Part shown: positions 1 to 64,000 of the stretch, piece after piece | Layout: the number at the start of each line of letters is the position of its first letter | How positions within the stretch are numbered: position 1 is the first letter of the stretch | NCBI RefSeq assembly: GCF_030409315.1 | Contig: NZ_JAUFPS010000097.1 | Coordinates: forward strand, 124,001-188,000 | Source: Mucilaginibacter flavus | GTDB lineage: Bacteria > Bacteroidota > Bacteroidia > Sphingobacteriales > Sphingobacteriaceae | Length of the DNA stretch: 64,000 nt | Direction of reading: 5' to 3' | Translations under genes and position numbers: made by a program | The notes under the pieces: model-generated | What the model saw: the letters and a program-made list of their open reading frames with translations, nothing else | The model's database searches: none | What the model was told of the DNA's origin: nothing

Positions 1-1
1 C

Positions 2-874
2 CAGCAGGTCAAGCGCGGGCAGTTACTGGCCACCATTAAGAACCAGGATCTTATTAAGATACAGCAGGATTATCTCGCGGCTAAAAACAATTTTACTTAT
101 GTGCAGGCAGAATATAACCGGCAAAAGCAATTGCAGGAAGCCGGTGCAGGCACGGGTAAATCTTTCCAGTCTTCCGAAGCGACCTATCATGCGGAACGCT
201 CCCGGATCACCGCTTATGAAAGCCAGCTAAGCCAGTTGGGCATTTCACCCGGCAAAATAACGGATGGCAATATCGTTTCACAATTCCCTGTTCTTTCACC
301 GATTGGCGGCACCGTTGGCCAGATCACCGCTAATACCGGCGCATTTGTTCAGCCCGGCACTTCTATCATGGAAGTGGTGGACAACTCCAAGATCCACTGT
401 GACCTTACTGTATTTGAGAAAGACCTCATGCACGTTAAAGTCGGTCAAAAAGTGAGTTTCCAGTTGACCAATCAGGAAAATCAACAGATCACCGGAACGA
501 TCAATGGTATCAATAAATCGTTTGAAAATGAAAGCAAGGGTGTTACGGTTCATGCGGTCATCAATAACAAGGAGCAAAAGAACCTGATTCCCGGCATGTA
601 TGTAACGGCCTTGATCAGTACAGGCAGTAGGCTAACCTCGGCCGTTCCGGTTGATGCCGTTGTGCGTTCGGAAGGCAAGCAGTTTGTTTTTATGGTTTTA
701 TCAGAAAAAGCCAATGTTTTCAGGTTCAAAAAAGTGGAGGTATCCACCGGGGTAACAGAATTAGGCTTTATACAGATCAAACCGCTTGAAGAACTGCCAT
801 CATCCGTAAAGGTCGCCTTAAAAGGCGCATTCTATTTACAATCAAAAGCAGCCGGTGGCGCAGAGGAAGAATAG
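2..874 (+). CDS. RND efflux periplasmic adaptor (CzcB/CusB-like), 5' partial
   Basis: The frame is open from the first bases of the window, so this is the C-terminal part (about 290 residues) of a membrane-fusion protein. It shows a coiled-coil hairpin end, a lipoyl/barrel-sandwich half (SPIGGTVGQITANTGAFVQPG near window positions 295-355) and beta-barrel segments ending in AVPVDAVVRSEGKQFVF, the usual order in HlyD/CzcB adaptors. Such proteins link an inner-membrane RND pump to an outer-membrane TolC channel. The Fur-family gene starts 2 bp after its stop, so the two are probably co-transcribed. The family is clear; the metal (Zn/Cd/Co or Cu) cannot be told from this fragment. The next ATPase is Zn/Cd-like, which favours a Czc-type role. 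Confidence 0.88.
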   Translation, partial: QQVKRGQLLATIKNQDLIKIQQDYLAAKNNFTYVQAEYNRQKQLQEAGAGTGKSFQSSEATYHAERSRITAYESQLSQLGISPGKITDGNIVSQFPVLSPIGGTVGQITANTGAFVQPGTSIMEVVDNSKIHCDLTVFEKDLMHVKVGQKVSFQLTNQENQQITGTINGINKSFENESKGVTVHAVINNKEQKNLIPGMYVTALISTGSRLTSAVPVDAVVRSEGKQFVFMVLSEKANVFRFKKVEVSTGVTELGFIQIKPLEELPSSVKVALKGAFYLQSKAAGGAEEE

Positions 875-876
875 CG

Positions 877-1290
877 ATGAAAGAACTGGAAAACACATTG
901 CTGGAAAAGCAGATCAACCCAACCGCCATGCGGTTAGTGGTGCTGGATTACCTGCTGAAACAAACCAATGCCGTAAGCCTGACTGATATGGAACTCGGCC
1001 TGGAGAAAACCGACCGCGTTACACTGTACCGCAGTGTCAAAACATTTGAAGAACATGGATTGGTACACCGGATAGATGACGGTACCGGCACTACTAAATT
1101 TGCGCTCTGCCAGCCGGCTTGTACGGTTGATGGTCACCATGACCTTCACGTACATTTTTACTGTACCAATTGCAGCGAAACCCACTGTTTACCTAAGACG
1201 CAAATACCTGAAGTCAAATTGCCGGGCGGTTACGAGCGGCAGGAAACAAGTTTGCTTGTCAAGGGTTTATGCGCTGAATGCAGGAAATAA
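877..1290 (+). CDS. Fur-family transcriptional regulator
   Basis: This 137-residue protein has the Fur layout: an N-terminal winged helix (residues about 10-85, with TDRVTLYRSVKTFEEHGLVHRI as the recognition region) and a C-terminal metal-binding/dimerisation part containing HHDLHVHFYC, CxxC (YCTNC) and a terminal CAEC. The two CxxC pairs suggest a structural Zn site. The start lies 2 bp downstream of the RND adaptor stop, so it is the last or a late gene of that efflux operon and is likely its metal-responsive repressor. Zur/PerR/Fur subtype cannot be assigned from sequence alone. Confidence 0.88.
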   Translation: MKELENTLLEKQINPTAMRLVVLDYLLKQTNAVSLTDMELGLEKTDRVTLYRSVKTFEEHGLVHRIDDGTGTTKFALCQPACTVDGHHDLHVHFYCTNCSETHCLPKTQIPEVKLPGGYERQETSLLVKGLCAECRK

Positions 1291-1339
1291 TTTGCACTAC
1301 GATTGCAGGGCATACCTGCTTAAATTTGAAGTATTGATC

Positions 1340-1516
1340 ATGAATGAAGAAAAATTTGAGGGCTTTGACGATCAGCTGAAAGATCTGCGGCCCGAAGTAA
1401 AACAAAAGGCATTGGAACTGGCTGCCGGGTATCATCAGGATGGCCTGCAATCAGGTGTAGCTTTGAAAAAAGCTATTGCAGAAGCTGAACTCTGGTTTTT
1501 GGATTCAGAAGGTTAA
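1340..1516 (+). CDS. Small acidic hypothetical protein (58 aa)
   Basis: An ATG at 1340 opens a 58-residue acidic, helical protein (MNEEKFEGFDDQLKDLRPEV...). It lies 49 bp after the Fur-family gene and 17 bp before the P-type ATPase, all on the same strand, so it looks like part of the metal operon. I recognise no domain. The longer frame beginning at 1076 overlaps the Fur gene and is not needed. It could be a small partner of the ATPase, but that is only inferred from position. Confidence 0.6.
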   Translation: MNEEKFEGFDDQLKDLRPEVKQKALELAAGYHQDGLQSGVALKKAIAEAELWFLDSEG

Positions 1517-1533
1517 ACCGTTAAATTAAAAAA

Positions 1534-3567
1534 ATGATGCAAAAAGAAAAGAAGAGCGGTATGGCAGAGACAACTCAGCCGGATGCCCCAATAAAAACAG
1601 GAGAAGATAAAGCCGAGGTTAACATCATAAAGGATACTGATCGCGAATTAAAATCCGAGGATGATGAGGAAGAAGATGAAACAGTTGACCTGAACAAGCC
1701 TGCTGAAGAAGAAAACTGGCTAAGCCATTGGCCGCTGCTTACCGCCTTAGCTATATTGGCCGTCATGCTAACCCTGGAATTTGGGTTTAAATTTCAGCCG
1801 GCTTTCCCGATAAATCTCATCATATTTTCCGTGGCATTTCTGCTGGCGGGTTATAATGTATTAGGTATGGCCTGGCGCAAAGCCAGACATTTCGATTTCT
1901 TCAACGAATTTTTCCTGATGAGCGTAGCCACTTTGGGGGCATTCAGTATCGGCTCCTATAGTGAAGGCGTAGCGGTTATGGTATTTTATTCTATTGGAGA
2001 ATGGTTCCAGGATGCAGCAGTAAACAAAGCCAAAAAGAGCATTAAGGCCTTACTGGATATCAGGCCGGATAAAGTAACGGTGATCAGGGACGGCAAAACA
2101 TTGGTTACTAACCCGAAGGAGATCAAAATTGATGAGATCATCCAGATAAAAGCAGGCGAAAAGGTAGCGCTGGATGGTGAACTTTATTCTGATGAAGCGA
2201 CTTTCAATACAGCGGCGTTAACCGGCGAAAGCAAACCGGATACCAAGAGAAAAGGTGAAACCGTGCTGGCCGGGATGATCAATTTAGATAAAGTGTCGGA
2301 AGTGCAGGTTAAATCACTTTTCAAGGATAGCAAATTGAGTAAGATACTGGAAATGGTGCAGGATGCTACCGCTCGTAAATCCCAAACGCAGTTGTTTATC
2401 AGCCGCTTCGCCAAGATCTATACGCCGATTGTTTTTGCGCTTGCCTTGCTGGTTTGTTTTGCACCCTATTTATTTACCGATCCTTATAATTTCCATCAAT
2501 GGTTTTACCGTGCGCTGGTATTCCTGGTGATCAGCTGCCCTTGCGCCTTGGTGGTATCTATACCGCTTGGTTATTTTGGCGGCATCGGCCTCGCCTCCCG
2601 TAACGGTATCCTGTTTAAAGGCTCCAATTTTTTAGATGTGATGACCACCATCAACACGGTTATTATGGATAAAACCGGAACATTGACCAAAGGTGTTTTT
2701 AATGTTCAGGAAGTAGTAGCTGAAGGAATTGACCAAAAAGAATTGGTAAGGATCACCGCAGCGCTCGAAAGTAATTCCACCCATCCCATTGCCAAAGCTG
2801 TAGTTATTTATGCCGGAGATACTTTGGAAGGGTTGAAAGCAAAAGATGTCGAAGAAGTATCCGGGCATGGCTTAAAGGGCACGGTCGATGGTAAAACGGT
2901 TTTAGCGGGAAATACGAAATTGCTTAAGAAATTTAATATCGCCTATCCATCCAAAGTAGATCAACTGGTGGATACGGTTGTTGTCGTCGCTGTTAACGAA
3001 AAATATGCCGGGTATCTGACCATCGCTGACGAGATCAAAGAAGATGCTAAACAGGCCATTGAGCAGATGCACAGTTTGAAAATTCAAACCATCATGCTGT
3101 CGGGTGATAAACAGGCCGTAGTTGATAAGGTGGCCAAATTATTAGGTATCGATAAAGCCTTCGGTGATCTGCTGCCTGATGGGAAAGTAGAAAAGGTACA
3201 GGAGTTTAAAAATGCGGGTAGCCGTATCGCATTTGTGGGGGATGGCGTGAATGATGCCCCGGTGGTAGCGCTGGCTGATGCCGGGATCGCAATGGGTGGT
3301 TTAGGCAGCGATGCCACCATCGAAACCGCAGATATTGTTATCCAAAATGATCAGCCCTCCAAGATCACTGCCGCCATTCAAATTGGCAGGATAACTAAGC
3401 GGATCGTATGGCAAAACATCACCATCGCGATGGTCGTCAAGGTGATTGTCCTCGTCCTTGGCGCAGGTGGTGTTGCCAATTTATGGGAGGCAGTTATTGC
3501 TGATGTCGGCGTTGCGCTTTTAGCGATCCTGAATGCGGTCAGGATACAAAAAATGAAGTTGAAATAG
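1534..3567 (+). CDS. Heavy-metal translocating P1B-type ATPase (ZntA/CadA-like)
   Basis: A 677-residue cation pump. The membrane metal site CPC is at residues 335-337 (SCPCALVVSIPLG), the phosphorylated aspartate of DKTGT is D379, the TGES actuator loop is present (ALTGESKPD), the HP dipeptide of the nucleotide domain is there (STHPIAKA), and GDGVND lies at 569-574. The N-terminus carries no HMA CxxC domain; instead it has a strongly acidic stretch (DDEEEDETVD) that may collect divalent cations. CPC plus the short C-terminal helices fit a Zn/Cd/Pb exporter better than a Cu pump. It sits in the same direction as the adaptor and Fur genes. Two ATGs lie at 1534 and 1537; either may be the start. 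Confidence 0.93.
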   Translation: MMQKEKKSGMAETTQPDAPIKTGEDKAEVNIIKDTDRELKSEDDEEEDETVDLNKPAEEENWLSHWPLLTALAILAVMLTLEFGFKFQPAFPINLIIFSVAFLLAGYNVLGMAWRKARHFDFFNEFFLMSVATLGAFSIGSYSEGVAVMVFYSIGEWFQDAAVNKAKKSIKALLDIRPDKVTVIRDGKTLVTNPKEIKIDEIIQIKAGEKVALDGELYSDEATFNTAALTGESKPDTKRKGETVLAGMINLDKVSEVQVKSLFKDSKLSKILEMVQDATARKSQTQLFISRFAKIYTPIVFALALLVCFAPYLFTDPYNFHQWFYRALVFLVISCPCALVVSIPLGYFGGIGLASRNGILFKGSNFLDVMTTINTVIMDKTGTLTKGVFNVQEVVAEGIDQKELVRITAALESNSTHPIAKAVVIYAGDTLEGLKAKDVEEVSGHGLKGTVDGKTVLAGNTKLLKKFNIAYPSKVDQLVDTVVVVAVNEKYAGYLTIADEIKEDAKQAIEQMHSLKIQTIMLSGDKQAVVDKVAKLLGIDKAFGDLLPDGKVEKVQEFKNAGSRIAFVGDGVNDAPVVALADAGIAMGGLGSDATIETADIVIQNDQPSKITAAIQIGRITKRIVWQNITIAMVVKVIVLVLGAGGVANLWEAVIADVGVALLAILNAVRIQKMKLK

Positions 3568-3591
3568 ATCATTCATTAAACTGGTTAAGTT

Positions 3592-4023
3592 ATGTTAATC
3601 GATACAGATGATGAAGCCTTATTAGGATTGTTGCATAACAATACCACAAGGAACGAAGCTTTTAAACAGGTACTAAACAAGTACCAGAAAAAAATATATT
3701 TTTTCCTGCGGAAAGCAGGTTTGGAACATGAGGCTGCGGATGAATTGATACAGGATGTCTTTTTAAAATTCTGGAAATTAACAACGGCAAAACAGGAAAG
3801 CGGTACCATACTTATTAAACTTTATCGCCTGTCAGCCGAAAGGCTAAACAAAAGTCATCTGGCGGGTTTGAAGGGCATAACTCAGCAAGAACGTATTATT
3901 GTCCTTTTAAAAACGCAGGAAGAGTTTGATTTTCAGGAAACAGCACAAATAACCAATATACCTGTTAAAGAGGTGAGAGACCTTTTTAAAACAGGTATCA
4001 GCAAAATAACAGATCAACTTTAA
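3592..4023 (+). CDS. ECF-like sigma-70 family protein, degenerate region 4
   Basis: A 143-residue protein resembling ECF sigma factors. Region 2 is visible in YQKKIYFFLRKAGLEHEAADELIQDVFLKFWK (residues about 28-62), including the typical DELIQDVFLKFW helix. Region 4 (residues about 95-140) is recognisable (QERIIVLLKTQEEFDFQETAQITNIPVKEVRDLFKTGISKI) but departs from the canonical form. It starts 24 bp after the ATPase stop and may be read through with it. No anti-sigma factor gene follows. It may act as a small regulator of the metal genes; the family is fairly clear, the role is not. Confidence 0.75.
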   Translation: MLIDTDDEALLGLLHNNTTRNEAFKQVLNKYQKKIYFFLRKAGLEHEAADELIQDVFLKFWKLTTAKQESGTILIKLYRLSAERLNKSHLAGLKGITQQERIIVLLKTQEEFDFQETAQITNIPVKEVRDLFKTGISKITDQL

Positions 4024-4163
4024 ATTAGAAACTCCCCTTTTAAAGAATCTTGCGGGCTCTAAAATAAGGTCACTTTGCGGCTACTTATTTTATTTTTTGT
4101 ATTTAACACTGCCCTATATCATTTAATACTTTTAAATTCCACGATTCAAAACCGTTTGACTTA

Positions 4164-5213
4164 ATGAAAAAGCTCCTCTTCCTGATTTTACCCATATTGG
4201 CATTGTTTAGTTTGTCTTCATCTAACCTCCCTAATACTTCTATCGGAAACGGCCAGCAGCCGCAGGTAAGTGTTGACGGTAAAGGAATTGTAAGGGTTGT
4301 ATTCGGGGCGGCCGATCAGATGTTTTGCGCCACTTCGACCGATCATGGCACATCTTTTGGCAAACCGCTGTTGGTTGCCAAACTTCCGGAAATGCACCTG
4401 GGGATGTCGAGGAGCCCACAGTTCGCCAGCTCTAAGCATTACTCGGTGATCACTGCGATGGACAAAACCGGAAATATTCACTGGTATCAGCTCAATCATG
4501 CTACTGCCAAATGGAAATATATGGGTATGATTAATGACCTGAAAGGTTCAGCGCCCGAGGGACTGATGAATATCGCGGCGGACGATAAGGATAATTTCTA
4601 TGCGGTTTGGCTGGATACCAGGACTGGCAAGCAGAACCAGGTCTATTTTTCATCGTTAAAAGTAAAAGCGCTTCAATGGTCAAAAAACATTATGGCTTAC
4701 CAGTCCCCTGACCAGCATGTGTGTGAATGTTGCAGGCCGAGCATTGCCGTTAAAGGAACAAGTGTCGCGCTGATGTTCAGGAACTGGCTGAACGGTTCAA
4801 GGGACCTTTATGTGACCCGCTCATCCGATCAGGGAAAAACTTTTTCCCCCGCAGTCAAAATGGGAATGGATACCTGGAAGCTGAACGGCTGCCCGATGGA
4901 TGGCGGCGGCCTGCGTATTAGCCCGTCAAATGCTGTACAGACCGTATGGCAGCGTAAGGGAGATATCTTTTACGCCACTCCTGGTGATCCTGAAACCTAT
5001 TTAGCAAAAGGGCGGACATGCAGCATCGCCGGTAACGGCACAAATCCGTTGATCACCTACCAAACCGGTGATACGCTTAATGTCGTTAAATTCCCTCAAA
5101 AAGTCCCGATGATAATTGGTACAGGTGGTTTTTTAAAAGCGGCGCAACTTAATGCAAACACCAGTTTCTTTGTTTGGGAACAGGACAAGCAAATCAAATA
5201 TTTGAAAATGTAG
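4164..5213 (+). CDS. Secreted sialidase-like (BNR-type) beta-propeller protein
   Basis: A 349-residue protein with a Sec signal peptide (residues 1-20) and repeated Asp-box-like motifs (STDHGTSFGKP, SSDQGKTFSP, DTRTGKQNQVYFSS), as in exo-alpha-sialidase-like six-bladed propellers. No classic sialidase arginine triad or catalytic Tyr can be assigned, so enzyme activity is uncertain. An unusual HVCECCRPS stretch at residues 185-193, together with NGCPMDGGG near 244, could bind a soft metal such as Cu. It lies between metal pumps and is convergent with the methyltransferase that ends at 5218. A periplasmic metal-binding role is inference. Confidence 0.72.
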   Translation: MKKLLFLILPILALFSLSSSNLPNTSIGNGQQPQVSVDGKGIVRVVFGAADQMFCATSTDHGTSFGKPLLVAKLPEMHLGMSRSPQFASSKHYSVITAMDKTGNIHWYQLNHATAKWKYMGMINDLKGSAPEGLMNIAADDKDNFYAVWLDTRTGKQNQVYFSSLKVKALQWSKNIMAYQSPDQHVCECCRPSIAVKGTSVALMFRNWLNGSRDLYVTRSSDQGKTFSPAVKMGMDTWKLNGCPMDGGGLRISPSNAVQTVWQRKGDIFYATPGDPETYLAKGRTCSIAGNGTNPLITYQTGDTLNVVKFPQKVPMIIGTGGFLKAAQLNANTSFFVWEQDKQIKYLKM

Positions 5214-5217
5214 CCTT

Positions 5218-5937
5218 TTAAACTTTACGGAAATAAGCGTGATTATATTGGTTCCCCCAGAGGCATATAATTTGTTCCGGTTTGTCAGCGAAGAACTCAT
5301 CATAAGCTAATTTGACACCGGGATTAATATCAAGCCCTTCCGCTCCTTTTTCTGCATCAAAATAGTCCATCATGATACAAACAGCGTTTTTAGACATTCT
5401 GGGATAAATGCTTTCAAAACAATGCAGCATCACCGCCTTATGCTCCATTTTGTCCCCGCCGAAACCGCAATCAATATGTACAAAAGCAATTTCTGAAGGC
5501 AATTCATCTGGTAAGGTCGTTTTAAAATCTCCTTTGTGAACAAAAGGCTGTTTTAATTTTGCTTTGTTAAAATTTGCCTTAAGTTCATCTTCAACGCTTC
5601 CCTTCACCGTGAATGTGGCAAAAAAACTATCATAGAGATGTAATTGCTTTTCAGAACCATTAAGTTCTATCACCTTCTCAAAAATAAGCGCGCATTGCCC
5701 TGTAAAACAGCCCAATTCAACCACATCCCCTGGAACTCCGTTGAAAATAACTGAATCCAGTAAATGGTAGTAGTTAATGCGCTGCTCGGGGGTATTCATA
5801 TCTATGTTAGTGTCCAGTTGTTTAACCTGGTACCCTGTACGCATGAATCGCAAGCCTTTATTTACAAACTCAATTAACGCGGAGCGTTTTTTTTCATTTA
5901 CGGCATAAGGTTTTTTAACAAGGAAATAATTGTCCAT
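5218..5937 (-). CDS. TylF-like class I SAM-dependent methyltransferase (copy 1)
   Basis: A 239-residue protein with the TylF/macrocin O-methyltransferase-type Rossmann core: GDVVELGCFTGQCALIF (SAM-binding motif I), LHLYDSF (motif II) and FVHIDCGFGGDK followed by CIMMDYFD, typical of metal-dependent sugar O-methyltransferases. A paralogue of nearly equal length lies at 10509-11225 (shared GDV.ELGCFTGQCA, HIDCGFGGD, HPGVKLA.DEF). It is transcribed away from copA across a 183-bp divergent region. Its substrate is unknown; being bracketed by copper genes suggests cargo carried with the island rather than a known copper function. Confidence 0.82.
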   Translation of the reverse strand: MDNYFLVKKPYAVNEKKRSALIEFVNKGLRFMRTGYQVKQLDTNIDMNTPEQRINYYHLLDSVIFNGVPGDVVELGCFTGQCALIFEKVIELNGSEKQLHLYDSFFATFTVKGSVEDELKANFNKAKLKQPFVHKGDFKTTLPDELPSEIAFVHIDCGFGGDKMEHKAVMLHCFESIYPRMSKNAVCIMMDYFDAEKGAEGLDINPGVKLAYDEFFADKPEQIICLWGNQYNHAYFRKV

Positions 5938-5967
5938 AAATTAAAGGTTTAAATAGTGTGTTTAGAC

Positions 5968-5990
5968 ATTAGTTTATACTATCAACTAAT
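5968..5990. promoter_or_regulatory. Inverted repeat in the divergent methyltransferase/copA region
   Basis: ATTAGTT (5968-5974) and AACTAAT (5984-5990) form 7-bp perfect arms around a 9-bp spacer, midway between the two divergently transcribed genes. The arrangement resembles a dimeric regulator site, but no assigned motif matches it. Confidence 0.35.
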
Positions 5991-6094
5991 ATTCAATGAT
6001 AAGGATTTTGTTTTAATAAATCCAGAAACGCAACGCTACGTTATTCTATAAATCTTAGACAGAATCCTGTAATTTTCAAAGCCGGAACCGGAGG

Positions 6095-6102
6095 TAAATT
6101 TG
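6095..6102 (+). promoter_or_regulatory. Bacteroidota-type -7 box for the copA operon
   Basis: TAAATTTG matches the Bacteroidota TAnnTTTG -7 element and sits 18 bp before the copA ATG. An A/T-rich TTTTC lies about 20 bp upstream where the -33 element is expected, though it is not a perfect TTTG. The leader would be very short. Confidence 0.55.
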
Positions 6103-6120
6103 TGCAGTTAAACAAGAGAT

Positions 6121-8355
6121 ATGCCAGCACTACATTTACATACCCTTACTTTTCCTGTTACCGGCATGACCTGCGCGGCATGTGCCGCCAGTGTTGAATC
6201 GATGATCGGCGCTCAAAAAGGCGTTGAAAAGGCTGAGGTAAATTATGCTACCCAATCGGTGAAGGTTGCCTTTCATCCCGAAATTGTTCAGCCCGCCGCT
6301 TTACAGCAATCCGTTCAATCGGTAGGTTATGACCTCATCATTGATACGGTGAACGGTAAAGAAATCCAAAAGGAAGCGCAGCAAAGTCATTACCAGCAGT
6401 TAAAGAGAAATATTACCTGGGCCACTATTTTAACGATTCCCGTGGTACTGATCGGAATGGCTTTTATGAATATGCCGTTTGCCAATTATATCATGATGGC
6501 ACTAACCGCCCCCGTGCTTTTTGTTGCCGGGAAAAGCTTTTTTATCGGCGCTTTTAAGCAAGGCAAACATGGTCGCGCTAATATGGATACGCTGGTGGCC
6601 ATGAGTACGGGCATTGCTTTTGTATTCAGTGTTTTTAATACGATCTACCCTGAGTTCTGCCACCGTCAGGGATTGCACCCGCATGTTTATTTTGAAGCGG
6701 CTTCTGTCGTGATCGTCTTTATCATGCTTGGGAAACTGTTAGAAGAAAAAGCAAAATCAAACACTTCATCTGCGATCAGGAAATTAATAGGACTGCAACC
6801 TAAAACGGTATTACTGATCACTGCCAAGGGGGAGATCGAAACCGCCATTACTGATGTGCAGATCGGCGACCAGTTGTTAGTCCGTCCGGGGGACAAGATC
6901 CCAGTTGATGGTTTAGTCTATCAAGGTAATTCCTTTGTGGATGAAAGCATGATCAGCGGTGAACCTGTCGCGGTAGAGAAAAAAACAGGCGATCCCGTTT
7001 TTGCGGGTACATTGAACCAAAAAGGAAGCTTTCGCTTCAAAGCGGAAAAGGTTGGCAGTGATACTATGCTGGCCCAGATCATCCAATTGGTGCAGGATGC
7101 GCAAGGCTCTAAAGCACCTGTACAAAAATTAGTGGACAAGATAGCGGGAATTTTTGTGCCTATTGTGATCCTGATAGCCCTATTAAGCTTAAGTGCCTGG
7201 CTGATATTTGGCGGGCAACATGCCTTAACACAAGGCTTACTGGCTATGGTTACGGTTCTGGTTATCGCCTGTCCATGCGCATTAGGGCTTGCTACGCCTA
7301 CAGCTATTATGGTAGGTATTGGCAAGGGTGCCGAAAACGGTATTTTGATCAAAGATGCGGAAGGGCTGGAATTGGGCCATAAAGTGGATACGGTCGTATT
7401 GGATAAAACCGGAACGATCACCCAGGGAAAACCTGTAGTTACGGACCTGCATTGGGCAAAGTCCCTTCCCGCCAGTCAAAGCCAATTACAAGCTTTATTT
7501 TTGGCGATAGAGCAACAATCAGAACATCCTTTGGCGGAAGCCATCGTAGCTTACTTGAAACCCAGCAATGAGTGTTTAGTAAAAGTAAGCGCATTTAATA
7601 GTTTGACTGGACGCGGCGTTGAGGCAAGCTTTGACGACCAAATTTATTTTGCCGGAAGCCATAAACTGATTGAAGAAAAGAACATACTACTACCGCAAGA
7701 GTTAAACGACCCTGTCAACGCCTATTTAAACCAGGCAAAAACGGTCATCTACTTTGCCAGTCAAACACAGGTACTGGCGATTGCGGCTATCACTGACCCG
7801 ATCAAAACTGGTTCGGCAGCAGCCGTCAATCAGTTGAAAAAACAGGGGATTTCGGTTTATATGCTAACCGGGGACAATGCCCAAACCGCAGCCGCTATCG
7901 CCAGGGAAGCCGGTATCGCCCATTTTCAGGCGGATACCATGCCATCAGATAAAGCAAATTTTGTTAAAAAACTACAGGCTGAAGGTAAGATCGTAGCGAT
8001 GATCGGTGACGGAATTAACGACAGCCAGGCCTTAGCGCAGGCTGATGTCAGTATAGCGATGGGCAAAGGTTCCGATATCGCGATGGATGTAGCTAAGATT
8101 ACCCTGGTTTCCTCAGACCTGCAGCAGGTACCCAAAGCATTAAGACTTTCCAAACTGACAGTTCGCACCATCCGTCAAAACCTGTTCTGGGCATTTATTT
8201 ACAACTTGATCGGCATCCCCATCGCCGCCGGTATATTATATCCTATCAATGGCTTTTTATTAAACCCGATGATCGCCGGCGCGGCGATGGCTTTAAGCTC
8301 GGTATCGGTAGTCAGCAACAGCCTGAGACTGAAATTTTCAAAACTTAATCTTTAA
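6121..8355 (+). CDS. copA: Copper-translocating P1B-type ATPase CopA
   Basis: A 744-residue Cu(I) exporter. One N-terminal HMA domain carries CAAC (C18, C21; [10 protein letters not shown]). The membrane CPC is at 384-386 ([14 protein letters not shown]), phosphorylation D428 in DKTGT, SGEPV in the actuator, HP in [10 protein letters not shown], and GDGIND at 629-634. These features, with a late membrane segment of the form [10 protein letters not shown], are those of CopA. It is followed by an HMA chaperone and an HMA-AraC regulator on the same strand, and probably pumps cytoplasmic Cu(I) to the periplasm for the multicopper oxidase and the Cus system encoded downstream. Confidence 0.95.
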
Positions 8356-8372
8356 TTTAAAAATCAAAAAAC

Positions 8373-8585
8373 ATGGAAACTTTAAAATTCAAAACCAATA
8401 TCAAATGTGGTGGATGTGTTGCAACGGTTACACCAGCACTTAATACACTGGAGGGTGTTAGCAAATGGGATGTAGATACCACGAACCCGGATAAGATACT
8501 TACTGTGCAATCCGGCGACGGACTAACAGCAGGCGAGGTTATCAGCGCTTTAAAAATCAAAGGCTATCATGCTGAAAAAATTTAA
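8373..8585 (+). CDS. HMA-domain copper chaperone (CopZ-like)
   Basis: A 70-residue single HMA domain with beta-alpha-beta pattern and metal site CGGC (C12, C15; NIKCGGCVATVTPAL). The family usual MxCxxC is replaced by IKCGGC. It follows copA by 17 bp and should deliver Cu(I) to CopA or to the regulator encoded next. The call rests on motif, length and context. Confidence 0.88.
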   Translation: METLKFKTNIKCGGCVATVTPALNTLEGVSKWDVDTTNPDKILTVQSGDGLTAGEVISALKIKGYHAEKI

Positions 8586-8609
8586 CCGTATTTTTGCTTA
8601 TAAAACCTC

Positions 8610-9173
8610 ATGATATTACATATTAAAAATATGGTTTGTGACCGCTGCATTATGGTGGTCAGGCAGCAGTTGCAAAATATCGGGCTGGACGTTGGTGATG
8701 TGAACTTAGGCACCGCCACTGTTCAACCCGAGCCGGATAGCGATCAATTGAGCCAGATCTCATCACAGCTTAAATTACTCGGCTTTGAACTACTGGACAA
8801 TGAAAAAGATCAAATGGTAGAGCGAATCAAAAGCCTTATCATCGAAAAGGTTCATCATAGTGACCTTGCAGACACCCATTTGAATTTTTCTCAATACCTG
8901 TCTGAAGGACTGCGCAAGGATTATGCTTACCTCAGCCGGATGTTTTCCGATGCGGAAGATACAACCATCGAAAAATTCATTATTCAGCAGAAGATTGAAA
9001 AGGTAAAAGAGTTGCTGGAATATGGACAACTGAATTTAAACGAGATCACCTGGAAGATGGGTTATAGCAGCAGTGCTCATTTATCTGCCCAATTTAAAGC
9101 CGTCACCGGGATAACGCCCAGTCAATTTAAAGCTTCTGAAAAAATGGGTAGAAAAGCTATCGATAAAATTTAA
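8610..9173 (+). CDS. AraC-family regulator with N-terminal HMA-like metal-binding domain
   Basis: A 187-residue protein joining an HMA-like fold (residues 1-65, CDRC at C10-C13, NMVCDRCIMVVRQQL) to a C-terminal AraC HTH (residues about 95-178: FIIQQKIEKVKELLEYGQLNLNEITWKMGYSSSAHLSAQFKAVTGITPSQFK). It lies in the copA-chaperone operon. The design suggests a copper-sensing activator that receives metal directly or from the 70-residue chaperone. Full-size AraC proteins usually bear a sugar- or effector-binding N-terminus, so this metal-domain form is compact and distinctive. Confidence 0.87.
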   Translation: MILHIKNMVCDRCIMVVRQQLQNIGLDVGDVNLGTATVQPEPDSDQLSQISSQLKLLGFELLDNEKDQMVERIKSLIIEKVHHSDLADTHLNFSQYLSEGLRKDYAYLSRMFSDAEDTTIEKFIIQQKIEKVKELLEYGQLNLNEITWKMGYSSSAHLSAQFKAVTGITPSQFKASEKMGRKAIDKI

Positions 9174-9226
9174 GCGATACCGAAACAAAGCCATTATTGA
9201 AAGGGTTAGTTTATAAAGACTTAACT

Positions 9227-9679
9227 ATGGAAAAGGGGAATTACAAAACATTTGCTTTGATGCTGATATTGTCATTTGTTATCATGTATGGTGTTATGTT
9301 TTTGAATGTCGATCAGGCCGATCATGTTTATTTAAGTATGACGCGCTTTTATATGACACTCATGATGGTAGCCGCTATGGCCTTATTGATGTTAGCGATG
9401 ATGCGAATGATGTATAAGAACCGTAAACTGAACATGGTTATCATTTTATCCAGTACGGCGGCCTTTGTTCTTTCACTTGTAGGCGTGCGAACCCAAACAT
9501 TTGTTGGTGATGTTCAATACATGAAAGGGATGATACCCCACCATTCAATCGCAATTATGACCAGTAAAAACGCGAATATTAAAGATCCAGAGGTAAGAAA
9601 ACTTGCCGATGGTATCATAAAAACGCAGGAAAAAGAGATCGCGCAGATGAAAGCAATTTTGGCAAGAATGAAAAAATAG
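9227..9679 (+). CDS. DUF305 family protein
   Basis: A 150-residue protein with three N-terminal hydrophobic helices (about residues 7-25, 41-60, 68-88) and a C-terminal DUF305 ferritin-like segment (YMKGMIPHHSIAIMTS... IIKTQEKEIAQMKAIL). The HH and Met-rich motifs are typical of DUF305 proteins, often found with copper resistance genes and possibly metal-binding at the membrane. I take the ATG at 9227 over an in-frame TTG at 9197 because it begins just before the first membrane helix. Confidence 0.85.
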   Translation: MEKGNYKTFALMLILSFVIMYGVMFLNVDQADHVYLSMTRFYMTLMMVAAMALLMLAMMRMMYKNRKLNMVIILSSTAAFVLSLVGVRTQTFVGDVQYMKGMIPHHSIAIMTSKNANIKDPEVRKLADGIIKTQEKEIAQMKAILARMKK

Positions 9680-9805
9680 TTGCCATATACGCAATAACTA
9701 AACTCTTTCAATATCCTGACCAATTTTTTTGATATATTGCTATCAACCGTACAGCAAGTTTGGAAAAATATCCATTATCTTTAGGCTTTAAGTAAAAGTG
9801 CTTAC

Positions 9806-10225
9806 ATGAGAAAAATCTGTGCTTTAATCATGACATCATTTTACCTGTTACTTTCAACGGGTGCTTATGCTTGTCTGCTTCATTGCACCACCGATTACCT
9901 GTCTGCTCAGCTTGAAAACAAAAGTGAAAAGCAAGGTAAAAGTGAAGATCACGGGCATGACGAAAAAGATAGTGATGATGACTGCAACACCGGTAATTGT
10001 AATTGCTGTTATCATCATGGTACCTATGTAGTAAAAGAGAATTCAACTATAAGTACTCACTTTATTTTTTCGCCAACGGATTTTGCCATCGTGCTTTTTC
10101 ATACGGACGGATTTTTTTATATCCCATTAAGGAGCACATACAAAGTGAGTTGGCCAAGGTCAACCGGGCCGCCTTTTTTATCCACCCGACCTATTTATAT
10201 TTCCAACAGAACTCTTCTCATCTGA
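9806..10225 (+). CDS. Secreted His/Cys-rich small protein (139 aa)
   Basis: A signal peptide (MRKICALIMTSFYLLLSTGAYA) is followed by LLHC, a charged His/Asp-rich linker (DHGHDEKDSDDD), CNTGNCNCCYHH and a C-terminal GPPFLSTRPIYI. The order of an early Cys motif, a CC motif and a terminal PP motif matches the small Bacteroidota HYC/CC/PP-type secreted proteins seen near copper genes. It probably binds metal in the periplasm or as part of an outer-membrane route; no enzymatic function is evident. Similar layouts occur at 13247, 20323 and 21001. Confidence 0.7.
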   Translation: MRKICALIMTSFYLLLSTGAYACLLHCTTDYLSAQLENKSEKQGKSEDHGHDEKDSDDDCNTGNCNCCYHHGTYVVKENSTISTHFIFSPTDFAIVLFHTDGFFYIPLRSTYKVSWPRSTGPPFLSTRPIYISNRTLLI

Positions 10226-10508
10226 TCAAGCGTTGCTGCCATCCAGGCGGCCAGATATCCTATTATCTGTTAACGCTGATAATCACAAGGGCACATATGT
10301 GGCTTGAGCTTAAACGTTCGCCGCATGGTCGACTATTGATTACAAATACGCCAAATAGAACATCGGTCTCTTTTCCTTACATGATAACGGATAAAAATCC
10401 GGAGAGAGATACTTTAGCTTAACGACACCAAGCGTATCAAAATACCCGGCGATTAACGATAATCTTTAAAAATTAGTCATTAAAGTTATCATCCTAATCA
10501 CATTAACA

Positions 10509-11225
10509 ATGAGCAATTATTTTATTACTCAGCCCCCTTTCGGTAAAAGAAAAGGGAAATCATATTTCATTTCATTCATCAACAAGGTTTTAAGATTTTC
10601 AAAAATAGGCTACACTGTAAGCCCAGTTGACACGATAGTCGATATGAATACTATCGAACAACGCATCAATTATTATCATTTATTAGACAATGTTTTATCA
10701 AATAATGTCGCTGGTGACGTAATTGAACTGGGTTGCTTTACCGGGCAGTGCGCGATGCTGTTTCAAAAAGTTATAGCGCAGCATCAGTCTGAGAAAAAAC
10801 TGCATCTATACGATACTTTTGAAAATAAATACACCATAAAAGGCGAAGTCATAGATCAACTGACACTGAACTTCAACAGTGCCGGATTAGCCTTACCTGT
10901 TTTACACAAAGGACTTTTCAAAGATACCCTCCCAGGACAATTACCTGATCAAATTTGCTTTATACATATTGACTGTGGTTTTGGAGGGGATCAGGCCTCG
11001 CATAAAGATGTTGTTTTAAGCTGCCTGAAAAATGTCTATCCACGAATGACAAAAGGCGCAATTTGTGTGCTTATGGATTATTATGATGAGCGAGTTAACG
11101 GCGTTGGATTTGATGCTCATCCGGGGGTTAAGTTGGCTTGTGACGAATTTCTGGCAGACAAATCCGAAAAAGTCAATTGCCTGTTTAGCAACCAATATTA
11201 CCATGGTTTTTTCAGAAAAAATTAA
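10509..11225 (+). CDS. TylF-like class I SAM-dependent methyltransferase (copy 2)
   Basis: A 238-residue paralogue of the protein at 5218-5937 on the opposite strand. Motif I is GDVIELGCFTGQCAMLF, followed by LHLYDTF, CFIHIDCGFGGDQ and CVLMDYYDE. Both start with an M.NYF.....P.. peptide and differ throughout, so the duplication is not recent. No copper motif is present. It may modify a sugar or small molecule; substrate unknown. Confidence 0.82.
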   Translation: MSNYFITQPPFGKRKGKSYFISFINKVLRFSKIGYTVSPVDTIVDMNTIEQRINYYHLLDNVLSNNVAGDVIELGCFTGQCAMLFQKVIAQHQSEKKLHLYDTFENKYTIKGEVIDQLTLNFNSAGLALPVLHKGLFKDTLPGQLPDQICFIHIDCGFGGDQASHKDVVLSCLKNVYPRMTKGAICVLMDYYDERVNGVGFDAHPGVKLACDEFLADKSEKVNCLFSNQYYHGFFRKN

Positions 11226-11334
11226 ACACCGTCGGTTGGAATAATTCACCTCCGGCCATTAACGTCGCGGAGTACACTACCTACGTTCATGCTGGTTAAA
11301 ACAGCAGTAGAACTATAAAATTTAAGCAATTATT

Positions 11335-11772
11335 ATGGACATCAAAAAGTTAGAAAGAGAAGATATCGATAAATGCGTTGACCTCTGCATCGCATCAAGT
11401 AATCGCCCGCCATGGAACCATCAATGGGGGTATGACAGGGCATTAAAATACCTTAAAGAATTCGCTGATCAACCCCGGTTTGTGGGTTTTGCCATATATG
11501 AACAAGGAGCGATCACAGGCATATTATTGGCGCATACTAAAACCTGGTGGGAAAACGATCTCCTATATATTGATGAGTTTTTTATTGTTCCCGAAAAGCA
11601 AAGAATAGGTTATGGGAAACGTTTGTTAAATCATGCAGAAGCATATGCCCGCGAGCAGGGATGTGGTATAGTAAGCTTAGTGACCACCAGATATATGTTA
11701 ACTAACGAATTCAGGAACGATCTTAACTACCATCATGCTGAACATTATATGTTCTTATTTAAACCGGTTTGA
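11335..11772 (+). CDS. GNAT-family N-acetyltransferase
   Basis: A 145-residue GNAT. The acetyl-CoA-binding motif A is FFIVPEKQRIGYGKRLLNHAEAYA (residues about 81-104), preceded by the beta4 strand YIDEF. The N-terminus (IKKLEREDIDKCVDLCIASSNRPPWNHQW) follows the usual beta1-alpha1 pattern. Substrate unknown. It stands alone between the methyltransferase and the HhH/nuclease-like gene. Confidence 0.83.
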   Translation: MDIKKLEREDIDKCVDLCIASSNRPPWNHQWGYDRALKYLKEFADQPRFVGFAIYEQGAITGILLAHTKTWWENDLLYIDEFFIVPEKQRIGYGKRLLNHAEAYAREQGCGIVSLVTTRYMLTNEFRNDLNYHHAEHYMFLFKPV

Positions 11773-11914
11773 AATTAATTCATGATCCAAGTGTGAACTA
11801 AATAAATTTTAATGGAAAAGTTGAAAAGGGCGTTAATATGAGTGTTCAAATTTTTGTTTGTAAAAAAATGCTGCCGCTAAGGATTTGCCTTATCTTAGTT
11901 ATTAATTCCTAAAC

Positions 11915-13165
11915 ATGAGCGAGCACCTACAATCTATTATAAGCCAATATAAAAATGACCAGGAATCGGTATATAATACCTGGTTCATCAATAATGAAGA
12001 AAGGTTGAAGGCCTTTCGTTCGATCCGCCGGGGAGTGTTACAGGTTATTGATGATATTAAAACGAAGCGCTTTGGAAACGATTTTAAAGGAACCTCACTT
12101 GAATTTGTTTTGAGTTGCATTACGGAGCAAAAACAGGTTTTTGAAGGGGCGTCACATCCTTTTTATTGGAAACCCAAATTACGGATTCCTGATATTTACG
12201 AAAACCAGGCTAACAAGATAGCATTCGGCCAGTTTTTAGAAAACTGTATCAACGCGAAAAATGAACAGCAGCTCATCAGTGAAATTGAAAAACTGGATGG
12301 TTTAAAGATCAAAGGTTTGGGGCCTGCGGTGGCCAGCATTCTTTATTTTTTGCACCCAACATTGATACCGCCGTTTAATACCGCGATCATTAATGGCTTC
12401 AACTACCTTTTTAAAGACAAAAAGAAATTAGGCAGCTGGAGCGAATATCTCAAAATTAGAGAAGTCATCATGGATATCAACCGCAGACATTGCAATGAGC
12501 TCTCTCTGGACACGGGGGCATTCGCAGGCCTTCTATTCGAGATCGGTACACAAAAGTTACTGTTGGGTAAAGATGAATACCTTTCGGAAATTGAACGCAC
12601 AAGGCTTGAACGCCTGATCGAAAAGCGTCATAAAGACAGACGAGTGGAAACAGAGGATGAACATTTGCACAATGAAATGCAATATCATTTGTTGAAGATT
12701 GGTCACGCGCTTGGATATGATGTGATCGCGGCCTCTAATGACCGATCTAAATCATGGAACGGAAATAAGTTTACTTTTATTTCACTGGCAGACTTTCCAG
12801 ATCTGGTATTGGATAAAGAAGTCTTGAATACTGTTAAATTAATTGATGTTCTGTGGTTTGTAAAGGGCACGGCTAAAGTTATCGCTGCTTTTGAGGTCGA
12901 GAAGAGCACCAGTATCTACTCAGGAATTCTGAGATTGACTGATCTGAGTTGCAGTGTGAACAACAACGAAGAAGTGTTATACCTCGTAGTCCCGGATCAC
13001 CGGGAAAAGGATGTGATCATGCAGCTATCCCGTCCTTCTATAAAGCAAGGAAATATGCAAATGAAATATATCTGTTTTAGCGATCTGAGGCAACACTGCG
13101 ACGCTTTATGTAAATTTGGCGACGACCATTCCATTATGCAAAAGATAGCCCGGACTGTGGCTTAG
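11915..13165 (+). CDS. HhH motif plus restriction-endonuclease-like protein
   Basis: A 416-residue protein that I do not recognise as a named family. The N-terminal half is helical and contains a helix-hairpin-helix-like segment (GLKIKGLGPAVASILYFLHP, residues 129-148) like DNA-glycosylase or nuclease DNA-binding motifs. The C-terminal half, around residues 305-345, has LIDVLWF followed by AAFEVEKST, a D...ExE/K pattern that fits a PD-(D/E)XK fold seen in type II restriction-like proteins. No methyltransferase partner is nearby. It may be an orphan nuclease or repair protein carried in the island; activity is inferred. Confidence 0.6.
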   Translation: MSEHLQSIISQYKNDQESVYNTWFINNEERLKAFRSIRRGVLQVIDDIKTKRFGNDFKGTSLEFVLSCITEQKQVFEGASHPFYWKPKLRIPDIYENQANKIAFGQFLENCINAKNEQQLISEIEKLDGLKIKGLGPAVASILYFLHPTLIPPFNTAIINGFNYLFKDKKKLGSWSEYLKIREVIMDINRRHCNELSLDTGAFAGLLFEIGTQKLLLGKDEYLSEIERTRLERLIEKRHKDRRVETEDEHLHNEMQYHLLKIGHALGYDVIAASNDRSKSWNGNKFTFISLADFPDLVLDKEVLNTVKLIDVLWFVKGTAKVIAAFEVEKSTSIYSGILRLTDLSCSVNNNEEVLYLVVPDHREKDVIMQLSRPSIKQGNMQMKYICFSDLRQHCDALCKFGDDHSIMQKIARTVA

Positions 13166-13216
13166 CCGGTTTGGTATAGGGTATAAATTTAAAACGTAAT
13201 TATGTAAAACAATTTG

Positions 13217-13237
13217 ACAACCTGTTGTTTAACTTTG
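13217..13237 (+). promoter_or_regulatory. Promoter with embedded inverted repeat
   Basis: TAACTTTG at 13230-13237 fits TAnnTTTG and precedes the ATG at 13247. A perfect ACAAC-CT-GTTGT inverted repeat (13217-13228) lies just upstream in the promoter spacer and could be an operator. Confidence 0.45.
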
Positions 13238-13246
13238 TAGTTGAAA

Positions 13247-13723
13247 ATGAGAAGTAAAGCACTTTTATTATTATTTATATTCCTGCTAAATACGGTTACC
13301 GGATTTGCATGTGCTTTACGTATGTCTACCCATGAGCATGATGAAGCTACAGAACACCACCACGATGGAAACGGAGCTAAGGAACAACATCATGACGAAG
13401 CAACTGAACACCACCATGAACATGGTGGGCGAGAAATACAGGCTACTGATACTGATCAGTTACCCCCGTACAACCAAACGTCAATAGCTCAAAATGACCC
13501 TTGTTGCCAGGGTGCAGTCAATAGCTTTAACACATTAGCTAAAGTCACTCCCCAATCAGCTCAAATTATTTTAATGGCCCCTATTACTTATATAGGTGCT
13601 TATTATCAATTATTTTTAAAGCCGGTTACGCTCAGTCAATCAGTCCGATTGATTTTAGCTGACGGGCGACGACGGCCTCCTCCATATCCTATTCGCGTCG
13701 CGCTGCAAAGTTTTCAGATTTGA
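13247..13723 (+). CDS. Secreted His-rich small protein (158 aa)
   Basis: A signal peptide (residues 1-22) is followed by a very His-rich segment (HEHDEATEHHHD... EHHHEHGG), a DPCCQG motif and a C-terminal RRRPPPYPIRVAL. The CC...PP layout matches the other small secreted proteins in this island. His clusters suggest Cu/Zn/Ni binding in the periplasm. The ATG at 13247 is chosen over an in-frame TTG at 13241. It leads a run of periplasmic genes (DUF3347, haem-binding, multicopper oxidase). Confidence 0.72.
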   Translation: MRSKALLLLFIFLLNTVTGFACALRMSTHEHDEATEHHHDGNGAKEQHHDEATEHHHEHGGREIQATDTDQLPPYNQTSIAQNDPCCQGAVNSFNTLAKVTPQSAQIILMAPITYIGAYYQLFLKPVTLSQSVRLILADGRRRPPPYPIRVALQSFQI

Positions 13724-13796
13724 TTAATTAATAGATTTCAGAACTATAAGGCTCCGCCATGTTCCAATTTTTCTATTACATTAATTAATTCAGATC

Positions 13797-14297
13797 ATGA
13801 AAAAGATATTTTTATTGGTTGCGTTGATCGCAACTGCTTCTACCCAGCTACTTTTTGCACAGGATGCTAAAACTACAGCGCTTACAAGTTTAATGACATC
13901 TTATTATAACATTAAAGATGCTTTGGTCAAATCAAACAGCGCCGATGCGTCTACCCATGCAGGAGAATTTCTAAAGGCTGTTAACGGTGTGGATATGAAA
14001 TCGCTGCCAGCAGCGGATATGAACGCGTTTATGGCGGCACAGGAAAAACTGGCTTTCGATGCCAGGCATATCTCAGAAAGCAAGGACATTGCACATCAGC
14101 GGGAGCATTTTGCTAATTTTTCAGTCAACTTTTTCAAGCTCGCTAAAGTAGTAAAATTAACAGATAAACCTGTTTACTATTCCTATTGCCCGATGAAAAA
14201 GAGCTATTGGTTATCGGCTGAGGATGTGATCAAAAACCCTTACTATGGTAGCCAAATGCTTACTTGCGGTAAGGTCACTGAAACCCTGAATAAATAA
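13797..14297 (+). CDS. DUF3347 periplasmic protein (copy 1)
   Basis: A 166-residue protein with a signal peptide (MKKIFLLVALIATASTQLLFAQ) and the DUF3347 helical domain: LTSLMTSYYNIKDALVKSN...A, then HQREHFANFSVNFFKLAK and a closing YCPMKKSYWLS...NPYYGSQMLTCG. The YCPM and LTCG pieces supply Cys/Met ligands and resemble CusB-linked DUF3347 copper-binding modules. The next gene is a lipoprotein homologue. Likely a periplasmic copper-binding protein. Confidence 0.85.
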   Translation: MKKIFLLVALIATASTQLLFAQDAKTTALTSLMTSYYNIKDALVKSNSADASTHAGEFLKAVNGVDMKSLPAADMNAFMAAQEKLAFDARHISESKDIAHQREHFANFSVNFFKLAKVVKLTDKPVYYSYCPMKKSYWLSAEDVIKNPYYGSQMLTCGKVTETLNK

Positions 14298-14325
14298 GCT
14301 AACTAAATTCTTAAAGATTTGATTT

Positions 14326-14349
14326 CCCTGCGCGGCGACTTGCGCAGGG
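14326..14349 (+). terminator. Strong hairpin between the DUF3347 genes
   Basis: Arms CCCTGCGC (14326-14333) and GCGCAGGG (14342-14349) pair perfectly around an 8-base loop. No long T-run follows, so it may be an attenuating or mRNA-stabilising hairpin rather than a full terminator. Confidence 0.5.
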
Positions 14350-14373
14350 CGATCCGTAATTTATAATCATCCT

Positions 14374-14970
14374 ATGAAAAATCTAATCATTATTTCAGTG
14401 ACCTGCCTGGCTTCATTTTCAATGGTAGCCTGCAATAACACGAATAAATCAGCATCCAACAGCTCCAAAGATTCGACTGGAACAAATTCAGCCGGTACAT
14501 CTAACCCGGCAAAAAGTGGTTTGGATTCAAAAACGACCGCTGCTGTAAAGGAAATGGTAGGAAACTACCTTGATTTAAAAAACGCACTGGCCAAAGATAA
14601 CAGCACCGATGCCGCAACTTCCGGGAAAGCTTTATCCGAAGGCTTTATGAAATTCGACCAGTCCGCATTAACATCAACTCAAAAAAAATCATTTACCGAT
14701 ATAGCTGATGATGCAAAAGAAATGGCAGAGCATATCGGGATGAGCGCCGGGAAGCTACCCCACCAGCGCGAACACTTTGATATGTTGAGCAAGGATATGA
14801 TTGACTTTGTTAAATTATTTAGTGCCGGACAGGGTTTATATGTTGATCACTGCCCGATGTATAATAATAATAAAGGTGCGGACTGGATAAGCGAAACCAA
14901 AGACATCAAAAACCCTTACCTCGGCACCAAAATGCCCACCTGCGGTTCGGTCAAAGAGGAATTAAAATAG
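14374..14970 (+). CDS. DUF3347 lipoprotein (copy 2)
   Basis: A 198-residue lipoprotein with lipobox ending in Cys20 (ASFSMVAC), a Ser/Asn/Thr-rich linker and a DUF3347 domain (VKEMVGNYLDLKNALAKDNS... LPHQREHFDMLSKDMIDFVKLF). It ends with DHCPMYNNNKGADWIS... NPYLGTKMPTCG, matching the first copy's closing motif. Probably outer-membrane or periplasm-anchored and copper-binding. It is followed 5 bp later by the haem-binding gene, so these form an operon leading to the multicopper oxidase. Confidence 0.85.
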   Translation: MKNLIIISVTCLASFSMVACNNTNKSASNSSKDSTGTNSAGTSNPAKSGLDSKTTAAVKEMVGNYLDLKNALAKDNSTDAATSGKALSEGFMKFDQSALTSTQKKSFTDIADDAKEMAEHIGMSAGKLPHQREHFDMLSKDMIDFVKLFSAGQGLYVDHCPMYNNNKGADWISETKDIKNPYLGTKMPTCGSVKEELK

Positions 14971-14975
14971 GAACT

Positions 14976-15443
14976 ATGAAACGGATCGTAAAAATTACCG
15001 GTATGGTATTGGTAACCGTTGTGGTCATTATCCAATTAGTCCCCCGTGATCATAATAATAAAGGAACTAAACCAGTGAACGACATTGCACAGGTAATTTC
15101 CGTTCCCGAAAATGTTGGCGTTATACTCAAAAGATCATGTTATGATTGCCACAGCAACCACACGGATTATCCCTGGTATGCGAAGCTTCAGCCATTTCGG
15201 TTGATGCTTGACAGGCACATCAGGGGCGGTAAAGCAGAGCTTAATTTCAACGAGTTCGGAACCTATTCTTCCAGGAAACAAAGGAGCAGATTAAGGGCCA
15301 TTGGTGAAAGCCTGGAAGAAGGCTCGATGCCTTTATCTTCTTACACCTTTATCCATAAGAACGCTATTCTTTCAAAGGATGATAAAGCAACATTAATGAA
15401 CTGGGTTAAAATTGCAGGCGACAGCCTTTTACAAAAAAATTAA
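14976..15443 (+). CDS. Haem-binding domain protein (cytochrome-like)
   Basis: A 155-residue protein with one N-terminal membrane anchor (residues 3-22) and a periplasmic domain with a c-type haem site CYDCH (C55-C58-H59) followed by SNHTDYPWYAKLQP, diagnostic of the small haem_bd family. A later Met-containing segment (EEGSMPLSSYTFIH) may supply the distal ligand. It lies between a DUF3347 lipoprotein and the multicopper oxidase (2-bp gap), so it may pass electrons in periplasmic copper oxidation; this last point is inference. Confidence 0.85.
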   Translation: MKRIVKITGMVLVTVVVIIQLVPRDHNNKGTKPVNDIAQVISVPENVGVILKRSCYDCHSNHTDYPWYAKLQPFRLMLDRHIRGGKAELNFNEFGTYSSRKQRSRLRAIGESLEEGSMPLSSYTFIHKNAILSKDDKATLMNWVKIAGDSLLQKN

Positions 15444-15445
15444 AG

Positions 15446-18100
15446 ATGAAAAAAATACTATTTGTGGCAATGATGCTTTGTTTAAAGCAGTTCGTATTTG
15501 CTCAAAACGACATGCAAAATATGGCCGGTATGCAAAAGCAGCCAGCTGTTACTTATACCTGTACGATGCACCCGGAAATCCATGCATCCAAGCCGGGTAA
15601 TTGCCCTAAGTGCGGCATGAAGCTGGTCAAGGAAAAACCAAAAGCCCTGCCGAAAAAAGCCCCAGCAAAAAAAACAGGCGGCATGGATGGGATGAAGATG
15701 GACGGTATGAAAATGGATCAGGATAAGCCCGAGACCAGAAAGCCGAATGATATGCAAATGCCCAAAGATGACGGTAAAAAAGCCGATAATATGGGTGGAA
15801 TGAAAATGGATGGCATGAGCATGGGTGACGCTAAGGAGGCGGTCAATGACATGAAAAACGCAAAAGCAAAATTAGGCCCGATTAATACACTGGTCAGTAT
15901 TGCGCCGCCCCGCACCGTTCGTTATGATCTTTACATTGCAGACACCCTTGTCAACTACGGCGGGAAGCCAAAAAGGGCAATAGCCGTTAACGGCAGCATC
16001 CCAATGCCGACCCTGACTTTTACCGAAGGCGATACCGCCGAGATCTATGTGCATAATAAATTGAAAGAAGAAACGTCCCTGCACTGGCACGGGCTTTATT
16101 TGCCCAACCGCTACGATGGCGTGCCTAATCTGACACAGATGCCGATCAAGCCGGGCGAAACCCATTTATATAAATTCCCGATCAAACAACATGGTACCCA
16201 TTGGTACCATAGCCACACAGGCTTGCAGGAACAGATCGGGATGTACGGTGCTTTTATTATGAACAAGCGTAAGGAATGGGATATCCCAACCCTGCCTGTG
16301 GTGCTTAGCGAATGGACAAACATGAACCCCAAAGAGGTTGATCGTAGTTTACACGCAGCATCCGACTGGTTCGCTATACAAAAAGGTACAACACAAAGTT
16401 ATGCGGAGGCGATTGCTTCCGGCCATTTCAAAACAAAGGTTACCAATGAATGGAAACGCATGAACGCGATGGATGTCAGCGATGTTTATTACGATAAATT
16501 TCTGATCAATGGAAAAAATCAAAACGAGCAGCCGCAATATAAAGCCGGTGATAAAGTAAGGTTGCGAATCGCCAATGGCGGCGCTACCTCTTACTTCTGG
16601 CTCAAATATGCAGGAGGTAAAGTTATCGTAGTGGCTACTGACGGCAATGACGTTGAACCTGTTGAAGTTGACCGGCTGATCATCGCCCCATCCGAAACCT
16701 ATGACGTGGTAGTCACAGTTCCTGAAAATAAAAGCTATGAGTTTTTGGTAACACCTGAAGACCGCACCAAATCAGCCTCCCTTTGGTTAGGCAGCGGCCA
16801 AAAAATTTATGCCGGAAAAATGCCGAAACTGAAATATTTCGCCGGGATGAAGATGATGAACGACATGATGGATATGAGCGGCAACATGGTTCAAATGGAT
16901 GGCATGAAAATGCAAAACCAAACGATGGACATGAACACCGTGATGTATCCGGAAATAACCGGAGCTGACAAACCCCAGGCGGATGATAAAAAACCCGCCA
17001 TGCCGGGTATGCAGATGCCTAATGACAAAAGCATGGCAGGCATGAATATGGCTGATGACAATTCGGACATTGTGACCCTAAATTACGGGATGCTGCGTGA
17101 CCCTCATCATACTACCTTACCAAAAGGGCCGATGCGGGAATTGAAGTTTGATCTGACAGGTAATATGAACCGGTATGTATGGACGATGGATAACAAAACG
17201 GTATCAGAATCGGACAGGATCTTGATCAAAAAAGGTGAAAATCTGCGCATCATCCTATACAATAACAGCATGATGCGACACCCGATGCACCTGCATGGTC
17301 ACGATTTTAGGGTAATTAACGGGCAGGGTGAAAACGCGCCGATGAAGAACGTAGTAGATATCATGCCAATGGAACGGGATACGATTGAATTCAATGCTTC
17401 AGAACCTGGCGGCGATTGGTTTTTTCATTGCCATATACTCTACCATATGATGAGCGGTATGGGAAGGATATTCAGCTATGAAAACTCTGCGCCAAATCCG
17501 GAAATCCCTGATCCAAAGCTGGCACAACGAATGCTGAACCGTGATGATCAAATGCCGCATTTTATGGGCAAACTTGGTTTAGAAAGCAATGGCAGCGATG
17601 CACAATTCATGCTCTCCAATACCCGGTGGAAAGCCAGTACCATGTGGCATTTAGGCACTGATGCTACCATGGGTTATGAAAGTGAAACCATGATTGGGCG
17701 TTATATTGGCAGAATGCAATGGTTATACCCTTACATAGGTTTTGACTACCACTACAAGAAATTTGACCCTAATGAAAAAAATATATTTGGCAGTGATGCT
17801 AAAAACCTTTTCGGACAGGTGAGCAATAAGGATAACAGGCATACGGTAGTCGCGGGTCTGGCTTATACTTTGCCGATGCTTTTTGTGGCCGATGCGCGTA
17901 TTGATGGAGACGGTAAATTGCGCTTCCAGTTAGGCAGGGATGATATACCTGTTACCAGCCGCCTGCGCTTTAACATCATGGTGAATACAGACAAGGAGTA
18001 TGCCGCTGGTCTTCGATATATTGTTACCAAATACTTCTCCTTATCAACCCATTACGATAGCGATATGGGCCTGGGTGGCGGATTAACGCTCACTTATTAA
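15446..18100 (+). CDS. Multicopper oxidase with N-terminal HMBD and C-terminal CopB-like barrel
   Basis: An 884-residue fusion. After the signal peptide comes a heavy-metal-binding domain (YTCTMHPEIHASKPGNCPKC, residues 37-56), a Met-rich linker of MDGMKM-type repeats, three cupredoxin domains with all copper-ligand clusters (HWHGLYLPNRYDG; HGTHWYHSHTG; MRHPMHLHGHDF; WFFHCHILYHMM), a second Met-rich loop, and from about residue 715 a beta-strand-rich region (WLYPYIGFDYHY..., ending GGGLTLTY) like CopB-type outer-membrane copper proteins. It should oxidise Cu(I) to Cu(II) in the periplasm. PcoA/CopA and CopB are separate in most bacteria. The following CPH-type ATPase starts 11 bp later. Confidence 0.9.
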   Translation: MKKILFVAMMLCLKQFVFAQNDMQNMAGMQKQPAVTYTCTMHPEIHASKPGNCPKCGMKLVKEKPKALPKKAPAKKTGGMDGMKMDGMKMDQDKPETRKPNDMQMPKDDGKKADNMGGMKMDGMSMGDAKEAVNDMKNAKAKLGPINTLVSIAPPRTVRYDLYIADTLVNYGGKPKRAIAVNGSIPMPTLTFTEGDTAEIYVHNKLKEETSLHWHGLYLPNRYDGVPNLTQMPIKPGETHLYKFPIKQHGTHWYHSHTGLQEQIGMYGAFIMNKRKEWDIPTLPVVLSEWTNMNPKEVDRSLHAASDWFAIQKGTTQSYAEAIASGHFKTKVTNEWKRMNAMDVSDVYYDKFLINGKNQNEQPQYKAGDKVRLRIANGGATSYFWLKYAGGKVIVVATDGNDVEPVEVDRLIIAPSETYDVVVTVPENKSYEFLVTPEDRTKSASLWLGSGQKIYAGKMPKLKYFAGMKMMNDMMDMSGNMVQMDGMKMQNQTMDMNTVMYPEITGADKPQADDKKPAMPGMQMPNDKSMAGMNMADDNSDIVTLNYGMLRDPHHTTLPKGPMRELKFDLTGNMNRYVWTMDNKTVSESDRILIKKGENLRIILYNNSMMRHPMHLHGHDFRVINGQGENAPMKNVVDIMPMERDTIEFNASEPGGDWFFHCHILYHMMSGMGRIFSYENSAPNPEIPDPKLAQRMLNRDDQMPHFMGKLGLESNGSDAQFMLSNTRWKASTMWHLGTDATMGYESETMIGRYIGRMQWLYPYIGFDYHYKKFDPNEKNIFGSDAKNLFGQVSNKDNRHTVVAGLAYTLPMLFVADARIDGDGKLRFQLGRDDIPVTSRLRFNIMVNTDKEYAAGLRYIVTKYFSLSTHYDSDMGLGGGLTLTY

Positions 18101-18111
18101 ACTTTAAAGGT

Positions 18112-20196
18112 ATGAAAAATCAACACGATCATCACGCTATGGTAGCGCATAAAATGCCCGCCGACGAACAATCGGGTAACAAGAATAAAGCTAAAACTAT
18201 GGATCATAGTAAAATGAACCATGGCAGTGACCCGCATATGGGCATGTCGGAGCATGACCATCATAGCATGATGATCGCTGATTTTAAAAAGCGTTTTTAT
18301 GTTGTGCTCGTGCTGACTATTCCGGTTATGCTGCTGTCTATGCAAATTCAGCAATGGCTGCACCTGGACATAAGCTTCAGCGGTTCATCTTACGTGCTTT
18401 TTGCTTTAGCGTCTGTGGTATTTGTTTATGGCGGCTGGCCATTTCTAAGCGGCTGGATGAGTGAAATGAAGACTAAAACTCCCGGCATGATGACTTTGAT
18501 CGGTTTTGCTATAACGGTAGCCTATGCCTACAGTACAGCTACGGTGTTTGGACTGAAGGGCATGGATTTCTTTTGGGAACTGGCTACCCTGATCCTGATC
18601 ATGCTCTTAGGGCATTGGATAGAAATGCGGTCGGTTATGGGTGCCTCAAATGAATTGGAGTTATTGGTTCAGTTAATGCCCGCCGACGCCCATATGGTCA
18701 TGGGTGACAAAGTACATGATGTAAAAACAGACACATTAAAAGAGAACGATGTCATTTTAGTAAAACCGGGAGAAAAAGTGGCCGCAGACGGTATTATACT
18801 GGAGGGGGAAAGCTATCTGAATGAATCCATGTTAACCGGTGAATCCAGGCCCGTTCAAAAAGTGAAAGGCGATAAAGTGATTGCTGGATCAATCAATGGA
18901 AATGGTTCATTTAAAGTAACCGTTTCCCACGCAGCCAAAGATTCCTATTTGTCGCAAGTAGTCAAACTGGTAGACGATGCGCAAAAGTCAAAATCTCAAA
19001 CACAGCTATTGGCCGATACTGCGGCAAAATGGTTAACTGTCATCGCATTAGTAACGGGTATCGGTACATTTTTATACTGGTATTTAACCGGGCAAAGTTT
19101 GGCGTTCGCGATGGAAAGAATGGTAACGGTAATTGTTATTTGCTGCCCCCATGCTTTGGGTTTGGCTGTGCCTCTTGTCGTAGCTAAGTCAACGGCCTTA
19201 TCGGCCAAACATGGCTTGTTGATCAAAAACCGGACGGCATTTGAGAACGCCAGGAAAATTACTACCATTGTCTTCGATAAAACGGGGACACTAACCGTAG
19301 GTAAGTTTGAAGTATCTAAAGTGGTTTCTTTAGATAAAGAGATTAAAGAAAATGAGCTGATACGCCTGGCATCAGCCTTGGAGCAAAAATCAGAACATCC
19401 TATAGCTACCGGCATCCTGCAAAAAGCAAAAGACTTGAAATTAGCCATTCCGCCAGCCGAAAACTTTAAGGCCATCACAGGCGAGGGTGTTGAAGCAACC
19501 GTAGAAGGCAAAAAATTATTGGTCGTTAGCCCTGGTTATTTAAAGGAACATAAATTAGCCCTGCCGGATGGCTTTACTGCCAATGACACGGAAACAGTCG
19601 TGTTCGTCTTGATTGATCAACAATTGGCGGGGTATATTTCACTATCAGATGAGATACGCCCGGAATCGGCAGAGGCTATTCAGACCTTAAAAGCTGAGAA
19701 CATCAAATCTATCCTGCTTACGGGTGACAACAACAAAGTAGCCGCCAGTGTAAGCAAAACTTTGGGTATGGATAGTTTTATAGCCGAAGTATTACCGCAT
19801 CAAAAATTAGAGAAAATTAAAGAATTGCAAAGCAAAAGCGAATTTGTAGCCATGACCGGCGACGGGGTAAATGATGCTCCTGCACTGGCCCAGGCAGACA
19901 TCGGTATTGCAGTTGGTTCGGGAAGCGACATAGCAGCAGAAACAGCCGGGATTGTTTTGGTGAACAGCAATCCTAAAGATATCGTCAGCTTGATCTTGTT
20001 TGGCAAAGCCACCTACCGCAAAATGATACAAAACCTCATTTGGGCAACCGGCTATAATGTGATCGCCCTGCCATTAGCAGCCGGGGTATTATATAACCAG
20101 GGCATTGTTTTAAGCCCGGCCGCTGGCGCGGTCTTAATGACGGTAAGTACGGTCGTGGTAGCCATCAATGCCAGTATGCTTAAAGTAAAGGAGTAA
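18112..20196 (+). CDS. Copper P1B-type ATPase with CPH motif (CopB-ATPase type)
   Basis: A 694-residue pump with a His/Met-rich N-terminus (NQHDHHAMVAHKM; MSEHDHHSMM) in place of an HMA domain. The membrane site is CPH at 345-347 (ICCPHALGLAVPL), which marks the P1B-3 (CopB) group. D389 lies in DKTGT, TGES in the actuator, SEHPIATG in the nucleotide domain and GDGVND at 583-588. It thus complements the CPC-type CopA at 6121. P1B-3 pumps are linked to Cu(II)/Cu(I) export, which fits its place just after the oxidase. Confidence 0.93.
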   Translation: MKNQHDHHAMVAHKMPADEQSGNKNKAKTMDHSKMNHGSDPHMGMSEHDHHSMMIADFKKRFYVVLVLTIPVMLLSMQIQQWLHLDISFSGSSYVLFALASVVFVYGGWPFLSGWMSEMKTKTPGMMTLIGFAITVAYAYSTATVFGLKGMDFFWELATLILIMLLGHWIEMRSVMGASNELELLVQLMPADAHMVMGDKVHDVKTDTLKENDVILVKPGEKVAADGIILEGESYLNESMLTGESRPVQKVKGDKVIAGSINGNGSFKVTVSHAAKDSYLSQVVKLVDDAQKSKSQTQLLADTAAKWLTVIALVTGIGTFLYWYLTGQSLAFAMERMVTVIVICCPHALGLAVPLVVAKSTALSAKHGLLIKNRTAFENARKITTIVFDKTGTLTVGKFEVSKVVSLDKEIKENELIRLASALEQKSEHPIATGILQKAKDLKLAIPPAENFKAITGEGVEATVEGKKLLVVSPGYLKEHKLALPDGFTANDTETVVFVLIDQQLAGYISLSDEIRPESAEAIQTLKAENIKSILLTGDNNKVAASVSKTLGMDSFIAEVLPHQKLEKIKELQSKSEFVAMTGDGVNDAPALAQADIGIAVGSGSDIAAETAGIVLVNSNPKDIVSLILFGKATYRKMIQNLIWATGYNVIALPLAAGVLYNQGIVLSPAAGAVLMTVSTVVVAINASMLKVKE

Positions 20197-20322
20197 TACA
20201 ATAGGATATAAATTTTAATCGGAATTATATAAAATGCCCAACATTCATTACCCTTACATTTACGACAGAGTATTCAAGCAATAGTTGCCACAATATTTAA
20301 ACCGTACACGTTTAATAACAAC

Positions 20323-20652
20323 ATGAAATATATAGCCGTTTTCCTGATACTGAATATCTTGCTGCTATCCTCCCTTTCAGGGATAGCAAGTATTCAGCAT
20401 GGAACAGCTTCTTGTTGTCAGCAAAAAACGCACAAGGATTGCAGCAAACAGCAAAAACAAAGTGCTGATAACGATTGCACCAAAGGGAATTGTAACGCTA
20501 TGGTATCTTGCGGCACTTGTGGATTTATCGTAAACCAGCCACAAGCCATACTACCTGCGGTTATTGATCTTCATCAGCAATCTACACACCCATTCGCAAC
20601 TGGTGCGCTATCAGATTATCACGACAACGGCTGGAACCCTCCAAAAGCTTAA
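20323..20652 (+). CDS. Small secreted Cys-rich protein (109 aa)
   Basis: A signal-like N-terminus (MKYIAVFLILNILLLSSLSGIA) leads to HGTASCCQQKTHKDCSKQ, DNDCTKGNCN and VSCGTCG, then a C-terminal WNPPKA. It has 8 Cys plus His residues and ends in a PP motif. The layout is that of the HYC/CC/PP-like small proteins of the island. Probable metal-binding periplasmic protein; no enzymatic motif. Confidence 0.65.
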   Translation: MKYIAVFLILNILLLSSLSGIASIQHGTASCCQQKTHKDCSKQQKQSADNDCTKGNCNAMVSCGTCGFIVNQPQAILPAVIDLHQQSTHPFATGALSDYHDNGWNPPKA

Positions 20653-20669
20653 TAATTCAATTCGTGTCG

Positions 20670-20686
20670 CGGCCAATCAATGGCCG
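20670..20686 (+). terminator. Hairpin after the 109-aa gene
   Basis: CGGCCA and TGGCCG pair around a short ATCAA loop, 18 bp past the stop, followed by TATTATT. Modest stem and U-poor tail; a weak terminator call. Confidence 0.45.
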
Positions 20687-20724
20687 TATTATTCAATTAA
20701 TTATTAATCTTAAAATTCAAGATC

Positions 20725-20919
20725 ATGAAAAAGTTTCTTTTCATCACCATGGTGATGTTGTTATCTGCTATATCAATTACTTATGCCAATACCCCTTGCT
20801 GCAATAACAAAATGAACCACTGTACAACCTGCGCAAAGAGCTGCGGGCCGAACTGCAAAGATTATTGCAGTAAGACTTGTAAGGAATCCGGTGTTTGTAA
20901 GACTATATGTAAACTATAG
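20725..20919 (+). CDS. Tiny secreted Cys-rich protein (64 aa)
   Basis: A signal peptide (residues 1-21, cut after YA) leaves a mature chain of about 43 residues with 10 cysteines (TPCCNN, CTTCAKSCGPNC, CSKTC, GVCKTIC). The spacing is not that of a known metallothionein, but the density suggests a metal-thiolate cluster or many disulfides. A clear hairpin terminator follows. It is not part of a larger domain; a metallothionein-like periplasmic copper buffer is a plausible reading. Confidence 0.65.
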   Translation: MKKFLFITMVMLLSAISITYANTPCCNNKMNHCTTCAKSCGPNCKDYCSKTCKESGVCKTICKL

Positions 20920-20926
20920 AACTCAG

Positions 20927-20954
20927 TAAAGCCGCCTCGTATGGGGCGGCTTTA
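20927..20954 (+). terminator. Rho-independent-like terminator
   Basis: Arms TAAAGCCGCC (from 20927) and GGCGGCTTTA (to 20954) pair perfectly around an 8-base loop, 8 bp after the Cys-rich gene stop. The U-tract is short. Confidence 0.65.
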
Positions 20955-20988
20955 AAACTAAACTGTCCTTTAGAACGTATAATTTTAT

Positions 20989-20996
20989 TATCTTCG
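20989..20996 (+). promoter_or_regulatory. -7-like box before the 127-aa gene
   Basis: TATCTTCG differs by one base from the Bacteroidota TAnnTTTG element and ends 4 bp before the GTG at 21001, so the transcript would be nearly leaderless. Confidence 0.35.
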
Positions 20997-21000
20997 ATTT

Positions 21001-21384
21001 GTGAAACGCACCACGCTCATCTTATTAACGGCTATTTATCTTTTATCCTGTGTGGGTATCGGGGTAAACCGTTTTTATTGCTGTGGTAAACTGGCATCCG
21101 TAACCCTGACCTATGCCATGCCGGATAATAACCCAAAGGAAAAAGGCGCGAATGATAACTGCTGCAAGCACGAAAAGCAAAGTTTCAAAGTAAAGGATAG
21201 CCATTTCAGTGTAGCTGCATCGGCTTTGGATTATCCCGCACCGGTGTTGATCCCGTCATTTGTAATGCCGTATTATGAACCTGCCCTAACGCAAGTACAG
21301 ACTAAGATCGTGTATAACAGCAATGCTCCCCCCGGACATTCCGATACGCCTGCTTATACCCTTAATTGTACTTACAGGATTTGA
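21001..21384 (+). CDS. HYC/CC/PP-type small secreted protein (127 aa)
   Basis: A GTG start opens a 127-residue protein with a signal-like helix, then RFYCCGKLAS, DNCCKHEK and a C-terminal NAPPGHSDTP. These are the three hallmarks (aromatic-YC, CC, PP) of a Bacteroidota small protein family named for those motifs. Members sit beside copper efflux operons. It lies just upstream of the HMBD protein and the Cus-type pump, likely as an envelope metal-binding accessory. Confidence 0.75.
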   Translation: MKRTTLILLTAIYLLSCVGIGVNRFYCCGKLASVTLTYAMPDNNPKEKGANDNCCKHEKQSFKVKDSHFSVAASALDYPAPVLIPSFVMPYYEPALTQVQTKIVYNSNAPPGHSDTPAYTLNCTYRI

Positions 21385-21508
21385 TCCTGCATTTCCTATA
21401 GCCCTGCATTCCTGCACCCGGCTGTAATTCACTCGTAATCCATCTTAATTTATAACTCACGCACAGGCTTTGCCTATGCTATTTATCCATTTTCAATTTT
21501 TAAAAAAC

Positions 21509-21757
21509 ATGAAAAAAGTAACGCTAATGGCTATAGCCATTCTGTTTTCTGCCGCAACCGTTTTTGCCGCTGACACGCACACCAGTAAAATGGCTTCCGA
21601 CACGACCAAAAAAGTAAAACCGGCAAAAGTACAGTACACCTGTACCATGCACCCGGAAGTATTGAGCGACAAGCCGGGCAAGTGCCCGAAATGCGGTATG
21701 GCATTGGTTAAAAAAACCGGTGCCAAAAAGAAACCTGCAGAAAAAATGAAGATGTAA
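21509..21757 (+). CDS. Periplasmic heavy-metal-binding domain (HMBD) protein
   Basis: An 82-residue secreted protein: signal peptide MKKVTLMAIAILFSAATVFA, then a single HMBD (YTCTMHPEVLSDKPGKCPKC) and a basic tail. HMBDs are found at the front of CusB-type adaptors, which bind Cu/Ag. Here it is stand-alone and precedes the Cus operon, suggesting a periplasmic metal carrier. ATG 21509 is chosen over an upstream in-frame start at 21470 because it begins the signal peptide. Confidence 0.85.
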   Translation: MKKVTLMAIAILFSAATVFAADTHTSKMASDTTKKVKPAKVQYTCTMHPEVLSDKPGKCPKCGMALVKKTGAKKKPAEKMKM

Positions 21758-21764
21758 TTCCATT

Positions 21765-21800
21765 CAGCCCTCCGTTCGCCTACAGGCGGACGGGAGGCTG
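21765..21800 (+). repeat. REP-like hairpin / terminator
   Basis: CAGCCCTCCGTTCGCC (21765-21780) pairs with GGCGGACGGGAGGCTG (21785-21800) with a few G-U or mismatched positions around TACA. It lies between the HMBD gene and cusA. The long imperfect stem resembles dispersed intergenic palindromes in this group; it could also cut transcription. Confidence 0.5.
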
Positions 21801-21815
21801 ATTAAAGCAATTAAG

Positions 21816-23090
21816 ATGATTAATCAACTCATTTCCCTGTCCCTAAAAAACAGGTATATCGTTCTGCTGATCGCGGTTGCCCTTTTCGGATGGGGAGCCT
21901 ATGCGGTGAAGGAGAACCCTATCGATGCGATTCCAGACCTTTCGGATAACCAGGTGATCGTATTTACCGAATGGCAGGGCCGCAGCCCGCAGATCATGGA
22001 AGACCAGGTAACTTATCCGCTGGTCAGTAACTTGCAGGGTATCCCCAAAGTAAAAGCCATCCGGGCTACCTCCATGTTCGGAATGAGCTTTGTCTATATC
22101 GTTTTTGAAGATAAAGCGGATGTCTATTGGGCGCGAAGTCGGGTACTGGAACGCCTGAACTATGCACAGCGTTTATTACCGCAGGGTATCACACCTACAT
22201 TGGGGCCTGACGGTACAGGTGTCGGCCATGTACTTTGGTACACTTTGGATGCGAAAGGCATTGACCTCGGTGAACAAAGGGCCTTACAGGACTGGTATGT
22301 GAAATTGGGTTTGCAAACCGTTCCGGGGGTAAGCGAGGTCGCCTCTTTCGGTGGCTTTGAAAAACAATACCAGGTCAGCATAGACCCGCATAAACTCAAT
22401 TATTATAATATCCCGTTATCGCAGGTGCTTAAAGCCGTAAAAAGCAATAATAACGATGTCGGCGGCCGCAAGTTTGAAATGAACGGCACCGGCTATATCG
22501 TCCGGGGGCTGGGTTATATCAAAACGTTAGCCGATGTAGAAAATATCAGTGTTGAGGTAATTAAAACCGTCCCCGTCAGGATAAAAGACATTGCCACCGT
22601 TCAAATGGGTGGCGATGAACGCCTGGGTATTTTTGACCGAAGCGGCGAAGGCGAAGCCGTTGGCGGTATCGTAGTCATGCGCTATGGTGAAAATGCCGAC
22701 AAGGTGATCAATGCCGTTAAGGATAAAATGGCGGACATTCAAAAAGGCTTACCGTCCGGTGTAAAATTCAAGATTGCTTATGACAGAAGCGTACTCATTG
22801 AAAGCGCGGTTAATTCCGTTAAACATACGCTTATCGAAGAAATGATCACCGTATCGATTATTGTGATCCTGTTTTTGTTTAGCTGGCGCAGCGCTTTAAG
22901 CATCATTATCCAGATACCTATCACCATAGCAGCCAGTTTTATCCTGCTCAACGCTTTTGGCATCAGTTCCAATATCATGTCTTTAACCGGTATCGCCCTG
23001 GCCATCGGGGTGATAGTTGATAATGGTATTGTCATGGTAGAAAACTCACACCGCAATTTAGCCATTGCACAAGAAAAGGAAAAGTCATGA
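21816..23090 (+). CDS. cusA: CusA-type RND permease, N-terminal part (split gene)
   Basis: A 424-residue N-terminal half of a CusA/CzcA heavy-metal RND pump: TM1, the periplasmic PN1/PC1 domain and TMs up to the TM4 signature (GIALAIGVIVDNGIVMVENSHRN), where the conserved Asp of proton relay lies. The frame ends at TGA 23088-23090 directly after SHRNLAIAQEKEKS, where full-length CusA proteins continue without a break. The next frame starts at ATG 23087 (ATGA overlap) and carries the rest. Together the two encode about 1054 residues, the normal size. Either a frameshift, an assembly error or a real two-chain pump. Confidence 0.9.
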   Translation: MINQLISLSLKNRYIVLLIAVALFGWGAYAVKENPIDAIPDLSDNQVIVFTEWQGRSPQIMEDQVTYPLVSNLQGIPKVKAIRATSMFGMSFVYIVFEDKADVYWARSRVLERLNYAQRLLPQGITPTLGPDGTGVGHVLWYTLDAKGIDLGEQRALQDWYVKLGLQTVPGVSEVASFGGFEKQYQVSIDPHKLNYYNIPLSQVLKAVKSNNNDVGGRKFEMNGTGYIVRGLGYIKTLADVENISVEVIKTVPVRIKDIATVQMGGDERLGIFDRSGEGEAVGGIVVMRYGENADKVINAVKDKMADIQKGLPSGVKFKIAYDRSVLIESAVNSVKHTLIEEMITVSIIVILFLFSWRSALSIIIQIPITIAASFILLNAFGISSNIMSLTGIALAIGVIVDNGIVMVENSHRNLAIAQEKEKS

Positions 23091-24979
23091 CCACAGCCGA
23101 AAGAATCAAGATCATAGAAGCCTCCTGCAAACAGGTTGGCAGGGGCGTGTTTTTTTCCACGCTGATCATCGTCGCTTCATTTCTCCCCGTATTTCTACTG
23201 GAGGGACAGGAAGGTAAACTGTTTGGCCCCTTAGCCTGGACAAAAACATTTATACTGGCGATAGATGCCATTTTAGCGGTAACACTTGCCCCGGTGTTGA
23301 TCTCCTTTTTCCTGAAAGGGAAATTAAGGACAGACGACCATAACCCGCTGAACCGGGGACTGGAAAAGATCTACCGCCCTATACTCAACTGGTGCATAAC
23401 CTGGCGCAAAACAACTATCGGAATAAATATCATAGCCTTACTCGTTAGTATCCCATTGCTATTAAGTCTCGGCAGCGAATTTATGCCGCCGTTGGATGAA
23501 GGTACGATCCTTTTTATGCCGGTCACCCAGCCCGATGTATCTAATGCCCAGGCAAAGCAGTTATTGCAGGTACAGGACAGAATCATCAAAAGCATCCCCG
23601 AAGTTGCGAACGTATTGGGTAAAGCAGGCCGCGCGAATACCGCCACCGATAATTCGCCGATCAGCATGACGGAAACCATTATCCTGTTAAAACCTAAAGA
23701 ACAGTGGCGCAAGGGTATTAAAAAGGAAGATATTATCAATGAACTAAATGCCAAACTGCAAATACCCGGCGTAGTGAACGGCTGGACGCAACCCATCATT
23801 AACCGGATCAATATGCTGTCTACCGGCATCCGTACCGATGTCGGGCTTAAAATTTACGGGCAAAACCTGGATACCATTAATGCTTTGTCTAACCGAATGA
23901 AACAGGCCTTGCAGGGTGTCAGCGGTGTAAAGGATATGTATGTTGATCCGATAACGGGTGGCAAATACGTAGATATACAGGTCAACAAGGATGCCATAGG
24001 CCGGTATGGGTTAAGTGTTGACGATGTGAATGAGGTGGTGGAAAGTGCTTTGGGCGGTATGAATTTAACCACTACTATTGAGGGCAGGCAACGTTTCAGT
24101 GTGAATGTCCGGCTGGCACAGGACTACCGGAGCAACCTGGAGGCGATCAAACGTACACTGGTGCAAACACCATCTTACGGGCCTGTGCCGCTATCTTCCG
24201 TGGCAGATATCAGGATCAGCGACGGCCCGGCCATGATACAATCTGAAAATGCCCTTTTACGCGGCACGGTATTATTCAATGTGCGTGACCGCGATCTGGG
24301 CAGCACCGTACAGGAAGCGCAGGAAAGATTGAATACCATGGTGAAATCGCTTCCTAAAGGTTACTTCATCGAATGGAGCGGGCAGTATGAGAACCTGATC
24401 AGGGCGGAACATACGCTAAAGCTGATCTTACCTGTAGTACTGCTGATCATCTTTGCCTGTTTGTACTTTGCTTTTCATTCGGTAAGGGAAGCATTTTTTA
24501 GCCTGATCTCTATTCCGTTCGCATTGATCGGCGGGGCATATATGGTCTATTTCTTTGGGGTGCATTTATCTGTTGCCGTGGCGGTAGGGTTTATCGCGCT
24601 ATTCGGGATTGCCGTAGAAACAGGTATCGTCATGGTGATCTATCTGAACGATGCGATGCAGCAATTGGTCGCATTGAAGGGTAATGCTAAAGAAACCATA
24701 ACCCGTGAAGATCTGCGGCTTTATGTCATGAATGGCGCGGTAAAACGCCTGCGCCCAAAACTGATGACTGTTTGTGTCGCGCTGTTTGGCCTGGTGCCGG
24801 TGCTTTGGGCAACGGGTACTGGCAGCGATGTCATGCTGCCCATCGTGCTGCCGATGATCGGCGGTGTCTTAACATCTTCAACGCATATTTTACTGGTTAC
24901 CCCGCTCATCTTTTTGATGGTAAAAGAGTATGAACTCAAGAATTACGGCAAACTGGAAGTACTGGAGGTAAAGGAATAA
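23087..24979 (+). CDS. cusA: CusA-type RND permease, C-terminal part (split gene)
   Basis: A 630-residue continuation of the pump, opening with TTAERIKIIEASCKQVGRGVFFSTLIIVASFLPVF (the amphipathic loop and TM5 of CusA), then the remaining membrane helices, the PN2/PC2 periplasmic domain (GSEFMPPLDEGTILFMPVT) and TM7-12. The conserved GIAVETGIVMVIYLNDAM is present. No residue seems missing across the join. It overlaps the first part by 4 bp (ATGA), the signature of translational coupling or a -1 shift. Confidence 0.9.
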   Translation: MTTAERIKIIEASCKQVGRGVFFSTLIIVASFLPVFLLEGQEGKLFGPLAWTKTFILAIDAILAVTLAPVLISFFLKGKLRTDDHNPLNRGLEKIYRPILNWCITWRKTTIGINIIALLVSIPLLLSLGSEFMPPLDEGTILFMPVTQPDVSNAQAKQLLQVQDRIIKSIPEVANVLGKAGRANTATDNSPISMTETIILLKPKEQWRKGIKKEDIINELNAKLQIPGVVNGWTQPIINRINMLSTGIRTDVGLKIYGQNLDTINALSNRMKQALQGVSGVKDMYVDPITGGKYVDIQVNKDAIGRYGLSVDDVNEVVESALGGMNLTTTIEGRQRFSVNVRLAQDYRSNLEAIKRTLVQTPSYGPVPLSSVADIRISDGPAMIQSENALLRGTVLFNVRDRDLGSTVQEAQERLNTMVKSLPKGYFIEWSGQYENLIRAEHTLKLILPVVLLIIFACLYFAFHSVREAFFSLISIPFALIGGAYMVYFFGVHLSVAVAVGFIALFGIAVETGIVMVIYLNDAMQQLVALKGNAKETITREDLRLYVMNGAVKRLRPKLMTVCVALFGLVPVLWATGTGSDVMLPIVLPMIGGVLTSSTHILLVTPLIFLMVKEYELKNYGKLEVLEVKE

Positions 24980-24983
24980 AACC

Positions 24984-26213
24984 ATGAAAACAAGCAATCA
25001 AATTATCATAACCCTGCTCACCTGCCTCGCCGGCTTTGCCGCCAAAGCACAAACCCTGCCCTTAGACAGTGTATTAGTTAAGGTAGCAAGCAACCCCGCT
25101 TTGCAGGCTTACGATGCAAAGATCAGCGCACAGGATGCCTATGCTACGGGCGCTAAGAGCCTGGATGCGCCGAAGATCAGCGCCGGCCAATACCAAACGC
25201 CCTATCAGGTCAATCCTAACGGAGGTTCTTTTATGATCCAGGCCGAGCAAATGTTTACTAACCCTGCTAAACTCCGGGCAAAAGAAGATTACCTGAAAGG
25301 AATGTCTAAAGTAACAGCAGAAGATAAAAATTATCAGAAAAATCAGCTCATCGCCCAGGCCAGGCAATATTATTACGAGCGCGTAGTGCTGGAAAAGAAA
25401 CTCGCGCTACTGCAGGGTACACAAGGCTTACTGGAATATATGCTTAAAGATGCGAATATCCGGCTCACCTACGGGAAAGAAAAACTGCCGAATATCTATA
25501 AGACCAAAGCCGAACTGTTTGCACTGGATAATACCAGGGAGCAACTGAATAATGAGATCAGCCAGCGGAACATTATGCTCAATACGCTGATGAACCGGGA
25601 TAAGCAAACCGTTTTCATGGTGGATACAATTATCATATTAAAAGATTACGAAGGCACTCTGACCGATACGGCAACGCTTTCTAACCAGCGAAGCGACATC
25701 AAAGGAGTCAGCCGCAATATCGAATTACAGCAATTGAATGCGCAGATGGAGTATAGTAAACGCAAGCCCGATTTTGGCATACAGGCGGCCCACATGATCA
25801 GTTACGGCGGTTTTCCGAATCAGTATATCCTGATGGCTTCGGTCACCATACCCATTGTTCCCTGGGCATCGAAAGAATACAAAGCCAACCTGAAAGGCAT
25901 CCGTTACGAGGTGCAGGCATTACAGCAGAAAAGATCGGATATGCTTAACCAGGCGCAGGGGCAACTAAGCGGTTTAAGGGCAGAAATGGGCAGCAAGAAA
26001 AGATTATTGAAAAACTACCAGCTCAACATTGTCCCCGCCCTGCAAAATGCTTATAAAACGGCCTTACTGGCTTATGATCAAAATACCGGCGACCTGCCAT
26101 CTGTCCTGGATAGTATCAAAAGTTTGCAGATGGCCCGGATGGAAACATTAGACCGATTGCAGGATCTATTAACCTTACAGGTAGCTTATGAAAGGGAATA
26201 TGAGAAGTTTTAA
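24984..26213 (+). CDS. TolC-family outer-membrane efflux protein (CusC-like)
   Basis: A 409-residue protein with a signal peptide (ends near AKA/Q, residue 22) and long helical repeats typical of TolC trimeric channels (LVKVASNPALQAYDAKISAQDAYATGAKS; the second repeat from about residue 240). The final part (LLTLQVAYEREYEKF) overlaps the start of the adaptor gene. It forms the outer-membrane conduit for the RND pump encoded just upstream. Confidence 0.9.
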   Translation: MKTSNQIIITLLTCLAGFAAKAQTLPLDSVLVKVASNPALQAYDAKISAQDAYATGAKSLDAPKISAGQYQTPYQVNPNGGSFMIQAEQMFTNPAKLRAKEDYLKGMSKVTAEDKNYQKNQLIAQARQYYYERVVLEKKLALLQGTQGLLEYMLKDANIRLTYGKEKLPNIYKTKAELFALDNTREQLNNEISQRNIMLNTLMNRDKQTVFMVDTIIILKDYEGTLTDTATLSNQRSDIKGVSRNIELQQLNAQMEYSKRKPDFGIQAAHMISYGGFPNQYILMASVTIPIVPWASKEYKANLKGIRYEVQALQQKRSDMLNQAQGQLSGLRAEMGSKKRLLKNYQLNIVPALQNAYKTALLAYDQNTGDLPSVLDSIKSLQMARMETLDRLQDLLTLQVAYEREYEKF

Positions 26214-27453
26214 GATGTTGGTCTTATCATTAGCTGTAATGCTGGTGGTAAGCGCCTGTGAAAACGAGAAACCCGCGCCTATCGTGGTTACGACCAAAAG
26301 CGATGTAAAATACACCTGCCCGATGCACCCGCAGATCATGGAAGACCATCCGGGGAGTTGCCCCATTTGCGGTATGAACCTGGTTAAAAAATCGGGCCAG
26401 GCCAGCGAGGGTTCAGGTATCAGCCTGCATACGGTTTTGCAGCCGGTAAACAGCAATGTCATTTCTTCAGTAGGTTATATTATGCCGGTACAGAGAACGG
26501 TTGCTACAGAAATTTCGGGCGACGGTTACCTGGACTTTGATACGCGGACATTCAACAACATCGCATCCCGTTATTCCGGCCGTATCGAAAAACTGTATAT
26601 TAAATACGCCTTCCAGGAGATACATGCCGGGCAGCGCATTTTTGATATTTACAGCCCTGATCTGGTAACCGCCCAGCAGGATCTGTTATTCGTTTCCAAA
26701 AACTCTGCACATGAACCCGCATTGCTCCAGGCGGCCAGGCAAAAACTATTGCTGTTAGGCATGACCGCCACGCAGGTAGAACAAGTTGTCAGGACAGGAA
26801 AAGCGTTTTACAGCCTGCCTGTATATAGCACTTATTACGGCCATGTACACGATATGCCGCATAGCCAAATGGCAGTTAGCGCGGAAAATAAAACAGCTGC
26901 TGATTTTGCCGGCAACCTCCCGTTATCCATCAAAGAAGGCATGTACGTAGAAAAGGGCCAGACCTTGTTCAATGTCGTCAACCCGCATAGGCTTTGGGCC
27001 ATAATTAAAATAGACCGTTCTCAGGTTTCCGGTTTAAAATTGAACCAAAAGGTACAGCTCAGCTTGCCCGATATGCCGGGCAAAGAACTCAGCGGTAAAG
27101 TCAACTTTATTGAGCCGTCATTGCAGGACGGAGATAAAGCTACCAGTATCCGAGTTTATCTCGACAATATGGATCACGAATTAAAAGTGAACAGCCTGGT
27201 TAAAGCCACTATACAAACTGGGGAAACAAACGGTTTATGGGTACCGAGGTCTGCAGTGCTGGATTTGGGGCAAACACAAATGGTATGGCTCAAGCAAGGT
27301 AGTTTATATAAAGCGCAGCAGGTCTATACCGGTATCAAAAATGATAAAGAGATACAGGTTACAAAAGGATTGTCATTAACGGATAGCCTGGCATCTAATG
27401 CGCAATATTTATCCGACAGCGAAAGCTTCATTAAAACACAGGGACATGATTAA
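26200..27453 (+). CDS. CusB-type RND adaptor lipoprotein with HMBD (copy 1)
   Basis: A 417-residue adaptor. Lipobox VVSAC, then an HMBD (YTCPMHPQIMEDHPGSCPIC), then barrel-sandwich and beta-barrel domains (SRYSGRIEKLYIKYAFQEIHAGQRIFDIYSPDLV; VVNPHRLWAIIKID). It overlaps the TolC gene by 14 bp (ATG 26200; another ATG at 26188 is possible). HMBD-bearing adaptors are Cu/Ag-specific, so the pump is Cus-like. A paralogous adaptor follows immediately. Confidence 0.9.
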   Translation: MRSFKMLVLSLAVMLVVSACENEKPAPIVVTTKSDVKYTCPMHPQIMEDHPGSCPICGMNLVKKSGQASEGSGISLHTVLQPVNSNVISSVGYIMPVQRTVATEISGDGYLDFDTRTFNNIASRYSGRIEKLYIKYAFQEIHAGQRIFDIYSPDLVTAQQDLLFVSKNSAHEPALLQAARQKLLLLGMTATQVEQVVRTGKAFYSLPVYSTYYGHVHDMPHSQMAVSAENKTAADFAGNLPLSIKEGMYVEKGQTLFNVVNPHRLWAIIKIDRSQVSGLKLNQKVQLSLPDMPGKELSGKVNFIEPSLQDGDKATSIRVYLDNMDHELKVNSLVKATIQTGETNGLWVPRSAVLDLGQTQMVWLKQGSLYKAQQVYTGIKNDKEIQVTKGLSLTDSLASNAQYLSDSESFIKTQGHD

Positions 27454-28660
27454 GTTCAAAATATTAGTATTACTGCTAATGCTGGCCTTCGCTGCCTGCA
27501 AGCAAAAGCCGCAGGCTTCAACAGCGAAAACAACACTTAAAGCCTATTACACCTGTTCCATGCACCCGCAGGTTCACGAAGACCATGATGGTAACTGTCC
27601 GATCTGTGGTATGAAACTGATCAAGGTTGAATTGACCGGCACGACGAGTAATATGGCCAGCGATAAGGTCATCCTTACCGCAACCCAAATCCAACTTGCA
27701 GCTATACAAACGGATACCGTTAAAGAACAAAATACCGGCAGTGAAAAAACACTTACAGGTACGGTAACCACAGATGAAAACAGTGCGCAGGAATTGAGTG
27801 CCAGGTTAGCTGGCCGCATCCAAAAATTATTTGTCAGGGCAATTGGAGAAAAAATATCCGCTGGTCAGCCTGTTTATGCTATTTACAGCGAAGACCTCCA
27901 GGAAGCAGAAAAAGAATACCTATTGGCTAAACAGCAGCAAAAACTACTGCCTAATCCGGATATTGATTATCAGCAACTTATCGCGGCGGCAGAAAGCAAG
28001 CTGCAATTATGGGGCTTGTCATCATCGCAGATCAAGAATTTAGCCGCATTTGGTAAAGATTCTCCCACAACCGTTATATTGAGCAAGGTGACCGGAACAG
28101 TAAGTGATATTGCTGTACACGAGGGAGACTATGTTACAGAAGGGATGACTGTTTTAAAAACGCAATCTTTGAACAGCCTATGGGTAGAGGCTCAGCTTTA
28201 CGCTAATGAAGTTGGGAATTATAAAGTCAGCGATCAGGTAAATGTATCCTTTCCCGATTTGGGCGGAAAGATCATCAGCGGCAAGGTTGAATTTATGAAT
28301 CCCGAATTATCTGAAAACTCCAAAGTGGATCTGATCAGGATCAGTGTTCCAAACAATCAGGGATTGATCAGGCCTGGGATGTTGGCATATTTAACTATTG
28401 GAAATGGTGGTAACAAAAATTTAGCTGTTCCTGCATCGGCTGTTTTGACCGACAGCAAAGGCAGCAGGGTTTGGGTGAAAACTGCCGACGGCAGTTTTAC
28501 TGCAAAAATGATTTCGGTTGGCGTTGGCAACCAATTCTTTGTGCCGGTTACTTCCGGTTTAGTGGCAGGTGAGGTCGTGGTTACCAGCGGAGCGTACCTA
28601 TTGAATAGTGAAGCTATCTTTAAAAACGGCAGCGACCAAATGGTTGGGATGAAAATGTAA
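27446..28660 (+). CDS. CusB-type RND adaptor lipoprotein with HMBD (copy 2)
   Basis: A 404-residue adaptor, overlapping the first by 8 bp. Lipobox AFAAC, HMBD (YTCSMHPQVHEDHDGNCPIC), then the membrane-fusion core (ELSARLAGRIQKLFVRAIGEKISAGQPVYAIYSEDL; SLWVEAQLYANEVGNYK) and a C-terminal barrel ending in a Gly/Met tail (MVGMKM). The two adaptors are clearly homologous but divergent. A tandem adaptor pair with one permease may form a heteromeric ring; this is inferred from layout. The ATG at 27446 is taken instead of the earlier in-frame codon. Confidence 0.9.
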   Translation: MIKFKILVLLLMLAFAACKQKPQASTAKTTLKAYYTCSMHPQVHEDHDGNCPICGMKLIKVELTGTTSNMASDKVILTATQIQLAAIQTDTVKEQNTGSEKTLTGTVTTDENSAQELSARLAGRIQKLFVRAIGEKISAGQPVYAIYSEDLQEAEKEYLLAKQQQKLLPNPDIDYQQLIAAAESKLQLWGLSSSQIKNLAAFGKDSPTTVILSKVTGTVSDIAVHEGDYVTEGMTVLKTQSLNSLWVEAQLYANEVGNYKVSDQVNVSFPDLGGKIISGKVEFMNPELSENSKVDLIRISVPNNQGLIRPGMLAYLTIGNGGNKNLAVPASAVLTDSKGSRVWVKTADGSFTAKMISVGVGNQFFVPVTSGLVAGEVVVTSGAYLLNSEAIFKNGSDQMVGMKM

Positions 28661-28666
28661 AAGGAA

Positions 28667-29329
28667 TCAAAACGCACGCTTTAACCTATCAGCAAGTTCA
28701 TCCGGTAATTCGCTGTTTTCGATAGCCTGGACTGCTTTCTTGATATCGTATTCAAAGCGGATGAACTCGGGATTAAGATCGCCGTTTTCTGCGATGTTTA
28801 ATATTACATAACAGCCCTTCGGGTTGCCATCTTTAGGTTTACCAACTGAACCTATATTTATAACGTGTTTATCACCAATGGTACGGTGATACGGCAAGTG
28901 TGAATGCCCAACGCAAAGTACATCAGCTTTGGCTTCTACCATCATTTCCAGTACATAGTTTTCGTCAGTATCCACCAGCACATATTCGTTAATGCTGCGG
29001 GAACTGCCATGCGCTAATACCATATTCAAACGATCATTATTCAGCTGGTATTCCAGTTTAATATGTGCGGGCAAGGAATTTAGATATGCCCGGTTATCAG
29101 CCGATACCAGTTCATAAGCGAAGCCCTTGGTTTTTTGGTCATGGTTACCCGCAAGTGTAGCGATGCCGCGTTTACGTATTTCGGCAATGATCTCGTTGGG
29201 CCAGATGTTGTAGCCGATCATATCGCCTAAGCAATAAACCGCATCCAGTTTGCGGCTGTCCAGGTCAATTAAAAAAGCTTCAAATGCCGGTAAGTTGGCG
29301 TGTATGTCTGAAAAAAGTGCGATCCTCAT
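28667..29329 (-). CDS. Metallophosphoesterase, YfcE-like (copy 1)
   Basis: A 220-residue calcineurin-like phosphoesterase: DIHAN (residues 8-12), GDMIGYNIWP, GNHD, GHSHLPYH and the NIGSVGKPKDG motif typical of the YfcE/MJ0936-type dimetal phosphodiesterases. It is the last gene of the ars operon and a close paralogue of its neighbour, 1 bp apart. Why phosphoesterases sit in an arsenic operon is not obvious; they may act on arsenate-containing esters or on nucleotides (inference). Confidence 0.88.
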   Translation of the reverse strand: MRIALFSDIHANLPAFEAFLIDLDSRKLDAVYCLGDMIGYNIWPNEIIAEIRKRGIATLAGNHDQKTKGFAYELVSADNRAYLNSLPAHIKLEYQLNNDRLNMVLAHGSSRSINEYVLVDTDENYVLEMMVEAKADVLCVGHSHLPYHRTIGDKHVINIGSVGKPKDGNPKGCYVILNIAENGDLNPEFIRFEYDIKKAVQAIENSELPDELADRLKRAF

Positions 29330-29330
29330 G

Positions 29331-30089
29331 TTATCCGTTTCTTAGCATGTCAGCGTATTCATTCGGCAGCGGGCTTTCCTTAACCGCTTTGGCCGCTTTT
29401 TCAATATCATAATCAAAGCGGATGAACTCGACCTTGATACTGTCTTTATCAGTTTTGGAACTGTTTTCATTGATATGCAGCAGTACGTATCCGCCACGGG
29501 GGTCTTTATCTTTGGGCTTGCCAACCGAACCTATATTGATGGCATGGTAGAACTGGCCTTTATCGGTAAGAACCCTATGATAAGGCTGATGCGTATGGCC
29601 GAAGCACATCACATCGGCATCAGCGGTTTCCATAATGCGTAGCAAACTTTTCTCGTCCCGATCTTCAAACAGGTATTCGTTAACCTTGCGCGGACTGCCA
29701 TGCACAAAAAGTACATTGAGCTTATCATTATTGAGCTGGAACTCCAAACGGATATGTGCCGGTAATGTGCGCAAATAAGCCCGCTGTTCGTCTTTTACTA
29801 CCTCGTTGGTATAAGCGATGGATATTTTGCCTAAAGCCTTTTCTTCGTCTGTTTTATAGGCACAACCGCAATCATCACTATGCCTGCCGATACCGAAGTC
29901 ATAGTTACCTGTAATGCAGGGAATGTTACGTTTGCGGATCTCGTCAATGACTTCGTTCGGCCAGATGTTATAGCCTACCAGGTCACCCAGGCAATAAATT
30001 GCATCAGGCTGTTGCTTTTGTACGTCAGCAAAAAATCCCTCCAATGCCGGCAGGTTCGCGTGGATATCTGAAAAAAGAGCGATCTTCAT
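29331..30089 (-). CDS. Metallophosphoesterase, YfcE-like (copy 2)
   Basis: A 252-residue paralogue with the same motif set (DIHAN, GDLVGYNIWP, GNYDFG, GHTHQPYH, NIGSVGKPKDK). It differs by an insert after GNYD (GRHSDDCGCAYKTDEEKALG), which is Cys/His-rich and could bind metal. In the third motif the usual GNHD is GNYD. It starts with ATG overlapping the acr3 stop by one base (TAATG), so translation is likely coupled. Confidence 0.88.
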   Translation of the reverse strand: MKIALFSDIHANLPALEGFFADVQKQQPDAIYCLGDLVGYNIWPNEVIDEIRKRNIPCITGNYDFGIGRHSDDCGCAYKTDEEKALGKISIAYTNEVVKDEQRAYLRTLPAHIRLEFQLNNDKLNVLFVHGSPRKVNEYLFEDRDEKSLLRIMETADADVMCFGHTHQPYHRVLTDKGQFYHAINIGSVGKPKDKDPRGGYVLLHINENSSKTDKDSIKVEFIRFDYDIEKAAKAVKESPLPNEYADMLRNG

Positions 30090-31174
30090 TATTCTACGGT
30101 GGTTAAAGATTTAGCGGTATAATATTTCTTACGGAAGTAAAAGGCCAGGTTCACCAAAGCGATCAGGGCCGGTACTTCTACTAATGGGCCGATCACCCCG
30201 GCAAAGGCCTCACCGGAGTTGATGCCGAACACGCCGATGGCAACGGCAATCGCCAGTTCAAAGTTGTTGCCGGTGGCTGTAAAGGCTATCGAGGTGCTTC
30301 TTGAGTAATCGGCACCAAATGACTTGCCGATAAAAAAGCTCAGCACGAACATGATGGTAAAGTAGATCACCAATGGTATCGCGATACGTAACACATCAAA
30401 TGGTATCTGAACGATCAGGTTGCCTTTTAGGCTGAACATCACGACGATGGTAAACAGCAAAGCGATCAGCGTAATCGGTGAGATAAACGGTACATATTTG
30501 GTTTGAAACCATTCTTCACCTTTGATTTTTATTAGCGTATAACGGCTGATAACACCGGCAGCAAACGGAATGCCCAGGTAGATGCCGACACTTTTGGCGA
30601 TCTCGCCAATGGTGATGTTGACAGCCAATCCTTTCAGCCCAAACAATGGCGGCAGTACCGTGATAAACAGGTAAGCATAAACACTGTATAATAGCACCTG
30701 GAAGATACTGTTCAATGCGATCAGCCCGGCAGCGTACTCCCGGTTGCCTTCCGCCAGTTCATTCCAAACCACCACCATCGCGATACAACGGGCCAGTCCG
30801 ATCAGTATCAAACCAACCATATAAGCCGGGTGGTCACGCAATAAAGTAATGGCTAAAACAAACATCAATACCGGCCCGATGATCCAGTTCAGGATAAGTG
30901 AAGCGCTCAATACTTTGGTATCCTTGAATACCTCGCCCATATTCTCGTATTTCACTTTAGCCAGCGGCGGGTACATCATTAGTATCAAACCAATAGCTAA
31001 AGGGATATTGGTCGTACCGCTGGAAAAGGAATTGATAAAGCCGGATGAGGATGGTATGAAGTAACCAATACCCACCCCGATAGCCATCGCCAGGAATATC
31101 CATAGCGTGAGGTAGCTATCAAGGAAGCTTAGTTTTTTGCGTTCGGCAACGGGGGCACAGTTGTTTGCTGACAT
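30089..31174 (-). CDS. acr3: Arsenite efflux transporter, ACR3 family
   Basis: A 361-residue ten-TM transporter of the BASS/ACR3 type. The essential Cys of the ACR3 family lies in [14 protein letters not shown] (C130), and the conserved [19 protein letters not shown] with its Glu is present near residue 300. It exports As(III) produced by the ArsC encoded upstream. The gene is in the eight-gene minus-strand operon headed by arsR. Confidence 0.94.
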
Positions 31175-31217
31175 AATTTATTGCGTATATCGTGTTTTAA
31201 TATGAATTGAGTATTAA

Positions 31218-31844
31218 CTACTTCCAGTTTTCTTTGAATTTAGTGGCGGCAAATAGCATTTCCGCTGTGATCAGCTTGGCTTGCGTGTCGTACTGCTCGT
31301 CTGTTGCAGTGGCCGCTAACGGTGCATATTTCAGTTTTACGGCAAACTTATCCGGGCTGGCGAGTAATGACGCTGCGCTTTCCTGTACCACAATATGGAT
31401 CGCCTGCGGATTCGATGGCGAGGTTTCAAATGTAACCGAACCGCCCTGGTCATTATATTTAGCTTCATCGCCACTTACTTTAAAGCCGAGCTTTACCAGT
31501 GCCGGAGCCACTTTAGCCGATGTTGCGGTGCCCACTACAAATATTTTAACGTCATTGATGCCATAAGATGCCAGGGAAGATTTCAGTACCGCTTTAGCAA
31601 CCTGGGCGCTAAAGCCATCATTGCCGACAAATTCTACGATCACGGGTTGTTTTTTTCCTTTAACAACAATCCCCAATTGCTGGATGCCGCCCAGATCATC
31701 CTGCCGGGCATCGGCTATCGGACTGCTTTTTTTAATGGCTTTAAAAGTTTGCGCCAGTTCAGGGTAAACGGGGTCGCCAGCAGGTGCAAAAGCGGAACTT
31801 ACTACCAGTAAGCCGACTAATAAAAGTAAGGATAATTGTTTCAT
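31218..31844 (-). CDS. Secreted ArsC/LMW-PTP-like protein without catalytic Cys
   Basis: A 208-residue protein with a signal peptide (MKQLSLLLLVGLLVVSSAFA). The core VIVEFVGNDGFSAQVAKAVLK followed by KIFVVGTATSAKVAPALVKLGFKV aligns by eye with the ArsC pattern ILVLCTGNSCRSQLAEGYLR ... VYSAGIETHGVNPKAI encoded two genes upstream. The catalytic Cys and P-loop Arg (C-x5-R) are replaced (VGNDGFS). It is therefore probably an inactive LMW-PTP-fold, envelope-located arsenate/arsenite-binding or scaffold protein. The homology is my own inference and needs a fold search. Confidence 0.6.
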   Translation of the reverse strand: MKQLSLLLLVGLLVVSSAFAPAGDPVYPELAQTFKAIKKSSPIADARQDDLGGIQQLGIVVKGKKQPVIVEFVGNDGFSAQVAKAVLKSSLASYGINDVKIFVVGTATSAKVAPALVKLGFKVSGDEAKYNDQGGSVTFETSPSNPQAIHIVVQESAASLLASPDKFAVKLKYAPLAATATDEQYDTQAKLITAEMLFAATKFKENWK

Positions 31845-31908
31845 GACTTTATTTTTTAGGGTTTAATTGGTTTATTGCTATTTAACGATTGATAGGTGCA
31901 AAAAAAAC

Positions 31909-32331
31909 TTAGTTCACGTGTTCGCTTACAAAGTCAGCCGCGTAAATTTTGATCATATCCCTTACCCGTCTGAACTCATTCATCACCTCTTCAGACGTAC
32001 CAGTTGCTTTGGCAGGGTCTGGAAAGTTCTCATGGAAGCGCTCCACTTTGCCCGGAAAAAATGGGCAGGCTTCGTTTGCATTATCACAAACGGTGATCAC
32101 CTGGTCAAAGGGTATGGCTATATATTCATCTACATGGTTAGAAGTATGCCTGGAGATATCGATATGATCTTCAGCCATCACCTGTATCGCTTTTGGATTT
32201 ACGCCATGGGTTTCGATACCTGCGCTGTAAACATTGGCCTTGTCACCCGCAAAGTAACGCAGGTAACCTTCAGCCAGTTGGCTGCGGCAACTATTGCCGG
32301 TGCAGAGCACTAATATATTTTTCTTATTCAT
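31909..32331 (-). CDS. arsC: Arsenate reductase ArsC (thioredoxin-coupled, LMW-PTP type)
   Basis: A 140-residue LMW-PTP-type arsenate reductase. The active-site loop is CTGNSCR with C10 and R16 (C-x5-R), and the redox pair sits in ITVCDNANEACPFFPG. The DEAC motif and adjacent context match the thioredoxin-coupled (Staphylococcus-type) enzyme. Start chosen at MNKKNILVLC (32331), which overlaps the GNAT stop by 4 bp (ATGA). It reduces As(V) to As(III), which ACR3 then exports. Confidence 0.95.
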   Translation of the reverse strand: MNKKNILVLCTGNSCRSQLAEGYLRYFAGDKANVYSAGIETHGVNPKAIQVMAEDHIDISRHTSNHVDEYIAIPFDQVITVCDNANEACPFFPGKVERFHENFPDPAKATGTSEEVMNEFRRVRDMIKIYAADFVSEHVN

Positions 32332-32756
32332 GATATTATCTTTTTCATTACGATGGCTGATACCGGGCAAACATGGCTGAACTCTGATGAGCACTGCACC
32401 TCGGCTGGTACTTCGTCCCTGATAATCTTGCTGTAATTTTTCTGTTCAAAGTATGCTGCCGCTGTTTCAGTTAACAGGTATAATTCTGACAGGCCCTTTT
32501 GTTTGCTGATATGATCCAAACGTGCCAGCAGTTTAGTAGCTATGCCTGCTTTTCTATGTTCAGGGTGGACAGCCAGTGAGCGAAGTAAGCCATACTTCGC
32601 GTAAACTTCAACACCGCCTATGCCAATCACCTCGCCATCTTGGATAGCAACAATAAAGTTATCCAGCGTTTCCGGCAAATCGTCCACCGGCAGCTTTTCA
32701 GCCGCCAGAAGCTCGATAATTTTGTCCCGGTAGGTTTTGGCTTGGTCGATGATCAT
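32328..32756 (-). CDS. ArsN2-like GNAT acetyltransferase
   Basis: A 142-residue GNAT whose motif A (LAVHPEHRKAGIATKLLARLD) is typical, with the sequence pattern of the arsenic-associated ArsN2 type (VEVYAKYGLLRSLAVHPEHRKAGIA; LTETAAAYFEQKNYSKI). ArsN2 proteins are reported to acetylate arsenic-containing antibiotics such as arsinothricin. Start taken at MIIDQAKTYRD (32756). It overlaps the DUF6428 gene end by reading start only, and lies between DUF6428 and arsC. Confidence 0.83.
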   Translation of the reverse strand: MIIDQAKTYRDKIIELLAAEKLPVDDLPETLDNFIVAIQDGEVIGIGGVEVYAKYGLLRSLAVHPEHRKAGIATKLLARLDHISKQKGLSELYLLTETAAAYFEQKNYSKIIRDEVPAEVQCSSEFSHVCPVSAIVMKKIIS

Positions 32757-32767
32757 TTCCTTAATAT

Positions 32768-33337
32768 TTAGCAGCAGCCGCCACCCGGTGTGCAACAAGC
32801 TTCAGCAGGTGCAGCAGCCAGGTTCACTAATTGTACTTTCGGTTTTTCGGCAACCGGTGCGCAGCACTCTTCGCCTTTATCATTGGTGCCGCAACTGCCG
32901 CCACGGGTTTGAGCTTTGCATTGTACGGCATCCGGGCGTAAGTCAACGGTTAAGGCGCTGCCGTCCACGATCATTTCATTGGGGAACATCTGGCGGGTAT
33001 CAAACTCAGAATTACCGAACTCGATCTTTACCGTACCATTAGGGTTAAGCGGCAGCATTTTTTCAACGATGTTAACAATAGATAATGCTTTACCTACTTT
33101 CATAGAACGTTCCTGTTGTTCGCCTTCAGGTACCCATAACTGCACAATGATCTCTGTCCAGGCGTTCATCACACCGCCGCAATCTACCGAGGTAATAGGA
33201 GCTTGTTTAATCTCGGTAATATGGTAAGCCGCATCTACCAGTTTGCCTTCGGCATATTGGAATTGCAGGTCAAGGTCGGGATGCTGTAATAAGGTATCTT
33301 TAAAGGTTTTCCAGTTGATCGCTTCTACTTTATTCAT
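32768..33337 (-). CDS. DUF6428 family protein with Cys-rich tail
   Basis: A 189-residue protein matching the DUF6428 pattern (WKTFKDTLLQHPDLDLQFQYAEGK...AAYHITEIKQA; CGGVMNAWTEIIVQLWVP). The C-terminus is Cys-rich (AQTRGGSCGTNDKGEECC, and CCTPGGGCC at the end), suitable for As(III) binding. This family is routinely found next to arsR in Bacteroidota. Probable arsenite-binding chaperone (inferred). Confidence 0.82.
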   Translation of the reverse strand: MNKVEAINWKTFKDTLLQHPDLDLQFQYAEGKLVDAAYHITEIKQAPITSVDCGGVMNAWTEIIVQLWVPEGEQQERSMKVGKALSIVNIVEKMLPLNPNGTVKIEFGNSEFDTRQMFPNEMIVDGSALTVDLRPDAVQCKAQTRGGSCGTNDKGEECCAPVAEKPKVQLVNLAAAPAEACCTPGGGCC

Positions 33338-33356
33338 GGCTTTGTGTTTATTATAT

Positions 33357-33373
33357 TATTGCAATATTGCGAT
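33357..33373. promoter_or_regulatory. Putative ArsR operator, copy 1
   Basis: TATTGCAATATTGCGAT lies between arsR and the DUF6428 gene. A near-identical 17-mer is upstream of arsR at 33728. The core ATTGCAAT is palindromic. Confidence 0.5.
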
Positions 33374-33391
33374 TGATTTATTCAAATTTTT

Positions 33392-33721
33392 TTAACAGCA
33401 GGTCGCTTTCAGATCATAAGCCGCGAAGAACCCGTTCATTTGTTCTTTCAGTTCATTCCATACCGGTGGATTGATGCAATAACAAACGCTTACGCCCTCA
33501 ATGGTGCCTTGTATCAGTCCGGCATTTTTCAGTTCTTTCAAATGCTGTGAAATGGTCGGCTGCGCTAAACCCAATTCCTCTACCAGATCGCCGCAGATAC
33601 AGGTATTCGATTTAATGATCTCCTGCAAGATGGCGATCCGGGCAGGGTGCGCGATGGCTTTGAGCATCACAGCTAACCTGTTCTGTTCTTCGGTGAATAT
33701 TTCTGTTTTAGTTAAGCCCAT
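33392..33721 (-). CDS. arsR: ArsR-family metalloregulator
   Basis: A 109-residue winged-helix repressor. HTH: NTCICGDLVEELGLAQPTISQHLKELKNAGLI. The CxC in the helix (TCICGDLVEEL) is the classic ArsR arsenite-binding motif, and the end ATCC provides further thiols. It heads the eight-gene ars operon, is divergent from the DUF547 gene and likely represses both via the paired palindromes at 33357 and 33728. Confidence 0.93.
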   Translation of the reverse strand: MGLTKTEIFTEEQNRLAVMLKAIAHPARIAILQEIIKSNTCICGDLVEELGLAQPTISQHLKELKNAGLIQGTIEGVSVCYCINPPVWNELKEQMNGFFAAYDLKATCC

Positions 33722-33727
33722 ACTTTA

Positions 33728-33744
33728 TATTGCAATATTACGAT
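33728..33744. promoter_or_regulatory. Putative ArsR operator, copy 2
   Basis: TATTGCAATATTACGAT matches copy 1 at 33357 in 16 of 17 bases and sits immediately upstream of arsR in the region divergent to the DUF547 gene. Confidence 0.55.
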
Positions 33745-33820
33745 GAATGATTTATAATTCCAAATAAATTCTTATTTCAGTTTCATAAAGCCATAAGAAA
33801 TTTTATTACGTAATTTATAT

Positions 33821-34618
33821 ATGCGTTTGAAACTTTCTTTTAAATCAACTTTAATGGTATTCTTCCTGTTGATCACGGTATCAGCCAACGCGCAACCGAA
33901 AACCATCAAAGCCCCAAACTACATCAAATTATCAGAAAACTTTCTCTACGCAGCTAAAACAGGCGATAGCACAACTGCATTTATCGATACCTTGAAAAAT
34001 GCGGATCAAAATGTTTTAGCCGGGCAGTTGAATAATGACCCTAAAAAACTGGCCTTCTGGCTAAACCTGTATAACGGTTTTACCCAGGTTATCTTAAAAA
34101 AAGACCCTGATCAATATAAAACGCGCGGTTCTTTCTTTTCCAGTAAGCAGATACACGTTGCCGGACAGGAATTAAGCTTGGACCTGATCGAGCATGGGAT
34201 ATTGCGGCATAGCAAGGTTAAATGGAGCGAAGGTTATTTGAGTAAGCTTTTCCCTTCCGGATTTGAAAAAAAGTTCCGGGTGGAAAACCTGGATTACCGT
34301 ATCCATTTCGCGTTGAACTGCGGAGCTAAAAGCTGTCCGCCTATCGCTTTCTATGAACCGGAGCAATTAGACAAGCAGTTAAATGTGGCCGTCAAAACTT
34401 ATTTAAAGGGAGAGGTAACTTACAATAAAGAGCAAAATACAGTGGATGTTCCGGCGCTCATGGGTTGGTTCCGCCATGATTTTGGGGGTAAAAAGGGAAT
34501 GCTGGACATCTTGATCAAAAATAAGATCATCCCGGAAGGAACAAAGCCAATAATCCACTTTAAAAAGTACGACTGGAGTTTATATTTGAATAATTATAAA
34601 TCGGAAAACAATGGCTGA
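33821..34618 (+). CDS. DUF547 domain protein, secreted
   Basis: A 265-residue protein with a signal peptide and the DUF547 core (LAFWLNLYNGFTQVILKKDP; SLDLIEHGILRH; HFALNCGAKSCPPIAFYEPEQLDKQL). The invariant NCGAxSCPP is intact. DUF547 genes often accompany the arsenosugar cluster. The enzymatic role is unknown. The next gene starts 8 bp before its end. Confidence 0.88.
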   Translation: MRLKLSFKSTLMVFFLLITVSANAQPKTIKAPNYIKLSENFLYAAKTGDSTTAFIDTLKNADQNVLAGQLNNDPKKLAFWLNLYNGFTQVILKKDPDQYKTRGSFFSSKQIHVAGQELSLDLIEHGILRHSKVKWSEGYLSKLFPSGFEKKFRVENLDYRIHFALNCGAKSCPPIAFYEPEQLDKQLNVAVKTYLKGEVTYNKEQNTVDVPALMGWFRHDFGGKKGMLDILIKNKIIPEGTKPIIHFKKYDWSLYLNNYKSENNG

Positions 34619-34946
34619 TCATTATTATAATGCCGAAGACCTCGGCAAGTTTGGGAATATCGGGGAATACCAAAAGGAAATGGCAGATAAGTTCTTCGCC
34701 TATTACGGTGAAGTGTTCAAAGATGGTGCGTTAACCGCGAAAGAAAAATCCTTGGTGGCTTTGGCGGTGGCCCATGCCGTCCAATGCCCTTATTGTATCG
34801 ATGCGTACAGCAGCGATGCTTATGAGAAAGGTTATAGTGAAGCGCAAATGATGGAAGCGGTACACGTGGCTTCGGCCATCAAAGGCGGTGCGGTATTGGT
34901 ACATGGTGTACAGATGATGAACAAAGTGAAAGCAATCAGCATGTAA
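34611..34946 (+). CDS. Arsenosugar-associated peroxidase-like (CMD-type) protein
   Basis: A 111-residue carboxymuconolactone-decarboxylase/AhpD-like protein with the redox CxxC (AVQCPYCIDAYSSDAY) and family HxxH-like continuation. This small type is the peroxidase-like partner next to arsS in arsenosugar clusters. It overlaps both neighbours (8 bp with DUF547; its stop shares a base with the arsS ATG). Likely antioxidant or redox support during arsenosugar formation. Confidence 0.9.
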   Translation: MADHYYNAEDLGKFGNIGEYQKEMADKFFAYYGEVFKDGALTAKEKSLVALAVAHAVQCPYCIDAYSSDAYEKGYSEAQMMEAVHVASAIKGGAVLVHGVQMMNKVKAISM

Positions 34947-35995
34947 TGATTAAATCACTTAAAGTCCTGCAAAACCCTTTAGCCAACAGTGCTTATCAAC
35001 TGGACATTTTAGAACATGATCCGAAGCACCAGCACGCTTCCTTCAAAGATAAAGTCGCTGCTATCGGGCTGTTTCCATTGTTGGCTGGTGGTGTGGAGAT
35101 CTTCCAGGTGAACATGGGTAAAATGTGTAACCAGGTTTGTAAACATTGCCACGTAGATGCCGGGCCTGACCGCAAAGAGATCATGACCAGGGAAACCATG
35201 CAGTTGTGCCTGAATGTGTTAGCAGGTTCCCCCATCAAAATTGTTGACCTAACGGGTGGTGCCCCTGAACTCAACCCTGATTTTAGATGGTTTGTGGAGC
35301 AGATCAAAGCATTAGGAAAGCATATTATTGTGCGCTGTAATCTCACGATTATCTTAGCTAATAAACGTTTCCACGATCTCCCTGAATTTTTTAAACTGCA
35401 CCGGATCGAAGTAGTTTCCTCCTTACCCAGCTTTACACAGGATAGAACGGATAAACAGCGTGGTGACGGCGTATTTGAAGACTCCATTAAAGCCTTACAA
35501 ATGTTAAATGCCGTGGGCTACGGCCTTGCTGATACCGGCCTAACTCTTAACCTTGTTTATAACCCGGCTGGTGCATTCTTACCGCCATCGCAGGATGCGC
35601 TGGAAAAAGAATATAAATTTGAGCTGATGAAAAAATACAACATCAGTTTCAATAACCTTTTTGCCATTACCAATATGCCCATCAGCCGCTATCTGGATTA
35701 TCTTTTGACAACCAACAACTACGATAAGTATATGGAAAAACTGATCAGCGCGTTCAATCCTGCCGCTGTCAACAATGTGATGTGTCGCAATACCATCTCT
35801 GTTGGATGGGACGGCTATTTATACGATTGTGATTTTAACCAAATGCTCGACCTGAAAGTTACGCCAATAACCTCGCAGCACTTATCCGTTTTTGATTTGA
35901 GTTTATTGCAAAACAGGGAGATCATTTTGAAACAGCACTGCTACGGCTGTACCGCGGGTGCGGGATCAAGTTGCGGCGGCGCAGTCGCCGAATAA
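34946..35995 (+). CDS. arsS: Arsenosugar biosynthesis radical SAM enzyme ArsS
   Basis: A 349-residue radical SAM protein. The 4Fe-4S motif is CNQVCKHC (C61, C65, C68), followed by DLTGGAPELNPDFRWFV. The C-terminus carries Cys-rich CYGCTAGAGSSCGG. ArsS adds the 5'-deoxyadenosyl group to methylated arsenic to form dimethylarsinoyl-type arsenosugars after ArsM. It is in frame-tight sequence with the peroxidase-like gene. Confidence 0.93.
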   Translation: MIKSLKVLQNPLANSAYQLDILEHDPKHQHASFKDKVAAIGLFPLLAGGVEIFQVNMGKMCNQVCKHCHVDAGPDRKEIMTRETMQLCLNVLAGSPIKIVDLTGGAPELNPDFRWFVEQIKALGKHIIVRCNLTIILANKRFHDLPEFFKLHRIEVVSSLPSFTQDRTDKQRGDGVFEDSIKALQMLNAVGYGLADTGLTLNLVYNPAGAFLPPSQDALEKEYKFELMKKYNISFNNLFAITNMPISRYLDYLLTTNNYDKYMEKLISAFNPAAVNNVMCRNTISVGWDGYLYDCDFNQMLDLKVTPITSQHLSVFDLSLLQNREIILKQHCYGCTAGAGSSCGGAVAE

Positions 35996-35997
35996 GT

Positions 35998-36609
35998 ATG
36001 ACCGATATTACTCCCTTAAACACCGCGCTGATCCTATTTGTACGCCACCCGGAACTGGGTAAAGTTAAAACCCGGCTGGCGAGGGTGATCGGTGATGAAA
36101 AAGCATTGTCTGTTTACAATTTATTACTTGGCCATACCCGCCAGGTCACGATACCCTTAAACTGCCGCAAATTCGTCTATTACACTAATCAGGTAGTCGA
36201 ACACGATATTTGGACATTCCCTGGCTTTACTAAAAGGCAGCAATTCGGGGAGGATCTGGGCGCAAGGATGTCCAACGCTTTCAAAGAACTTTTTGAACAG
36301 GGTTTTAAAAGGGTGATGATCATTGGTAGTGATTGTTATCAATTACAAACGGCAGTACTTGAACAGGCTATATCCACTTTGGCCGGTAGCGAAGTCGTGA
36401 TAGGTCCTACGTTCGACGGCGGTTATTACCTCATAGGTTCAAACCGGTACATCCCTGAATTATTTATCGGTAAAGCCTGGAGTACTGACCAGGTAATCGA
36501 TCAGACCATAGCTACTGTCAACCAATTGCAATTAAGCTACAGTTTGCTGGAAAAGCTGCATGACGTGGATGAAGCGGCGGATTTGGAACTAAACGGAATT
36601 TCAGTTTAG
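35998..36609 (+). CDS. Arsenosugar-cluster glycosyltransferase (TIGR04282 type)
   Basis: A 203-residue protein of the GT-A-like TIGR04282 family (LILFVRHPELGKVKTRLARVIGDEKALSVYNLLL; IIGSDCYQL; IGPTFDGGYYLIG). Start taken at MTDITPLNTALILF (35998). It follows arsS by 2 bp and converges on the second glycosyltransferase (4-bp overlap of ends). It probably builds the sugar or nucleotide-sugar part of the arsenosugar. Confidence 0.9.
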   Translation: MTDITPLNTALILFVRHPELGKVKTRLARVIGDEKALSVYNLLLGHTRQVTIPLNCRKFVYYTNQVVEHDIWTFPGFTKRQQFGEDLGARMSNAFKELFEQGFKRVMIIGSDCYQLQTAVLEQAISTLAGSEVVIGPTFDGGYYLIGSNRYIPELFIGKAWSTDQVIDQTIATVNQLQLSYSLLEKLHDVDEAADLELNGISV

Positions 36610-37298
36610 CGGTAGTTCAGCAGCTCCTTATACTTCAAAACCATACTTTCCTGGCTTGCCCCTTTTTGATACATCCTGACAATGGTGTAGTTAGCCTTTT
36701 GGACTGTAAACCAGCCATTGGTATCATATTTCCTGGCAGAGATCAGTACCGGTTTTGTAATGATCTTATATTTCCCCCTTTTTCTTGCCCTCGCGCAAAA
36801 TTCAAACTCTTCCATGATCTTCATCGTGCCGTCAAATCCGCCGGCTTGCTCAAACAGGTCTTTTTTGATGAACAGGGTTTGATCCCCGCCCATCCCGCCG
36901 AACGTGTCCAGGCGGCTCAATAGGGCATTTAATTTAAGCAGCCAACTTGTGCTGTCATAGGTAGAAAGATACCGGCCCATATCATAACCGTTTTTAACGG
37001 CATTGGCAATATCTGTCATATAGGTTTCAGGCGGCAGCGTATCGGCATGAACGAAATAAAGCAGGTCGCCTTTAGCCAGCGATGCGCCAAAATTCATTTG
37101 TGCCGCCCTCCCTTTTTGAGGCGATAAAACAGCCATCGCTCCGGAGGCTTTCGCAATGTTGAGGGTTTGATCGGTGCTGCCGCCATCACATACAATGATC
37201 TCCTGCAAACTATCATAACCAAAGCGGGTTAAATAACTAAGTAATTGGCCGATGTTTCCGGCTTCGTTATATACAGGAATAATTACGCTAACTTTCAT
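36606..37298 (-). CDS. Arsenosugar-cluster glycosyltransferase (TIGR04283 type)
   Basis: A 230-residue family 2 glycosyltransferase: VSVIIPVYNEAGNIGQLLSYL, VCDGGSTDQTL, YFVHADTLPPETY (DxD-like HAD) and GGMGGDQTLFIKKDLFEQAGGFD. This family is the regular companion of the TIGR04282 protein in arsenosugar loci. Opposite strand to its partner, convergent ends. Confidence 0.9.
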   Translation of the reverse strand: MKVSVIIPVYNEAGNIGQLLSYLTRFGYDSLQEIIVCDGGSTDQTLNIAKASGAMAVLSPQKGRAAQMNFGASLAKGDLLYFVHADTLPPETYMTDIANAVKNGYDMGRYLSTYDSTSWLLKLNALLSRLDTFGGMGGDQTLFIKKDLFEQAGGFDGTMKIMEEFEFCARARKRGKYKIITKPVLISARKYDTNGWFTVQKANYTIVRMYQKGASQESMVLKYKELLNYR

Positions 37299-37354
37299 CT
37301 CTCAATTGAAATTTACGTATATCATTCCATACCGGATGAATTAATTTGAAAGTC

Positions 37355-37831
37355 ATGAAAAATAAGATCTTATATACTTTAGCTTTTTGCTTGCTTTTAT
37401 CTTTCCATTTAAAAGCTCAGCAAGTTAAACTAATTACCGTTTCGCAACTGGAAAGCCGTATCAGACAAGGGAAAGATACAACGTATGTGATCAACTTTTG
37501 GGCCACCTGGTGCAAACCCTGTGTTAAAGAACTGCCTGAATTTGAAAAATTCAAAACGTCGGTCAAGGGTAAACCTATTAAAGTTATCCTGATCAGTGCC
37601 GATCTTAGATCCAAACTGGAAAGCGGGGTGCAGCCTTTTGTAAAGGCGCACCAATTAACCGGCGAGGTTTACTTACTCAACGAAGACCCAAATTCATACA
37701 ACGAAAAGATCAGTGCTGATTGGTCTGGTGCGCTACCCGGAACGTTGATCGTGAAAAATGGCAAAAGGAAGTTTCACGAAGCCGCTTATTCTTATGATGA
37801 GCTGGTCGCGGCTGTCAGGCAGGTTGATTGA
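37355..37831 (+). CDS. Thioredoxin-like TlpA-type protein, exported
   Basis: A 158-residue protein with a signal peptide (LLLSFHLKAQ) and a thioredoxin fold with active site WATWCKPCVKELPEF (CKPC). Likely a periplasmic thiol-disulfide reductase or cytochrome-c/arsenic maturation aid. The ATG at 37355 is taken over an upstream TTG at 37346. Convergent with the epimerase gene, overlapping by 17 bp. Confidence 0.88.
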   Translation: MKNKILYTLAFCLLLSFHLKAQQVKLITVSQLESRIRQGKDTTYVINFWATWCKPCVKELPEFEKFKTSVKGKPIKVILISADLRSKLESGVQPFVKAHQLTGEVYLLNEDPNSYNEKISADWSGALPGTLIVKNGKRKFHEAAYSYDELVAAVRQVD

Positions 37832-38804
37832 GCCAGTCCAGCGTTTTACTTACCCCTTCTTTTAACGGGGTTATCGTGTAACCTATTTCCTGTTCGGCCT
37901 TTTTGGAAGTTACAATCCACTGCTTGGTGTATTTCCTCACAAACGGCGGGGTGATCATGGGTTGTTTCCCAAACAGACGAGCCATCATTAATTGTATCCT
38001 GGAAAGAAACAGCATAACCGGTAAAGGAACATTGTACATTTTTCTTTTTACTCCTGTAAGTTCATCCACCAGGCTAAAAAACTCATTGTATGTGGCATTC
38101 ACCCCACCCAACAAATAACGTTCGCCGGGTTTGGCTTTTTCCATTGCGGCTATCAGTCCGTTTATCGTATCATCAATATATACATAGTTGCCGATGCTAT
38201 TTCCATTGCAAGGTTTAATTTTCCAATGGCCGCTCACATACATTTTCATTAACCTCGTGAATCCATTGCTTTCGGTTAATAATCCGGGACCATACACCCG
38301 GCTGGGATTCACAATGATGCCACGGATACCCCTCGGAATATAAGTTTTGATCAGTTGCTCCGCAGCTACTTTACTTTGTTCATAAAGCGTTTCCAATTTA
38401 GGATCAGTGTTGGTCAATTCGCACACAGGTTCACCGTCCTTAGAATCCCCGACAACCCCAGCCGTTGAGGTGAACAGCACGTCGGTTATACCTGCTGTCA
38501 AACAGGCATCTAAAACATTTTTCAGCCCGTTCACATTGATCTGATGAAAGCTTCGGGGATTTTTATGCCATACCGAAGCTAATGCCGCCAGGTGGTAGAC
38601 CTGCCCGCAGCCAGTCATGGCAGTTAACAGGGAAACCGGATCTAAAATATCCCCGGTAAATAACAGGATATTGGAATGATCCAGTAAAGATTTTCCTTTC
38701 TGCGCATCTCGCACCAGCGCGTGGATTGTATGCCCATCATCGGCTAACTGTATAGCCAGCTTTTGGCCGATATAGCCGGTAACGCCTGTAATAAATATTT
38801 TCAT
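37815..38804 (-). CDS. NAD-dependent epimerase/dehydratase family protein
   Basis: A 329-residue extended SDR. N-terminal Rossmann motif ITGVTGYIGQKLA (GxxGxxG), catalytic Tyr-Lys pair in YEQSKVAAEQL, and VNPSRVYGPG. Such enzymes act on nucleotide sugars or lipid-linked substrates. It follows arsM by 12 bp and may supply or alter the sugar part of the arsenosugar (inferred from context). Confidence 0.88.
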   Translation of the reverse strand: MKIFITGVTGYIGQKLAIQLADDGHTIHALVRDAQKGKSLLDHSNILLFTGDILDPVSLLTAMTGCGQVYHLAALASVWHKNPRSFHQINVNGLKNVLDACLTAGITDVLFTSTAGVVGDSKDGEPVCELTNTDPKLETLYEQSKVAAEQLIKTYIPRGIRGIIVNPSRVYGPGLLTESNGFTRLMKMYVSGHWKIKPCNGNSIGNYVYIDDTINGLIAAMEKAKPGERYLLGGVNATYNEFFSLVDELTGVKRKMYNVPLPVMLFLSRIQLMMARLFGKQPMITPPFVRKYTKQWIVTSKKAEQEIGYTITPLKEGVSKTLDWLNQPA

Positions 38805-38816
38805 CGGCTGTATCGA

Positions 38817-39788
38817 TTAGCAACAGCCTCCGCCGTCATAAAACCAGGTAGAGTTGGAGATAAAAATATCATCCCGCTTCAGTGCTGCCAAATTCCCGGC
38901 AGTCTTGTCGCAAACAGCTAAGGGCTGGTTAGGCATCAAAACATGGCCTTTTTCATCATCGAAATACTCCTTTTCACCATAATAGATAGCCGCCTTTCCG
39001 GTAAATATACAGGGGCCGTCAGCGGGCATGGGGTCTTTGATGGCGCAGACTTCCACGCTTTCGATATACAACAATTCCTCGGTAGGATACTGGCCCGGAG
39101 CCAAAATCCGGTATGGCCTTTTAGCCCTGATCTCTATGGTGCCGAAACCGATATCGGTTATACTTTTGATGTAATCATTTAAAGTTAATGAACCGGTAAG
39201 GCATAAGGCCCTTAACCGATCATCATTCCGTAAGGCTTCGCTCATGGGTTGGTCGCAAACCGGATCAGACATGACCAAACGCCCGCCAGGCTTTAACACC
39301 CGGTATATTTCATTTAATGCCTGTTTCAAATCGTTCTCCTTGAAAATATTGAATAGACAGTTTTGACCGGCAACGTCTATGGAATTATCCGCTACAGGAA
39401 GCGCTAAAGCAGATCCCTTGCGCAGATCAATAAATTCTTTTTTGAACCAGGAATTTAATTTTTCCGCTTCCAGTAAATTGTCGGCACAGCTTTGCAGCAT
39501 CTCATCCACAATGTCAACCCCTATAACTCCTTGCTTGTTTCGGTTGAAATAGGAAAACTGCAATAGCTCCATACCACCGCCAACACCGACGTAAAGTATG
39601 GTTGGATCATTAGCCAGGTCATTGGCGCTTACTATGGAACCACAGCCATAATTCATTTCCTGCATGATCTTCGGTATTTCCAGCCCCGGAAAGGCATTCA
39701 TGGGAGTCGTGGTACAGCAAAGGCCAACATCAGGCTTTAATGCGGCATCGCGGTATACATTTATCGTTTCATCAAGGTAATTGTCCAT
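38817..39788 (-). CDS. arsM: Arsenite methyltransferase ArsM (arsenosugar type)
   Basis: A 323-residue SAM methyltransferase: VGVGGGMELLQFSYFNR, GVDIVDEMLQSC, GRLVMSDPVCDQPM. Cys residues that can bind As(III) are present (CCTTT near residue 24; YGCG near 50; CLFNIF; PVCDQ), and the tail ends in DGGGCC. It should methylate arsenite before ArsS acts. It leads a two-gene minus-strand unit with the epimerase. Confidence 0.9.
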   Translation of the reverse strand: MDNYLDETINVYRDAALKPDVGLCCTTTPMNAFPGLEIPKIMQEMNYGCGSIVSANDLANDPTILYVGVGGGMELLQFSYFNRNKQGVIGVDIVDEMLQSCADNLLEAEKLNSWFKKEFIDLRKGSALALPVADNSIDVAGQNCLFNIFKENDLKQALNEIYRVLKPGGRLVMSDPVCDQPMSEALRNDDRLRALCLTGSLTLNDYIKSITDIGFGTIEIRAKRPYRILAPGQYPTEELLYIESVEVCAIKDPMPADGPCIFTGKAAIYYGEKEYFDDEKGHVLMPNQPLAVCDKTAGNLAALKRDDIFISNSTWFYDGGGCC

Positions 39789-39994
39789 AGTTCCTGTAAT
39801 TCTAAAAGATATACGCTGTTCATCGGCTGACGGCTTTTTAAAAAGACGAAATTCCCAGCATCATAGAAACAAATAAAACCTTTGATGGTGGTTTCATCGT
39901 AATTCAAAATTGAAGATATAGGATAAAGTTGGATTTATGAATTATAAACAAGCGTCTTTTACGCTTAACTTTAGCTATCTCGTAAATTGAGGCT

Positions 39995-40696
39995 ATGAAT
40001 ACTATTATACAGTCCCTGGCGGTTGGCTTTGTTTTTATACTGGCCTACATTGCGGAACATTTATTCCCGCAAAGGCAGGAGTTGCTGAAAGATGATCACG
40101 ATTTAAAAAATATCAAGGTGGGCCTGGTCAATCTGGTATTTTCATTTGTAAGTGGTTATTACCTGCAAAAGCTGATGGGTTATACTTCAATAAGGGGCAT
40201 TGGCCTGATCCCTTTTGCCAAAATCCCTACATTATTATCCATAGTGCTCCAAATACTTTGTATCGATCTTTTTGTTTACTGGTGGCACCGTATCAATCAC
40301 AAAATCCCATTATTTTGGAAATTCCATAAATTCCATCACGAGGATGAACGGATGAATAGCACTACGGCTGTCCGGTTTCATACGGTTGAATTGTTTTTTT
40401 CAGTAATTGCCAAAGCGGTATTTCTTATATTAATGGGCATAACCGTTACGGGACTGGTCGCTTACGGGATTTTGTTCTTTCCTGTAGTATTGCTGGTCCA
40501 CTCCAATATCAGGATCAGTCAAAAAGCTGACTTTTTATTAAGGAAAATGATCATTAGTCCACTAATGCACCGGATACATCACTCAAATGTCGTAGTTGAA
40601 ACTAACTCCAATTATGGATCGGTCTTTCCGTTTTGGGATAGGATGTTTAAAAGTTATAAAAAGGTTACTTCGACCCCAATCAAGTTTGGACTATAG
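39995..40696 (+). CDS. Fatty acid hydroxylase/sterol desaturase family membrane protein
   Basis: A 233-residue multi-pass membrane protein with di-iron His boxes: HRINHKIP, FHKFHHEDER and HRIHHSN, the pattern of the fatty acid hydroxylase superfamily. It sits at the edge of the metal/arsenic island, just left of the integrase. Substrate unknown; a link to arsenolipids would be speculative. Confidence 0.86.
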   Translation: MNTIIQSLAVGFVFILAYIAEHLFPQRQELLKDDHDLKNIKVGLVNLVFSFVSGYYLQKLMGYTSIRGIGLIPFAKIPTLLSIVLQILCIDLFVYWWHRINHKIPLFWKFHKFHHEDERMNSTTAVRFHTVELFFSVIAKAVFLILMGITVTGLVAYGILFFPVVLLVHSNIRISQKADFLLRKMIISPLMHRIHHSNVVVETNSNYGSVFPFWDRMFKSYKKVTSTPIKFGL

Positions 40697-40817
40697 GAAT
40701 ATATTTATAGAGGCTTTTCTCATCAATAATTCTATTGGTGACGAGCAAATTAGTATATTTGTATAGTCAATAGGGCGTGTTACCTATGTAACTACCTTAA
40801 ACAACGACAACTAAAGC

Positions 40818-40840
40818 AAATCATTGAAATTCAATGATTT
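40818..40840. repeat. Inverted repeat next to the recombinase stop
   Basis: AAATCATTGA (40818-40827) and TCAATGATTT (40831-40840) are perfect 10-bp arms around AAT, ending the recombinase ORF. May be a terminator-like hairpin or part of the recombination site. Confidence 0.45.
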
Positions 40841-42387
40841 AAGGAAATAGGTTCGAGCCCAGGTGGGCGCACCCAAGTGGGCAAGACTGAATTTTCAGCT
40901 CTTGCCCTTATTTTTTTACCACTTAAGCTATTGGAAATCAAGTAAGTAAGTTCGATAACTTCATTGATTCTTGTGGTTCGATGTTGGTGTCCGTCAAAAT
41001 GCAGTTTTTCGGGGTACATCGAACCAATAATCGCCCTTCTACCTTCATTATCAGCATTTTGATACATACTAGAGATATTGGCAATAACCTTGATTGCCTT
41101 GCTAAGGAACATATCAACCTGGACAGGGTTCGCAGCAAAATCCGATAGTCTTGCTTCAAGTTTGTTTAAAGCAACTTCCGTTTCTCTTTTGATCAAGGCG
41201 TAATCTTCAGGTTCAATCTTTGAGGTCAACATAAACTCCCGGGCTTTTTTCAATCGCTCATTCTGTTCGTCAATTTGCTTAAGCAAGGTTTTCCTGTCAT
41301 TTTTGCTTTCGTTGTTTTCATTATTGTAAACGTCAAGCAACACAGCCTCGCACAACTCCTTCATTGACAAGTCAAGCGTATATTTTTTGAGTTCATCTAC
41401 AAATGCATCATTGACATCTTCAGCTTTGTAACGGCATCCGCATTGCGATGAGCAATGGTAGTAATAGTAATATTGTTTTCGTCCTTTTGATGCACTCCCA
41501 GTGAGTATCCTTGAACACCGGGAACATAATAAGAACCCGCGTAACGGGAGTTCATCCATGGACGTAATCTTTATACCGGCCTTCCTTTTACGACCATTCA
41601 ACGCATCCTGTACGTCATTATAAAGACGTTCGGATATCAATGGCTCATGTTGCCCGTGAACTAAATATGTTTCCTCGTTTTTGTATTTAGGCATCGTTAT
41701 TTTTCCATAGTAAACGGGATTTCGTATTGCTATCAAGAAATTATTTTTTCCGCACTTCAAACCCCTCTCACGGGCTACTTTCCAGATTTGCTCTGATGAA
41801 AATTCGGATGTGGCTAATTGTTGAAAGCACCATTTAAGAATTGCACTTTCAGGTTCCTTCGGGCAAATATATTTCCGCCCATTTTCAGCCGTTTTGTTAA
41901 TGTAGCCTATAGGAGCGGATGCCATCCAGCGACCTTCCTTTCTTGCTCGTCGCATGCCATGAAATACATTTAATGCCCTTCGATCATTTTCAACTTCCGG
42001 TGCGGCTAAATAAATAGCAAGCATCATCTTGTTTTCTGGTATGCTTAAATCAAGGGGTTGTTCTATAGCCTGCGGTTCAATACCTAAGTTGTGAAGGATG
42101 TTCATCATCTGATAAGCATCCCCGGCATTTCTGCTGAATCTGTCCCATTTGGTAAATAAAATCAAATCTACATGGCGACCCTTAGTTTTTTTAAGTTCCG
42201 CTAACATCGTTTGCCACTGCGGACGTATAAAGGTCTTTGCCGAGTGGTCTTCAAAGATGGTTTTGCGGATACTTATTTTATTAATCTCGCAGTACTTGCG
42301 CAATACCTCTTCCTGGCTACGTTGAGAGTATCCCTTATCTGCCTGTTCATCAGTGCTAACCCTGATATATAGATCTGCTATTTTCAT
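40831..42387 (-). CDS. Large serine site-specific recombinase
   Basis: A 518-residue recombinase: resolvase N-terminal domain with nucleophile Ser (LYIRVSTDEQADKGYSQRSQ, S11), recombinase domain (PIGYINKTAENGRKYICP; RNPVYYGKITMPKY), a zinc ribbon (FLLCSRCSRILTGSASKGRKQYYYYYHCSSQCGCRY) and a coiled-coil region. It integrates and excises the element. Its final residues (LPTWVRPPGLEP...) are encoded by the candidate att sequence. Downstream partner ORF overlaps its start by 4 bp. Confidence 0.92.
   Translation of the reverse strand: MKIADLYIRVSTDEQADKGYSQRSQEEVLRKYCEINKISIRKTIFEDHSAKTFIRPQWQTMLAELKKTKGRHVDLILFTKWDRFSRNAGDAYQMMNILHNLGIEPQAIEQPLDLSIPENKMMLAIYLAAPEVENDRRALNVFHGMRRARKEGRWMASAPIGYINKTAENGRKYICPKEPESAILKWCFQQLATSEFSSEQIWKVARERGLKCGKNNFLIAIRNPVYYGKITMPKYKNEETYLVHGQHEPLISERLYNDVQDALNGRKRKAGIKITSMDELPLRGFLLCSRCSRILTGSASKGRKQYYYYYHCSSQCGCRYKAEDVNDAFVDELKKYTLDLSMKELCEAVLLDVYNNENNESKNDRKTLLKQIDEQNERLKKAREFMLTSKIEPEDYALIKRETEVALNKLEARLSDFAANPVQVDMFLSKAIKVIANISSMYQNADNEGRRAIIGSMYPEKLHFDGHQHRTTRINEVIELTYLISNSLSGKKIRARAENSVLPTWVRPPGLEPISLNH
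40850..40882. other. tRNA-3'-end-like sequence, candidate attachment site
   Basis: GGTTCGAGCCC has the T-arm GGTTCGA-CC signature of tRNA genes and is followed by GGTGGGCGCACC. The adjacent near-repeats CCCAGGTGGGC (40858-40868) and CCCAAGTGGGC (40872-40882) differ by one base. No complete tRNA can be folded here. Read on the minus strand, this gives the last residues of the recombinase (TWVRPPGLEP). Such read-through is common where an integrase gene abuts its att site. The other att copy was not found in this window. Confidence 0.5.
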
Positions 42388-42632
42388 ATCTTAACATTCT
42401 GATTTACAACTAATTTAGCTAAAAAATACATCATTTCCAAGATTTTTTCAGCTTCTTTTTCACTTACTTCGCGTCCATTTTTTTTAAGTATGGCAATGGC
42501 TTGCGCGGTAGTAACATTCCTTTTTTCGGAAGATCCGGCCTTCATGTCTGAATAATAAGAAGGTGCGTCTGATCGGTAATCACGGATCGCCTGTAACAAT
42601 ACCAGGCGGTGTCCCGACGAATAAGATGGCAT
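42384..42632 (-). CDS. Small ORF coupled to the recombinase (82 aa)
   Basis: It lies just upstream of the recombinase on the minus strand and overlaps its ATG (ATGA). The C-terminal helix pair (TTAQAIAILKKNGREVSEKEAEKILEMMYFLAKLVVNQNVKI) resembles small proteins often found next to integrases in Bacteroidota mobile elements; no DNA-binding motif is obvious. An internal Met (42545) may be the true start. It may act as a recombination directionality helper, on position only. Confidence 0.6.
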   Translation of the reverse strand: MPSYSSGHRLVLLQAIRDYRSDAPSYYSDMKAGSSEKRNVTTAQAIAILKKNGREVSEKEAEKILEMMYFLAKLVVNQNVKI

Positions 42633-43147
42633 CCAGAATGAGTAGTTATTGCGGTGTGAACAGGGAAGAAAGATCAGCGACCAGCTAATCTAATTTGTAT
42701 ACACCAGATACGACCTTCAAAAAGACAGGTCAATAACGAACAACTTTGGTCGTTGCCTAATTATTCTTTTGACGTTTGATTTCCCTTTTTATTACATAAA
42801 CGATAAAATAAATGAGTACACAGGCTGGCATTGCACTGCTTAAACAACTGGCAGCAGTAAGCAGGAAAACGGTCAAGGGTGGTGCAACCGCTAAAAAACA
42901 AAACAAAAATGCACCATTCATATACCCTTGAGGATTTTCCTGCGGTGCTAATTTTGTGATGGCGGTACACTGCGATTGATCAAAGGCGAACCGTACCGAA
43001 TATATTTGAGCTTTGGGGAAAGCAGGTGTGTAAAAGGAACGAATACACTCCTGCTAAGGGGGCAGGCAGGCTGGCGGCGCAATGAATATAGCGTGATAAC
43101 GCGTGATGCAATGAAGCCGCCTGCCGTAGCTGCCGGGGCGTGTCAAC
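42633..43147. other. 515-bp stretch without a large gene
   Basis: Between the recombinase unit and the 202-aa gene I see only one plausible short ORF (42757-42921) and no repeats or RNA signature. The rest, especially 42935-43147, has broken frames on both strands and could be gene debris. Confidence 0.4.
42757..42921 (-). CDS. Possible 54-aa membrane peptide
   Basis: An ATG at 42921 opens a 54-residue frame: NGAFLFCFLAVAPPLTVF then a second hydrophobic stretch (ACVLIYFIVYVIKREIKRQ) and a basic tail. Two predicted TM helices with positive-inside charge. The frame also extends upstream without a good start. A rival 39-aa frame lies on the other strand (42812-42931). Weak evidence. Confidence 0.35.
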   Translation of the reverse strand: MNGAFLFCFLAVAPPLTVFLLTAASCLSSAMPACVLIYFIVYVIKREIKRQKNN

Positions 43148-43756
43148 CTAAATGCTTTTGTTCTCTACCTCCCGCTGATAGATCAGCCATGCTGCAGCAT
43201 ATAATTTTAATAAGCGCCTAAAAACCGTTTTGATCTCTTTCCGGGTCAATTCATCTGCACCCCCTTTGATATACAACGCGGCATAGAGCCATTCATGCAA
43301 ATATTCCCGGTATTGGTACAACCCTGTCTTTTTGAAGATAGCTTGTAACGCAAGATAAGGATCGACAATTTCTTTATGAGAGAGATTTGCCAAAACTATT
43401 TTTTCGACCTCAATCGGGGCATAAGGATTTGACTTACGATTACTATCCTTATCCCCGACACCGTAACAAAGCAAATAGGCCGCTTCCAATAATTTGATGT
43501 TTAGGTCATAAATGAATAGTATGCTTCCAGGCCCGTTATCGCTATCTTCGTATGATTTGTCGTGCTTGACGAAATACCGCCATGCTTCCAGCTTTTCTTC
43601 GTGCCCATCTGGCCAATCCACAGAAAAGAAATCCGCAAGCACGGTAAGCGGCTTAACGATCTGCTGATGGTTAAGCTTTTTCGGGTAATTCTCCCAGGGT
43701 AAATACTGCTGCTTCAACATATACCGGTTATTAAGCCAGCCCTTATTAACTGGCAA
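43148..43756 (-). CDS. Hypothetical protein (202 aa) of the mobile element
   Basis: No recognised domain. The protein is largely helical, ending with ELTRKEIKTVFRRLLKLYAAAWLIYQREVENKSI. An internal Met (MLKQQYLPWENYPK, 43720) could be the start. It is divergent from the XRE gene and shares a region with two inverted repeats, so it may be controlled by that regulator. Confidence 0.65.
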   Translation of the reverse strand: MPVNKGWLNNRYMLKQQYLPWENYPKKLNHQQIVKPLTVLADFFSVDWPDGHEEKLEAWRYFVKHDKSYEDSDNGPGSILFIYDLNIKLLEAAYLLCYGVGDKDSNRKSNPYAPIEVEKIVLANLSHKEIVDPYLALQAIFKKTGLYQYREYLHEWLYAALYIKGGADELTRKEIKTVFRRLLKLYAAAWLIYQREVENKSI

Positions 43757-43760
43757 ACAA

Positions 43761-43842
43761 AATAGGTTAAAAGAAAATTTCTAACCTATTCCCTCCAATT
43801 CTATTTAAGGCATTAAAAAGGATATTTTATCCCTTTTTAATG
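43761..43842. promoter_or_regulatory. Two inverted repeats upstream of the XRE gene
   Basis: AATAGGTTA (43761-43769) with TAACCTATT (43782-43790), and CATTAAAAAGGATA (from 43811) with an imperfect TATCCCTTTTTAATG (to 43842). Both are in the short divergent region between the 202-aa gene and the XRE regulator and could be its operators. Confidence 0.5.
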
Positions 43843-43879
43843 TTTTAAGGGCGTTTAATTATCATTGAATCCTTTTTAT

Positions 43880-43887
43880 TATCTTTG
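43880..43887 (+). promoter_or_regulatory. -7 box of the XRE gene
   Basis: TATCTTTG matches the Bacteroidota TAnnTTTG element, 17 bp before the ATG. ATTG at 43864-43867 lies about where the -33 element would be. Confidence 0.6.
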
Positions 43888-43904
43888 TTAAAACAGTATT
43901 TACA

Positions 43905-44306
43905 ATGGAAGCCACAACTGAAAAACCAAATAGAATTCACCATGGCCGCAATGTCAAACGTTTTAGGGAAATGCTCGGCTTAAAACAAGATGCGCTTGCT
44001 ATTGAGTTAGGTGAAGAATGGAATCAGAAACGAATTTCTTTATTAGAAGCAAAGGAAAATATAGAACCTGATGTTTTGGCACAAGTGGCAAAAGCATTGA
44101 AAGTGCCGGAGGAAGCTATTAAAAACTTCGACGAGGAAAAGGCTATTTACAATATTCAGAATAATTACGATAACGCAGCAAATAACATTAATTACAATTT
44201 TAATCCAATTGAAAAAATTGTTGAATTATATGATGAAAAAGTTGCGTTACTTGAACGGCTGTTAGCCAGCGAAAAAGAAAAAAACGAACTGCTCAAAAAT
44301 AAATAA
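43905..44306 (+). CDS. XRE-family HTH regulator
   Basis: A 133-residue protein. The HTH covers residues about 14-62 (HGRNVKRFREMLGLKQDALAIELGEEWNQKRISLLEAKENIEPDVLAQVAKAL). The C-terminus is a coiled coil (IEKIVELYDEKVALLERLLASEKEKNELLKNK). Typical control protein of Bacteroidota mobile elements, here likely repressing the divergent genes. Confidence 0.88.
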   Translation: MEATTEKPNRIHHGRNVKRFREMLGLKQDALAIELGEEWNQKRISLLEAKENIEPDVLAQVAKALKVPEEAIKNFDEEKAIYNIQNNYDNAANNINYNFNPIEKIVELYDEKVALLERLLASEKEKNELLKNK

Positions 44307-44308
44307 TC

Positions 44309-44548
44309 TTATTTAAAAGGATGGGGTGGTGCATCATCCTGTCGAGGGTTTTCCGATTTATTATCAAAAAGCTGGTGCAAGCGCATTTCCAATTTTTCAA
44401 CCGACATTTCTACAGGGTCACCAAGATCACTATCCTCCAATGACCTGTACCATGTCTCCAACACTAATTTTTCATCAATATCCAATAACCCCATGCGCCA
44501 TCGCTGCGCAAGGTCGAATATTCTTATTTTATAATTATCGGTTGTCAT
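44309..44548 (-). CDS. Small hypothetical protein (79 aa)
   Basis: A 79-residue helical protein (KIRIFDLAQRWRMGLLDIDEKLVLETWYRSLEDSD) lying 2 bp from the XRE stop and downstream of the relaxase on the minus strand. The N-terminal helical pattern vaguely recalls the start of FecR-type proteins, but the similarity is too weak to assign. Confidence 0.5.
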   Translation of the reverse strand: MTTDNYKIRIFDLAQRWRMGLLDIDEKLVLETWYRSLEDSDLGDPVEMSVEKLEMRLHQLFDNKSENPRQDDAPPHPFK

Positions 44549-44580
44549 AAATTCAAGTAAGTTCTAATGTACAAATCAAA

Positions 44581-45786
44581 TTACCTGCCATTACTCCGTT
44601 TCTTTCTTCGTTTCAAGGCATCGTCTTCGTCATCTGAAATTTGAATGCCATTACCAGTATCATGCCAATCAGCACCAATGCTATAATCGCTAACAGTATT
44701 AGCCGAAGCTGTTTCAGGTAATCCGCTTGTTTTGTTGCCATTGATTCCAGTTTCTCCATCCTTTGCATTATCGTATCCTGCTTTTTCGTTATTTGCTGAA
44801 TCTGACTGGCTGAGTTCGATGAGTTTTTCTGCATCAGGAACAGGAGTTGTAATATCGTTTCTTCTTCCGTTTCCGGGGTTTCCGTTTCCGGCTGGGGTAT
44901 GGTCACCGTATCTTGCCTTTGTTCTGCCGTTAGCTTCGCTAACGATCTTGCGATCTCTGTTTTGTTCATAGTCTAATTTTTTTTCGATTTCCATCCATTT
45001 AAAGCGTCCGCCTAATGCCTGGCCCTTTGCTTTAAAGTCCTTGTAAAAAAAGGTGATGCCGCTGACATATCCGGTCGTCGCCTGGTTAAAGAGTAAATCA
45101 ATCCCTTCAGCTTCGCAATGCTGGATGAAATCCTGCATGCTCCGCTTTGGTTGGTTCAGGATAAGCGATAGCTTTTCCTGAACCAACATTTTGTTGGAGG
45201 CCTGCCCGGTACGCACCACCATTTCTATTTCATCTTTTTTTGGCGAGCGTCTGAATTTACTTCCGGTCGGAAAGACCTTTACGTTTTGCGTGGATGCCTG
45301 CACTGCTACAAACTTGCTTTGCTGTACGGTCTTTAGTTCGTGTACCTTTTCCAATTTGCGCAATAGTGCCTCACTGCGCTTATAATTATTGCTGTCTGAA
45401 ACGACCTTGCCGTCAAAGGTGATACGGTTAACTAAAAGATGAATATGCGGGTGTTCCGCATCATAGTGCCGGAAGATCATATATTGGTTATCGGTAAACC
45501 CCATACGCTGTAAATAGTCACCCGCGATAGAGAGTAGTTTAGTATTGTCCAGCTTGTCGGTTTCCTCATGTAAGAAATTAAGGCTGGTGTGGTAAACGTA
45601 GTTACCGAGCGAAGGCCGCTTGCGCCTTATAACTTCAATTTCCTTTTTGATAAGTTCAAAATCCAGCGAAGCAAAATTCGTTTCCAATAATTCGGCTCTT
45701 TTGCTGCTGTCTTTGTGGTTTAGCTTTTTAAGATTATAGGCTAATGCTCCCATAAAACTTTTACCTATCTTCTGATCCGCTATCAT
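44581..45786 (-). CDS. Relaxase/mobilisation nuclease
   Basis: A 401-residue relaxase. The metal-binding motif is HPHIHLLVN (residues 112-120, HxH...N), with a Tyr-bearing N-terminus (GKSFMGALAYNLKKL; the catalytic Tyr may be Y17). The C-terminal third is polar and disordered. It nicks DNA at oriT and pilots strand transfer with host conjugation machinery in trans. It overlaps mobC by 26 bp, and its 3' third overlaps a second reading frame (44613-44969). Confidence 0.9.
   Translation of the reverse strand: MIADQKIGKSFMGALAYNLKKLNHKDSSKRAELLETNFASLDFELIKKEIEVIRRKRPSLGNYVYHTSLNFLHEETDKLDNTKLLSIAGDYLQRMGFTDNQYMIFRHYDAEHPHIHLLVNRITFDGKVVSDSNNYKRSEALLRKLEKVHELKTVQQSKFVAVQASTQNVKVFPTGSKFRRSPKKDEIEMVVRTGQASNKMLVQEKLSLILNQPKRSMQDFIQHCEAEGIDLLFNQATTGYVSGITFFYKDFKAKGQALGGRFKWMEIEKKLDYEQNRDRKIVSEANGRTKARYGDHTPAGNGNPGNGRRNDITTPVPDAEKLIELSQSDSANNEKAGYDNAKDGETGINGNKTSGLPETASANTVSDYSIGADWHDTGNGIQISDDEDDALKRRKKRSNGR
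44613..44969 (-). CDS. Membrane-anchored coiled-coil protein nested in the relaxase gene
   Basis: A 118-residue protein read in a different frame wholly within the relaxase 3' end. It has a helical N-terminus, a coiled coil (SQIQQITKKQDTIMQRMEKL, residues 56-75) and one TM helix (LRLILLAIIALVLIGMILVM, 88-107) followed by a short basic tail. The relaxase frame in this stretch is low-complexity, so the overlapped frame appears to carry the structured protein. RSF1010-type MobB is also nested and membrane-bound; it may likewise couple the relaxosome to the membrane. Confidence 0.6.
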   Translation of the reverse strand: MNKTEIARSLAKLTAEQRQDTVTIPQPETETPETEEETILQLLFLMQKNSSNSASQIQQITKKQDTIMQRMEKLESMATKQADYLKQLRLILLAIIALVLIGMILVMAFKFQMTKTMP

Positions 45787-46120
45787 CTTTTAGTAAAAGC
45801 CGTATGATCTTTTCTTCCTGCCGCAACAAAGCGGTAAGCGTTTTATCAATCCCAAAAGGAAATTTGCCAGAATTGGCCTGTCTTGCGAGTTGATTTAAGT
45901 TGACACCGATCTTCTTTAATTCGACGTAGGTTTCCTCATCTATCCTGGGCATCCGGGTAGCCGGGAAATGCCCCTTAAACACCTTCGTCCTGACCAGATC
46001 GCCCGGCTTGGTGCCGCATGCGTCTGCCAGCGTCAGCAACCGCTGCCGTTGTTTTTCGGTTACCCTGAAAGTGATCTTTAAAGATCGCTTTTCCGATGGT
46101 TGAACTTTTGGCCTTGCCAT
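45761..46120 (-). CDS. mobC: Mobilisation accessory protein MobC
   Basis: A 119-residue relaxosome protein of the ribbon-helix-helix MobC type (KRSLKITFRVTEKQRQRLLTLADACGTKPGDLVRTKVF; KKIGVNLNQLARQANSGKFP). It binds oriT and aids nicking. Start taken at MARPKVQPSEKRSLK (46120). It overlaps the relaxase by 26 bp, and the candidate oriT lies directly upstream. Confidence 0.9.
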   Translation of the reverse strand: MARPKVQPSEKRSLKITFRVTEKQRQRLLTLADACGTKPGDLVRTKVFKGHFPATRMPRIDEETYVELKKIGVNLNQLARQANSGKFPFGIDKTLTALLRQEEKIIRLLLKDDSGSEDR

Positions 46121-46145
46121 AAAACTCAAAAAATATTTTTGTAGG

Positions 46146-46203
46146 AATTGCTCAAGGCCTTGAGCAATTTAGAAACCCGTGAGGGCCGCAGGGTCAACCT
46201 GCG
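46146..46203. other. Candidate oriT, first hairpin pair
   Basis: A perfect 24-bp palindrome (46146-46169; arms AATTGCTCAAGG/CCTTGAGCAATT) is followed by CGCAGG-GTCAA-CCTGCG (46187-46203). Stem-loops next to mobC/relaxase are the usual landmark of oriT. The nick site cannot be placed by eye. Confidence 0.5.
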
Positions 46204-46308
46204 TTTATCGGCCAGGAAACGGCTTGGCTATTATGCCATATCCAAAGATATTTATTTCCCTATTATCTTCAAAGTTTTTATGCAGAACAAAGTGAAAGCA
46301 TAAAGGGT

Positions 46309-46354
46309 CCGGGTGTCCCGGCAAGCGTTTTGGTCCGACCAAAACATGGCTTGC
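46309..46354. other. Candidate oriT, second hairpin pair
   Basis: CCGGG-TGT-CCCGG (46309-46321) abuts a nested hairpin with outer GCAAGC/GCTTGC and inner GTTTTGGT/ACCAAAAC arms around CCG (46321-46354). One of these two clusters is likely the oriT nick/recognition site. Confidence 0.5.
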
Positions 46355-46525
46355 TTTAAGTATCCAAAATAAATCTCGTTAGAGATTAAACAAAATTGAT
46401 ATCGCAAATACTTTTAGATGACAAGCTAAAAGGTATCATTTAGGAGATTTGTATAATGTCTCGTTGCAAAACATAAAGTTGATTATATTAGTGCGGTAGA
46501 TTTATAAGAACTTAGGATTAGCTTC

Positions 46526-46539
46526 TTCTAAATTTAGAA
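46526..46539. promoter_or_regulatory. 14-bp palindrome before the defence operon
   Basis: TTCTAAATTTAGAA is a perfect palindrome 21 bp ahead of the helicase ATG and contains TAAATTTA, close to the -7 consensus. A regulator bound here would block the promoter. Confidence 0.45.
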
Positions 46540-46560
46540 TAGCTTAATCTTATCTGATTT

Positions 46561-49500
46561 ATGAACGCCGTAAAAAGTTATATAACTTTTCTTAAAGAAT
46601 ACAAAAAACTTCTCGAGCGAGGTATCAAAGATATTCTTGCTAGTAGCAATGCATCAAACTTCATTTGGTTAAATGACATCGAAAAACTTTTAGATGCAGG
46701 GATGTGCAATTCAGTTTTACCTAAACTTTTTACTCCGGAATTTATTAAAGTTGAAAAAATATTTACTCTGGATAAACCTTTACTGCCAGAGATTACTATT
46801 TCGGATATATTTTCCGAAGATGTTTTTTTTGATTTCGCCAAAAACGTTTTCTCTAGTAAAAACAATGATAATGAATCATTACGCCTTTATTTAAGCTCCG
46901 AGGAAGGTGAAATTAGCGCTGAAAAGATAAAAACTTATAAAAGGGGTAAAGAAATTTATTCAAAGCTTTTTCGAGCTTATAATGATATAAAAAATGATTC
47001 CAATCTTGAAATAGTCCTTAGTATCGGTTTAATACAGTACGCAAAAAAAAACAGCTCAAATAATTTTTCGAAAACCAATCAACATCTTTTTCATTTTCCT
47101 TTAACATTAGAAATTAGTTCCAAAAATTCAATCAGCCTAAGCTTTTCTGAATCCGGGACGCCATACGCTGATTTTTTCTTTTTGAATAGCGCGCCAATTG
47201 AGAAAGAAGTACTATTAAATATCATAGAAATATTTGACGCGAAAATTGAGGAACTCGGGTTTGAATACATATACCAGCAAGATTTTAGAAAATTAATTTC
47301 GAATAGTCTCCAAAAGATGTCAGATAGTTCCGCTTTCGAAACTTCTCTTAATAAACCCGAAAGTGACATATACAGGGAAGATTTTTTTAGAATCAGTTTT
47401 TCGCCAGCAATTAATATTAAATATCAGAAACCTCGTTTTTTTGAAAGATTGACAGACTCTATTATTGCGCATAACGATTTAAACCCAGAAACTGGCACAT
47501 TGTTCAATTTTTTAGTACGAGATCCATCTACTTTGTATAAGAACAGTCATCCGAAACAAAATTACTTTATTGATGAGCTTTATGAAGAAAATAAAGAGAG
47601 CTTCTCTTCTTTAAATGCCGAAGAAGATTTTTCGGTCTTTTTTCCGCTTCCATACAATACGGAACAGAAAAGTATCTATAAAAATTATCTTAAGAATAGA
47701 TTAACAGTTGTTACCGGTCCACCGGGGACAGGAAAATCGCACACAATTGTTAATATTTTATGTACTTTATTGGCACAAGGAAAACGGGTGCTGGTTACCG
47801 CTCAAACTGACAAGGCATTGGAATCCCTTCTTGGGAAAATTCCTGAAAGCTTTGACGATCTCATTTTTACAAAAATAGAACTTGAAAACAAAAAAGACAG
47901 ATTTTCACTTTCAAATAGCATTGAACGAATCTCAGATTTGTTGACCAAAAGTTACATTGTAAATATTGATAACAAATTGTTGGATTTGGATAAGCTCAAA
48001 GCGGCGTACGTAAAATCGAAAGGCGAGATCATCAACTCATTAGAATCTGAATATTCGACAGTCAGCTTAAACGAAAGTTTTTCTAATCTAAGACCATATC
48101 AGATAGTCGAAAAATTCCTTAAGAAAGATCCTAAAGAGTTCAATTGGATCAAGGATAACTTAGTTGAATTTAATGTTGTCGACTTTCAAAAATTAAAAAT
48201 CAGTTTAATAAAATATCAAAAGTTAGGTGATTATGAAATTTCAACTTCCGATTCGCTGGATATTGACCTGGAAAGCATTTACAATAAATTAAAGGATTTT
48301 GATTTTAGGCAGCTCTTTCAGTTAAAGGAAAAGAATCAAACGAAAAGTATAACGTTAGGGTTAAATATACAAAATCGGGATAAGCTGCTTAGCATAGATT
48401 TAGACCGTATCATTGAGCAAATAAAAGATTTTACAAATTCTGACTTAGTTATGAAGTCAGCTCAGGAAATTGATCGTTTGTCTGCTTCACTACATTCAAA
48501 TTTTGAAAGTTGTGATCTTACCACCAATAAGGCATATTCTGAAATCATCGAAAATCAAACCAGATATCTTTTAGACATTGAAACCTATCAGTCTCACTTA
48601 ACTGATCAAACTGTAAGTTTTTTTAAAAGATATACTGCGTCATTTAAGAAAGTGGCGTATTTAGAAGACTTTACCATTGATGGGAAAAAGTGTAACACAC
48701 GGGATGAAATAGTTAAGCTTAAATCGCTAATAGAAAAAATCTCCGTTCTTGGTAGGAAATTCAAACTTCTAAAAGATACAGGATTTATTTTTGTGCTAGA
48801 TGAGCGGGCAAACGTTAACGAAAAGTTTAGTCAATTTGAGGACATCCTGGCTCAGATCGAAAGAAATAAACAGTTGTTGAACAAAACGAGATTAGACCCT
48901 GGGCTAGTTAACTTTTCTCGATTCATTGATCTTCCAATAGAAGATATTGACGGTATTAGAGAGAAGGCGATTATGTATAGGGAAGATCTTAAAGACTTAG
49001 TGCAACTGGACTCCAAAATTCAAGGTCTTATTGAAATCCTAAAAGGAGTCAATATAGTTATAGAAAGATCTAAGCTAAAACACCTGTTTATGGAATTTCT
49101 CCCTATATATGACATTGAAGATGAGGATAAATATCAAGGTTTACTAGATAAAATACGAAGTTTCAATGAACGCTTGCTAAAGGAAAATGAATTCCGCAGA
49201 ATTGTTTCTTATTTGACTGAATATTTGCCAAATACATTTCCAGACCTTAAAAACATTAACCCCGAATACTTTACAATTGAGAATATTGATTATGCCGTGA
49301 CAAATCAATATCTAGAATATAAGTTATCTATAAATTTACAGGCCAGTACAGAAAAAATTTCAAGATTAAATAATGAAATATCAAAAAAGAAATGTGAAAT
49401 TTTATTCGATCTTGGAAAAAGCAACTTCAAGAAAAAATTTAATGATGATGAGATTGACGCGTTTATCAATGTTCTAAAAGAATATAAGTATAACTTAAGC

Positions 49501-51015
49501 CAAAGTAATAGAAAGATACGTGATCAGGTCAGATATCAAATTCTTTGTAGAAAGAATAGCATAGCCATATCGAAGAAACTCTCCTGTTGGGTAATGAAGT
49601 TTAACGATGTGCTAAACAGTGTAGGTCATGAGCCCGAGATATTTGATTGCATTATTGTCGATGAAGCAAGTCAGCTAGATTTCAATAGTCTTATTCTCGG
49701 TTATTACGGAAAAACCATTATAATCGTTGGAGATGACAAGCAAACTTCTCCATCTAGTCTAACTGCTGCAGATGGCAATGATTTCGACACCATAAAAAAT
49801 AAATATTTAGAATTTCTGGGGCCGAATGTCATTCACATTAAAAGCGATAACAGTCTATTTAACCTTTCGGAGATGATTGCAGGAACTTCCAATCTCACCC
49901 TAAAGGAACATTTCAGATGTGTGCCAGAACTGATCGAATTTTCTAAAAACTATTTTTATAATAATTCACTTAGACCCTTAAAGCAACTAAATTCGAATAG
50001 GTTGCCTCCCAAAAAAACAGTATTTGTAGATAATGCAATTTCAGAGGATAATATCGTACATCAGGAAATTCTACAAATAAAGGAATGTTTGAAATTAATG
50101 CTAACTGATCCCAGTTACAAAACAAAATCAATAGGTGTTGTAAGTCTTGGCTATACAAAACATACTGAAAAATTAAAAGATGTAAAAGAAGATCTTGTTG
50201 CTGAATTTGGAAGCGAACTTATTGATTCTTTTAAGATAATCATTGAAGATTCCCCAAAATTCCAAGGCGACGAGCGGGATGTGATGTTAGTTTCACTTGG
50301 GGTAGCATTAGATTATGAAGCTAGCATAAATAATAAAAACGCAAAACCAACAGCAATTATAAATGATGATGACAAAAAGAGAAAAATAAATGTGGCTTTA
50401 AGTAGAGCTAAGGAGCAAATGATACTTTTTCATTCGGTTAAAAATGACAATTTAGCTCCACAAGACTTTAGAAGGGAAATAATAAATTTCTTTTACTCAG
50501 AGGTCAAATCATTACAGCCTCTTATTCTTGATAACTTTAATATTCAAAGAGACCGCCTCAACGTTCCGACGCCATTCGACAGTTGGTTTGAAGCTGATAT
50601 AGCAAAAAGTCTTATAGAACATGGTTACAACTACATTCAGCCTCAATATAAGGTCAAAGAAGACGAACAATATTTCAATCAGAAACTTAATAAAAATGTC
50701 TACGTTAATTTCAAAATCGACTTAGTAGTTTTTAACAACGGCAAAACAATAGCTATAGAATGCGATGGAGACCCTTTCCATTCACTCCCAGAAGACGTCG
50801 CGTACGATATTGAACGACAGGAATTTCTTGAAAGAATTGGATGGCGTGTCTATCGAATTCTTTATTCTGCGTTTAGAAGAAACCCTAGTTACGAAATCGA
50901 AAGACTAGTAAGCTTCATTGAAGCAAATACAAAGATTGATACATATTTGATTCCACCTCTGACGAAACTGGGAGAAAACATAAATGGTAATCTGTTGAAG
51001 AAGCATCAATTTTAA
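46561..51015 (+). CDS. SF1 (UPF1-like) helicase with C-terminal PD-(D/E)XK-like nuclease
   Basis: A 1484-residue protein. Walker A GPPGTGKS is at 386-393 and Walker B DEASQ at 1034-1038, with a long coiled-coil-rich insert (about 450-1000) between them. The C-terminal helicase motif VALSRAKEQ is at 1278-1286. The last about 130 residues form a DUF559/Vsr-like nuclease: D1387 in FKIDLVVF and the E1400-C-D pair of AIECDGDPFHS, then GWRVYRILYSAF. It should unwind and cut DNA. It is the first gene of the A+T-rich operon leading to zorAB-like genes, where Zorya systems keep their nucleic-acid effector genes, though this one does not resemble ZorC, ZorD or ZorE as I know them. Confidence 0.85.
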   Translation: MNAVKSYITFLKEYKKLLERGIKDILASSNASNFIWLNDIEKLLDAGMCNSVLPKLFTPEFIKVEKIFTLDKPLLPEITISDIFSEDVFFDFAKNVFSSKNNDNESLRLYLSSEEGEISAEKIKTYKRGKEIYSKLFRAYNDIKNDSNLEIVLSIGLIQYAKKNSSNNFSKTNQHLFHFPLTLEISSKNSISLSFSESGTPYADFFFLNSAPIEKEVLLNIIEIFDAKIEELGFEYIYQQDFRKLISNSLQKMSDSSAFETSLNKPESDIYREDFFRISFSPAINIKYQKPRFFERLTDSIIAHNDLNPETGTLFNFLVRDPSTLYKNSHPKQNYFIDELYEENKESFSSLNAEEDFSVFFPLPYNTEQKSIYKNYLKNRLTVVTGPPGTGKSHTIVNILCTLLAQGKRVLVTAQTDKALESLLGKIPESFDDLIFTKIELENKKDRFSLSNSIERISDLLTKSYIVNIDNKLLDLDKLKAAYVKSKGEIINSLESEYSTVSLNESFSNLRPYQIVEKFLKKDPKEFNWIKDNLVEFNVVDFQKLKISLIKYQKLGDYEISTSDSLDIDLESIYNKLKDFDFRQLFQLKEKNQTKSITLGLNIQNRDKLLSIDLDRIIEQIKDFTNSDLVMKSAQEIDRLSASLHSNFESCDLTTNKAYSEIIENQTRYLLDIETYQSHLTDQTVSFFKRYTASFKKVAYLEDFTIDGKKCNTRDEIVKLKSLIEKISVLGRKFKLLKDTGFIFVLDERANVNEKFSQFEDILAQIERNKQLLNKTRLDPGLVNFSRFIDLPIEDIDGIREKAIMYREDLKDLVQLDSKIQGLIEILKGVNIVIERSKLKHLFMEFLPIYDIEDEDKYQGLLDKIRSFNERLLKENEFRRIVSYLTEYLPNTFPDLKNINPEYFTIENIDYAVTNQYLEYKLSINLQASTEKISRLNNEISKKKCEILFDLGKSNFKKKFNDDEIDAFINVLKEYKYNLSQSNRKIRDQVRYQILCRKNSIAISKKLSCWVMKFNDVLNSVGHEPEIFDCIIVDEASQLDFNSLILGYYGKTIIIVGDDKQTSPSSLTAADGNDFDTIKNKYLEFLGPNVIHIKSDNSLFNLSEMIAGTSNLTLKEHFRCVPELIEFSKNYFYNNSLRPLKQLNSNRLPPKKTVFVDNAISEDNIVHQEILQIKECLKLMLTDPSYKTKSIGVVSLGYTKHTEKLKDVKEDLVAEFGSELIDSFKIIIEDSPKFQGDERDVMLVSLGVALDYEASINNKNAKPTAIINDDDKKRKINVALSRAKEQMILFHSVKNDNLAPQDFRREIINFFYSEVKSLQPLILDNFNIQRDRLNVPTPFDSWFEADIAKSLIEHGYNYIQPQYKVKEDEQYFNQKLNKNVYVNFKIDLVVFNNGKTIAIECDGDPFHSLPEDVAYDIERQEFLERIGWRVYRILYSAFRRNPSYEIERLVSFIEANTKIDTYLIPPLTKLGENINGNLLKKHQF

Positions 51016-51031
51016 CTTAGCATTCAAGCAA

Positions 51032-52489
51032 ATGAACTTTATTAGGAAATTATGGCTTAGGTTAAAGTTGCTCTTTTCGAAGAAAACCCCACAGCAAAAA
51101 GATTTTTTTAGAGAGCAAAAAGCGATTCTTGAAACTTCATTCAATGAGTTTGAACTTTTGCAAAATTATAGTGAAGTTAAAGATGATGCTAGCAAGTTAT
51201 TAATTATTGATCAACTAGCTGAAAATGCCACATCAAAAGCAATTTTATCATTTTACAACGAAAACAATATTTTTTTATTCAGCAGAAGTAGTCATAATGA
51301 CCTTGCCAATTTCAGGGCGGAATTATTAGAATTGGAAAAAAGACGACTACTTCTGAATTTCGCAATGAATGAAATTTCCGAACTACAATACGCTGATCTA
51401 TCATTTATAGACGATAAGATTGGAACAATGATAAGCCTTGGGACAAGAAATGGTGTAGGATTAAGAGACCAAAATAAGATTCGGATTTTCGAAAATCCTC
51501 AATCTGCTGAAAAATTAGAGAATTTGTTAAAGGCTCATGGTACACTGAACCTTCATAAGGCAAGACTTGATAAAAAGCAACAACAGATTGAAGTTGAAAA
51601 AGGCAAAATAAAACAAAAATTAAATCGCCTTGAAGGAGCAATTGCTCAGAATAGATTAACGGAAGCAAAAGCGTTGATTTCTGAACTTGCTTTAGAAATA
51701 AATTCAACATTCTACAAAGAAATTCTAAGACTAAACCAATCTAAACAAAAGATTAGGGATAAAGAGCTTGTGTTAATTGAAAAAGCTCAGAATGAGGTTT
51801 TAAGAAAACACCTAGAGGAAGTTAAGCGTCATCAAGAAATTGAAAACCAACGATTAAAAACGATTAAAGTTGAGAAGGATAATGAGGATGCTATTAAAAA
51901 ACTTCTAGCTGCAGAGAAGGATTCAGAGAAAGAAAAGCTGAAGAATTTACTAACTAAGAAGATTGATTGGATGGACTTTGAAAATGTTTGTAATGAAAAT
52001 AGTATTACTCAACTTTACCATTTTACAGATAGGGCTAATTTAAAATCAATTAAAGAATGTGGAGGACTATATTCTTGGCATTATTTACAAAGAAATAATA
52101 TTGACATTCCTTTTCCAGGAGGCGATATACAATCCAGAGAGCTAGATAGAAGATATAATTCAGAGGATTTTGTTAGAGTGTCTTTTACGATCAATCATCC
52201 GATGATGTTTGTTGCAAAAAAGCAAGACAGGATAAAAGATCCAGTGATTTTAAAAATAGACCGTGAGGTGTGCTTCTTTCAAGAAACAAGGTTCTCAGAC
52301 ATGAATGCAACTAAAACAGGTCATAAATCTGGATCAAAAATCGAAGATTTCAAAAGAATACGATTTTCATTAGTTAGACATGTGAATCATTTTAATTTAA
52401 GCGATGAAGAAGTAAAATATTATCAGGCCGAAGTAATGGTAAAAACTTGGATACCTGCTGAGTCCATTTTAAATATTAACGAGTTTTAG
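51032..52489 (+). CDS. Coiled-coil protein with C-terminal DarT-like ADP-ribosyltransferase domain
   Basis: A 485-residue protein. Residues 1-315 are helical and coiled coil. The C-terminus (about 325-485) matches the DarT/DUF4433 pattern: LYHFTDRANLKSIKECGGLYS (H330 region), then INHPMMFVAKK (NPMLY-like) and finally YYQAEVMVKTWIPAESIL, where E467 aligns with the DarT catalytic Glu. DarT enzymes ADP-ribosylate DNA bases. DarT is normally short, so this long N-terminal arm is unusual and may couple it to the helicase or motor. It lies 16 bp after the helicase gene and 1 bp before the NADAR-like gene. Confidence 0.78.
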   Translation: MNFIRKLWLRLKLLFSKKTPQQKDFFREQKAILETSFNEFELLQNYSEVKDDASKLLIIDQLAENATSKAILSFYNENNIFLFSRSSHNDLANFRAELLELEKRRLLLNFAMNEISELQYADLSFIDDKIGTMISLGTRNGVGLRDQNKIRIFENPQSAEKLENLLKAHGTLNLHKARLDKKQQQIEVEKGKIKQKLNRLEGAIAQNRLTEAKALISELALEINSTFYKEILRLNQSKQKIRDKELVLIEKAQNEVLRKHLEEVKRHQEIENQRLKTIKVEKDNEDAIKKLLAAEKDSEKEKLKNLLTKKIDWMDFENVCNENSITQLYHFTDRANLKSIKECGGLYSWHYLQRNNIDIPFPGGDIQSRELDRRYNSEDFVRVSFTINHPMMFVAKKQDRIKDPVILKIDREVCFFQETRFSDMNATKTGHKSGSKIEDFKRIRFSLVRHVNHFNLSDEEVKYYQAEVMVKTWIPAESILNINEF

Positions 52490-52490
52490 T

Positions 52491-53165
52491 ATGATTTATG
52501 TAGATAGTAGAAAGAAAAGTGAGAAAACACTTGCAGCCCGATATCCAAATGCCAAGATATTGGATGTCACTTCAAAGGCAACCACATCATTGGTGAAACT
52601 AAGTCCATTTTATCCGCACAGTAAGATTCCAGTTCCGTTTTCAGATGGAATGATGGCAGAATCTGTTGAAGGTATATGGCAGGGACTAAAAGTTTTTGAG
52701 GGTGCAGACGTGGATAAGTCAGTATTCGAGAATAAGACAATGAAAAATCTCAAAAGAACAGTAAGGAAGTTTGGAAAACCGTTAGGGCATAGAAAAGGAT
52801 TTTTAGGAAAGGAGTTGTTGAGTTATATTGACGCCCGGATTGAGATATATCTTCCAACCTATTTATGGGTACTTGAAAATAAAGTTGGATCTATATTGGA
52901 AAAGTTAAAAGATGCTGCAATACATCAAGATATTGTCCTTTTGGACTATGAAACAAATTGTGATGTCCTGAATTACAAAAAACCGTTATCCCATGCATTT
53001 TTGGTTAAGTCTTTTGTTGATGGTAATTATCCAAAGGCAAGTGAGCTTTACAAACAGTTCAATAACCAAAATGGTGAGAAAAAGGAAAATACGCAAGTAG
53101 AACTAAAAAATGATAATAGGACTATCAGAAAAAAGATAGATCCAAATCAAAATACATTATTTTAA
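52491..53165 (+). CDS. NADAR-like protein (DUF6939-type), candidate DarT antidote
   Basis: A 224-residue protein. LSPFYPHSKIPVPF (37-50) followed by MAESVEGIWQGLKVF (55-69) and KNLKRTVRKFGKPLGHRKG resembles the NADAR signature (LSNFyP...SVEhayQAxKF...K.LGR), though it departs in detail; I believe it belongs to the DUF6939 group. NADAR enzymes are known to remove ADP-ribose from guanine and can replace DarG as DarT antidotes. With a 1-bp gap to the DarT-like gene, an antidote role is attractive, but it is inference. The tail is polar and disordered. Confidence 0.62.
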   Translation: MIYVDSRKKSEKTLAARYPNAKILDVTSKATTSLVKLSPFYPHSKIPVPFSDGMMAESVEGIWQGLKVFEGADVDKSVFENKTMKNLKRTVRKFGKPLGHRKGFLGKELLSYIDARIEIYLPTYLWVLENKVGSILEKLKDAAIHQDIVLLDYETNCDVLNYKKPLSHAFLVKSFVDGNYPKASELYKQFNNQNGEKKENTQVELKNDNRTIRKKIDPNQNTLF

Positions 53166-53174
53166 ATTAAACAA

Positions 53175-54680
53175 ATGACATTCGAAATTATATTTATTAT
53201 CGCCCTGATTGCCTTGCAAATTTTTGTTTTTGCGCACGTCATGAAAAAGATTCGTGCGTATAAGACGTTTTTTCCAAGCTCGTTTAAAGACATAGAAATT
53301 AAATCATTTTTTATAACGAAAGATGTGATGGCTGATCCAGAGCAATTTGAATTATACCTTGACTCATTATCTGACACTCATTTATTAGTAGGAAACGAAC
53401 CCGATGCTGAACCTGTAGAACTTTTGGTCATTCCAGTAGACACACATAAAACGCACATCGACTTTTCTGAGGTTATAAAATCTACCAATGCTTATTTATG
53501 CAAAAACAAAGGTGCTTCAGCCGACTTTGGAATCCTGAAAGATACTTGTGAAAGACATGTGGAAAAAGTTGATAACGAAATAGGAAACCTAATAAATGTG
53601 CCATTGTATATCGGATTAGCCGGAACGTTTATTGGGATTATAATTGGCCTCTCTGGAATTGATTTTACTGCTACTACAGCAGGGACGACTACGACAATCT
53701 CCTCAGATAGCATAAGTCACCTGCTTAACGGTGTTATTGCAGCAATGGTTGCCAGCTTAGTGGGGCTTGCGTTTACAGTAGTTAATTCAGCATTGATTTA
53801 CAAACCAGCCGCTTACCGCAACGATACGGACAGAAACCATTATTACGACTTCCTTCAACGAGAACTATTACCATTTCTAAATATTGGAGTATCCAAGTCG
53901 CTAGGAAGCTTTAAAGATGTTCTAAATCATTTCATCAAAAAATTTGGTGAAAACATGGGTGACTATAAAGATTCCGGGCAACTACTTAATGAGAACTTAA
54001 AGAAGCAACAGACAGTACTTGAAGAAATAAATAAACTAAGTCTGACCAAAACAGCAACCAAAATAGCCGAAGTATTTGTGGACCTTAAAGACTCAGCAGA
54101 GCATCTAGATAGATTTCAAGAATATCAGAAAGGATTAAACGGTTACATTGATAAGACCGAAACAGTTGCTGGCGAAATGAATGAAATAATAGGACAATTT
54201 AAAGATTTTAACAGCAATCTAAAAATTCTTTCCGGACAATCCGTGGCAAATGTCGAGCTACAAAAGCAATTTAAGGATTCGCTTGAAAAACATTTTCCCA
54301 CAATAAATGATCATCGTGAAATATGGAGATCGCAAGTTGATGAGCTTAACGAAGATATAAGTGTGATCTATAGGGAGCTCAATAGTTATTTCAAGATTTC
54401 AACAGAACAAATACAAGCATTTGTTGGCAGCAACAATAATTTCTTTTCCGGACTTGACGAAATTCAAAACGCCGTCCAGGTTTTTGTCGAAAACTCTAAA
54501 ATTCAAAAAGAAGAATTTAGTCTTCTAGTAAACCATATCGCAGACATGAGTAACGATTTCCGTAACGCACAGAAACAGTCTATAGAGACCAACGTTGCTC
54601 TAATAGACGCAATAAAAGATCTAAAGATCAATATGAATAAGTCAAATAATAGACTGGAGAATCTGAATGAGCAAATCTAA
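53175..54680 (+). CDS. zorA: ZorA-like MotA/TolQ-type proton-channel protein
   Basis: A 501-residue protein with TM1 near residues 4-22, a cytoplasmic loop, TM2 (NVPLYIGLAGTFIGIIIGLSG, 141-161) and TM3 (LLNGVIAAMVASLVGLAFTVV, 183-203), then a long coiled-coil tail to the end. This is the layout of ZorA, where a MotA-like pentamer bears a tail that passes a signal to cytosolic effectors. The next gene is ZorB-like, overlapping by 14 bp. Unlike plain ExbB/TolQ/MotA, it has the long tail and no TolR/TonB partner. Confidence 0.88.
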   Translation: MTFEIIFIIALIALQIFVFAHVMKKIRAYKTFFPSSFKDIEIKSFFITKDVMADPEQFELYLDSLSDTHLLVGNEPDAEPVELLVIPVDTHKTHIDFSEVIKSTNAYLCKNKGASADFGILKDTCERHVEKVDNEIGNLINVPLYIGLAGTFIGIIIGLSGIDFTATTAGTTTTISSDSISHLLNGVIAAMVASLVGLAFTVVNSALIYKPAAYRNDTDRNHYYDFLQRELLPFLNIGVSKSLGSFKDVLNHFIKKFGENMGDYKDSGQLLNENLKKQQTVLEEINKLSLTKTATKIAEVFVDLKDSAEHLDRFQEYQKGLNGYIDKTETVAGEMNEIIGQFKDFNSNLKILSGQSVANVELQKQFKDSLEKHFPTINDHREIWRSQVDELNEDISVIYRELNSYFKISTEQIQAFVGSNNNFFSGLDEIQNAVQVFVENSKIQKEEFSLLVNHIADMSNDFRNAQKQSIETNVALIDAIKDLKINMNKSNNRLENLNEQI

Positions 54681-55317
54681 CGAAAAGAAAAGGGACTTTT
54701 TTTGGCTAAGCTATTCAGACCTGATGACTAGCTTGTTTTTCGTCATGCTTGTACTTTTTGTACTTGTGTATACAATGCAAGCAAAAATGATTGGAGAACT
54801 TACAGCTGCCAAGATTGAGCTAGATGAAATTCATAAAATTCAGGAAGCTTTAAAAAATTTAGACAAAAGATATTTTGTCTTCGATACAAGAAATAAAAGA
54901 TACAAATTAAAGGTTGACGTAAATTTCAAAGGCAATAGTTCAAATATACATGATATTCCTACAGCACTCCAGAATGATCTTCTTTTAGCGGGGAAGAATA
55001 TCTTTGATTTGATGACAAAACTTACTAAAGAAAACCCAAACGTTAATTATCTTGTCATTGTAGAAGGCAATACGCAGCGTACCCAAGGGAATTTCATAAC
55101 AATGCCTGACGTTGGGTACGTATTGAGTTATAATAGATCTCTATCCTTAGTGAACCTTTGGCAACAAAACGGATTGAACTTTAAATCATTTAAAAACTGT
55201 GAGATTCTAATCACTGGAAGTGGATACTTTGGAAAATCTAGAGAGTTGAATGAAGCTGAAAACAGAAAGTTCACAATTCAGATCACGCCAAAAATTGGTA
55301 ACATTATAAAAAAATAA
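54667..55317 (+). CDS. zorB: ZorB-like MotB/OmpA-type stator protein
   Basis: A 216-residue protein with one N-terminal TM helix preceded by the proton-channel Asp (WLSYSDLMTSLFFVMLVLFVLVY; D18) and a C-terminal OmpA/MotB-like peptidoglycan-binding domain (LVIVEGNTQRTQG; SYNRSLSLVNLW; RELNEAENRKFTIQI). It overlaps zorA by 14 bp. Pairing with the MotA-like protein gives a ZorAB inner-membrane motor thought to sense envelope perturbation by phage. Confidence 0.88.
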   Translation: MSKSNEKKRDFFWLSYSDLMTSLFFVMLVLFVLVYTMQAKMIGELTAAKIELDEIHKIQEALKNLDKRYFVFDTRNKRYKLKVDVNFKGNSSNIHDIPTALQNDLLLAGKNIFDLMTKLTKENPNVNYLVIVEGNTQRTQGNFITMPDVGYVLSYNRSLSLVNLWQQNGLNFKSFKNCEILITGSGYFGKSRELNEAENRKFTIQITPKIGNIIKK

Positions 55318-55468
55318 TTGTTCAATTTTATACGTGGTGTTTAGGATAATTTGGAAAGTCTATTTTGGGCGCATTAGAACAAAGATTTAAAAGGATAAGC
55401 TGGTCATTGTTATCGAACTTAGATAGTAAGACAGTGTAAATTATGTATTAATTGGTCAAAACTTTGGC

Positions 55469-55765
55469 ATGTATTTCTTTAAGCTGAGAGAACCCATTTA
55501 TATGCCCAAGGGTTCACGTCACACCTTGGGCTTTCATGTGCTTAAGCACAAACATGGGCAATCTATTATTACTTCACTATCAACGGTTTCTAATAATACC
55601 CGTGACTTTCAGGTTAACGACTTGGCCAGATACCGCCAAAACTCTTTATATTTTTCTGAGAATAATCAAACTACCACGCTGATTGGCACAATCAAACATT
55701 TCACCCAAAAAACATCTGCCAATACCAGTAGTCAGCTCGAAACTTTTCTAAATTTAACCGCATGA
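55469..55765 (+). CDS. Hypothetical protein (98 aa) coupled to DUF6361
   Basis: An unrecognised 98-residue protein. Its stop overlaps the DUF6361 ATG (ATGA), suggesting translation coupling and a true gene, perhaps a small regulator of the second defence block. The composition is unlike a DNA-binding fold; a decayed gene is possible. Confidence 0.45.
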   Translation: MYFFKLREPIYMPKGSRHTLGFHVLKHKHGQSIITSLSTVSNNTRDFQVNDLARYRQNSLYFSENNQTTTLIGTIKHFTQKTSANTSSQLETFLNLTA

Positions 55766-57000
55766 ACCATATCGGCTGGCTTGATTATTCCCCGTTGCAC
55801 CACGACAAAGTGATGCAAGTAATGGATATGTTCAAAGAAACGGGAGTGATCGATGAGCTGGGTTTGGGCACGATAAGGGATACCCTAAGCGACCTGTTTT
55901 TTCCAGGGACATCAACTATCCAGACCAAAGCGAAGTACTTCCTGCTCATTCCCTGGATTATCCGTGACATCGAAAAAAGTGGCACGGCTGCCCGATTCTT
56001 CGAGGACTTACAACGCGAAGAAATTCATTTCACAAAAATACTGCGCAACAACTCCGGCAATTCCGGTGTAATTGGCGCTACATTAGTGAACGCAAACCCC
56101 AAAAGAAAACCTTCCTCCATCTACTGGACCGGTTTGAAACGCTACAATATACTCAGGTTCAGCGGCTCCATCAGGGAGTATAAAAACTATTCGCTTTATC
56201 TGGCAGCTAAAAGAAAGCGATTAAAAAAGGAGCTGATCCTTGATGAAAACAAGAAACCGTTGGACGACCGGGACGCGATCTATATCGAGCACGACAATTT
56301 ATGGAGCCAGCTGCCAGCCCCTCCGCTGGATTGGCGAACCAACCTAAAGATTGAACTCGAATACGAGGAGGCAAAATACCTGAATGAAAAAATAATCAGC
56401 AGCAATGACAAAACTTTATGGGCCTTTGCGCTAAAACATTGCCCCTTGGAAGCAGCAAGCTTTTCAGCGATCGATGATTTCTTAGTTATTGAAGGTTTAC
56501 CTGACCAATTAAAAACTTTGATAAAACTGGCTTCAGATTTTAACAGCATCATGCAAGGAGCAGTGCTCAGGTACAATTACCTGATACAACTAAAAAGGGA
56601 AAGCGAGAAAGCGGATCAACTCGAAACCCAGTGGCAGGTTTACCTACAACAAATGACGGACTTCCCATGGCATACCTGGAATACCAAGCACCTATGGCTG
56701 CGCTGTCCGGGCATCCGCCAGTCGACCCGGAAATTTGTCGAAGATTGGATTGCACTTGCCAGTGCGGCAGCATTTTCTGAAGGGTTAGCCGATGACCTGA
56801 TAAAAAAACGCGAAAATAAACTTAAAGGCCCGAACAGGGCGCGACTTAGCAACCTGGCCGTTGCGCAAAAACAAGATACACTTACCGGTATGCGTCTCAG
56901 CGATGGGCAAGTTCAATACCTCAACTATCGCTGGCCAATAGCCAGGACATTTTTAACAGACATCAACACGGGAATGAAGAAATATGCTGCAGCCGGATAA
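55762..57000 (+). CDS. DUF6361 family protein
   Basis: A 412-residue protein with the DUF6361 signature near its N-terminus (IGWLDYSPLHHDKVMQVMDMF...DELGLGTIRDTLSDLFFPGTSTIQTKAKYFLLIPWIIRDIE). Function unknown; the family occurs beside helicases and PLD-like proteins in suspected defence operons. It overlaps the PLD-like gene by 17 bp. Confidence 0.85.
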   Translation: MNHIGWLDYSPLHHDKVMQVMDMFKETGVIDELGLGTIRDTLSDLFFPGTSTIQTKAKYFLLIPWIIRDIEKSGTAARFFEDLQREEIHFTKILRNNSGNSGVIGATLVNANPKRKPSSIYWTGLKRYNILRFSGSIREYKNYSLYLAAKRKRLKKELILDENKKPLDDRDAIYIEHDNLWSQLPAPPLDWRTNLKIELEYEEAKYLNEKIISSNDKTLWAFALKHCPLEAASFSAIDDFLVIEGLPDQLKTLIKLASDFNSIMQGAVLRYNYLIQLKRESEKADQLETQWQVYLQQMTDFPWHTWNTKHLWLRCPGIRQSTRKFVEDWIALASAAAFSEGLADDLIKKRENKLKGPNRARLSNLAVAQKQDTLTGMRLSDGQVQYLNYRWPIARTFLTDINTGMKKYAAAG

Positions 57001-58789
57001 AGACAGGTTAGATCTTGGCCTTTTATTGTCGCCACCCATCGGGTTTCAGGTGGATAAAGCGATAGCCACCTGCTATTCGCTCGATCTTGACGCGCTGATC
57101 TCCATACCGATAGCGCTTTGCTTCTCCACCACCCTGGAATTCAACGTAACGGAACATATCGTAGAGATCCTGGAAGCCATCCGGCGAACCAGCGAGTCGA
57201 TCAAAATATATTGCCAAAAAGGGCAGATTAAAGTGCCGCAAAACCAACACCGGCTTTATCATTTTATTGAGAAATGCCTCGTGCAGGTTCCGCCGAAGCC
57301 GGAACGGTCTTTTCATCCAAAAGTATGGATAATACGGTTTAAAGGCGAGAACGCCATCCGTTACAGGATCATTGTCATGAGCCGGAACCTGACCTTTGAC
57401 CGTAGTTGGGATGTTGTATTTCAAGTGGAAGGCGAGGTTCAGCCGGAGAGGAAAAATAGTTATGGCCGTAATCGCCCACTGGTCGATTTTGCGAAATACC
57501 TGGTTAACATGTCGCCAGAGGACTGGTCCGCCCAGTTTTTAGCAGATCTCGGAAAAGTACAGTTTACGCTTGACGGGCAAGGCATCGATGAATTTGATTT
57601 TCTACCGATGGGCATACCTAAATACAGCGGGGAGGGCTTTTTGTCGGAACGCTATGACCAGCTTGCAGTTGTCAGTCCATTCGTCAGCAAAACAGGGCTT
57701 ACCTATCTGCTCGGTCATTGCAAGGGCAAACCCACCCTGTTCACCCGCTTGTTTGAGATCAGGAAATTAAAAGACCATATTAAAGAGCGATTGGATATTT
57801 ACCACCTTGACCACGCCTTCGTTGAAGCGGAAGAAAACATGGAGTCAGATACCAATGAAAACGAGGATCAGCAACACCAAGACCTTCATGCAAAAATCTA
57901 TTGCGGAAAGTCCGGCTGGAACGCGACACTTTACCTGGGTTCGGCCAACTGCAGCCACAGAGCGCTCACCAGGAATGTGGAATTCATGGTGCGTCTCAAG
58001 GGCAGGGATTCAAGGATCGGGCCGAAAGTCTTTTGCGACGAACTGCTCAATACCGGCTGGTTTTTTAAGTACGCACCAAACGATGAAATTACCATAGAAG
58101 AAGAAGAATTATGTAACCGGCAGCAATTGCTTCAGGACCTTCGGGTGGAATTTGCCAATATTCTTATCGAAGCAAACGCTGCCCGGCATGAAGAAGGGAC
58201 TTACTGCATCAACCTGAGAATGGACCTCTCACAGATCACCTGCGACCAACAGATCAAAGCAAGCTGTTACCTGCTCAATGCAGAAAACCATGAGCGCTCC
58301 TTACTTTTTGGCGAAATCAATGAATGGGAAGTAAGACATCTCGCCGAGCTAGACCTCAGCAGTTTCCTGATCATCAGGCTCCAGGACAACAAATCTCATG
58401 CGGAAAGTGAATTTGCCATAAAGATTATTATTTCAGGTTTGCCGGAAAGCCGGGGAAACCGGATATTCAGTGACATTATATCAAACTCACACCTGTTTTT
58501 TAAATATCTCCGCTTCCTGTTAGCTGAAAACTTATGGGAGGAACAGGATTCGGGCTCAACTAATACGGCAACCCAGTTTGGCTTTGGATCAGGACAATTT
58601 AATCTTCAGGAAGAGCCTATTTATGAAAATATGCTCAAAGCCATTTCGAGGGAACCTCAAAAGTTATTGGAGATCCGGCAGGTCATGGAGAAAATCGCTT
58701 CCGAGGACACCGATGCCGTATCGATCATACCAGCCAACTTTAAAGTTCTTTGGGATATTTTTGAAAACACCCTGTCAACAGTCAAATGA
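56984..58789 (+). CDS. Phospholipase-D-like (HKD) nuclease
   Basis: A 601-residue protein with two PLD half-sites: HPKVWIIRF (H111) with SRNLT, and HAKIY (about 303) with GSANCSHRALTRNVEF. The HxK(x)4 pattern is in place, so a PLD-type nuclease is likely. It shares 17 bp with DUF6361 and 4 bp (ATGA) with the helicase gene; the three form one unit. Confidence 0.85.
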   Translation: MLQPDKDRLDLGLLLSPPIGFQVDKAIATCYSLDLDALISIPIALCFSTTLEFNVTEHIVEILEAIRRTSESIKIYCQKGQIKVPQNQHRLYHFIEKCLVQVPPKPERSFHPKVWIIRFKGENAIRYRIIVMSRNLTFDRSWDVVFQVEGEVQPERKNSYGRNRPLVDFAKYLVNMSPEDWSAQFLADLGKVQFTLDGQGIDEFDFLPMGIPKYSGEGFLSERYDQLAVVSPFVSKTGLTYLLGHCKGKPTLFTRLFEIRKLKDHIKERLDIYHLDHAFVEAEENMESDTNENEDQQHQDLHAKIYCGKSGWNATLYLGSANCSHRALTRNVEFMVRLKGRDSRIGPKVFCDELLNTGWFFKYAPNDEITIEEEELCNRQQLLQDLRVEFANILIEANAARHEEGTYCINLRMDLSQITCDQQIKASCYLLNAENHERSLLFGEINEWEVRHLAELDLSSFLIIRLQDNKSHAESEFAIKIIISGLPESRGNRIFSDIISNSHLFFKYLRFLLAENLWEEQDSGSTNTATQFGFGSGQFNLQEEPIYENMLKAISREPQKLLEIRQVMEKIASEDTDAVSIIPANFKVLWDIFENTLSTVK

Positions 58790-61700
58790 AAAGCCATCAC
58801 TACACCGATCAGCTAAAAGACTTTCAGCGGGCCACCGTTGATTATGTGTTTGAACGTTTTATAGATGAATTTTCGCCCTGTAACCGTTTTTTGGTCGCCG
58901 ATGAAGTTGGCTTGGGAAAAACTTTAGTGGCAAGAGGCATTATTCAGCGGTTTTATGACCACTGGAAAGCGCGAGGCAAACAACACCTGAATGTGATCTA
59001 CATTTGTTCCAACCAAAGCATCGCCAGCCAAAACCTGGACCGTTTGAATATCGAAAAAAGCAACCAGGAAGATTATGGCCGCTTCAACCGAATTAACGAC
59101 CTTGCCGTTTTCGACCCCGGAAAGCACCGGAACACTTTCCTGCAGCTCACGGCACTTTCCCCCAATACTTCGTTTAAAGTATCCACAGGCGGTGGAATTG
59201 TCAAAGAAAGGGCAATCCTGTACGAAATACTTAGAAAGCACCCGGTCTTTAAACGCCGGTATCAAAAACTTTCGGCGATTTTACAGCTGGATGTCAACGA
59301 TGATACCTGGGCTAGCTGGGTCAGTGGGGCAAACTACCTCGGCAACCAGGTCCGTAAAGAGATCCTCGAGCATTTCAATGCGGCCCTGACCGATGAAAAC
59401 AGCCTTTATGGTGATCTGGAACGTATCTTATCCTTACCGGCAAAAAAAGCGGACACCAAGCAATTGCGAAGCCTGATCGGGCGTTTAAGACGGCATTTAG
59501 CGGCGATCTGCGTTGGTTATTTAAGGCCTGATTTGATCATTATGGATGAGTTTCAGCGCTTCAAAACGTTGATCAGCCTTGACGAGAACAGCGAAGTCCG
59601 CATCATTACCGACCCGCTTTTTAACGATCCCCGAATAAACATCCTGCTGCTTTCTGCGACCCCATATAAAATGTACACGCTGCAAAGCGAAGAAGAAAAC
59701 AATGAGGATCATTTCGAAGAGTTTAAATTCGTCGTGAATTTTCTGTTGAACGACACGGAAAAAGCCCAGGCTTTTGACAGCGCCTGGACTCGTTATTCCA
59801 AAGCCCTGCTGAAAATCGGGGACCGGGACTGGAAATTATTGCGACAAGAAAAGTCAGCTGTCGAAGCCCTATTGCGAAAAGTTATCGCCAGGACCGAACG
59901 CGTAACGGTCTCAGACGATCATAATACGTTGTTGAAAGCGATAGTACCCAACACACTGGCTGTGTCAACGGCAGATATAACCAATTTCATCGCGCTGGAC
60001 AGCCTCGCGAAAACGCTTAAAAATGTAAACAGCCCGGTCGAATATTGTAAGTCCTGCCCCTTTCCTCTTTCATTTATGGAAGGCTATCAACTTCAAAAAT
60101 TAACGCGGCGCGAAATTGATAACGGTAATATCGGCATCAGCCAGGTACTGGCACATCATGAAACCTGTTTTCTTCCCGCCGAACGCCTCGACCAGTTCGA
60201 GCCCATCGGATCGCCTAACGCGAAGCTGGCCTATTTATGCCGGGAAACCCTTTACAACGGCGGTGCTGATTTGTTATGGATACCACCTTCCCTGCCTTAT
60301 TACAGTTTTGGAGCGCCTTTCGCGCGGCAAAGCACCTATTCAAAATTACTGGTTTTCTCCTCCTGGCTTATGGTGCCTAAAATGATCGCCGCCCTCACCT
60401 CTTATGAATGTGAAAGATTGAACGAGGAAAACGAAAGCAAAGAAAAAAGAAGCTATTTCGGGCAAGCGGAAAGGGCCAGGTCCCGACTGCGGGTTGTCAA
60501 TGATAATAAAGGGTTTCGAACGCTGCCGGCTTACGCGATCATGTATCCGTGCATGACCTTGAGCCATTGCTGGCAACCCAGTGCCGATCTAAGAGACCAG
60601 CAGCAGCTTCTGCAGGAAATAGCCGCTGAGATCGCTGAACAAATTTCAGCCGTCGACATTGCACCCTATATTTCGGGGGAAGGCAGGAAAAATGATGAAC
60701 GCTGGCCCTTGATCTACATGCTATTATTGGACAGAAAAGACCATAAGCGCCAGCTGAAACGGATCGAATCCCAACATTCCCACTATGAGTGGGCTAGTTT
60801 TCGCCACGACAAGGATGATAGTAGCGCAGCGACAGAATATTATAAAAAGGTTTTTGAAGACATTTTATTCAGCGACAATCCTGCGGAAGTACTGGTAGAA
60901 CTTAAGCTGGGTGCACCGTCGTTTGACGTGCATATTCAGCTGGCAAAGCTGGCCCTGGGATCCCCCGCCATTTGCAGCTTCCGGCTAATAAATGCCTATT
61001 GCGGCCCGGACGAGTCACTCTCTTATCTGCCGTTTTACGGCGGTTATCAAATCGCTGACGCTTTTCGGAAATTTTATAACTCGCCCGAGCACACCGCTGT
61101 GGTAGACCAGCAAGGTTTTGATGGCGCCTATTGGCAAAACTTGGTACAATACAACATCGCTGGTAATTTCCAGGCCATGCTGGATGAATATACCGACGCG
61201 CTTAAAGACCACTTTGGTTTATGGGATTATTCGATGGCAGAAAAAGTAGGCAAGCTCATCACGCTGATCAGTGAGAACCTGGGATTACGAACCGTAAACG
61301 TTACGGGACATACCTATGAAAGTTTTATGACTAACGAAAGCCCAAAGCATTTCCGCTGTCATTTTGCTGTCGCCCTCAACCAGTCCTTCGACCGTGAGCA
61401 GGAAGTTATGCGTGCTGATGCGGTGAGAAACGCCTTTAATTCACCTTTCCGGCCCTTTGTATTGGCCACTACATCCGTAGGGCAGGAAGGTTTGGACTTT
61501 CACCTGTATTGCCGGAAGATCATGCATTGGAATCTGCCCGCAAATCCCGTGGATTTTGAACAGCGGGAAGGGCGCATCAACCGGTTCAAAAACCTGGCGA
61601 TCCGCCAAAATATCGCTGTCAAGTACCGGAATGCGCTCAATACAACCTCCATTGCCGATTTCTGGCCGCAGTTATTCGAATTAGCCGCTGCCTGTGAGAA

Positions 61701-61965
61701 AGGTAAAAAATCAGATCTCGTGCCCTTCTGGCATGTGGAACCCGAGGGTATTTATATTGAGCGCCATGCGCCCGTGATACCTTACAGCAAGGAGGTCGCC
61801 AAGCTACGTAACCTGCTTAAAACGATCTCCCTCTACCGCCTATCGCTTGGGCAGCCTAGACAGGAAGAGCTGATTGAATTTTTGCTAAATGAATTTAATG
61901 ACGAGGAGATCAACAAAATACAAACTGAACTGCTCATTAACCTATCGCCGTATGATTTTGCCTGA
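58786..61965 (+). CDS. SF2 (SNF2/DEAD-like) helicase
   Basis: A 1059-residue helicase. Walker A is ADEVGLGKTL (38-47), Walker B DEFQ (254-257), LLLSATPYKM as motif III, and the C-terminal QREGRINRF (926-934) as motif VI, within a helicase-C domain. It is the probable motor of the DUF6361-PLD-helicase module, the PLD protein being the nuclease. Its 3' end meets the RecB remnant on the other strand (29-bp overlap). Confidence 0.9.
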   Translation: MKSHHYTDQLKDFQRATVDYVFERFIDEFSPCNRFLVADEVGLGKTLVARGIIQRFYDHWKARGKQHLNVIYICSNQSIASQNLDRLNIEKSNQEDYGRFNRINDLAVFDPGKHRNTFLQLTALSPNTSFKVSTGGGIVKERAILYEILRKHPVFKRRYQKLSAILQLDVNDDTWASWVSGANYLGNQVRKEILEHFNAALTDENSLYGDLERILSLPAKKADTKQLRSLIGRLRRHLAAICVGYLRPDLIIMDEFQRFKTLISLDENSEVRIITDPLFNDPRINILLLSATPYKMYTLQSEEENNEDHFEEFKFVVNFLLNDTEKAQAFDSAWTRYSKALLKIGDRDWKLLRQEKSAVEALLRKVIARTERVTVSDDHNTLLKAIVPNTLAVSTADITNFIALDSLAKTLKNVNSPVEYCKSCPFPLSFMEGYQLQKLTRREIDNGNIGISQVLAHHETCFLPAERLDQFEPIGSPNAKLAYLCRETLYNGGADLLWIPPSLPYYSFGAPFARQSTYSKLLVFSSWLMVPKMIAALTSYECERLNEENESKEKRSYFGQAERARSRLRVVNDNKGFRTLPAYAIMYPCMTLSHCWQPSADLRDQQQLLQEIAAEIAEQISAVDIAPYISGEGRKNDERWPLIYMLLLDRKDHKRQLKRIESQHSHYEWASFRHDKDDSSAATEYYKKVFEDILFSDNPAEVLVELKLGAPSFDVHIQLAKLALGSPAICSFRLINAYCGPDESLSYLPFYGGYQIADAFRKFYNSPEHTAVVDQQGFDGAYWQNLVQYNIAGNFQAMLDEYTDALKDHFGLWDYSMAEKVGKLITLISENLGLRTVNVTGHTYESFMTNESPKHFRCHFAVALNQSFDREQEVMRADAVRNAFNSPFRPFVLATTSVGQEGLDFHLYCRKIMHWNLPANPVDFEQREGRINRFKNLAIRQNIAVKYRNALNTTSIADFWPQLFELAAACEKGKKSDLVPFWHVEPEGIYIERHAPVIPYSKEVAKLRNLLKTISLYRLSLGQPRQEELIEFLLNEFNDEEINKIQTELLINLSPYDFA

Positions 61966-62330
61966 AAATATTTTCCACCTCATCTATTTCGGTAATTGAA
62001 GGGCGGTGCGTAAAGACCCCGGTGGTTTCGCCACTCCGCACACCTCTCAAAAATAGATAAATTACACCACCACAATGCCGGTCATAATCAAACCCAGTCA
62101 AACGCAAAGCCAGGTATTTTTTTAACGCCACCGCGTACAGCAAATACTGTAAATAATAATGTTGATGATCCATGGCCCTCATTAAGCGTTCAGGCATATA
62201 AGCCGCTACATCTTAACCTAAAAAGTTCGACTTCCAGTCCAGTAGGTAATATTTACCGTTCAACTCAAAAAACAGGTGATCTTCCCGTTCATTATTCCCT
62301 ACAATTCCCGGTCCTCCCCCGAACCCAGCA
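61937..62330 (-). pseudogene. Remnant of RecB-type exonuclease C-terminus
   Basis: On the minus strand, FFELNGKYYLLDWKSNFLG, then in frame a TAA (62213-62215), then DVAAYMPERLMRAMDHQHYYLQYLLYAVALKKYLALRL, and YDRHCGGVIYLFLRGVRSGETTGVFTHRPS. This is the nuclease motif II-III region and end of RecB (LLDWKSN..LG; LQYLLYxxALHxYL; FGGVxYLFLRGV). The rest of the gene is missing and the reading frame is broken, so it is a decayed fragment. Confidence 0.7.
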
Positions 62331-62753
62331 GGCCAAGCTCCAGGTTATTAAAGGTTTCCTCCGGAAAATCAAACTTCCTTTTGCTTCTTTTCTTTTAAAA
62401 GAAAAGAAGTTTCTATACTGCAGTTTTCCAAAACGTTGGCACCCTGATTTTTTAATATTATGTTAAGTAGAGACAAACCTTATTATGTCACTCCAACCAA
62501 ATCATATTGTTGAAAAAGAGAAACTTACCTCAAATTAAGACGCAGCAAGTAGCCGCAAGTCCTCTAAAAAGGGGCTCGAAAACGTTCCCCTACGGGCTGC
62601 CAAGCTGCATTTCAAAAGTAGGGTGCTTTTTGTTTTGCAGCAGATGCGATATACAGTATAGGTAGTTCGAAATTGAAAACCTCGAACTATTGGGAATAAT
62701 TCAATTCCGATTTTTTTTTTATTAACTATTCATTATAAAAATATGAGAATGCT
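62331..62753. other. Intergenic stretch with a perfect palindrome
   Basis: No gene. A perfect 26-bp palindrome lies at 62384-62409 (half CTTCTTTTCTTTT). The rest is patchy, including AGGGTGCTTTTTGTTTTGCA near 62620, and a 9-base GGGCTCGAA near 62573; I see no further function. Confidence 0.4.
62384..62409. repeat. Perfect 26-bp palindrome
   Basis: CTTCTTTTCTTTT followed by its exact complement AAAAGAAAAGAAG. It may act as a bidirectional terminator or mark an old recombination junction next to the RecB remnant. Confidence 0.5.
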
Positions 62754-64000
62754 TTAATTATACCAAACTCCATTAAAAGCTTGTATATCATGTTTGGACT
62801 CTGTGTGGATTTCAAAAAAAGTAATTCGGTCAGTGTCTCGTTTTACATGGCCTTTCACTTTTAACTTTTTGCCAATTTTCCAATGTTCGAATCTATCGTC
62901 ATTTTTATTGTTGGATTGACGTACTATATGCTCAATACGAATGTATCGCAAATGATTTATGTTATGTTTACCATCTAAATTATACACCAAACCGTTCACT
63001 GTAACTTTTTCTAATTTTAGATCGAAGCTTACATACCCATCGCCTCCATGACTTGGTTTGTTCACTAAAACTCCAACAACTTCAGCATTGTTAACAGGCC
63101 CTGGTTCCCAACCCGAAACATTTTGGTCTTTGAATAATGGAGTGGTAACTCTCGAAATTTCTTCATCATCAGAAGTACTTGAATCTGGCTTGTTTACCCT
63201 TAAACCATTAACGAATTTATCTTCATTGCTGATATTATGCACATAACATATCCATGAAGGGTGGCCCTGTTTTAACCTCTTATCTATATGAAAACTCTTA
63301 AGTTCAATGCCATTGACAATTATTGTTATCTCTTCTGGCTTCCATTGGTTAATTCTTGGAATTTCATCAAATGGAAGGTGTGGTAAATTATTTTTTATAA
63401 AATCGTTTAATTGCGTAAGATTGTTAGACGCGTTTTCTAAGGCAATTCGTGAACTTACATATTCTAAATCTGATTGCTTTTTTTGAATTAAAGTGGCAAA
63501 TCGAAGGGATTCTGCCAATGTTTTTGCTTGCAATGCAGCCGACCTTTGAATCCCAGCCGCCTGCAAATCAGCTTGTAGATTATTTTCTTGCTTGGTCAAA
63601 TTAGTCAAGTAGGTTAAAGCCGCACTAGGCTTAGAGTCTATGTGAACTATTCGGTCAATAATCGCGGGGTGAGGAACTCCCCATTTAAAACTTACACCCA
63701 TGATGTTTTCCACTCGACGAATTAATTGTGGTTTATATTTTTCAGGATTTGCAATTAGATCATTGTTTAAATCGATGATTCGATTTTTTAAAAACTTTAT
63801 ATCTGTAGAAATTTTGGTGATCTGTGATGTCGAGTTTAAAATTATTTTGTCTTCGTCAATAATTTTTTTGGTTTGTTTATCTATTAATTCTTGCTGAACT
63901 TGTATTAAATCTTGTTTTTGATTCAACAGATTTTTAGCAGTTTCTACTTTTTTTTGATAATCTGACACCAAATCAATTGGGCCTAAAAGTTGATTTATAA
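62754..64000 (-). CDS. Coiled-coil hypothetical protein (5' end beyond window)
   Basis: At least 414 residues. The frame stays open to the window end, so its start is missing. The visible N-terminal part is coiled coil (NLLNQKQDLIQVQQELIDKQTKKI), followed by a helical zone and, from about residue 210 of the visible part, a beta-rich domain (ITIIVNGIELKSFHIDKR; YVSFDLKLEKVTVNGLVYNL). No family recognised. A+T-rich like the zor block. Possibly a further mobile-element cargo gene. Confidence 0.6.
   Translation of the reverse strand, partial: INQLLGPIDLVSDYQKKVETAKNLLNQKQDLIQVQQELIDKQTKKIIDEDKIILNSTSQITKISTDIKFLKNRIIDLNNDLIANPEKYKPQLIRRVENIMGVSFKWGVPHPAIIDRIVHIDSKPSAALTYLTNLTKQENNLQADLQAAGIQRSAALQAKTLAESLRFATLIQKKQSDLEYVSSRIALENASNNLTQLNDFIKNNLPHLPFDEIPRINQWKPEEITIIVNGIELKSFHIDKRLKQGHPSWICYVHNISNEDKFVNGLRVNKPDSSTSDDEEISRVTTPLFKDQNVSGWEPGPVNNAEVVGVLVNKPSHGGDGYVSFDLKLEKVTVNGLVYNLDGKHNINHLRYIRIEHIVRQSNNKNDDRFEHWKIGKKLKVKGHVKRDTDRITFFEIHTESKHDIQAFNGVWYN

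What the first reader, a model, noticed from the sequence alone, without database searches (positions are those of the whole stretch)
51032..53165. DarT-like and NADAR-like genes in tandem: toxin-antidote pair inside the operon
The DarT-like catalytic pattern (YYQAEVMV, HPMMF, LYHF) is followed 1 bp later by LSPFYPHS...SVEGIWQGLKVF, close to NADAR. DarT1/NADAR pairs are known as toxin-antitoxin modules acting on guanine. Here the DarT domain is fused to a 300-residue helical arm and has no DarG macrodomain gene nearby, which implies NADAR-type reversal.
Basis: partly seen in the sequence, partly recalled or inferred. Interest (0 to 1): 0.72.

Follow-up and report, generated by a model that had tools for sequence, protein, structure and literature searches.

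The report
Motor-linked DNA-tagging toxin and antidote
Next to each other in a mobile stretch of this bacterial genome sit a toxin that probably tags DNA with ADP-ribose, an enzyme that probably removes the tag, and a two-part membrane motor like the one of the Zorya anti-phage system; the four genes travel together in other bacteria, which suggests a virus defence that combines parts known so far only apart.

Summary
Gene 51032-52489 is a DarT ADP-ribosyltransferase (Pfam 1.6e-23) of the DarT1 kind on a 312-residue helical arm. One base later, 52491-53165 is DUF6939, a family without assigned function. Its AlphaFold2 model (pLDDT 90.7) has one significant PDB match, the DarT1 antidote NADAR of Geobacter lovleyi (E 1.9e-4; Z 10.3). 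Counterparts of NADAR's essential E88, K95 and D171 are invariant in 81 of 81 members. DarT plus NADAR-type antidote is well supported by computation; toxicity, rescue and guanine specificity are untested.

DarT>DUF6939>ZorA>ZorB recurs in that order in 12 places (window, nine genome contigs, a plasmid, a viral-collection contig) and diverges together. The helicase upstream is not shared. Motor-linked DarTs lack a membrane helix (0 of 12); stand-alone relatives have one (4 of 4). In three close pairs of cassettes the toxin, above all its catalytic domain, differs while antidote and motor are 88-96% identical.

Best reading: a Zorya-like defence whose motor places or arms a DarT1 toxin, with a product-erasing antidote. 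A new variant of known kinds.

The parts
51032..51967 (+). N-terminal helical arm of the DarT gene (aa 1-312); no predicted membrane helix
   Evidence: AlphaFold2 helices between 2 and 305; hydropathy scan: no segment over threshold
51968..52489 (+). DarT ADP-ribosyltransferase domain (aa 313-485), DarT1-like
   Evidence: Pfam DarT 1.6e-23; profile closest to E. coli C7 DarT1 8baq, 2.7e-10; Foldseek 7omy 7.3e-7, 8baq 1.9e-5; D372, M391, N425, E467 in 55 of 55 rows
52491..53165 (+). DUF6939 protein, NADAR-like fold: predicted antidote (ADP-ribose hydrolase)
   Evidence: PF22075 9.8e-75; model pLDDT 90.7; Foldseek 8bat 1.9e-4, VIA Z 10.3 over 167 residues; E60, K67, K85, K88, D152 in 81 of 81 rows
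53175..54680 (+). ZorA-like motor subunit: three predicted membrane helices and a C-terminal tail of about 290 residues (presumed helical, not modelled)
   Evidence: PADLOC ZorA2 1.9e-7; Pfam MotA_ExbB 18.4 bits, below its cut-off of 22.9; hydropathy; present in 12 of 12 cassettes
54667..55317 (+). ZorB-like subunit: one membrane helix with the motif Asp (D18) and a periplasmic part like that of ZorB
   Evidence: PADLOC ZorB1 1.1e-11 over aa 3-215; Pfam OmpA only 12.8 bits, below its cut-off; SYSDLMTSLFF-type motif with Asp in 12 of 12
46561..51015 (+). SF1 helicase with C-terminal MTES_1575 nuclease domain, ends 16 bases before darT: neighbour, probably not part of the unit
   Evidence: Pfam AAA_11/AAA_12 and MTES_1575 6.3e-21; PADLOC PDC-S37 1.2e-46, partial; no relative at E <= 1 in 92 other loci

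Best explanation
The four genes 51032-55317 form one anti-phage cassette. Shown by computation: (1) DarT is a DarT1-type ADP-ribosyltransferase on a long helical arm; (2) DUF6939 has the NADAR fold with its essential residues; (3) the ZorA/ZorB-like proteins look like a stator-type membrane motor pair; (4) the four genes recur and diverge as a unit; (5) between close cassettes the toxin domain differs while antidote and motor stay. Inferred: ZorAB spans the envelope and responds to phage entry, as proposed for Zorya; its ZorA tail holds or recruits DarT through the helical arm, in place of the membrane helix that stand-alone DarTs carry; DarT then ADP-ribosylates (probably guanine in) DNA at the membrane and blocks replication; the DUF6939 enzyme removes stray ADP-ribose from host DNA. 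Because one antidote type serves different toxin domains, it most likely acts on the product, not by binding the toxin.
For: DarT identity and DarT1 type. NADAR fold and residues of DUF6939; 36 of 81 members match Pfam NADAR-DarT1 at E <= 0.1, best 4.2e-5, and no family other than DUF6939 itself is matched by more than 3 besides. Pairing: DarT lies within 300 bases on the same strand in 59 of 80 DUF6939 loci, about 1.1 kb away in 2 more, none in 19. Cassette: 9 of those 80 loci plus window plus L107 and L108; in their flanks no other protein family is shared by more than 3 of the 12 (several loci are short). Co-divergence over 12 cassettes: r 0.93 DUF6939-ZorA, 0.86 DUF6939-ZorB, 0.87 DarT arm-ZorA; seven Mantel tests, 5000 permutations, p <= 0.0006. 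Membrane helix: 0 of 12 motor-linked DarTs, 4 of 4 stand-alone. Toxin exchange: L009/L010 identity 55% in the toxin domain against 88, 90, 96% in DUF6939, ZorA, ZorB, with synonymous differences raised too (pS 0.78 against 0.43-0.55). Non-cognate NADARs rescue from DarT1 (PMC11543638, section 8 read). ZorAB recruits effectors and needs ion flow and the ZorA tail (PMC11890865, sections 6 part 1 and 10 read).
Against: No experiment. ZorA and ZorB fall far below NCBIfam's Zorya cut-offs (ZorA 17.0 against 100 bits, ZorB1 26.9 against 400), and below Pfam's for MotA_ExbB and OmpA. Relatives of this ZorA occur in other operons without DarT: hits in 7 genomes besides the window's, five of them opened, so ZorAB-like does not by itself mean defence. 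The arginine matching DarT1 R52 cannot be assigned: R369 is R in 38, K in 10, W in 5, H in 2 of 55 rows. hhalign of the DUF6939 profile with one single NADAR sequence is insignificant (probability 1.4%). In the close pairs the arm is also less conserved than the motor (73, 62, 86%), and a fourth, more distant pair (L074/L108) shows no clear drop. The nearest toxin relative differs from the nearest ZorA relative in 6 of 12 cassettes, agrees or ties in the other 6. Arm-tail contact is not modelled.
Confidence: 0.6

Rival explanations
1. A self-contained DarT1/NADAR-type toxin-antitoxin pair that happens to sit in front of ZorAB-like genes; the motor does something else and the toxin is released, as in other TA systems, when the antidote runs short.
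For: Stand-alone pairs exist: DarT>DUF6939 without motor in 4 of 80 loci, DUF6939>DarT (with a C-terminal extension, weakly VWA-like in L016, the one scanned) in 46 of 80. DarTG1 is a TA system by itself (PMC11543638, section 8).
Against: Same four-gene order in 12 places with correlated divergence and no other family shared by more than 3 of 12; motor-linked DarTs lack the membrane helix of stand-alone ones; their arms co-vary with ZorA (r 0.87).
Confidence: 0.2
2. The unit is real but is not phage defence: the motor senses envelope stress and DarT slows replication or growth reversibly, as described for DarT of Mycobacterium tuberculosis.
For: Relatives of the ZorA/ZorB pair sit in operons with a tubulin-like gene and no defence gene recognised by eye or in the two proteins scanned. 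DarT-based growth control is described (PMC12170906, start of abstract seen in a search listing only).
Against: Mobile, defence-rich setting of the window: serine recombinase, relaxase and MobC upstream and a Zac system downstream (ZacA, B, C E 2.6e-101 to 5.3e-296); plasmid L107 and viral-collection contig L108; integrase next to L010's cassette; the changing toxin domain fits an arms race.
Confidence: 0.13
3. The helicase-nuclease gene in front (46561-51015) belongs to the system, making it a five-gene operon.
For: Only 16 bases separate it from darT; two other cassettes (L081, L108) also have helicase or nuclease genes upstream.
Against: No relative of this helicase at E <= 1 in 92 other loci; the upstream genes of L081 and L108 are not related to it at that level.
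Confidence: 0.05

Closest known systems
DarTG1 = DarT1-NADAR toxin-antitoxin system (E. coli C7, Geobacter lovleyi)
   Same: DarT1-type transferase (profile 2.7e-10 to 8baq) followed by a NADAR-fold protein with E88/K95/D171 equivalents.
   Different: Long helical arm on DarT; antidote from DUF6939, below the cut-offs of both Pfam NADAR families; linked to a motor pair.
Zorya types I-III (ZorAB plus ZorCD, ZorE or ZorFG)
   Same: ZorA/ZorB-like pair: three membrane helices plus long tail; ZorB with one membrane helix carrying the motif Asp.
   Different: No ZorC, D, E, F or G match in the four cassette proteins; payload is a DNA-modifying toxin with an antidote; far below NCBIfam Zorya cut-offs.
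DarTG2 (DarT2-DarG)
   Same: ART toxin of the DarT fold (7omv, 7omu).
   Different: No macrodomain partner near; sequence profile nearer DarT1 (2.7e-10) than Thermus DarT2 (7omv 0.15), though DarTG 7omu scores 3.4e-7.
EPEC RptR-RMS-DarTG2-M48 island (PMC12255303, passages read)
   Same: A DarT toxin pair embedded in another defence operon.
   Different: Restriction-modification and DarG there; motor pair and NADAR-like antidote here.

Membership tests
DarT (Pfam PF14487) | Passes the curated family score | tested here: met
   84.0 bits, cut-off 22.5
DarT (Pfam PF14487) | ART fold of known DarT structures | tested here: met
   All 7 PDB matches at E <= 0.001 are DarT/DarTG
DarT1 subtype | Catalytic Glu, base-coordinating Asn (not His), Met, DarT1-specific Asp, Ser where DarT2 has Tyr | tested here: met
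   E467, N425, M391, D372 55 of 55, S384 52 of 55; residue roles from PMC11543638 section 10; mapping by alignment, not by superposed coordinates
DarT1 subtype | R52 equivalent | tested here: inconclusive
   R369 R in 38 of 55 rows; R382 in 55 of 55 but at another place
DarT1 subtype | Modifies guanine in ssDNA | not testable with these tools
   Needs an assay
NADAR superfamily | NADAR fold | tested here: met
   8bat: Foldseek E 1.9e-4, prob 1.00, TM 0.49; VIA Z 10.3, 4.2 A, 167 residues, next row Z 4.4, of 63 chains aligned
NADAR superfamily | Catalytic E, K seven residues on, and D (E88, K95, D171 in E. coli C7) | tested here: met
   E60, K67, D152 in 81 of 81; roles from PMC11543638 section 12; D152 placed by reading, not by a significant sequence alignment
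NADAR superfamily | Removes ADP-ribose from guanine | not testable with these tools
   Needs an assay
Pfam NADAR-DarT1 (PF22397) and NADAR (PF08719) | Passes the curated family score | tested here: not met
   PF22397 18.8 bits, cut-off 27; PF08719 not listed at E <= 1; PF08719 no match in the genome. Not filed there; filed as DUF6939 with NADAR-like fold
Zorya types I-III | ZorA and ZorB present and over the NCBIfam cut-offs | tested here: not met
   ZorA 17.0 against 100, ZorB1 26.9 against 400 bits. PADLOC models do match: one ZorB1 model in 10 of 10 and one ZorA1 model in 7 of 10 cassette members scanned
Zorya types I-III | ZorCD, ZorE or ZorFG in the operon | tested here: not met
   No such PADLOC match at E <= 1 in the four cassette proteins or the helicase
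Toxin-antitoxin system | Adjacent co-oriented pair recurring across genomes | tested here: met
   59 of 80 loci within 300 bases
Toxin-antitoxin system | Toxicity alone, rescue by partner | not testable with these tools
   Needs expression in a laboratory strain

The most novel reading that the evidence does not exclude
A new type of Zorya-like immunity: an ion-driven envelope motor that delivers reversible DNA ADP-ribosylation at the site of phage entry, with an exchangeable toxin cartridge at the end of the arm and one general antidote of a NADAR-like family (DUF6939) that erases the product whichever cartridge is fitted. DUF6939 would be a further class of DarT antidote beside macrodomain DarG and NADAR-DarT1.
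Probability: 0.5. Interest if true: 0.86.

Novelty: new variant of a known kind. Interest (0 to 1): 0.73.

Why it matters
How ZorAB couples envelope sensing to its effectors is not settled (PMC11890865, discussion). A cassette in which the payload is a DarT transferase gives a chemical read-out (ADP-ribosylated DNA, removable by a paired enzyme) instead of nicking. It would also give a function to DUF6939, listed by Pfam as of unknown function and met in 285 stretches of the genome collection, and show that DarT toxins and ZorAB motors are interchangeable modules.

Tried and rejected
Shedu: DUF6939 gave weak hits to SduA (PADLOC 1.3e-4; phmmer 0.075 and profile 0.45 to 8ps4). Set aside, because NADAR is the one significant fold match and no Shedu chain is among the 16 Foldseek rows. 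The DUF6939 profile also gave RNF8 at 0.0068, through a short helical stretch; set aside. Picornain 3C hit (0.0026): 1 of 81 members only.

Helicase as part of the unit: rejected. Membrane-targeting amphipathic helix at the start of DarT: moments exceed shuffles at <= 0.03 in 6 of 12 only, not in the window's own (0.197), and segments were picked by best moment; inconclusive. Positive selection on the toxin domain: not supported; synonymous differences rise too and dN/dS is 0.24 and 0.10 in the two of four pairs where it can be computed, so exchange fits better. Exchange in the DUF6939>DarT pairs: not shown in general; in 148 (overlapping) pairs with DUF6939 82-97% identical the median is 68% for the toxin domain but 67% for the extension too; single pairs such as L021/L032 (90, 62, 89%) look like exchange. 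DUF6939 in phage records: no match at 1e-5. Bacteroidota-type promoter pattern (recalled consensus): 7 matches, 4.0 expected, 9 of 100 shuffles as many; uninformative. Direct hhalign with one NADAR: insignificant.

Print: 'DUF6939' 0 papers; Zorya with DarT 9, Zorya with ADP-ribosyl 8, DarT with MotA and phage defense 2; NADAR with phage and antitoxin 37, 25 listed. Judged by titles and abstract starts, apart from eight papers opened; none seen describes such a cassette. Subscription papers are not held; Hu et al. 2025 (Zorya structure) was not held and nothing here rests on it.

Left out of counts: only the best 80 of 285 matching stretches were kept by the tool, ranked by likeness to the query alignment that starts with the window's DUF6939; some end at contig ends. 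A4 used 41 of 46 DarT ORFs over 400 aa lying behind DUF6939 (five judged near-duplicates by eye) and only their first 185 residues. Of the seven other genomes with ZorA hits five were opened (G089 and G269 not). Plasmid hit H1 was not opened. L008 and L015 are the same place, as are L108 and L109. Cassette flanks held are short in L009, L014, L074 and L082 on one or both sides.
Full report
What is there. The two ORFs stand at the stated places, one base apart. The first scores 84.0 bits with Pfam DarT (cut-off 22.5) over residues 329-482; the second is DUF6939 (PF22075, 9.8e-75) with a sub-threshold hit to the DarT1-associated NADAR model. Behind them, nine bases on, follow a MotA/ZorA-like gene and, overlapping it by 14 bases, a MotB/ZorB-like gene; the Pfam hits of both (MotA_ExbB 18.4, OmpA 12.8 bits) are below cut-off. 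In front, 16 bases away, ends an SF1 helicase with an MTES_1575 nuclease domain. Beyond ZorB lies a Zac system (ZacA, ZacB, ZacC, E 2.6e-101, 3.7e-148, 5.3e-296). Further upstream are a large serine recombinase (40831-42387), a relaxase (44581-45786) and NikA/MobC (45761-46129): a mobile, defence-rich stretch.

The toxin. A profile of 55 DarTs of this kind finds E. coli C7 DarT1 first (8baq, 2.7e-10), then the Thermosipho DarTG (7omu, 3.4e-7); Thermus DarT2 scores 0.15. In structure all of these come out, Thermus DarT slightly ahead of DarT1 (7omy 7.3e-7, 8baq 1.9e-5), so the subtype rests on sequence. With a DarT next to a Pfam NADAR-DarT1 gene (L089) the profile aligns with probability 99.1 and E 3.9e-19, sharing the stretch SRELDRR with the window. 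Residues named as essential in DarT1 (PMC11543638, section 10) are kept: Glu (E467, 55 of 55), Asn (N425, 55), Met (M391, 55), the DarT1-specific Asp (D372, 55); the position of Ser S63 is Ser in 52 (S384); His H330 in 54. The arginine R52 has no clear counterpart (R369: 38 R, 10 K, 5 W, 2 H). These assignments come from alignments. The model (pLDDT 85.2, pTM 0.51) shows helices between residues 2 and 305, then the catalytic domain.

The antidote. The DUF6939 model is confident (pLDDT 90.7, pTM 0.83, 81 sequences). In the PDB it has one match at E <= 0.001: G. lovleyi NADAR 8bat, E 1.9e-4, probability 1.00, TM 0.49; VIA-align gives Z 10.3 over 167 residues, the next row 4.4. NADAR's E88, K95 and D171 are essential and E173 is not (PMC11543638, section 12). 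In DUF6939 E60, K67 (the same seven-residue spacing) and D152 are invariant in 81 of 81, while position 154, two after D152, varies (39 D, 20 N, 18 E, 3 T, 1 A). The segment SVEGIWQGLKVFEGA reads against SVESAFQSSKVFEKG in 8bat. K85 and K88, both invariant, are candidates for K115. 36 of 81 members touch the NADAR-DarT1 model at E <= 0.1 (best 4.2e-5); no family besides that and DUF6939 itself is matched by more than 3. Against this, a profile comparison with one NADAR sequence is insignificant, and by curated cut-offs DUF6939 is not a member of Pfam's NADAR families.

Pairing. The genome scan found 285 stretches related to DUF6939, of which the 80 nearest were kept. In 46 of 80 DUF6939 is followed by DarT, in 13 DarT comes first, in 2 DarT is about 1.1 kb off, in 19 there is none; no DarT was found elsewhere in these loci. 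The DUF6939>DarT pairs carry a long C-terminal extension on DarT; in L016, the one scanned, it matches VWA weakly (0.0024) and an AbiH gene lies near. Of the 19 without DarT, neighbours scanned in five loci are ADP-ribosylglycohydrolase (L058, L073), microbial PARG (L071, L075), and an NrtR-like NUDIX regulator and a weakly sigma-like protein (L067); in L006, from a whole-genome search, a NADAR gene (1.3e-55). The neighbours were chosen by eye, so no enrichment is claimed, but it is company that an ADP-ribose-removing enzyme would keep.

The cassette. DarT>DUF6939>ZorA>ZorB stands in L009, L010, L011, L013, L014, L074, L081, L082, L087 (9 of 80), in a Parabacteroides distasonis plasmid (L107, NZ_OY725823.1, annotated as DUF4433 protein plus hypotheticals) and in a contig of the viral collection (L108 = L109), with the window 12 places. 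In the flanks held, no other protein family is shared by more than 3 of the 12; the flanks of L009, L014, L074 and L082 are short. The window's helicase has no relative at E <= 1 among the ORFs of 92 other loci. Pairwise identities among the 12 span 48-95% (DUF6939), 35-95% (ZorA), 33-96% (ZorB), and correlate: DUF6939-ZorA 0.93, DUF6939-ZorB 0.86, ZorA-ZorB 0.85; DarT arm with ZorA 0.87; toxin domain with DUF6939 0.63 and ZorA 0.68. All 12 ZorAs have three or four hydrophobic segments and a long tail, all 12 ZorBs one segment and the motif Asp. One ZorB1 model of PADLOC matches 10 of 10 cassette ZorBs scanned; for ZorA no single model matches more than 7 of 10. NCBIfam Zorya cut-offs are far from met.

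Other homes of the motor. A ZorA profile finds 8 of 395 genomes of the phylum, of which by handle only the window's has DUF6939 (4 of 395 do). Five of the other seven were opened: all five have ZorA and ZorB but no DarT or DUF6939 in 18 kb; they share a gene with a similar start (GGTG[SA]RV) whose one scanned member (L099) has weak tubulin similarity (4.6e-5, below cut-off). The motor is thus a module used with different partners, and motor genes alone do not prove defence.

Two signs of how it works. First, 0 of 12 motor-linked DarTs have a membrane helix by hydropathy, while 4 of 4 stand-alone DarT>DUF6939 toxins start with one. The simplest reading is that this toxin has to be at the membrane and that ZorAB, through the helical arm, replaces the anchor. 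Second, in the close pairs L009/L010, L011/L013 and L081/L082 the toxin domain is 55, 57 and 68% identical and the arm 73, 62 and 86%, while DUF6939, ZorA and ZorB are 88-96%; at DNA level identity drops inside the toxin domain and recovers at its end (L011/L013 has a second drop inside the arm), with synonymous differences up as well (pS 0.78, 0.65, 0.71 in the toxin domain against 0.43-0.55, 0.28-0.52, 0.30-0.35 in arm, antidote and motor). A fourth, more distant pair (L074/L108) is not clear (pS 0.89 against 0.66-0.83). L010's toxin segment is nearest to L087 (65%), not to its sister L009; L107's is nearest to motor-less pairs (L035, 67%); the window's to stand-alone L015 (67%). Over the 12, the nearest toxin relative differs from the nearest ZorA relative in 6 (W, L009, L010, L013, L014, L107) and agrees or ties in 6. 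So toxin domains appear to be exchanged, antidotes not. In the DUF6939>DarT pairs the whole toxin protein diverges faster than DUF6939, and only single pairs look like exchange. An antidote that serves such different toxins most likely erases the product; non-cognate NADARs do rescue from DarT1 (PMC11543638, section 8).

Verdict. Shown by computation: identities, folds, residues, linkage, toxin-domain replacement in close pairs. Inferred: toxicity, guanine as target, hydrolysis by DUF6939, motor gating, phage defence. Papers: PMC11543638 sections 8, 10, 12 and passages; PMC11890865 abstract, passages, sections 6 (part 1) and 10; passages only of PMC11125620, PMC12255303, PMC8565338, PMC12505986, PMC9503650, PMC11833690.

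Noticed in passing
window 55762-61965: Complete-looking ZacABC system directly behind the cassette (PADLOC 2.6e-101, 3.7e-148, 5.3e-296).
   Followed up: no
L105 (Bartonella sp. HY761 plasmid NZ_CP104891.1) 1-4495: An RHS-repeat gene, then a 97-aa ORF, then DUF6939: the place of an immunity gene. The RHS C-terminus matches DUF7587 just over its cut-off (27.2 against 27 bits) and NarE (an ART family, recalled) below cut-off (14.5 against 27); DUF6939 may guard against an ART-type Rhs toxin.
   Followed up: partly
L110-L113: DUF6939 in four contigs of the viral collection (L112 and L113 alike in the ORFs listed), with no DarT match in the roughly 16.5 kb held of each: possible phage counter-measures against host ADP-ribosylation.
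   Followed up: no
L099-L103: A recurring Bacteroidota operon with a ZorA/ZorB-like pair and a gene with a GGTG[SA]RV start (weak tubulin similarity in L099); in four of the five also a protein of about 1130-1160 aa (weakly like FtsA in L099): a motor system of unknown purpose.
   Followed up: partly
L006, L007: Long clusters of NAD and ADP-ribose genes: NADAR, DUF6939, macrodomain-, KptA-, Sir2-, DraG- and NAMPT-like ORFs side by side (names by eye except NADAR in L006).
   Followed up: no
L016 5049-14111: Kinase fused to leucine-rich repeats, AbiH, DUF6939, DarT with C-terminal extension, an unassigned 298-aa ORF overlapping its end and a DUF1810 protein in one direction: another possible system around the pair.
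   Followed up: no
L081 12979-14706, L082 4653-6380, L108 10684-12351: An extra 555-575 aa gene with an N-terminal hydrophobic stretch follows ZorB in three of 12 cassettes; no Pfam match for the two scanned (L081, L108).
   Followed up: no
window 21816-24979: An AcrB-type efflux pump appears as two overlapping ORFs covering model positions 2-420 and 420-1020.
   Followed up: no
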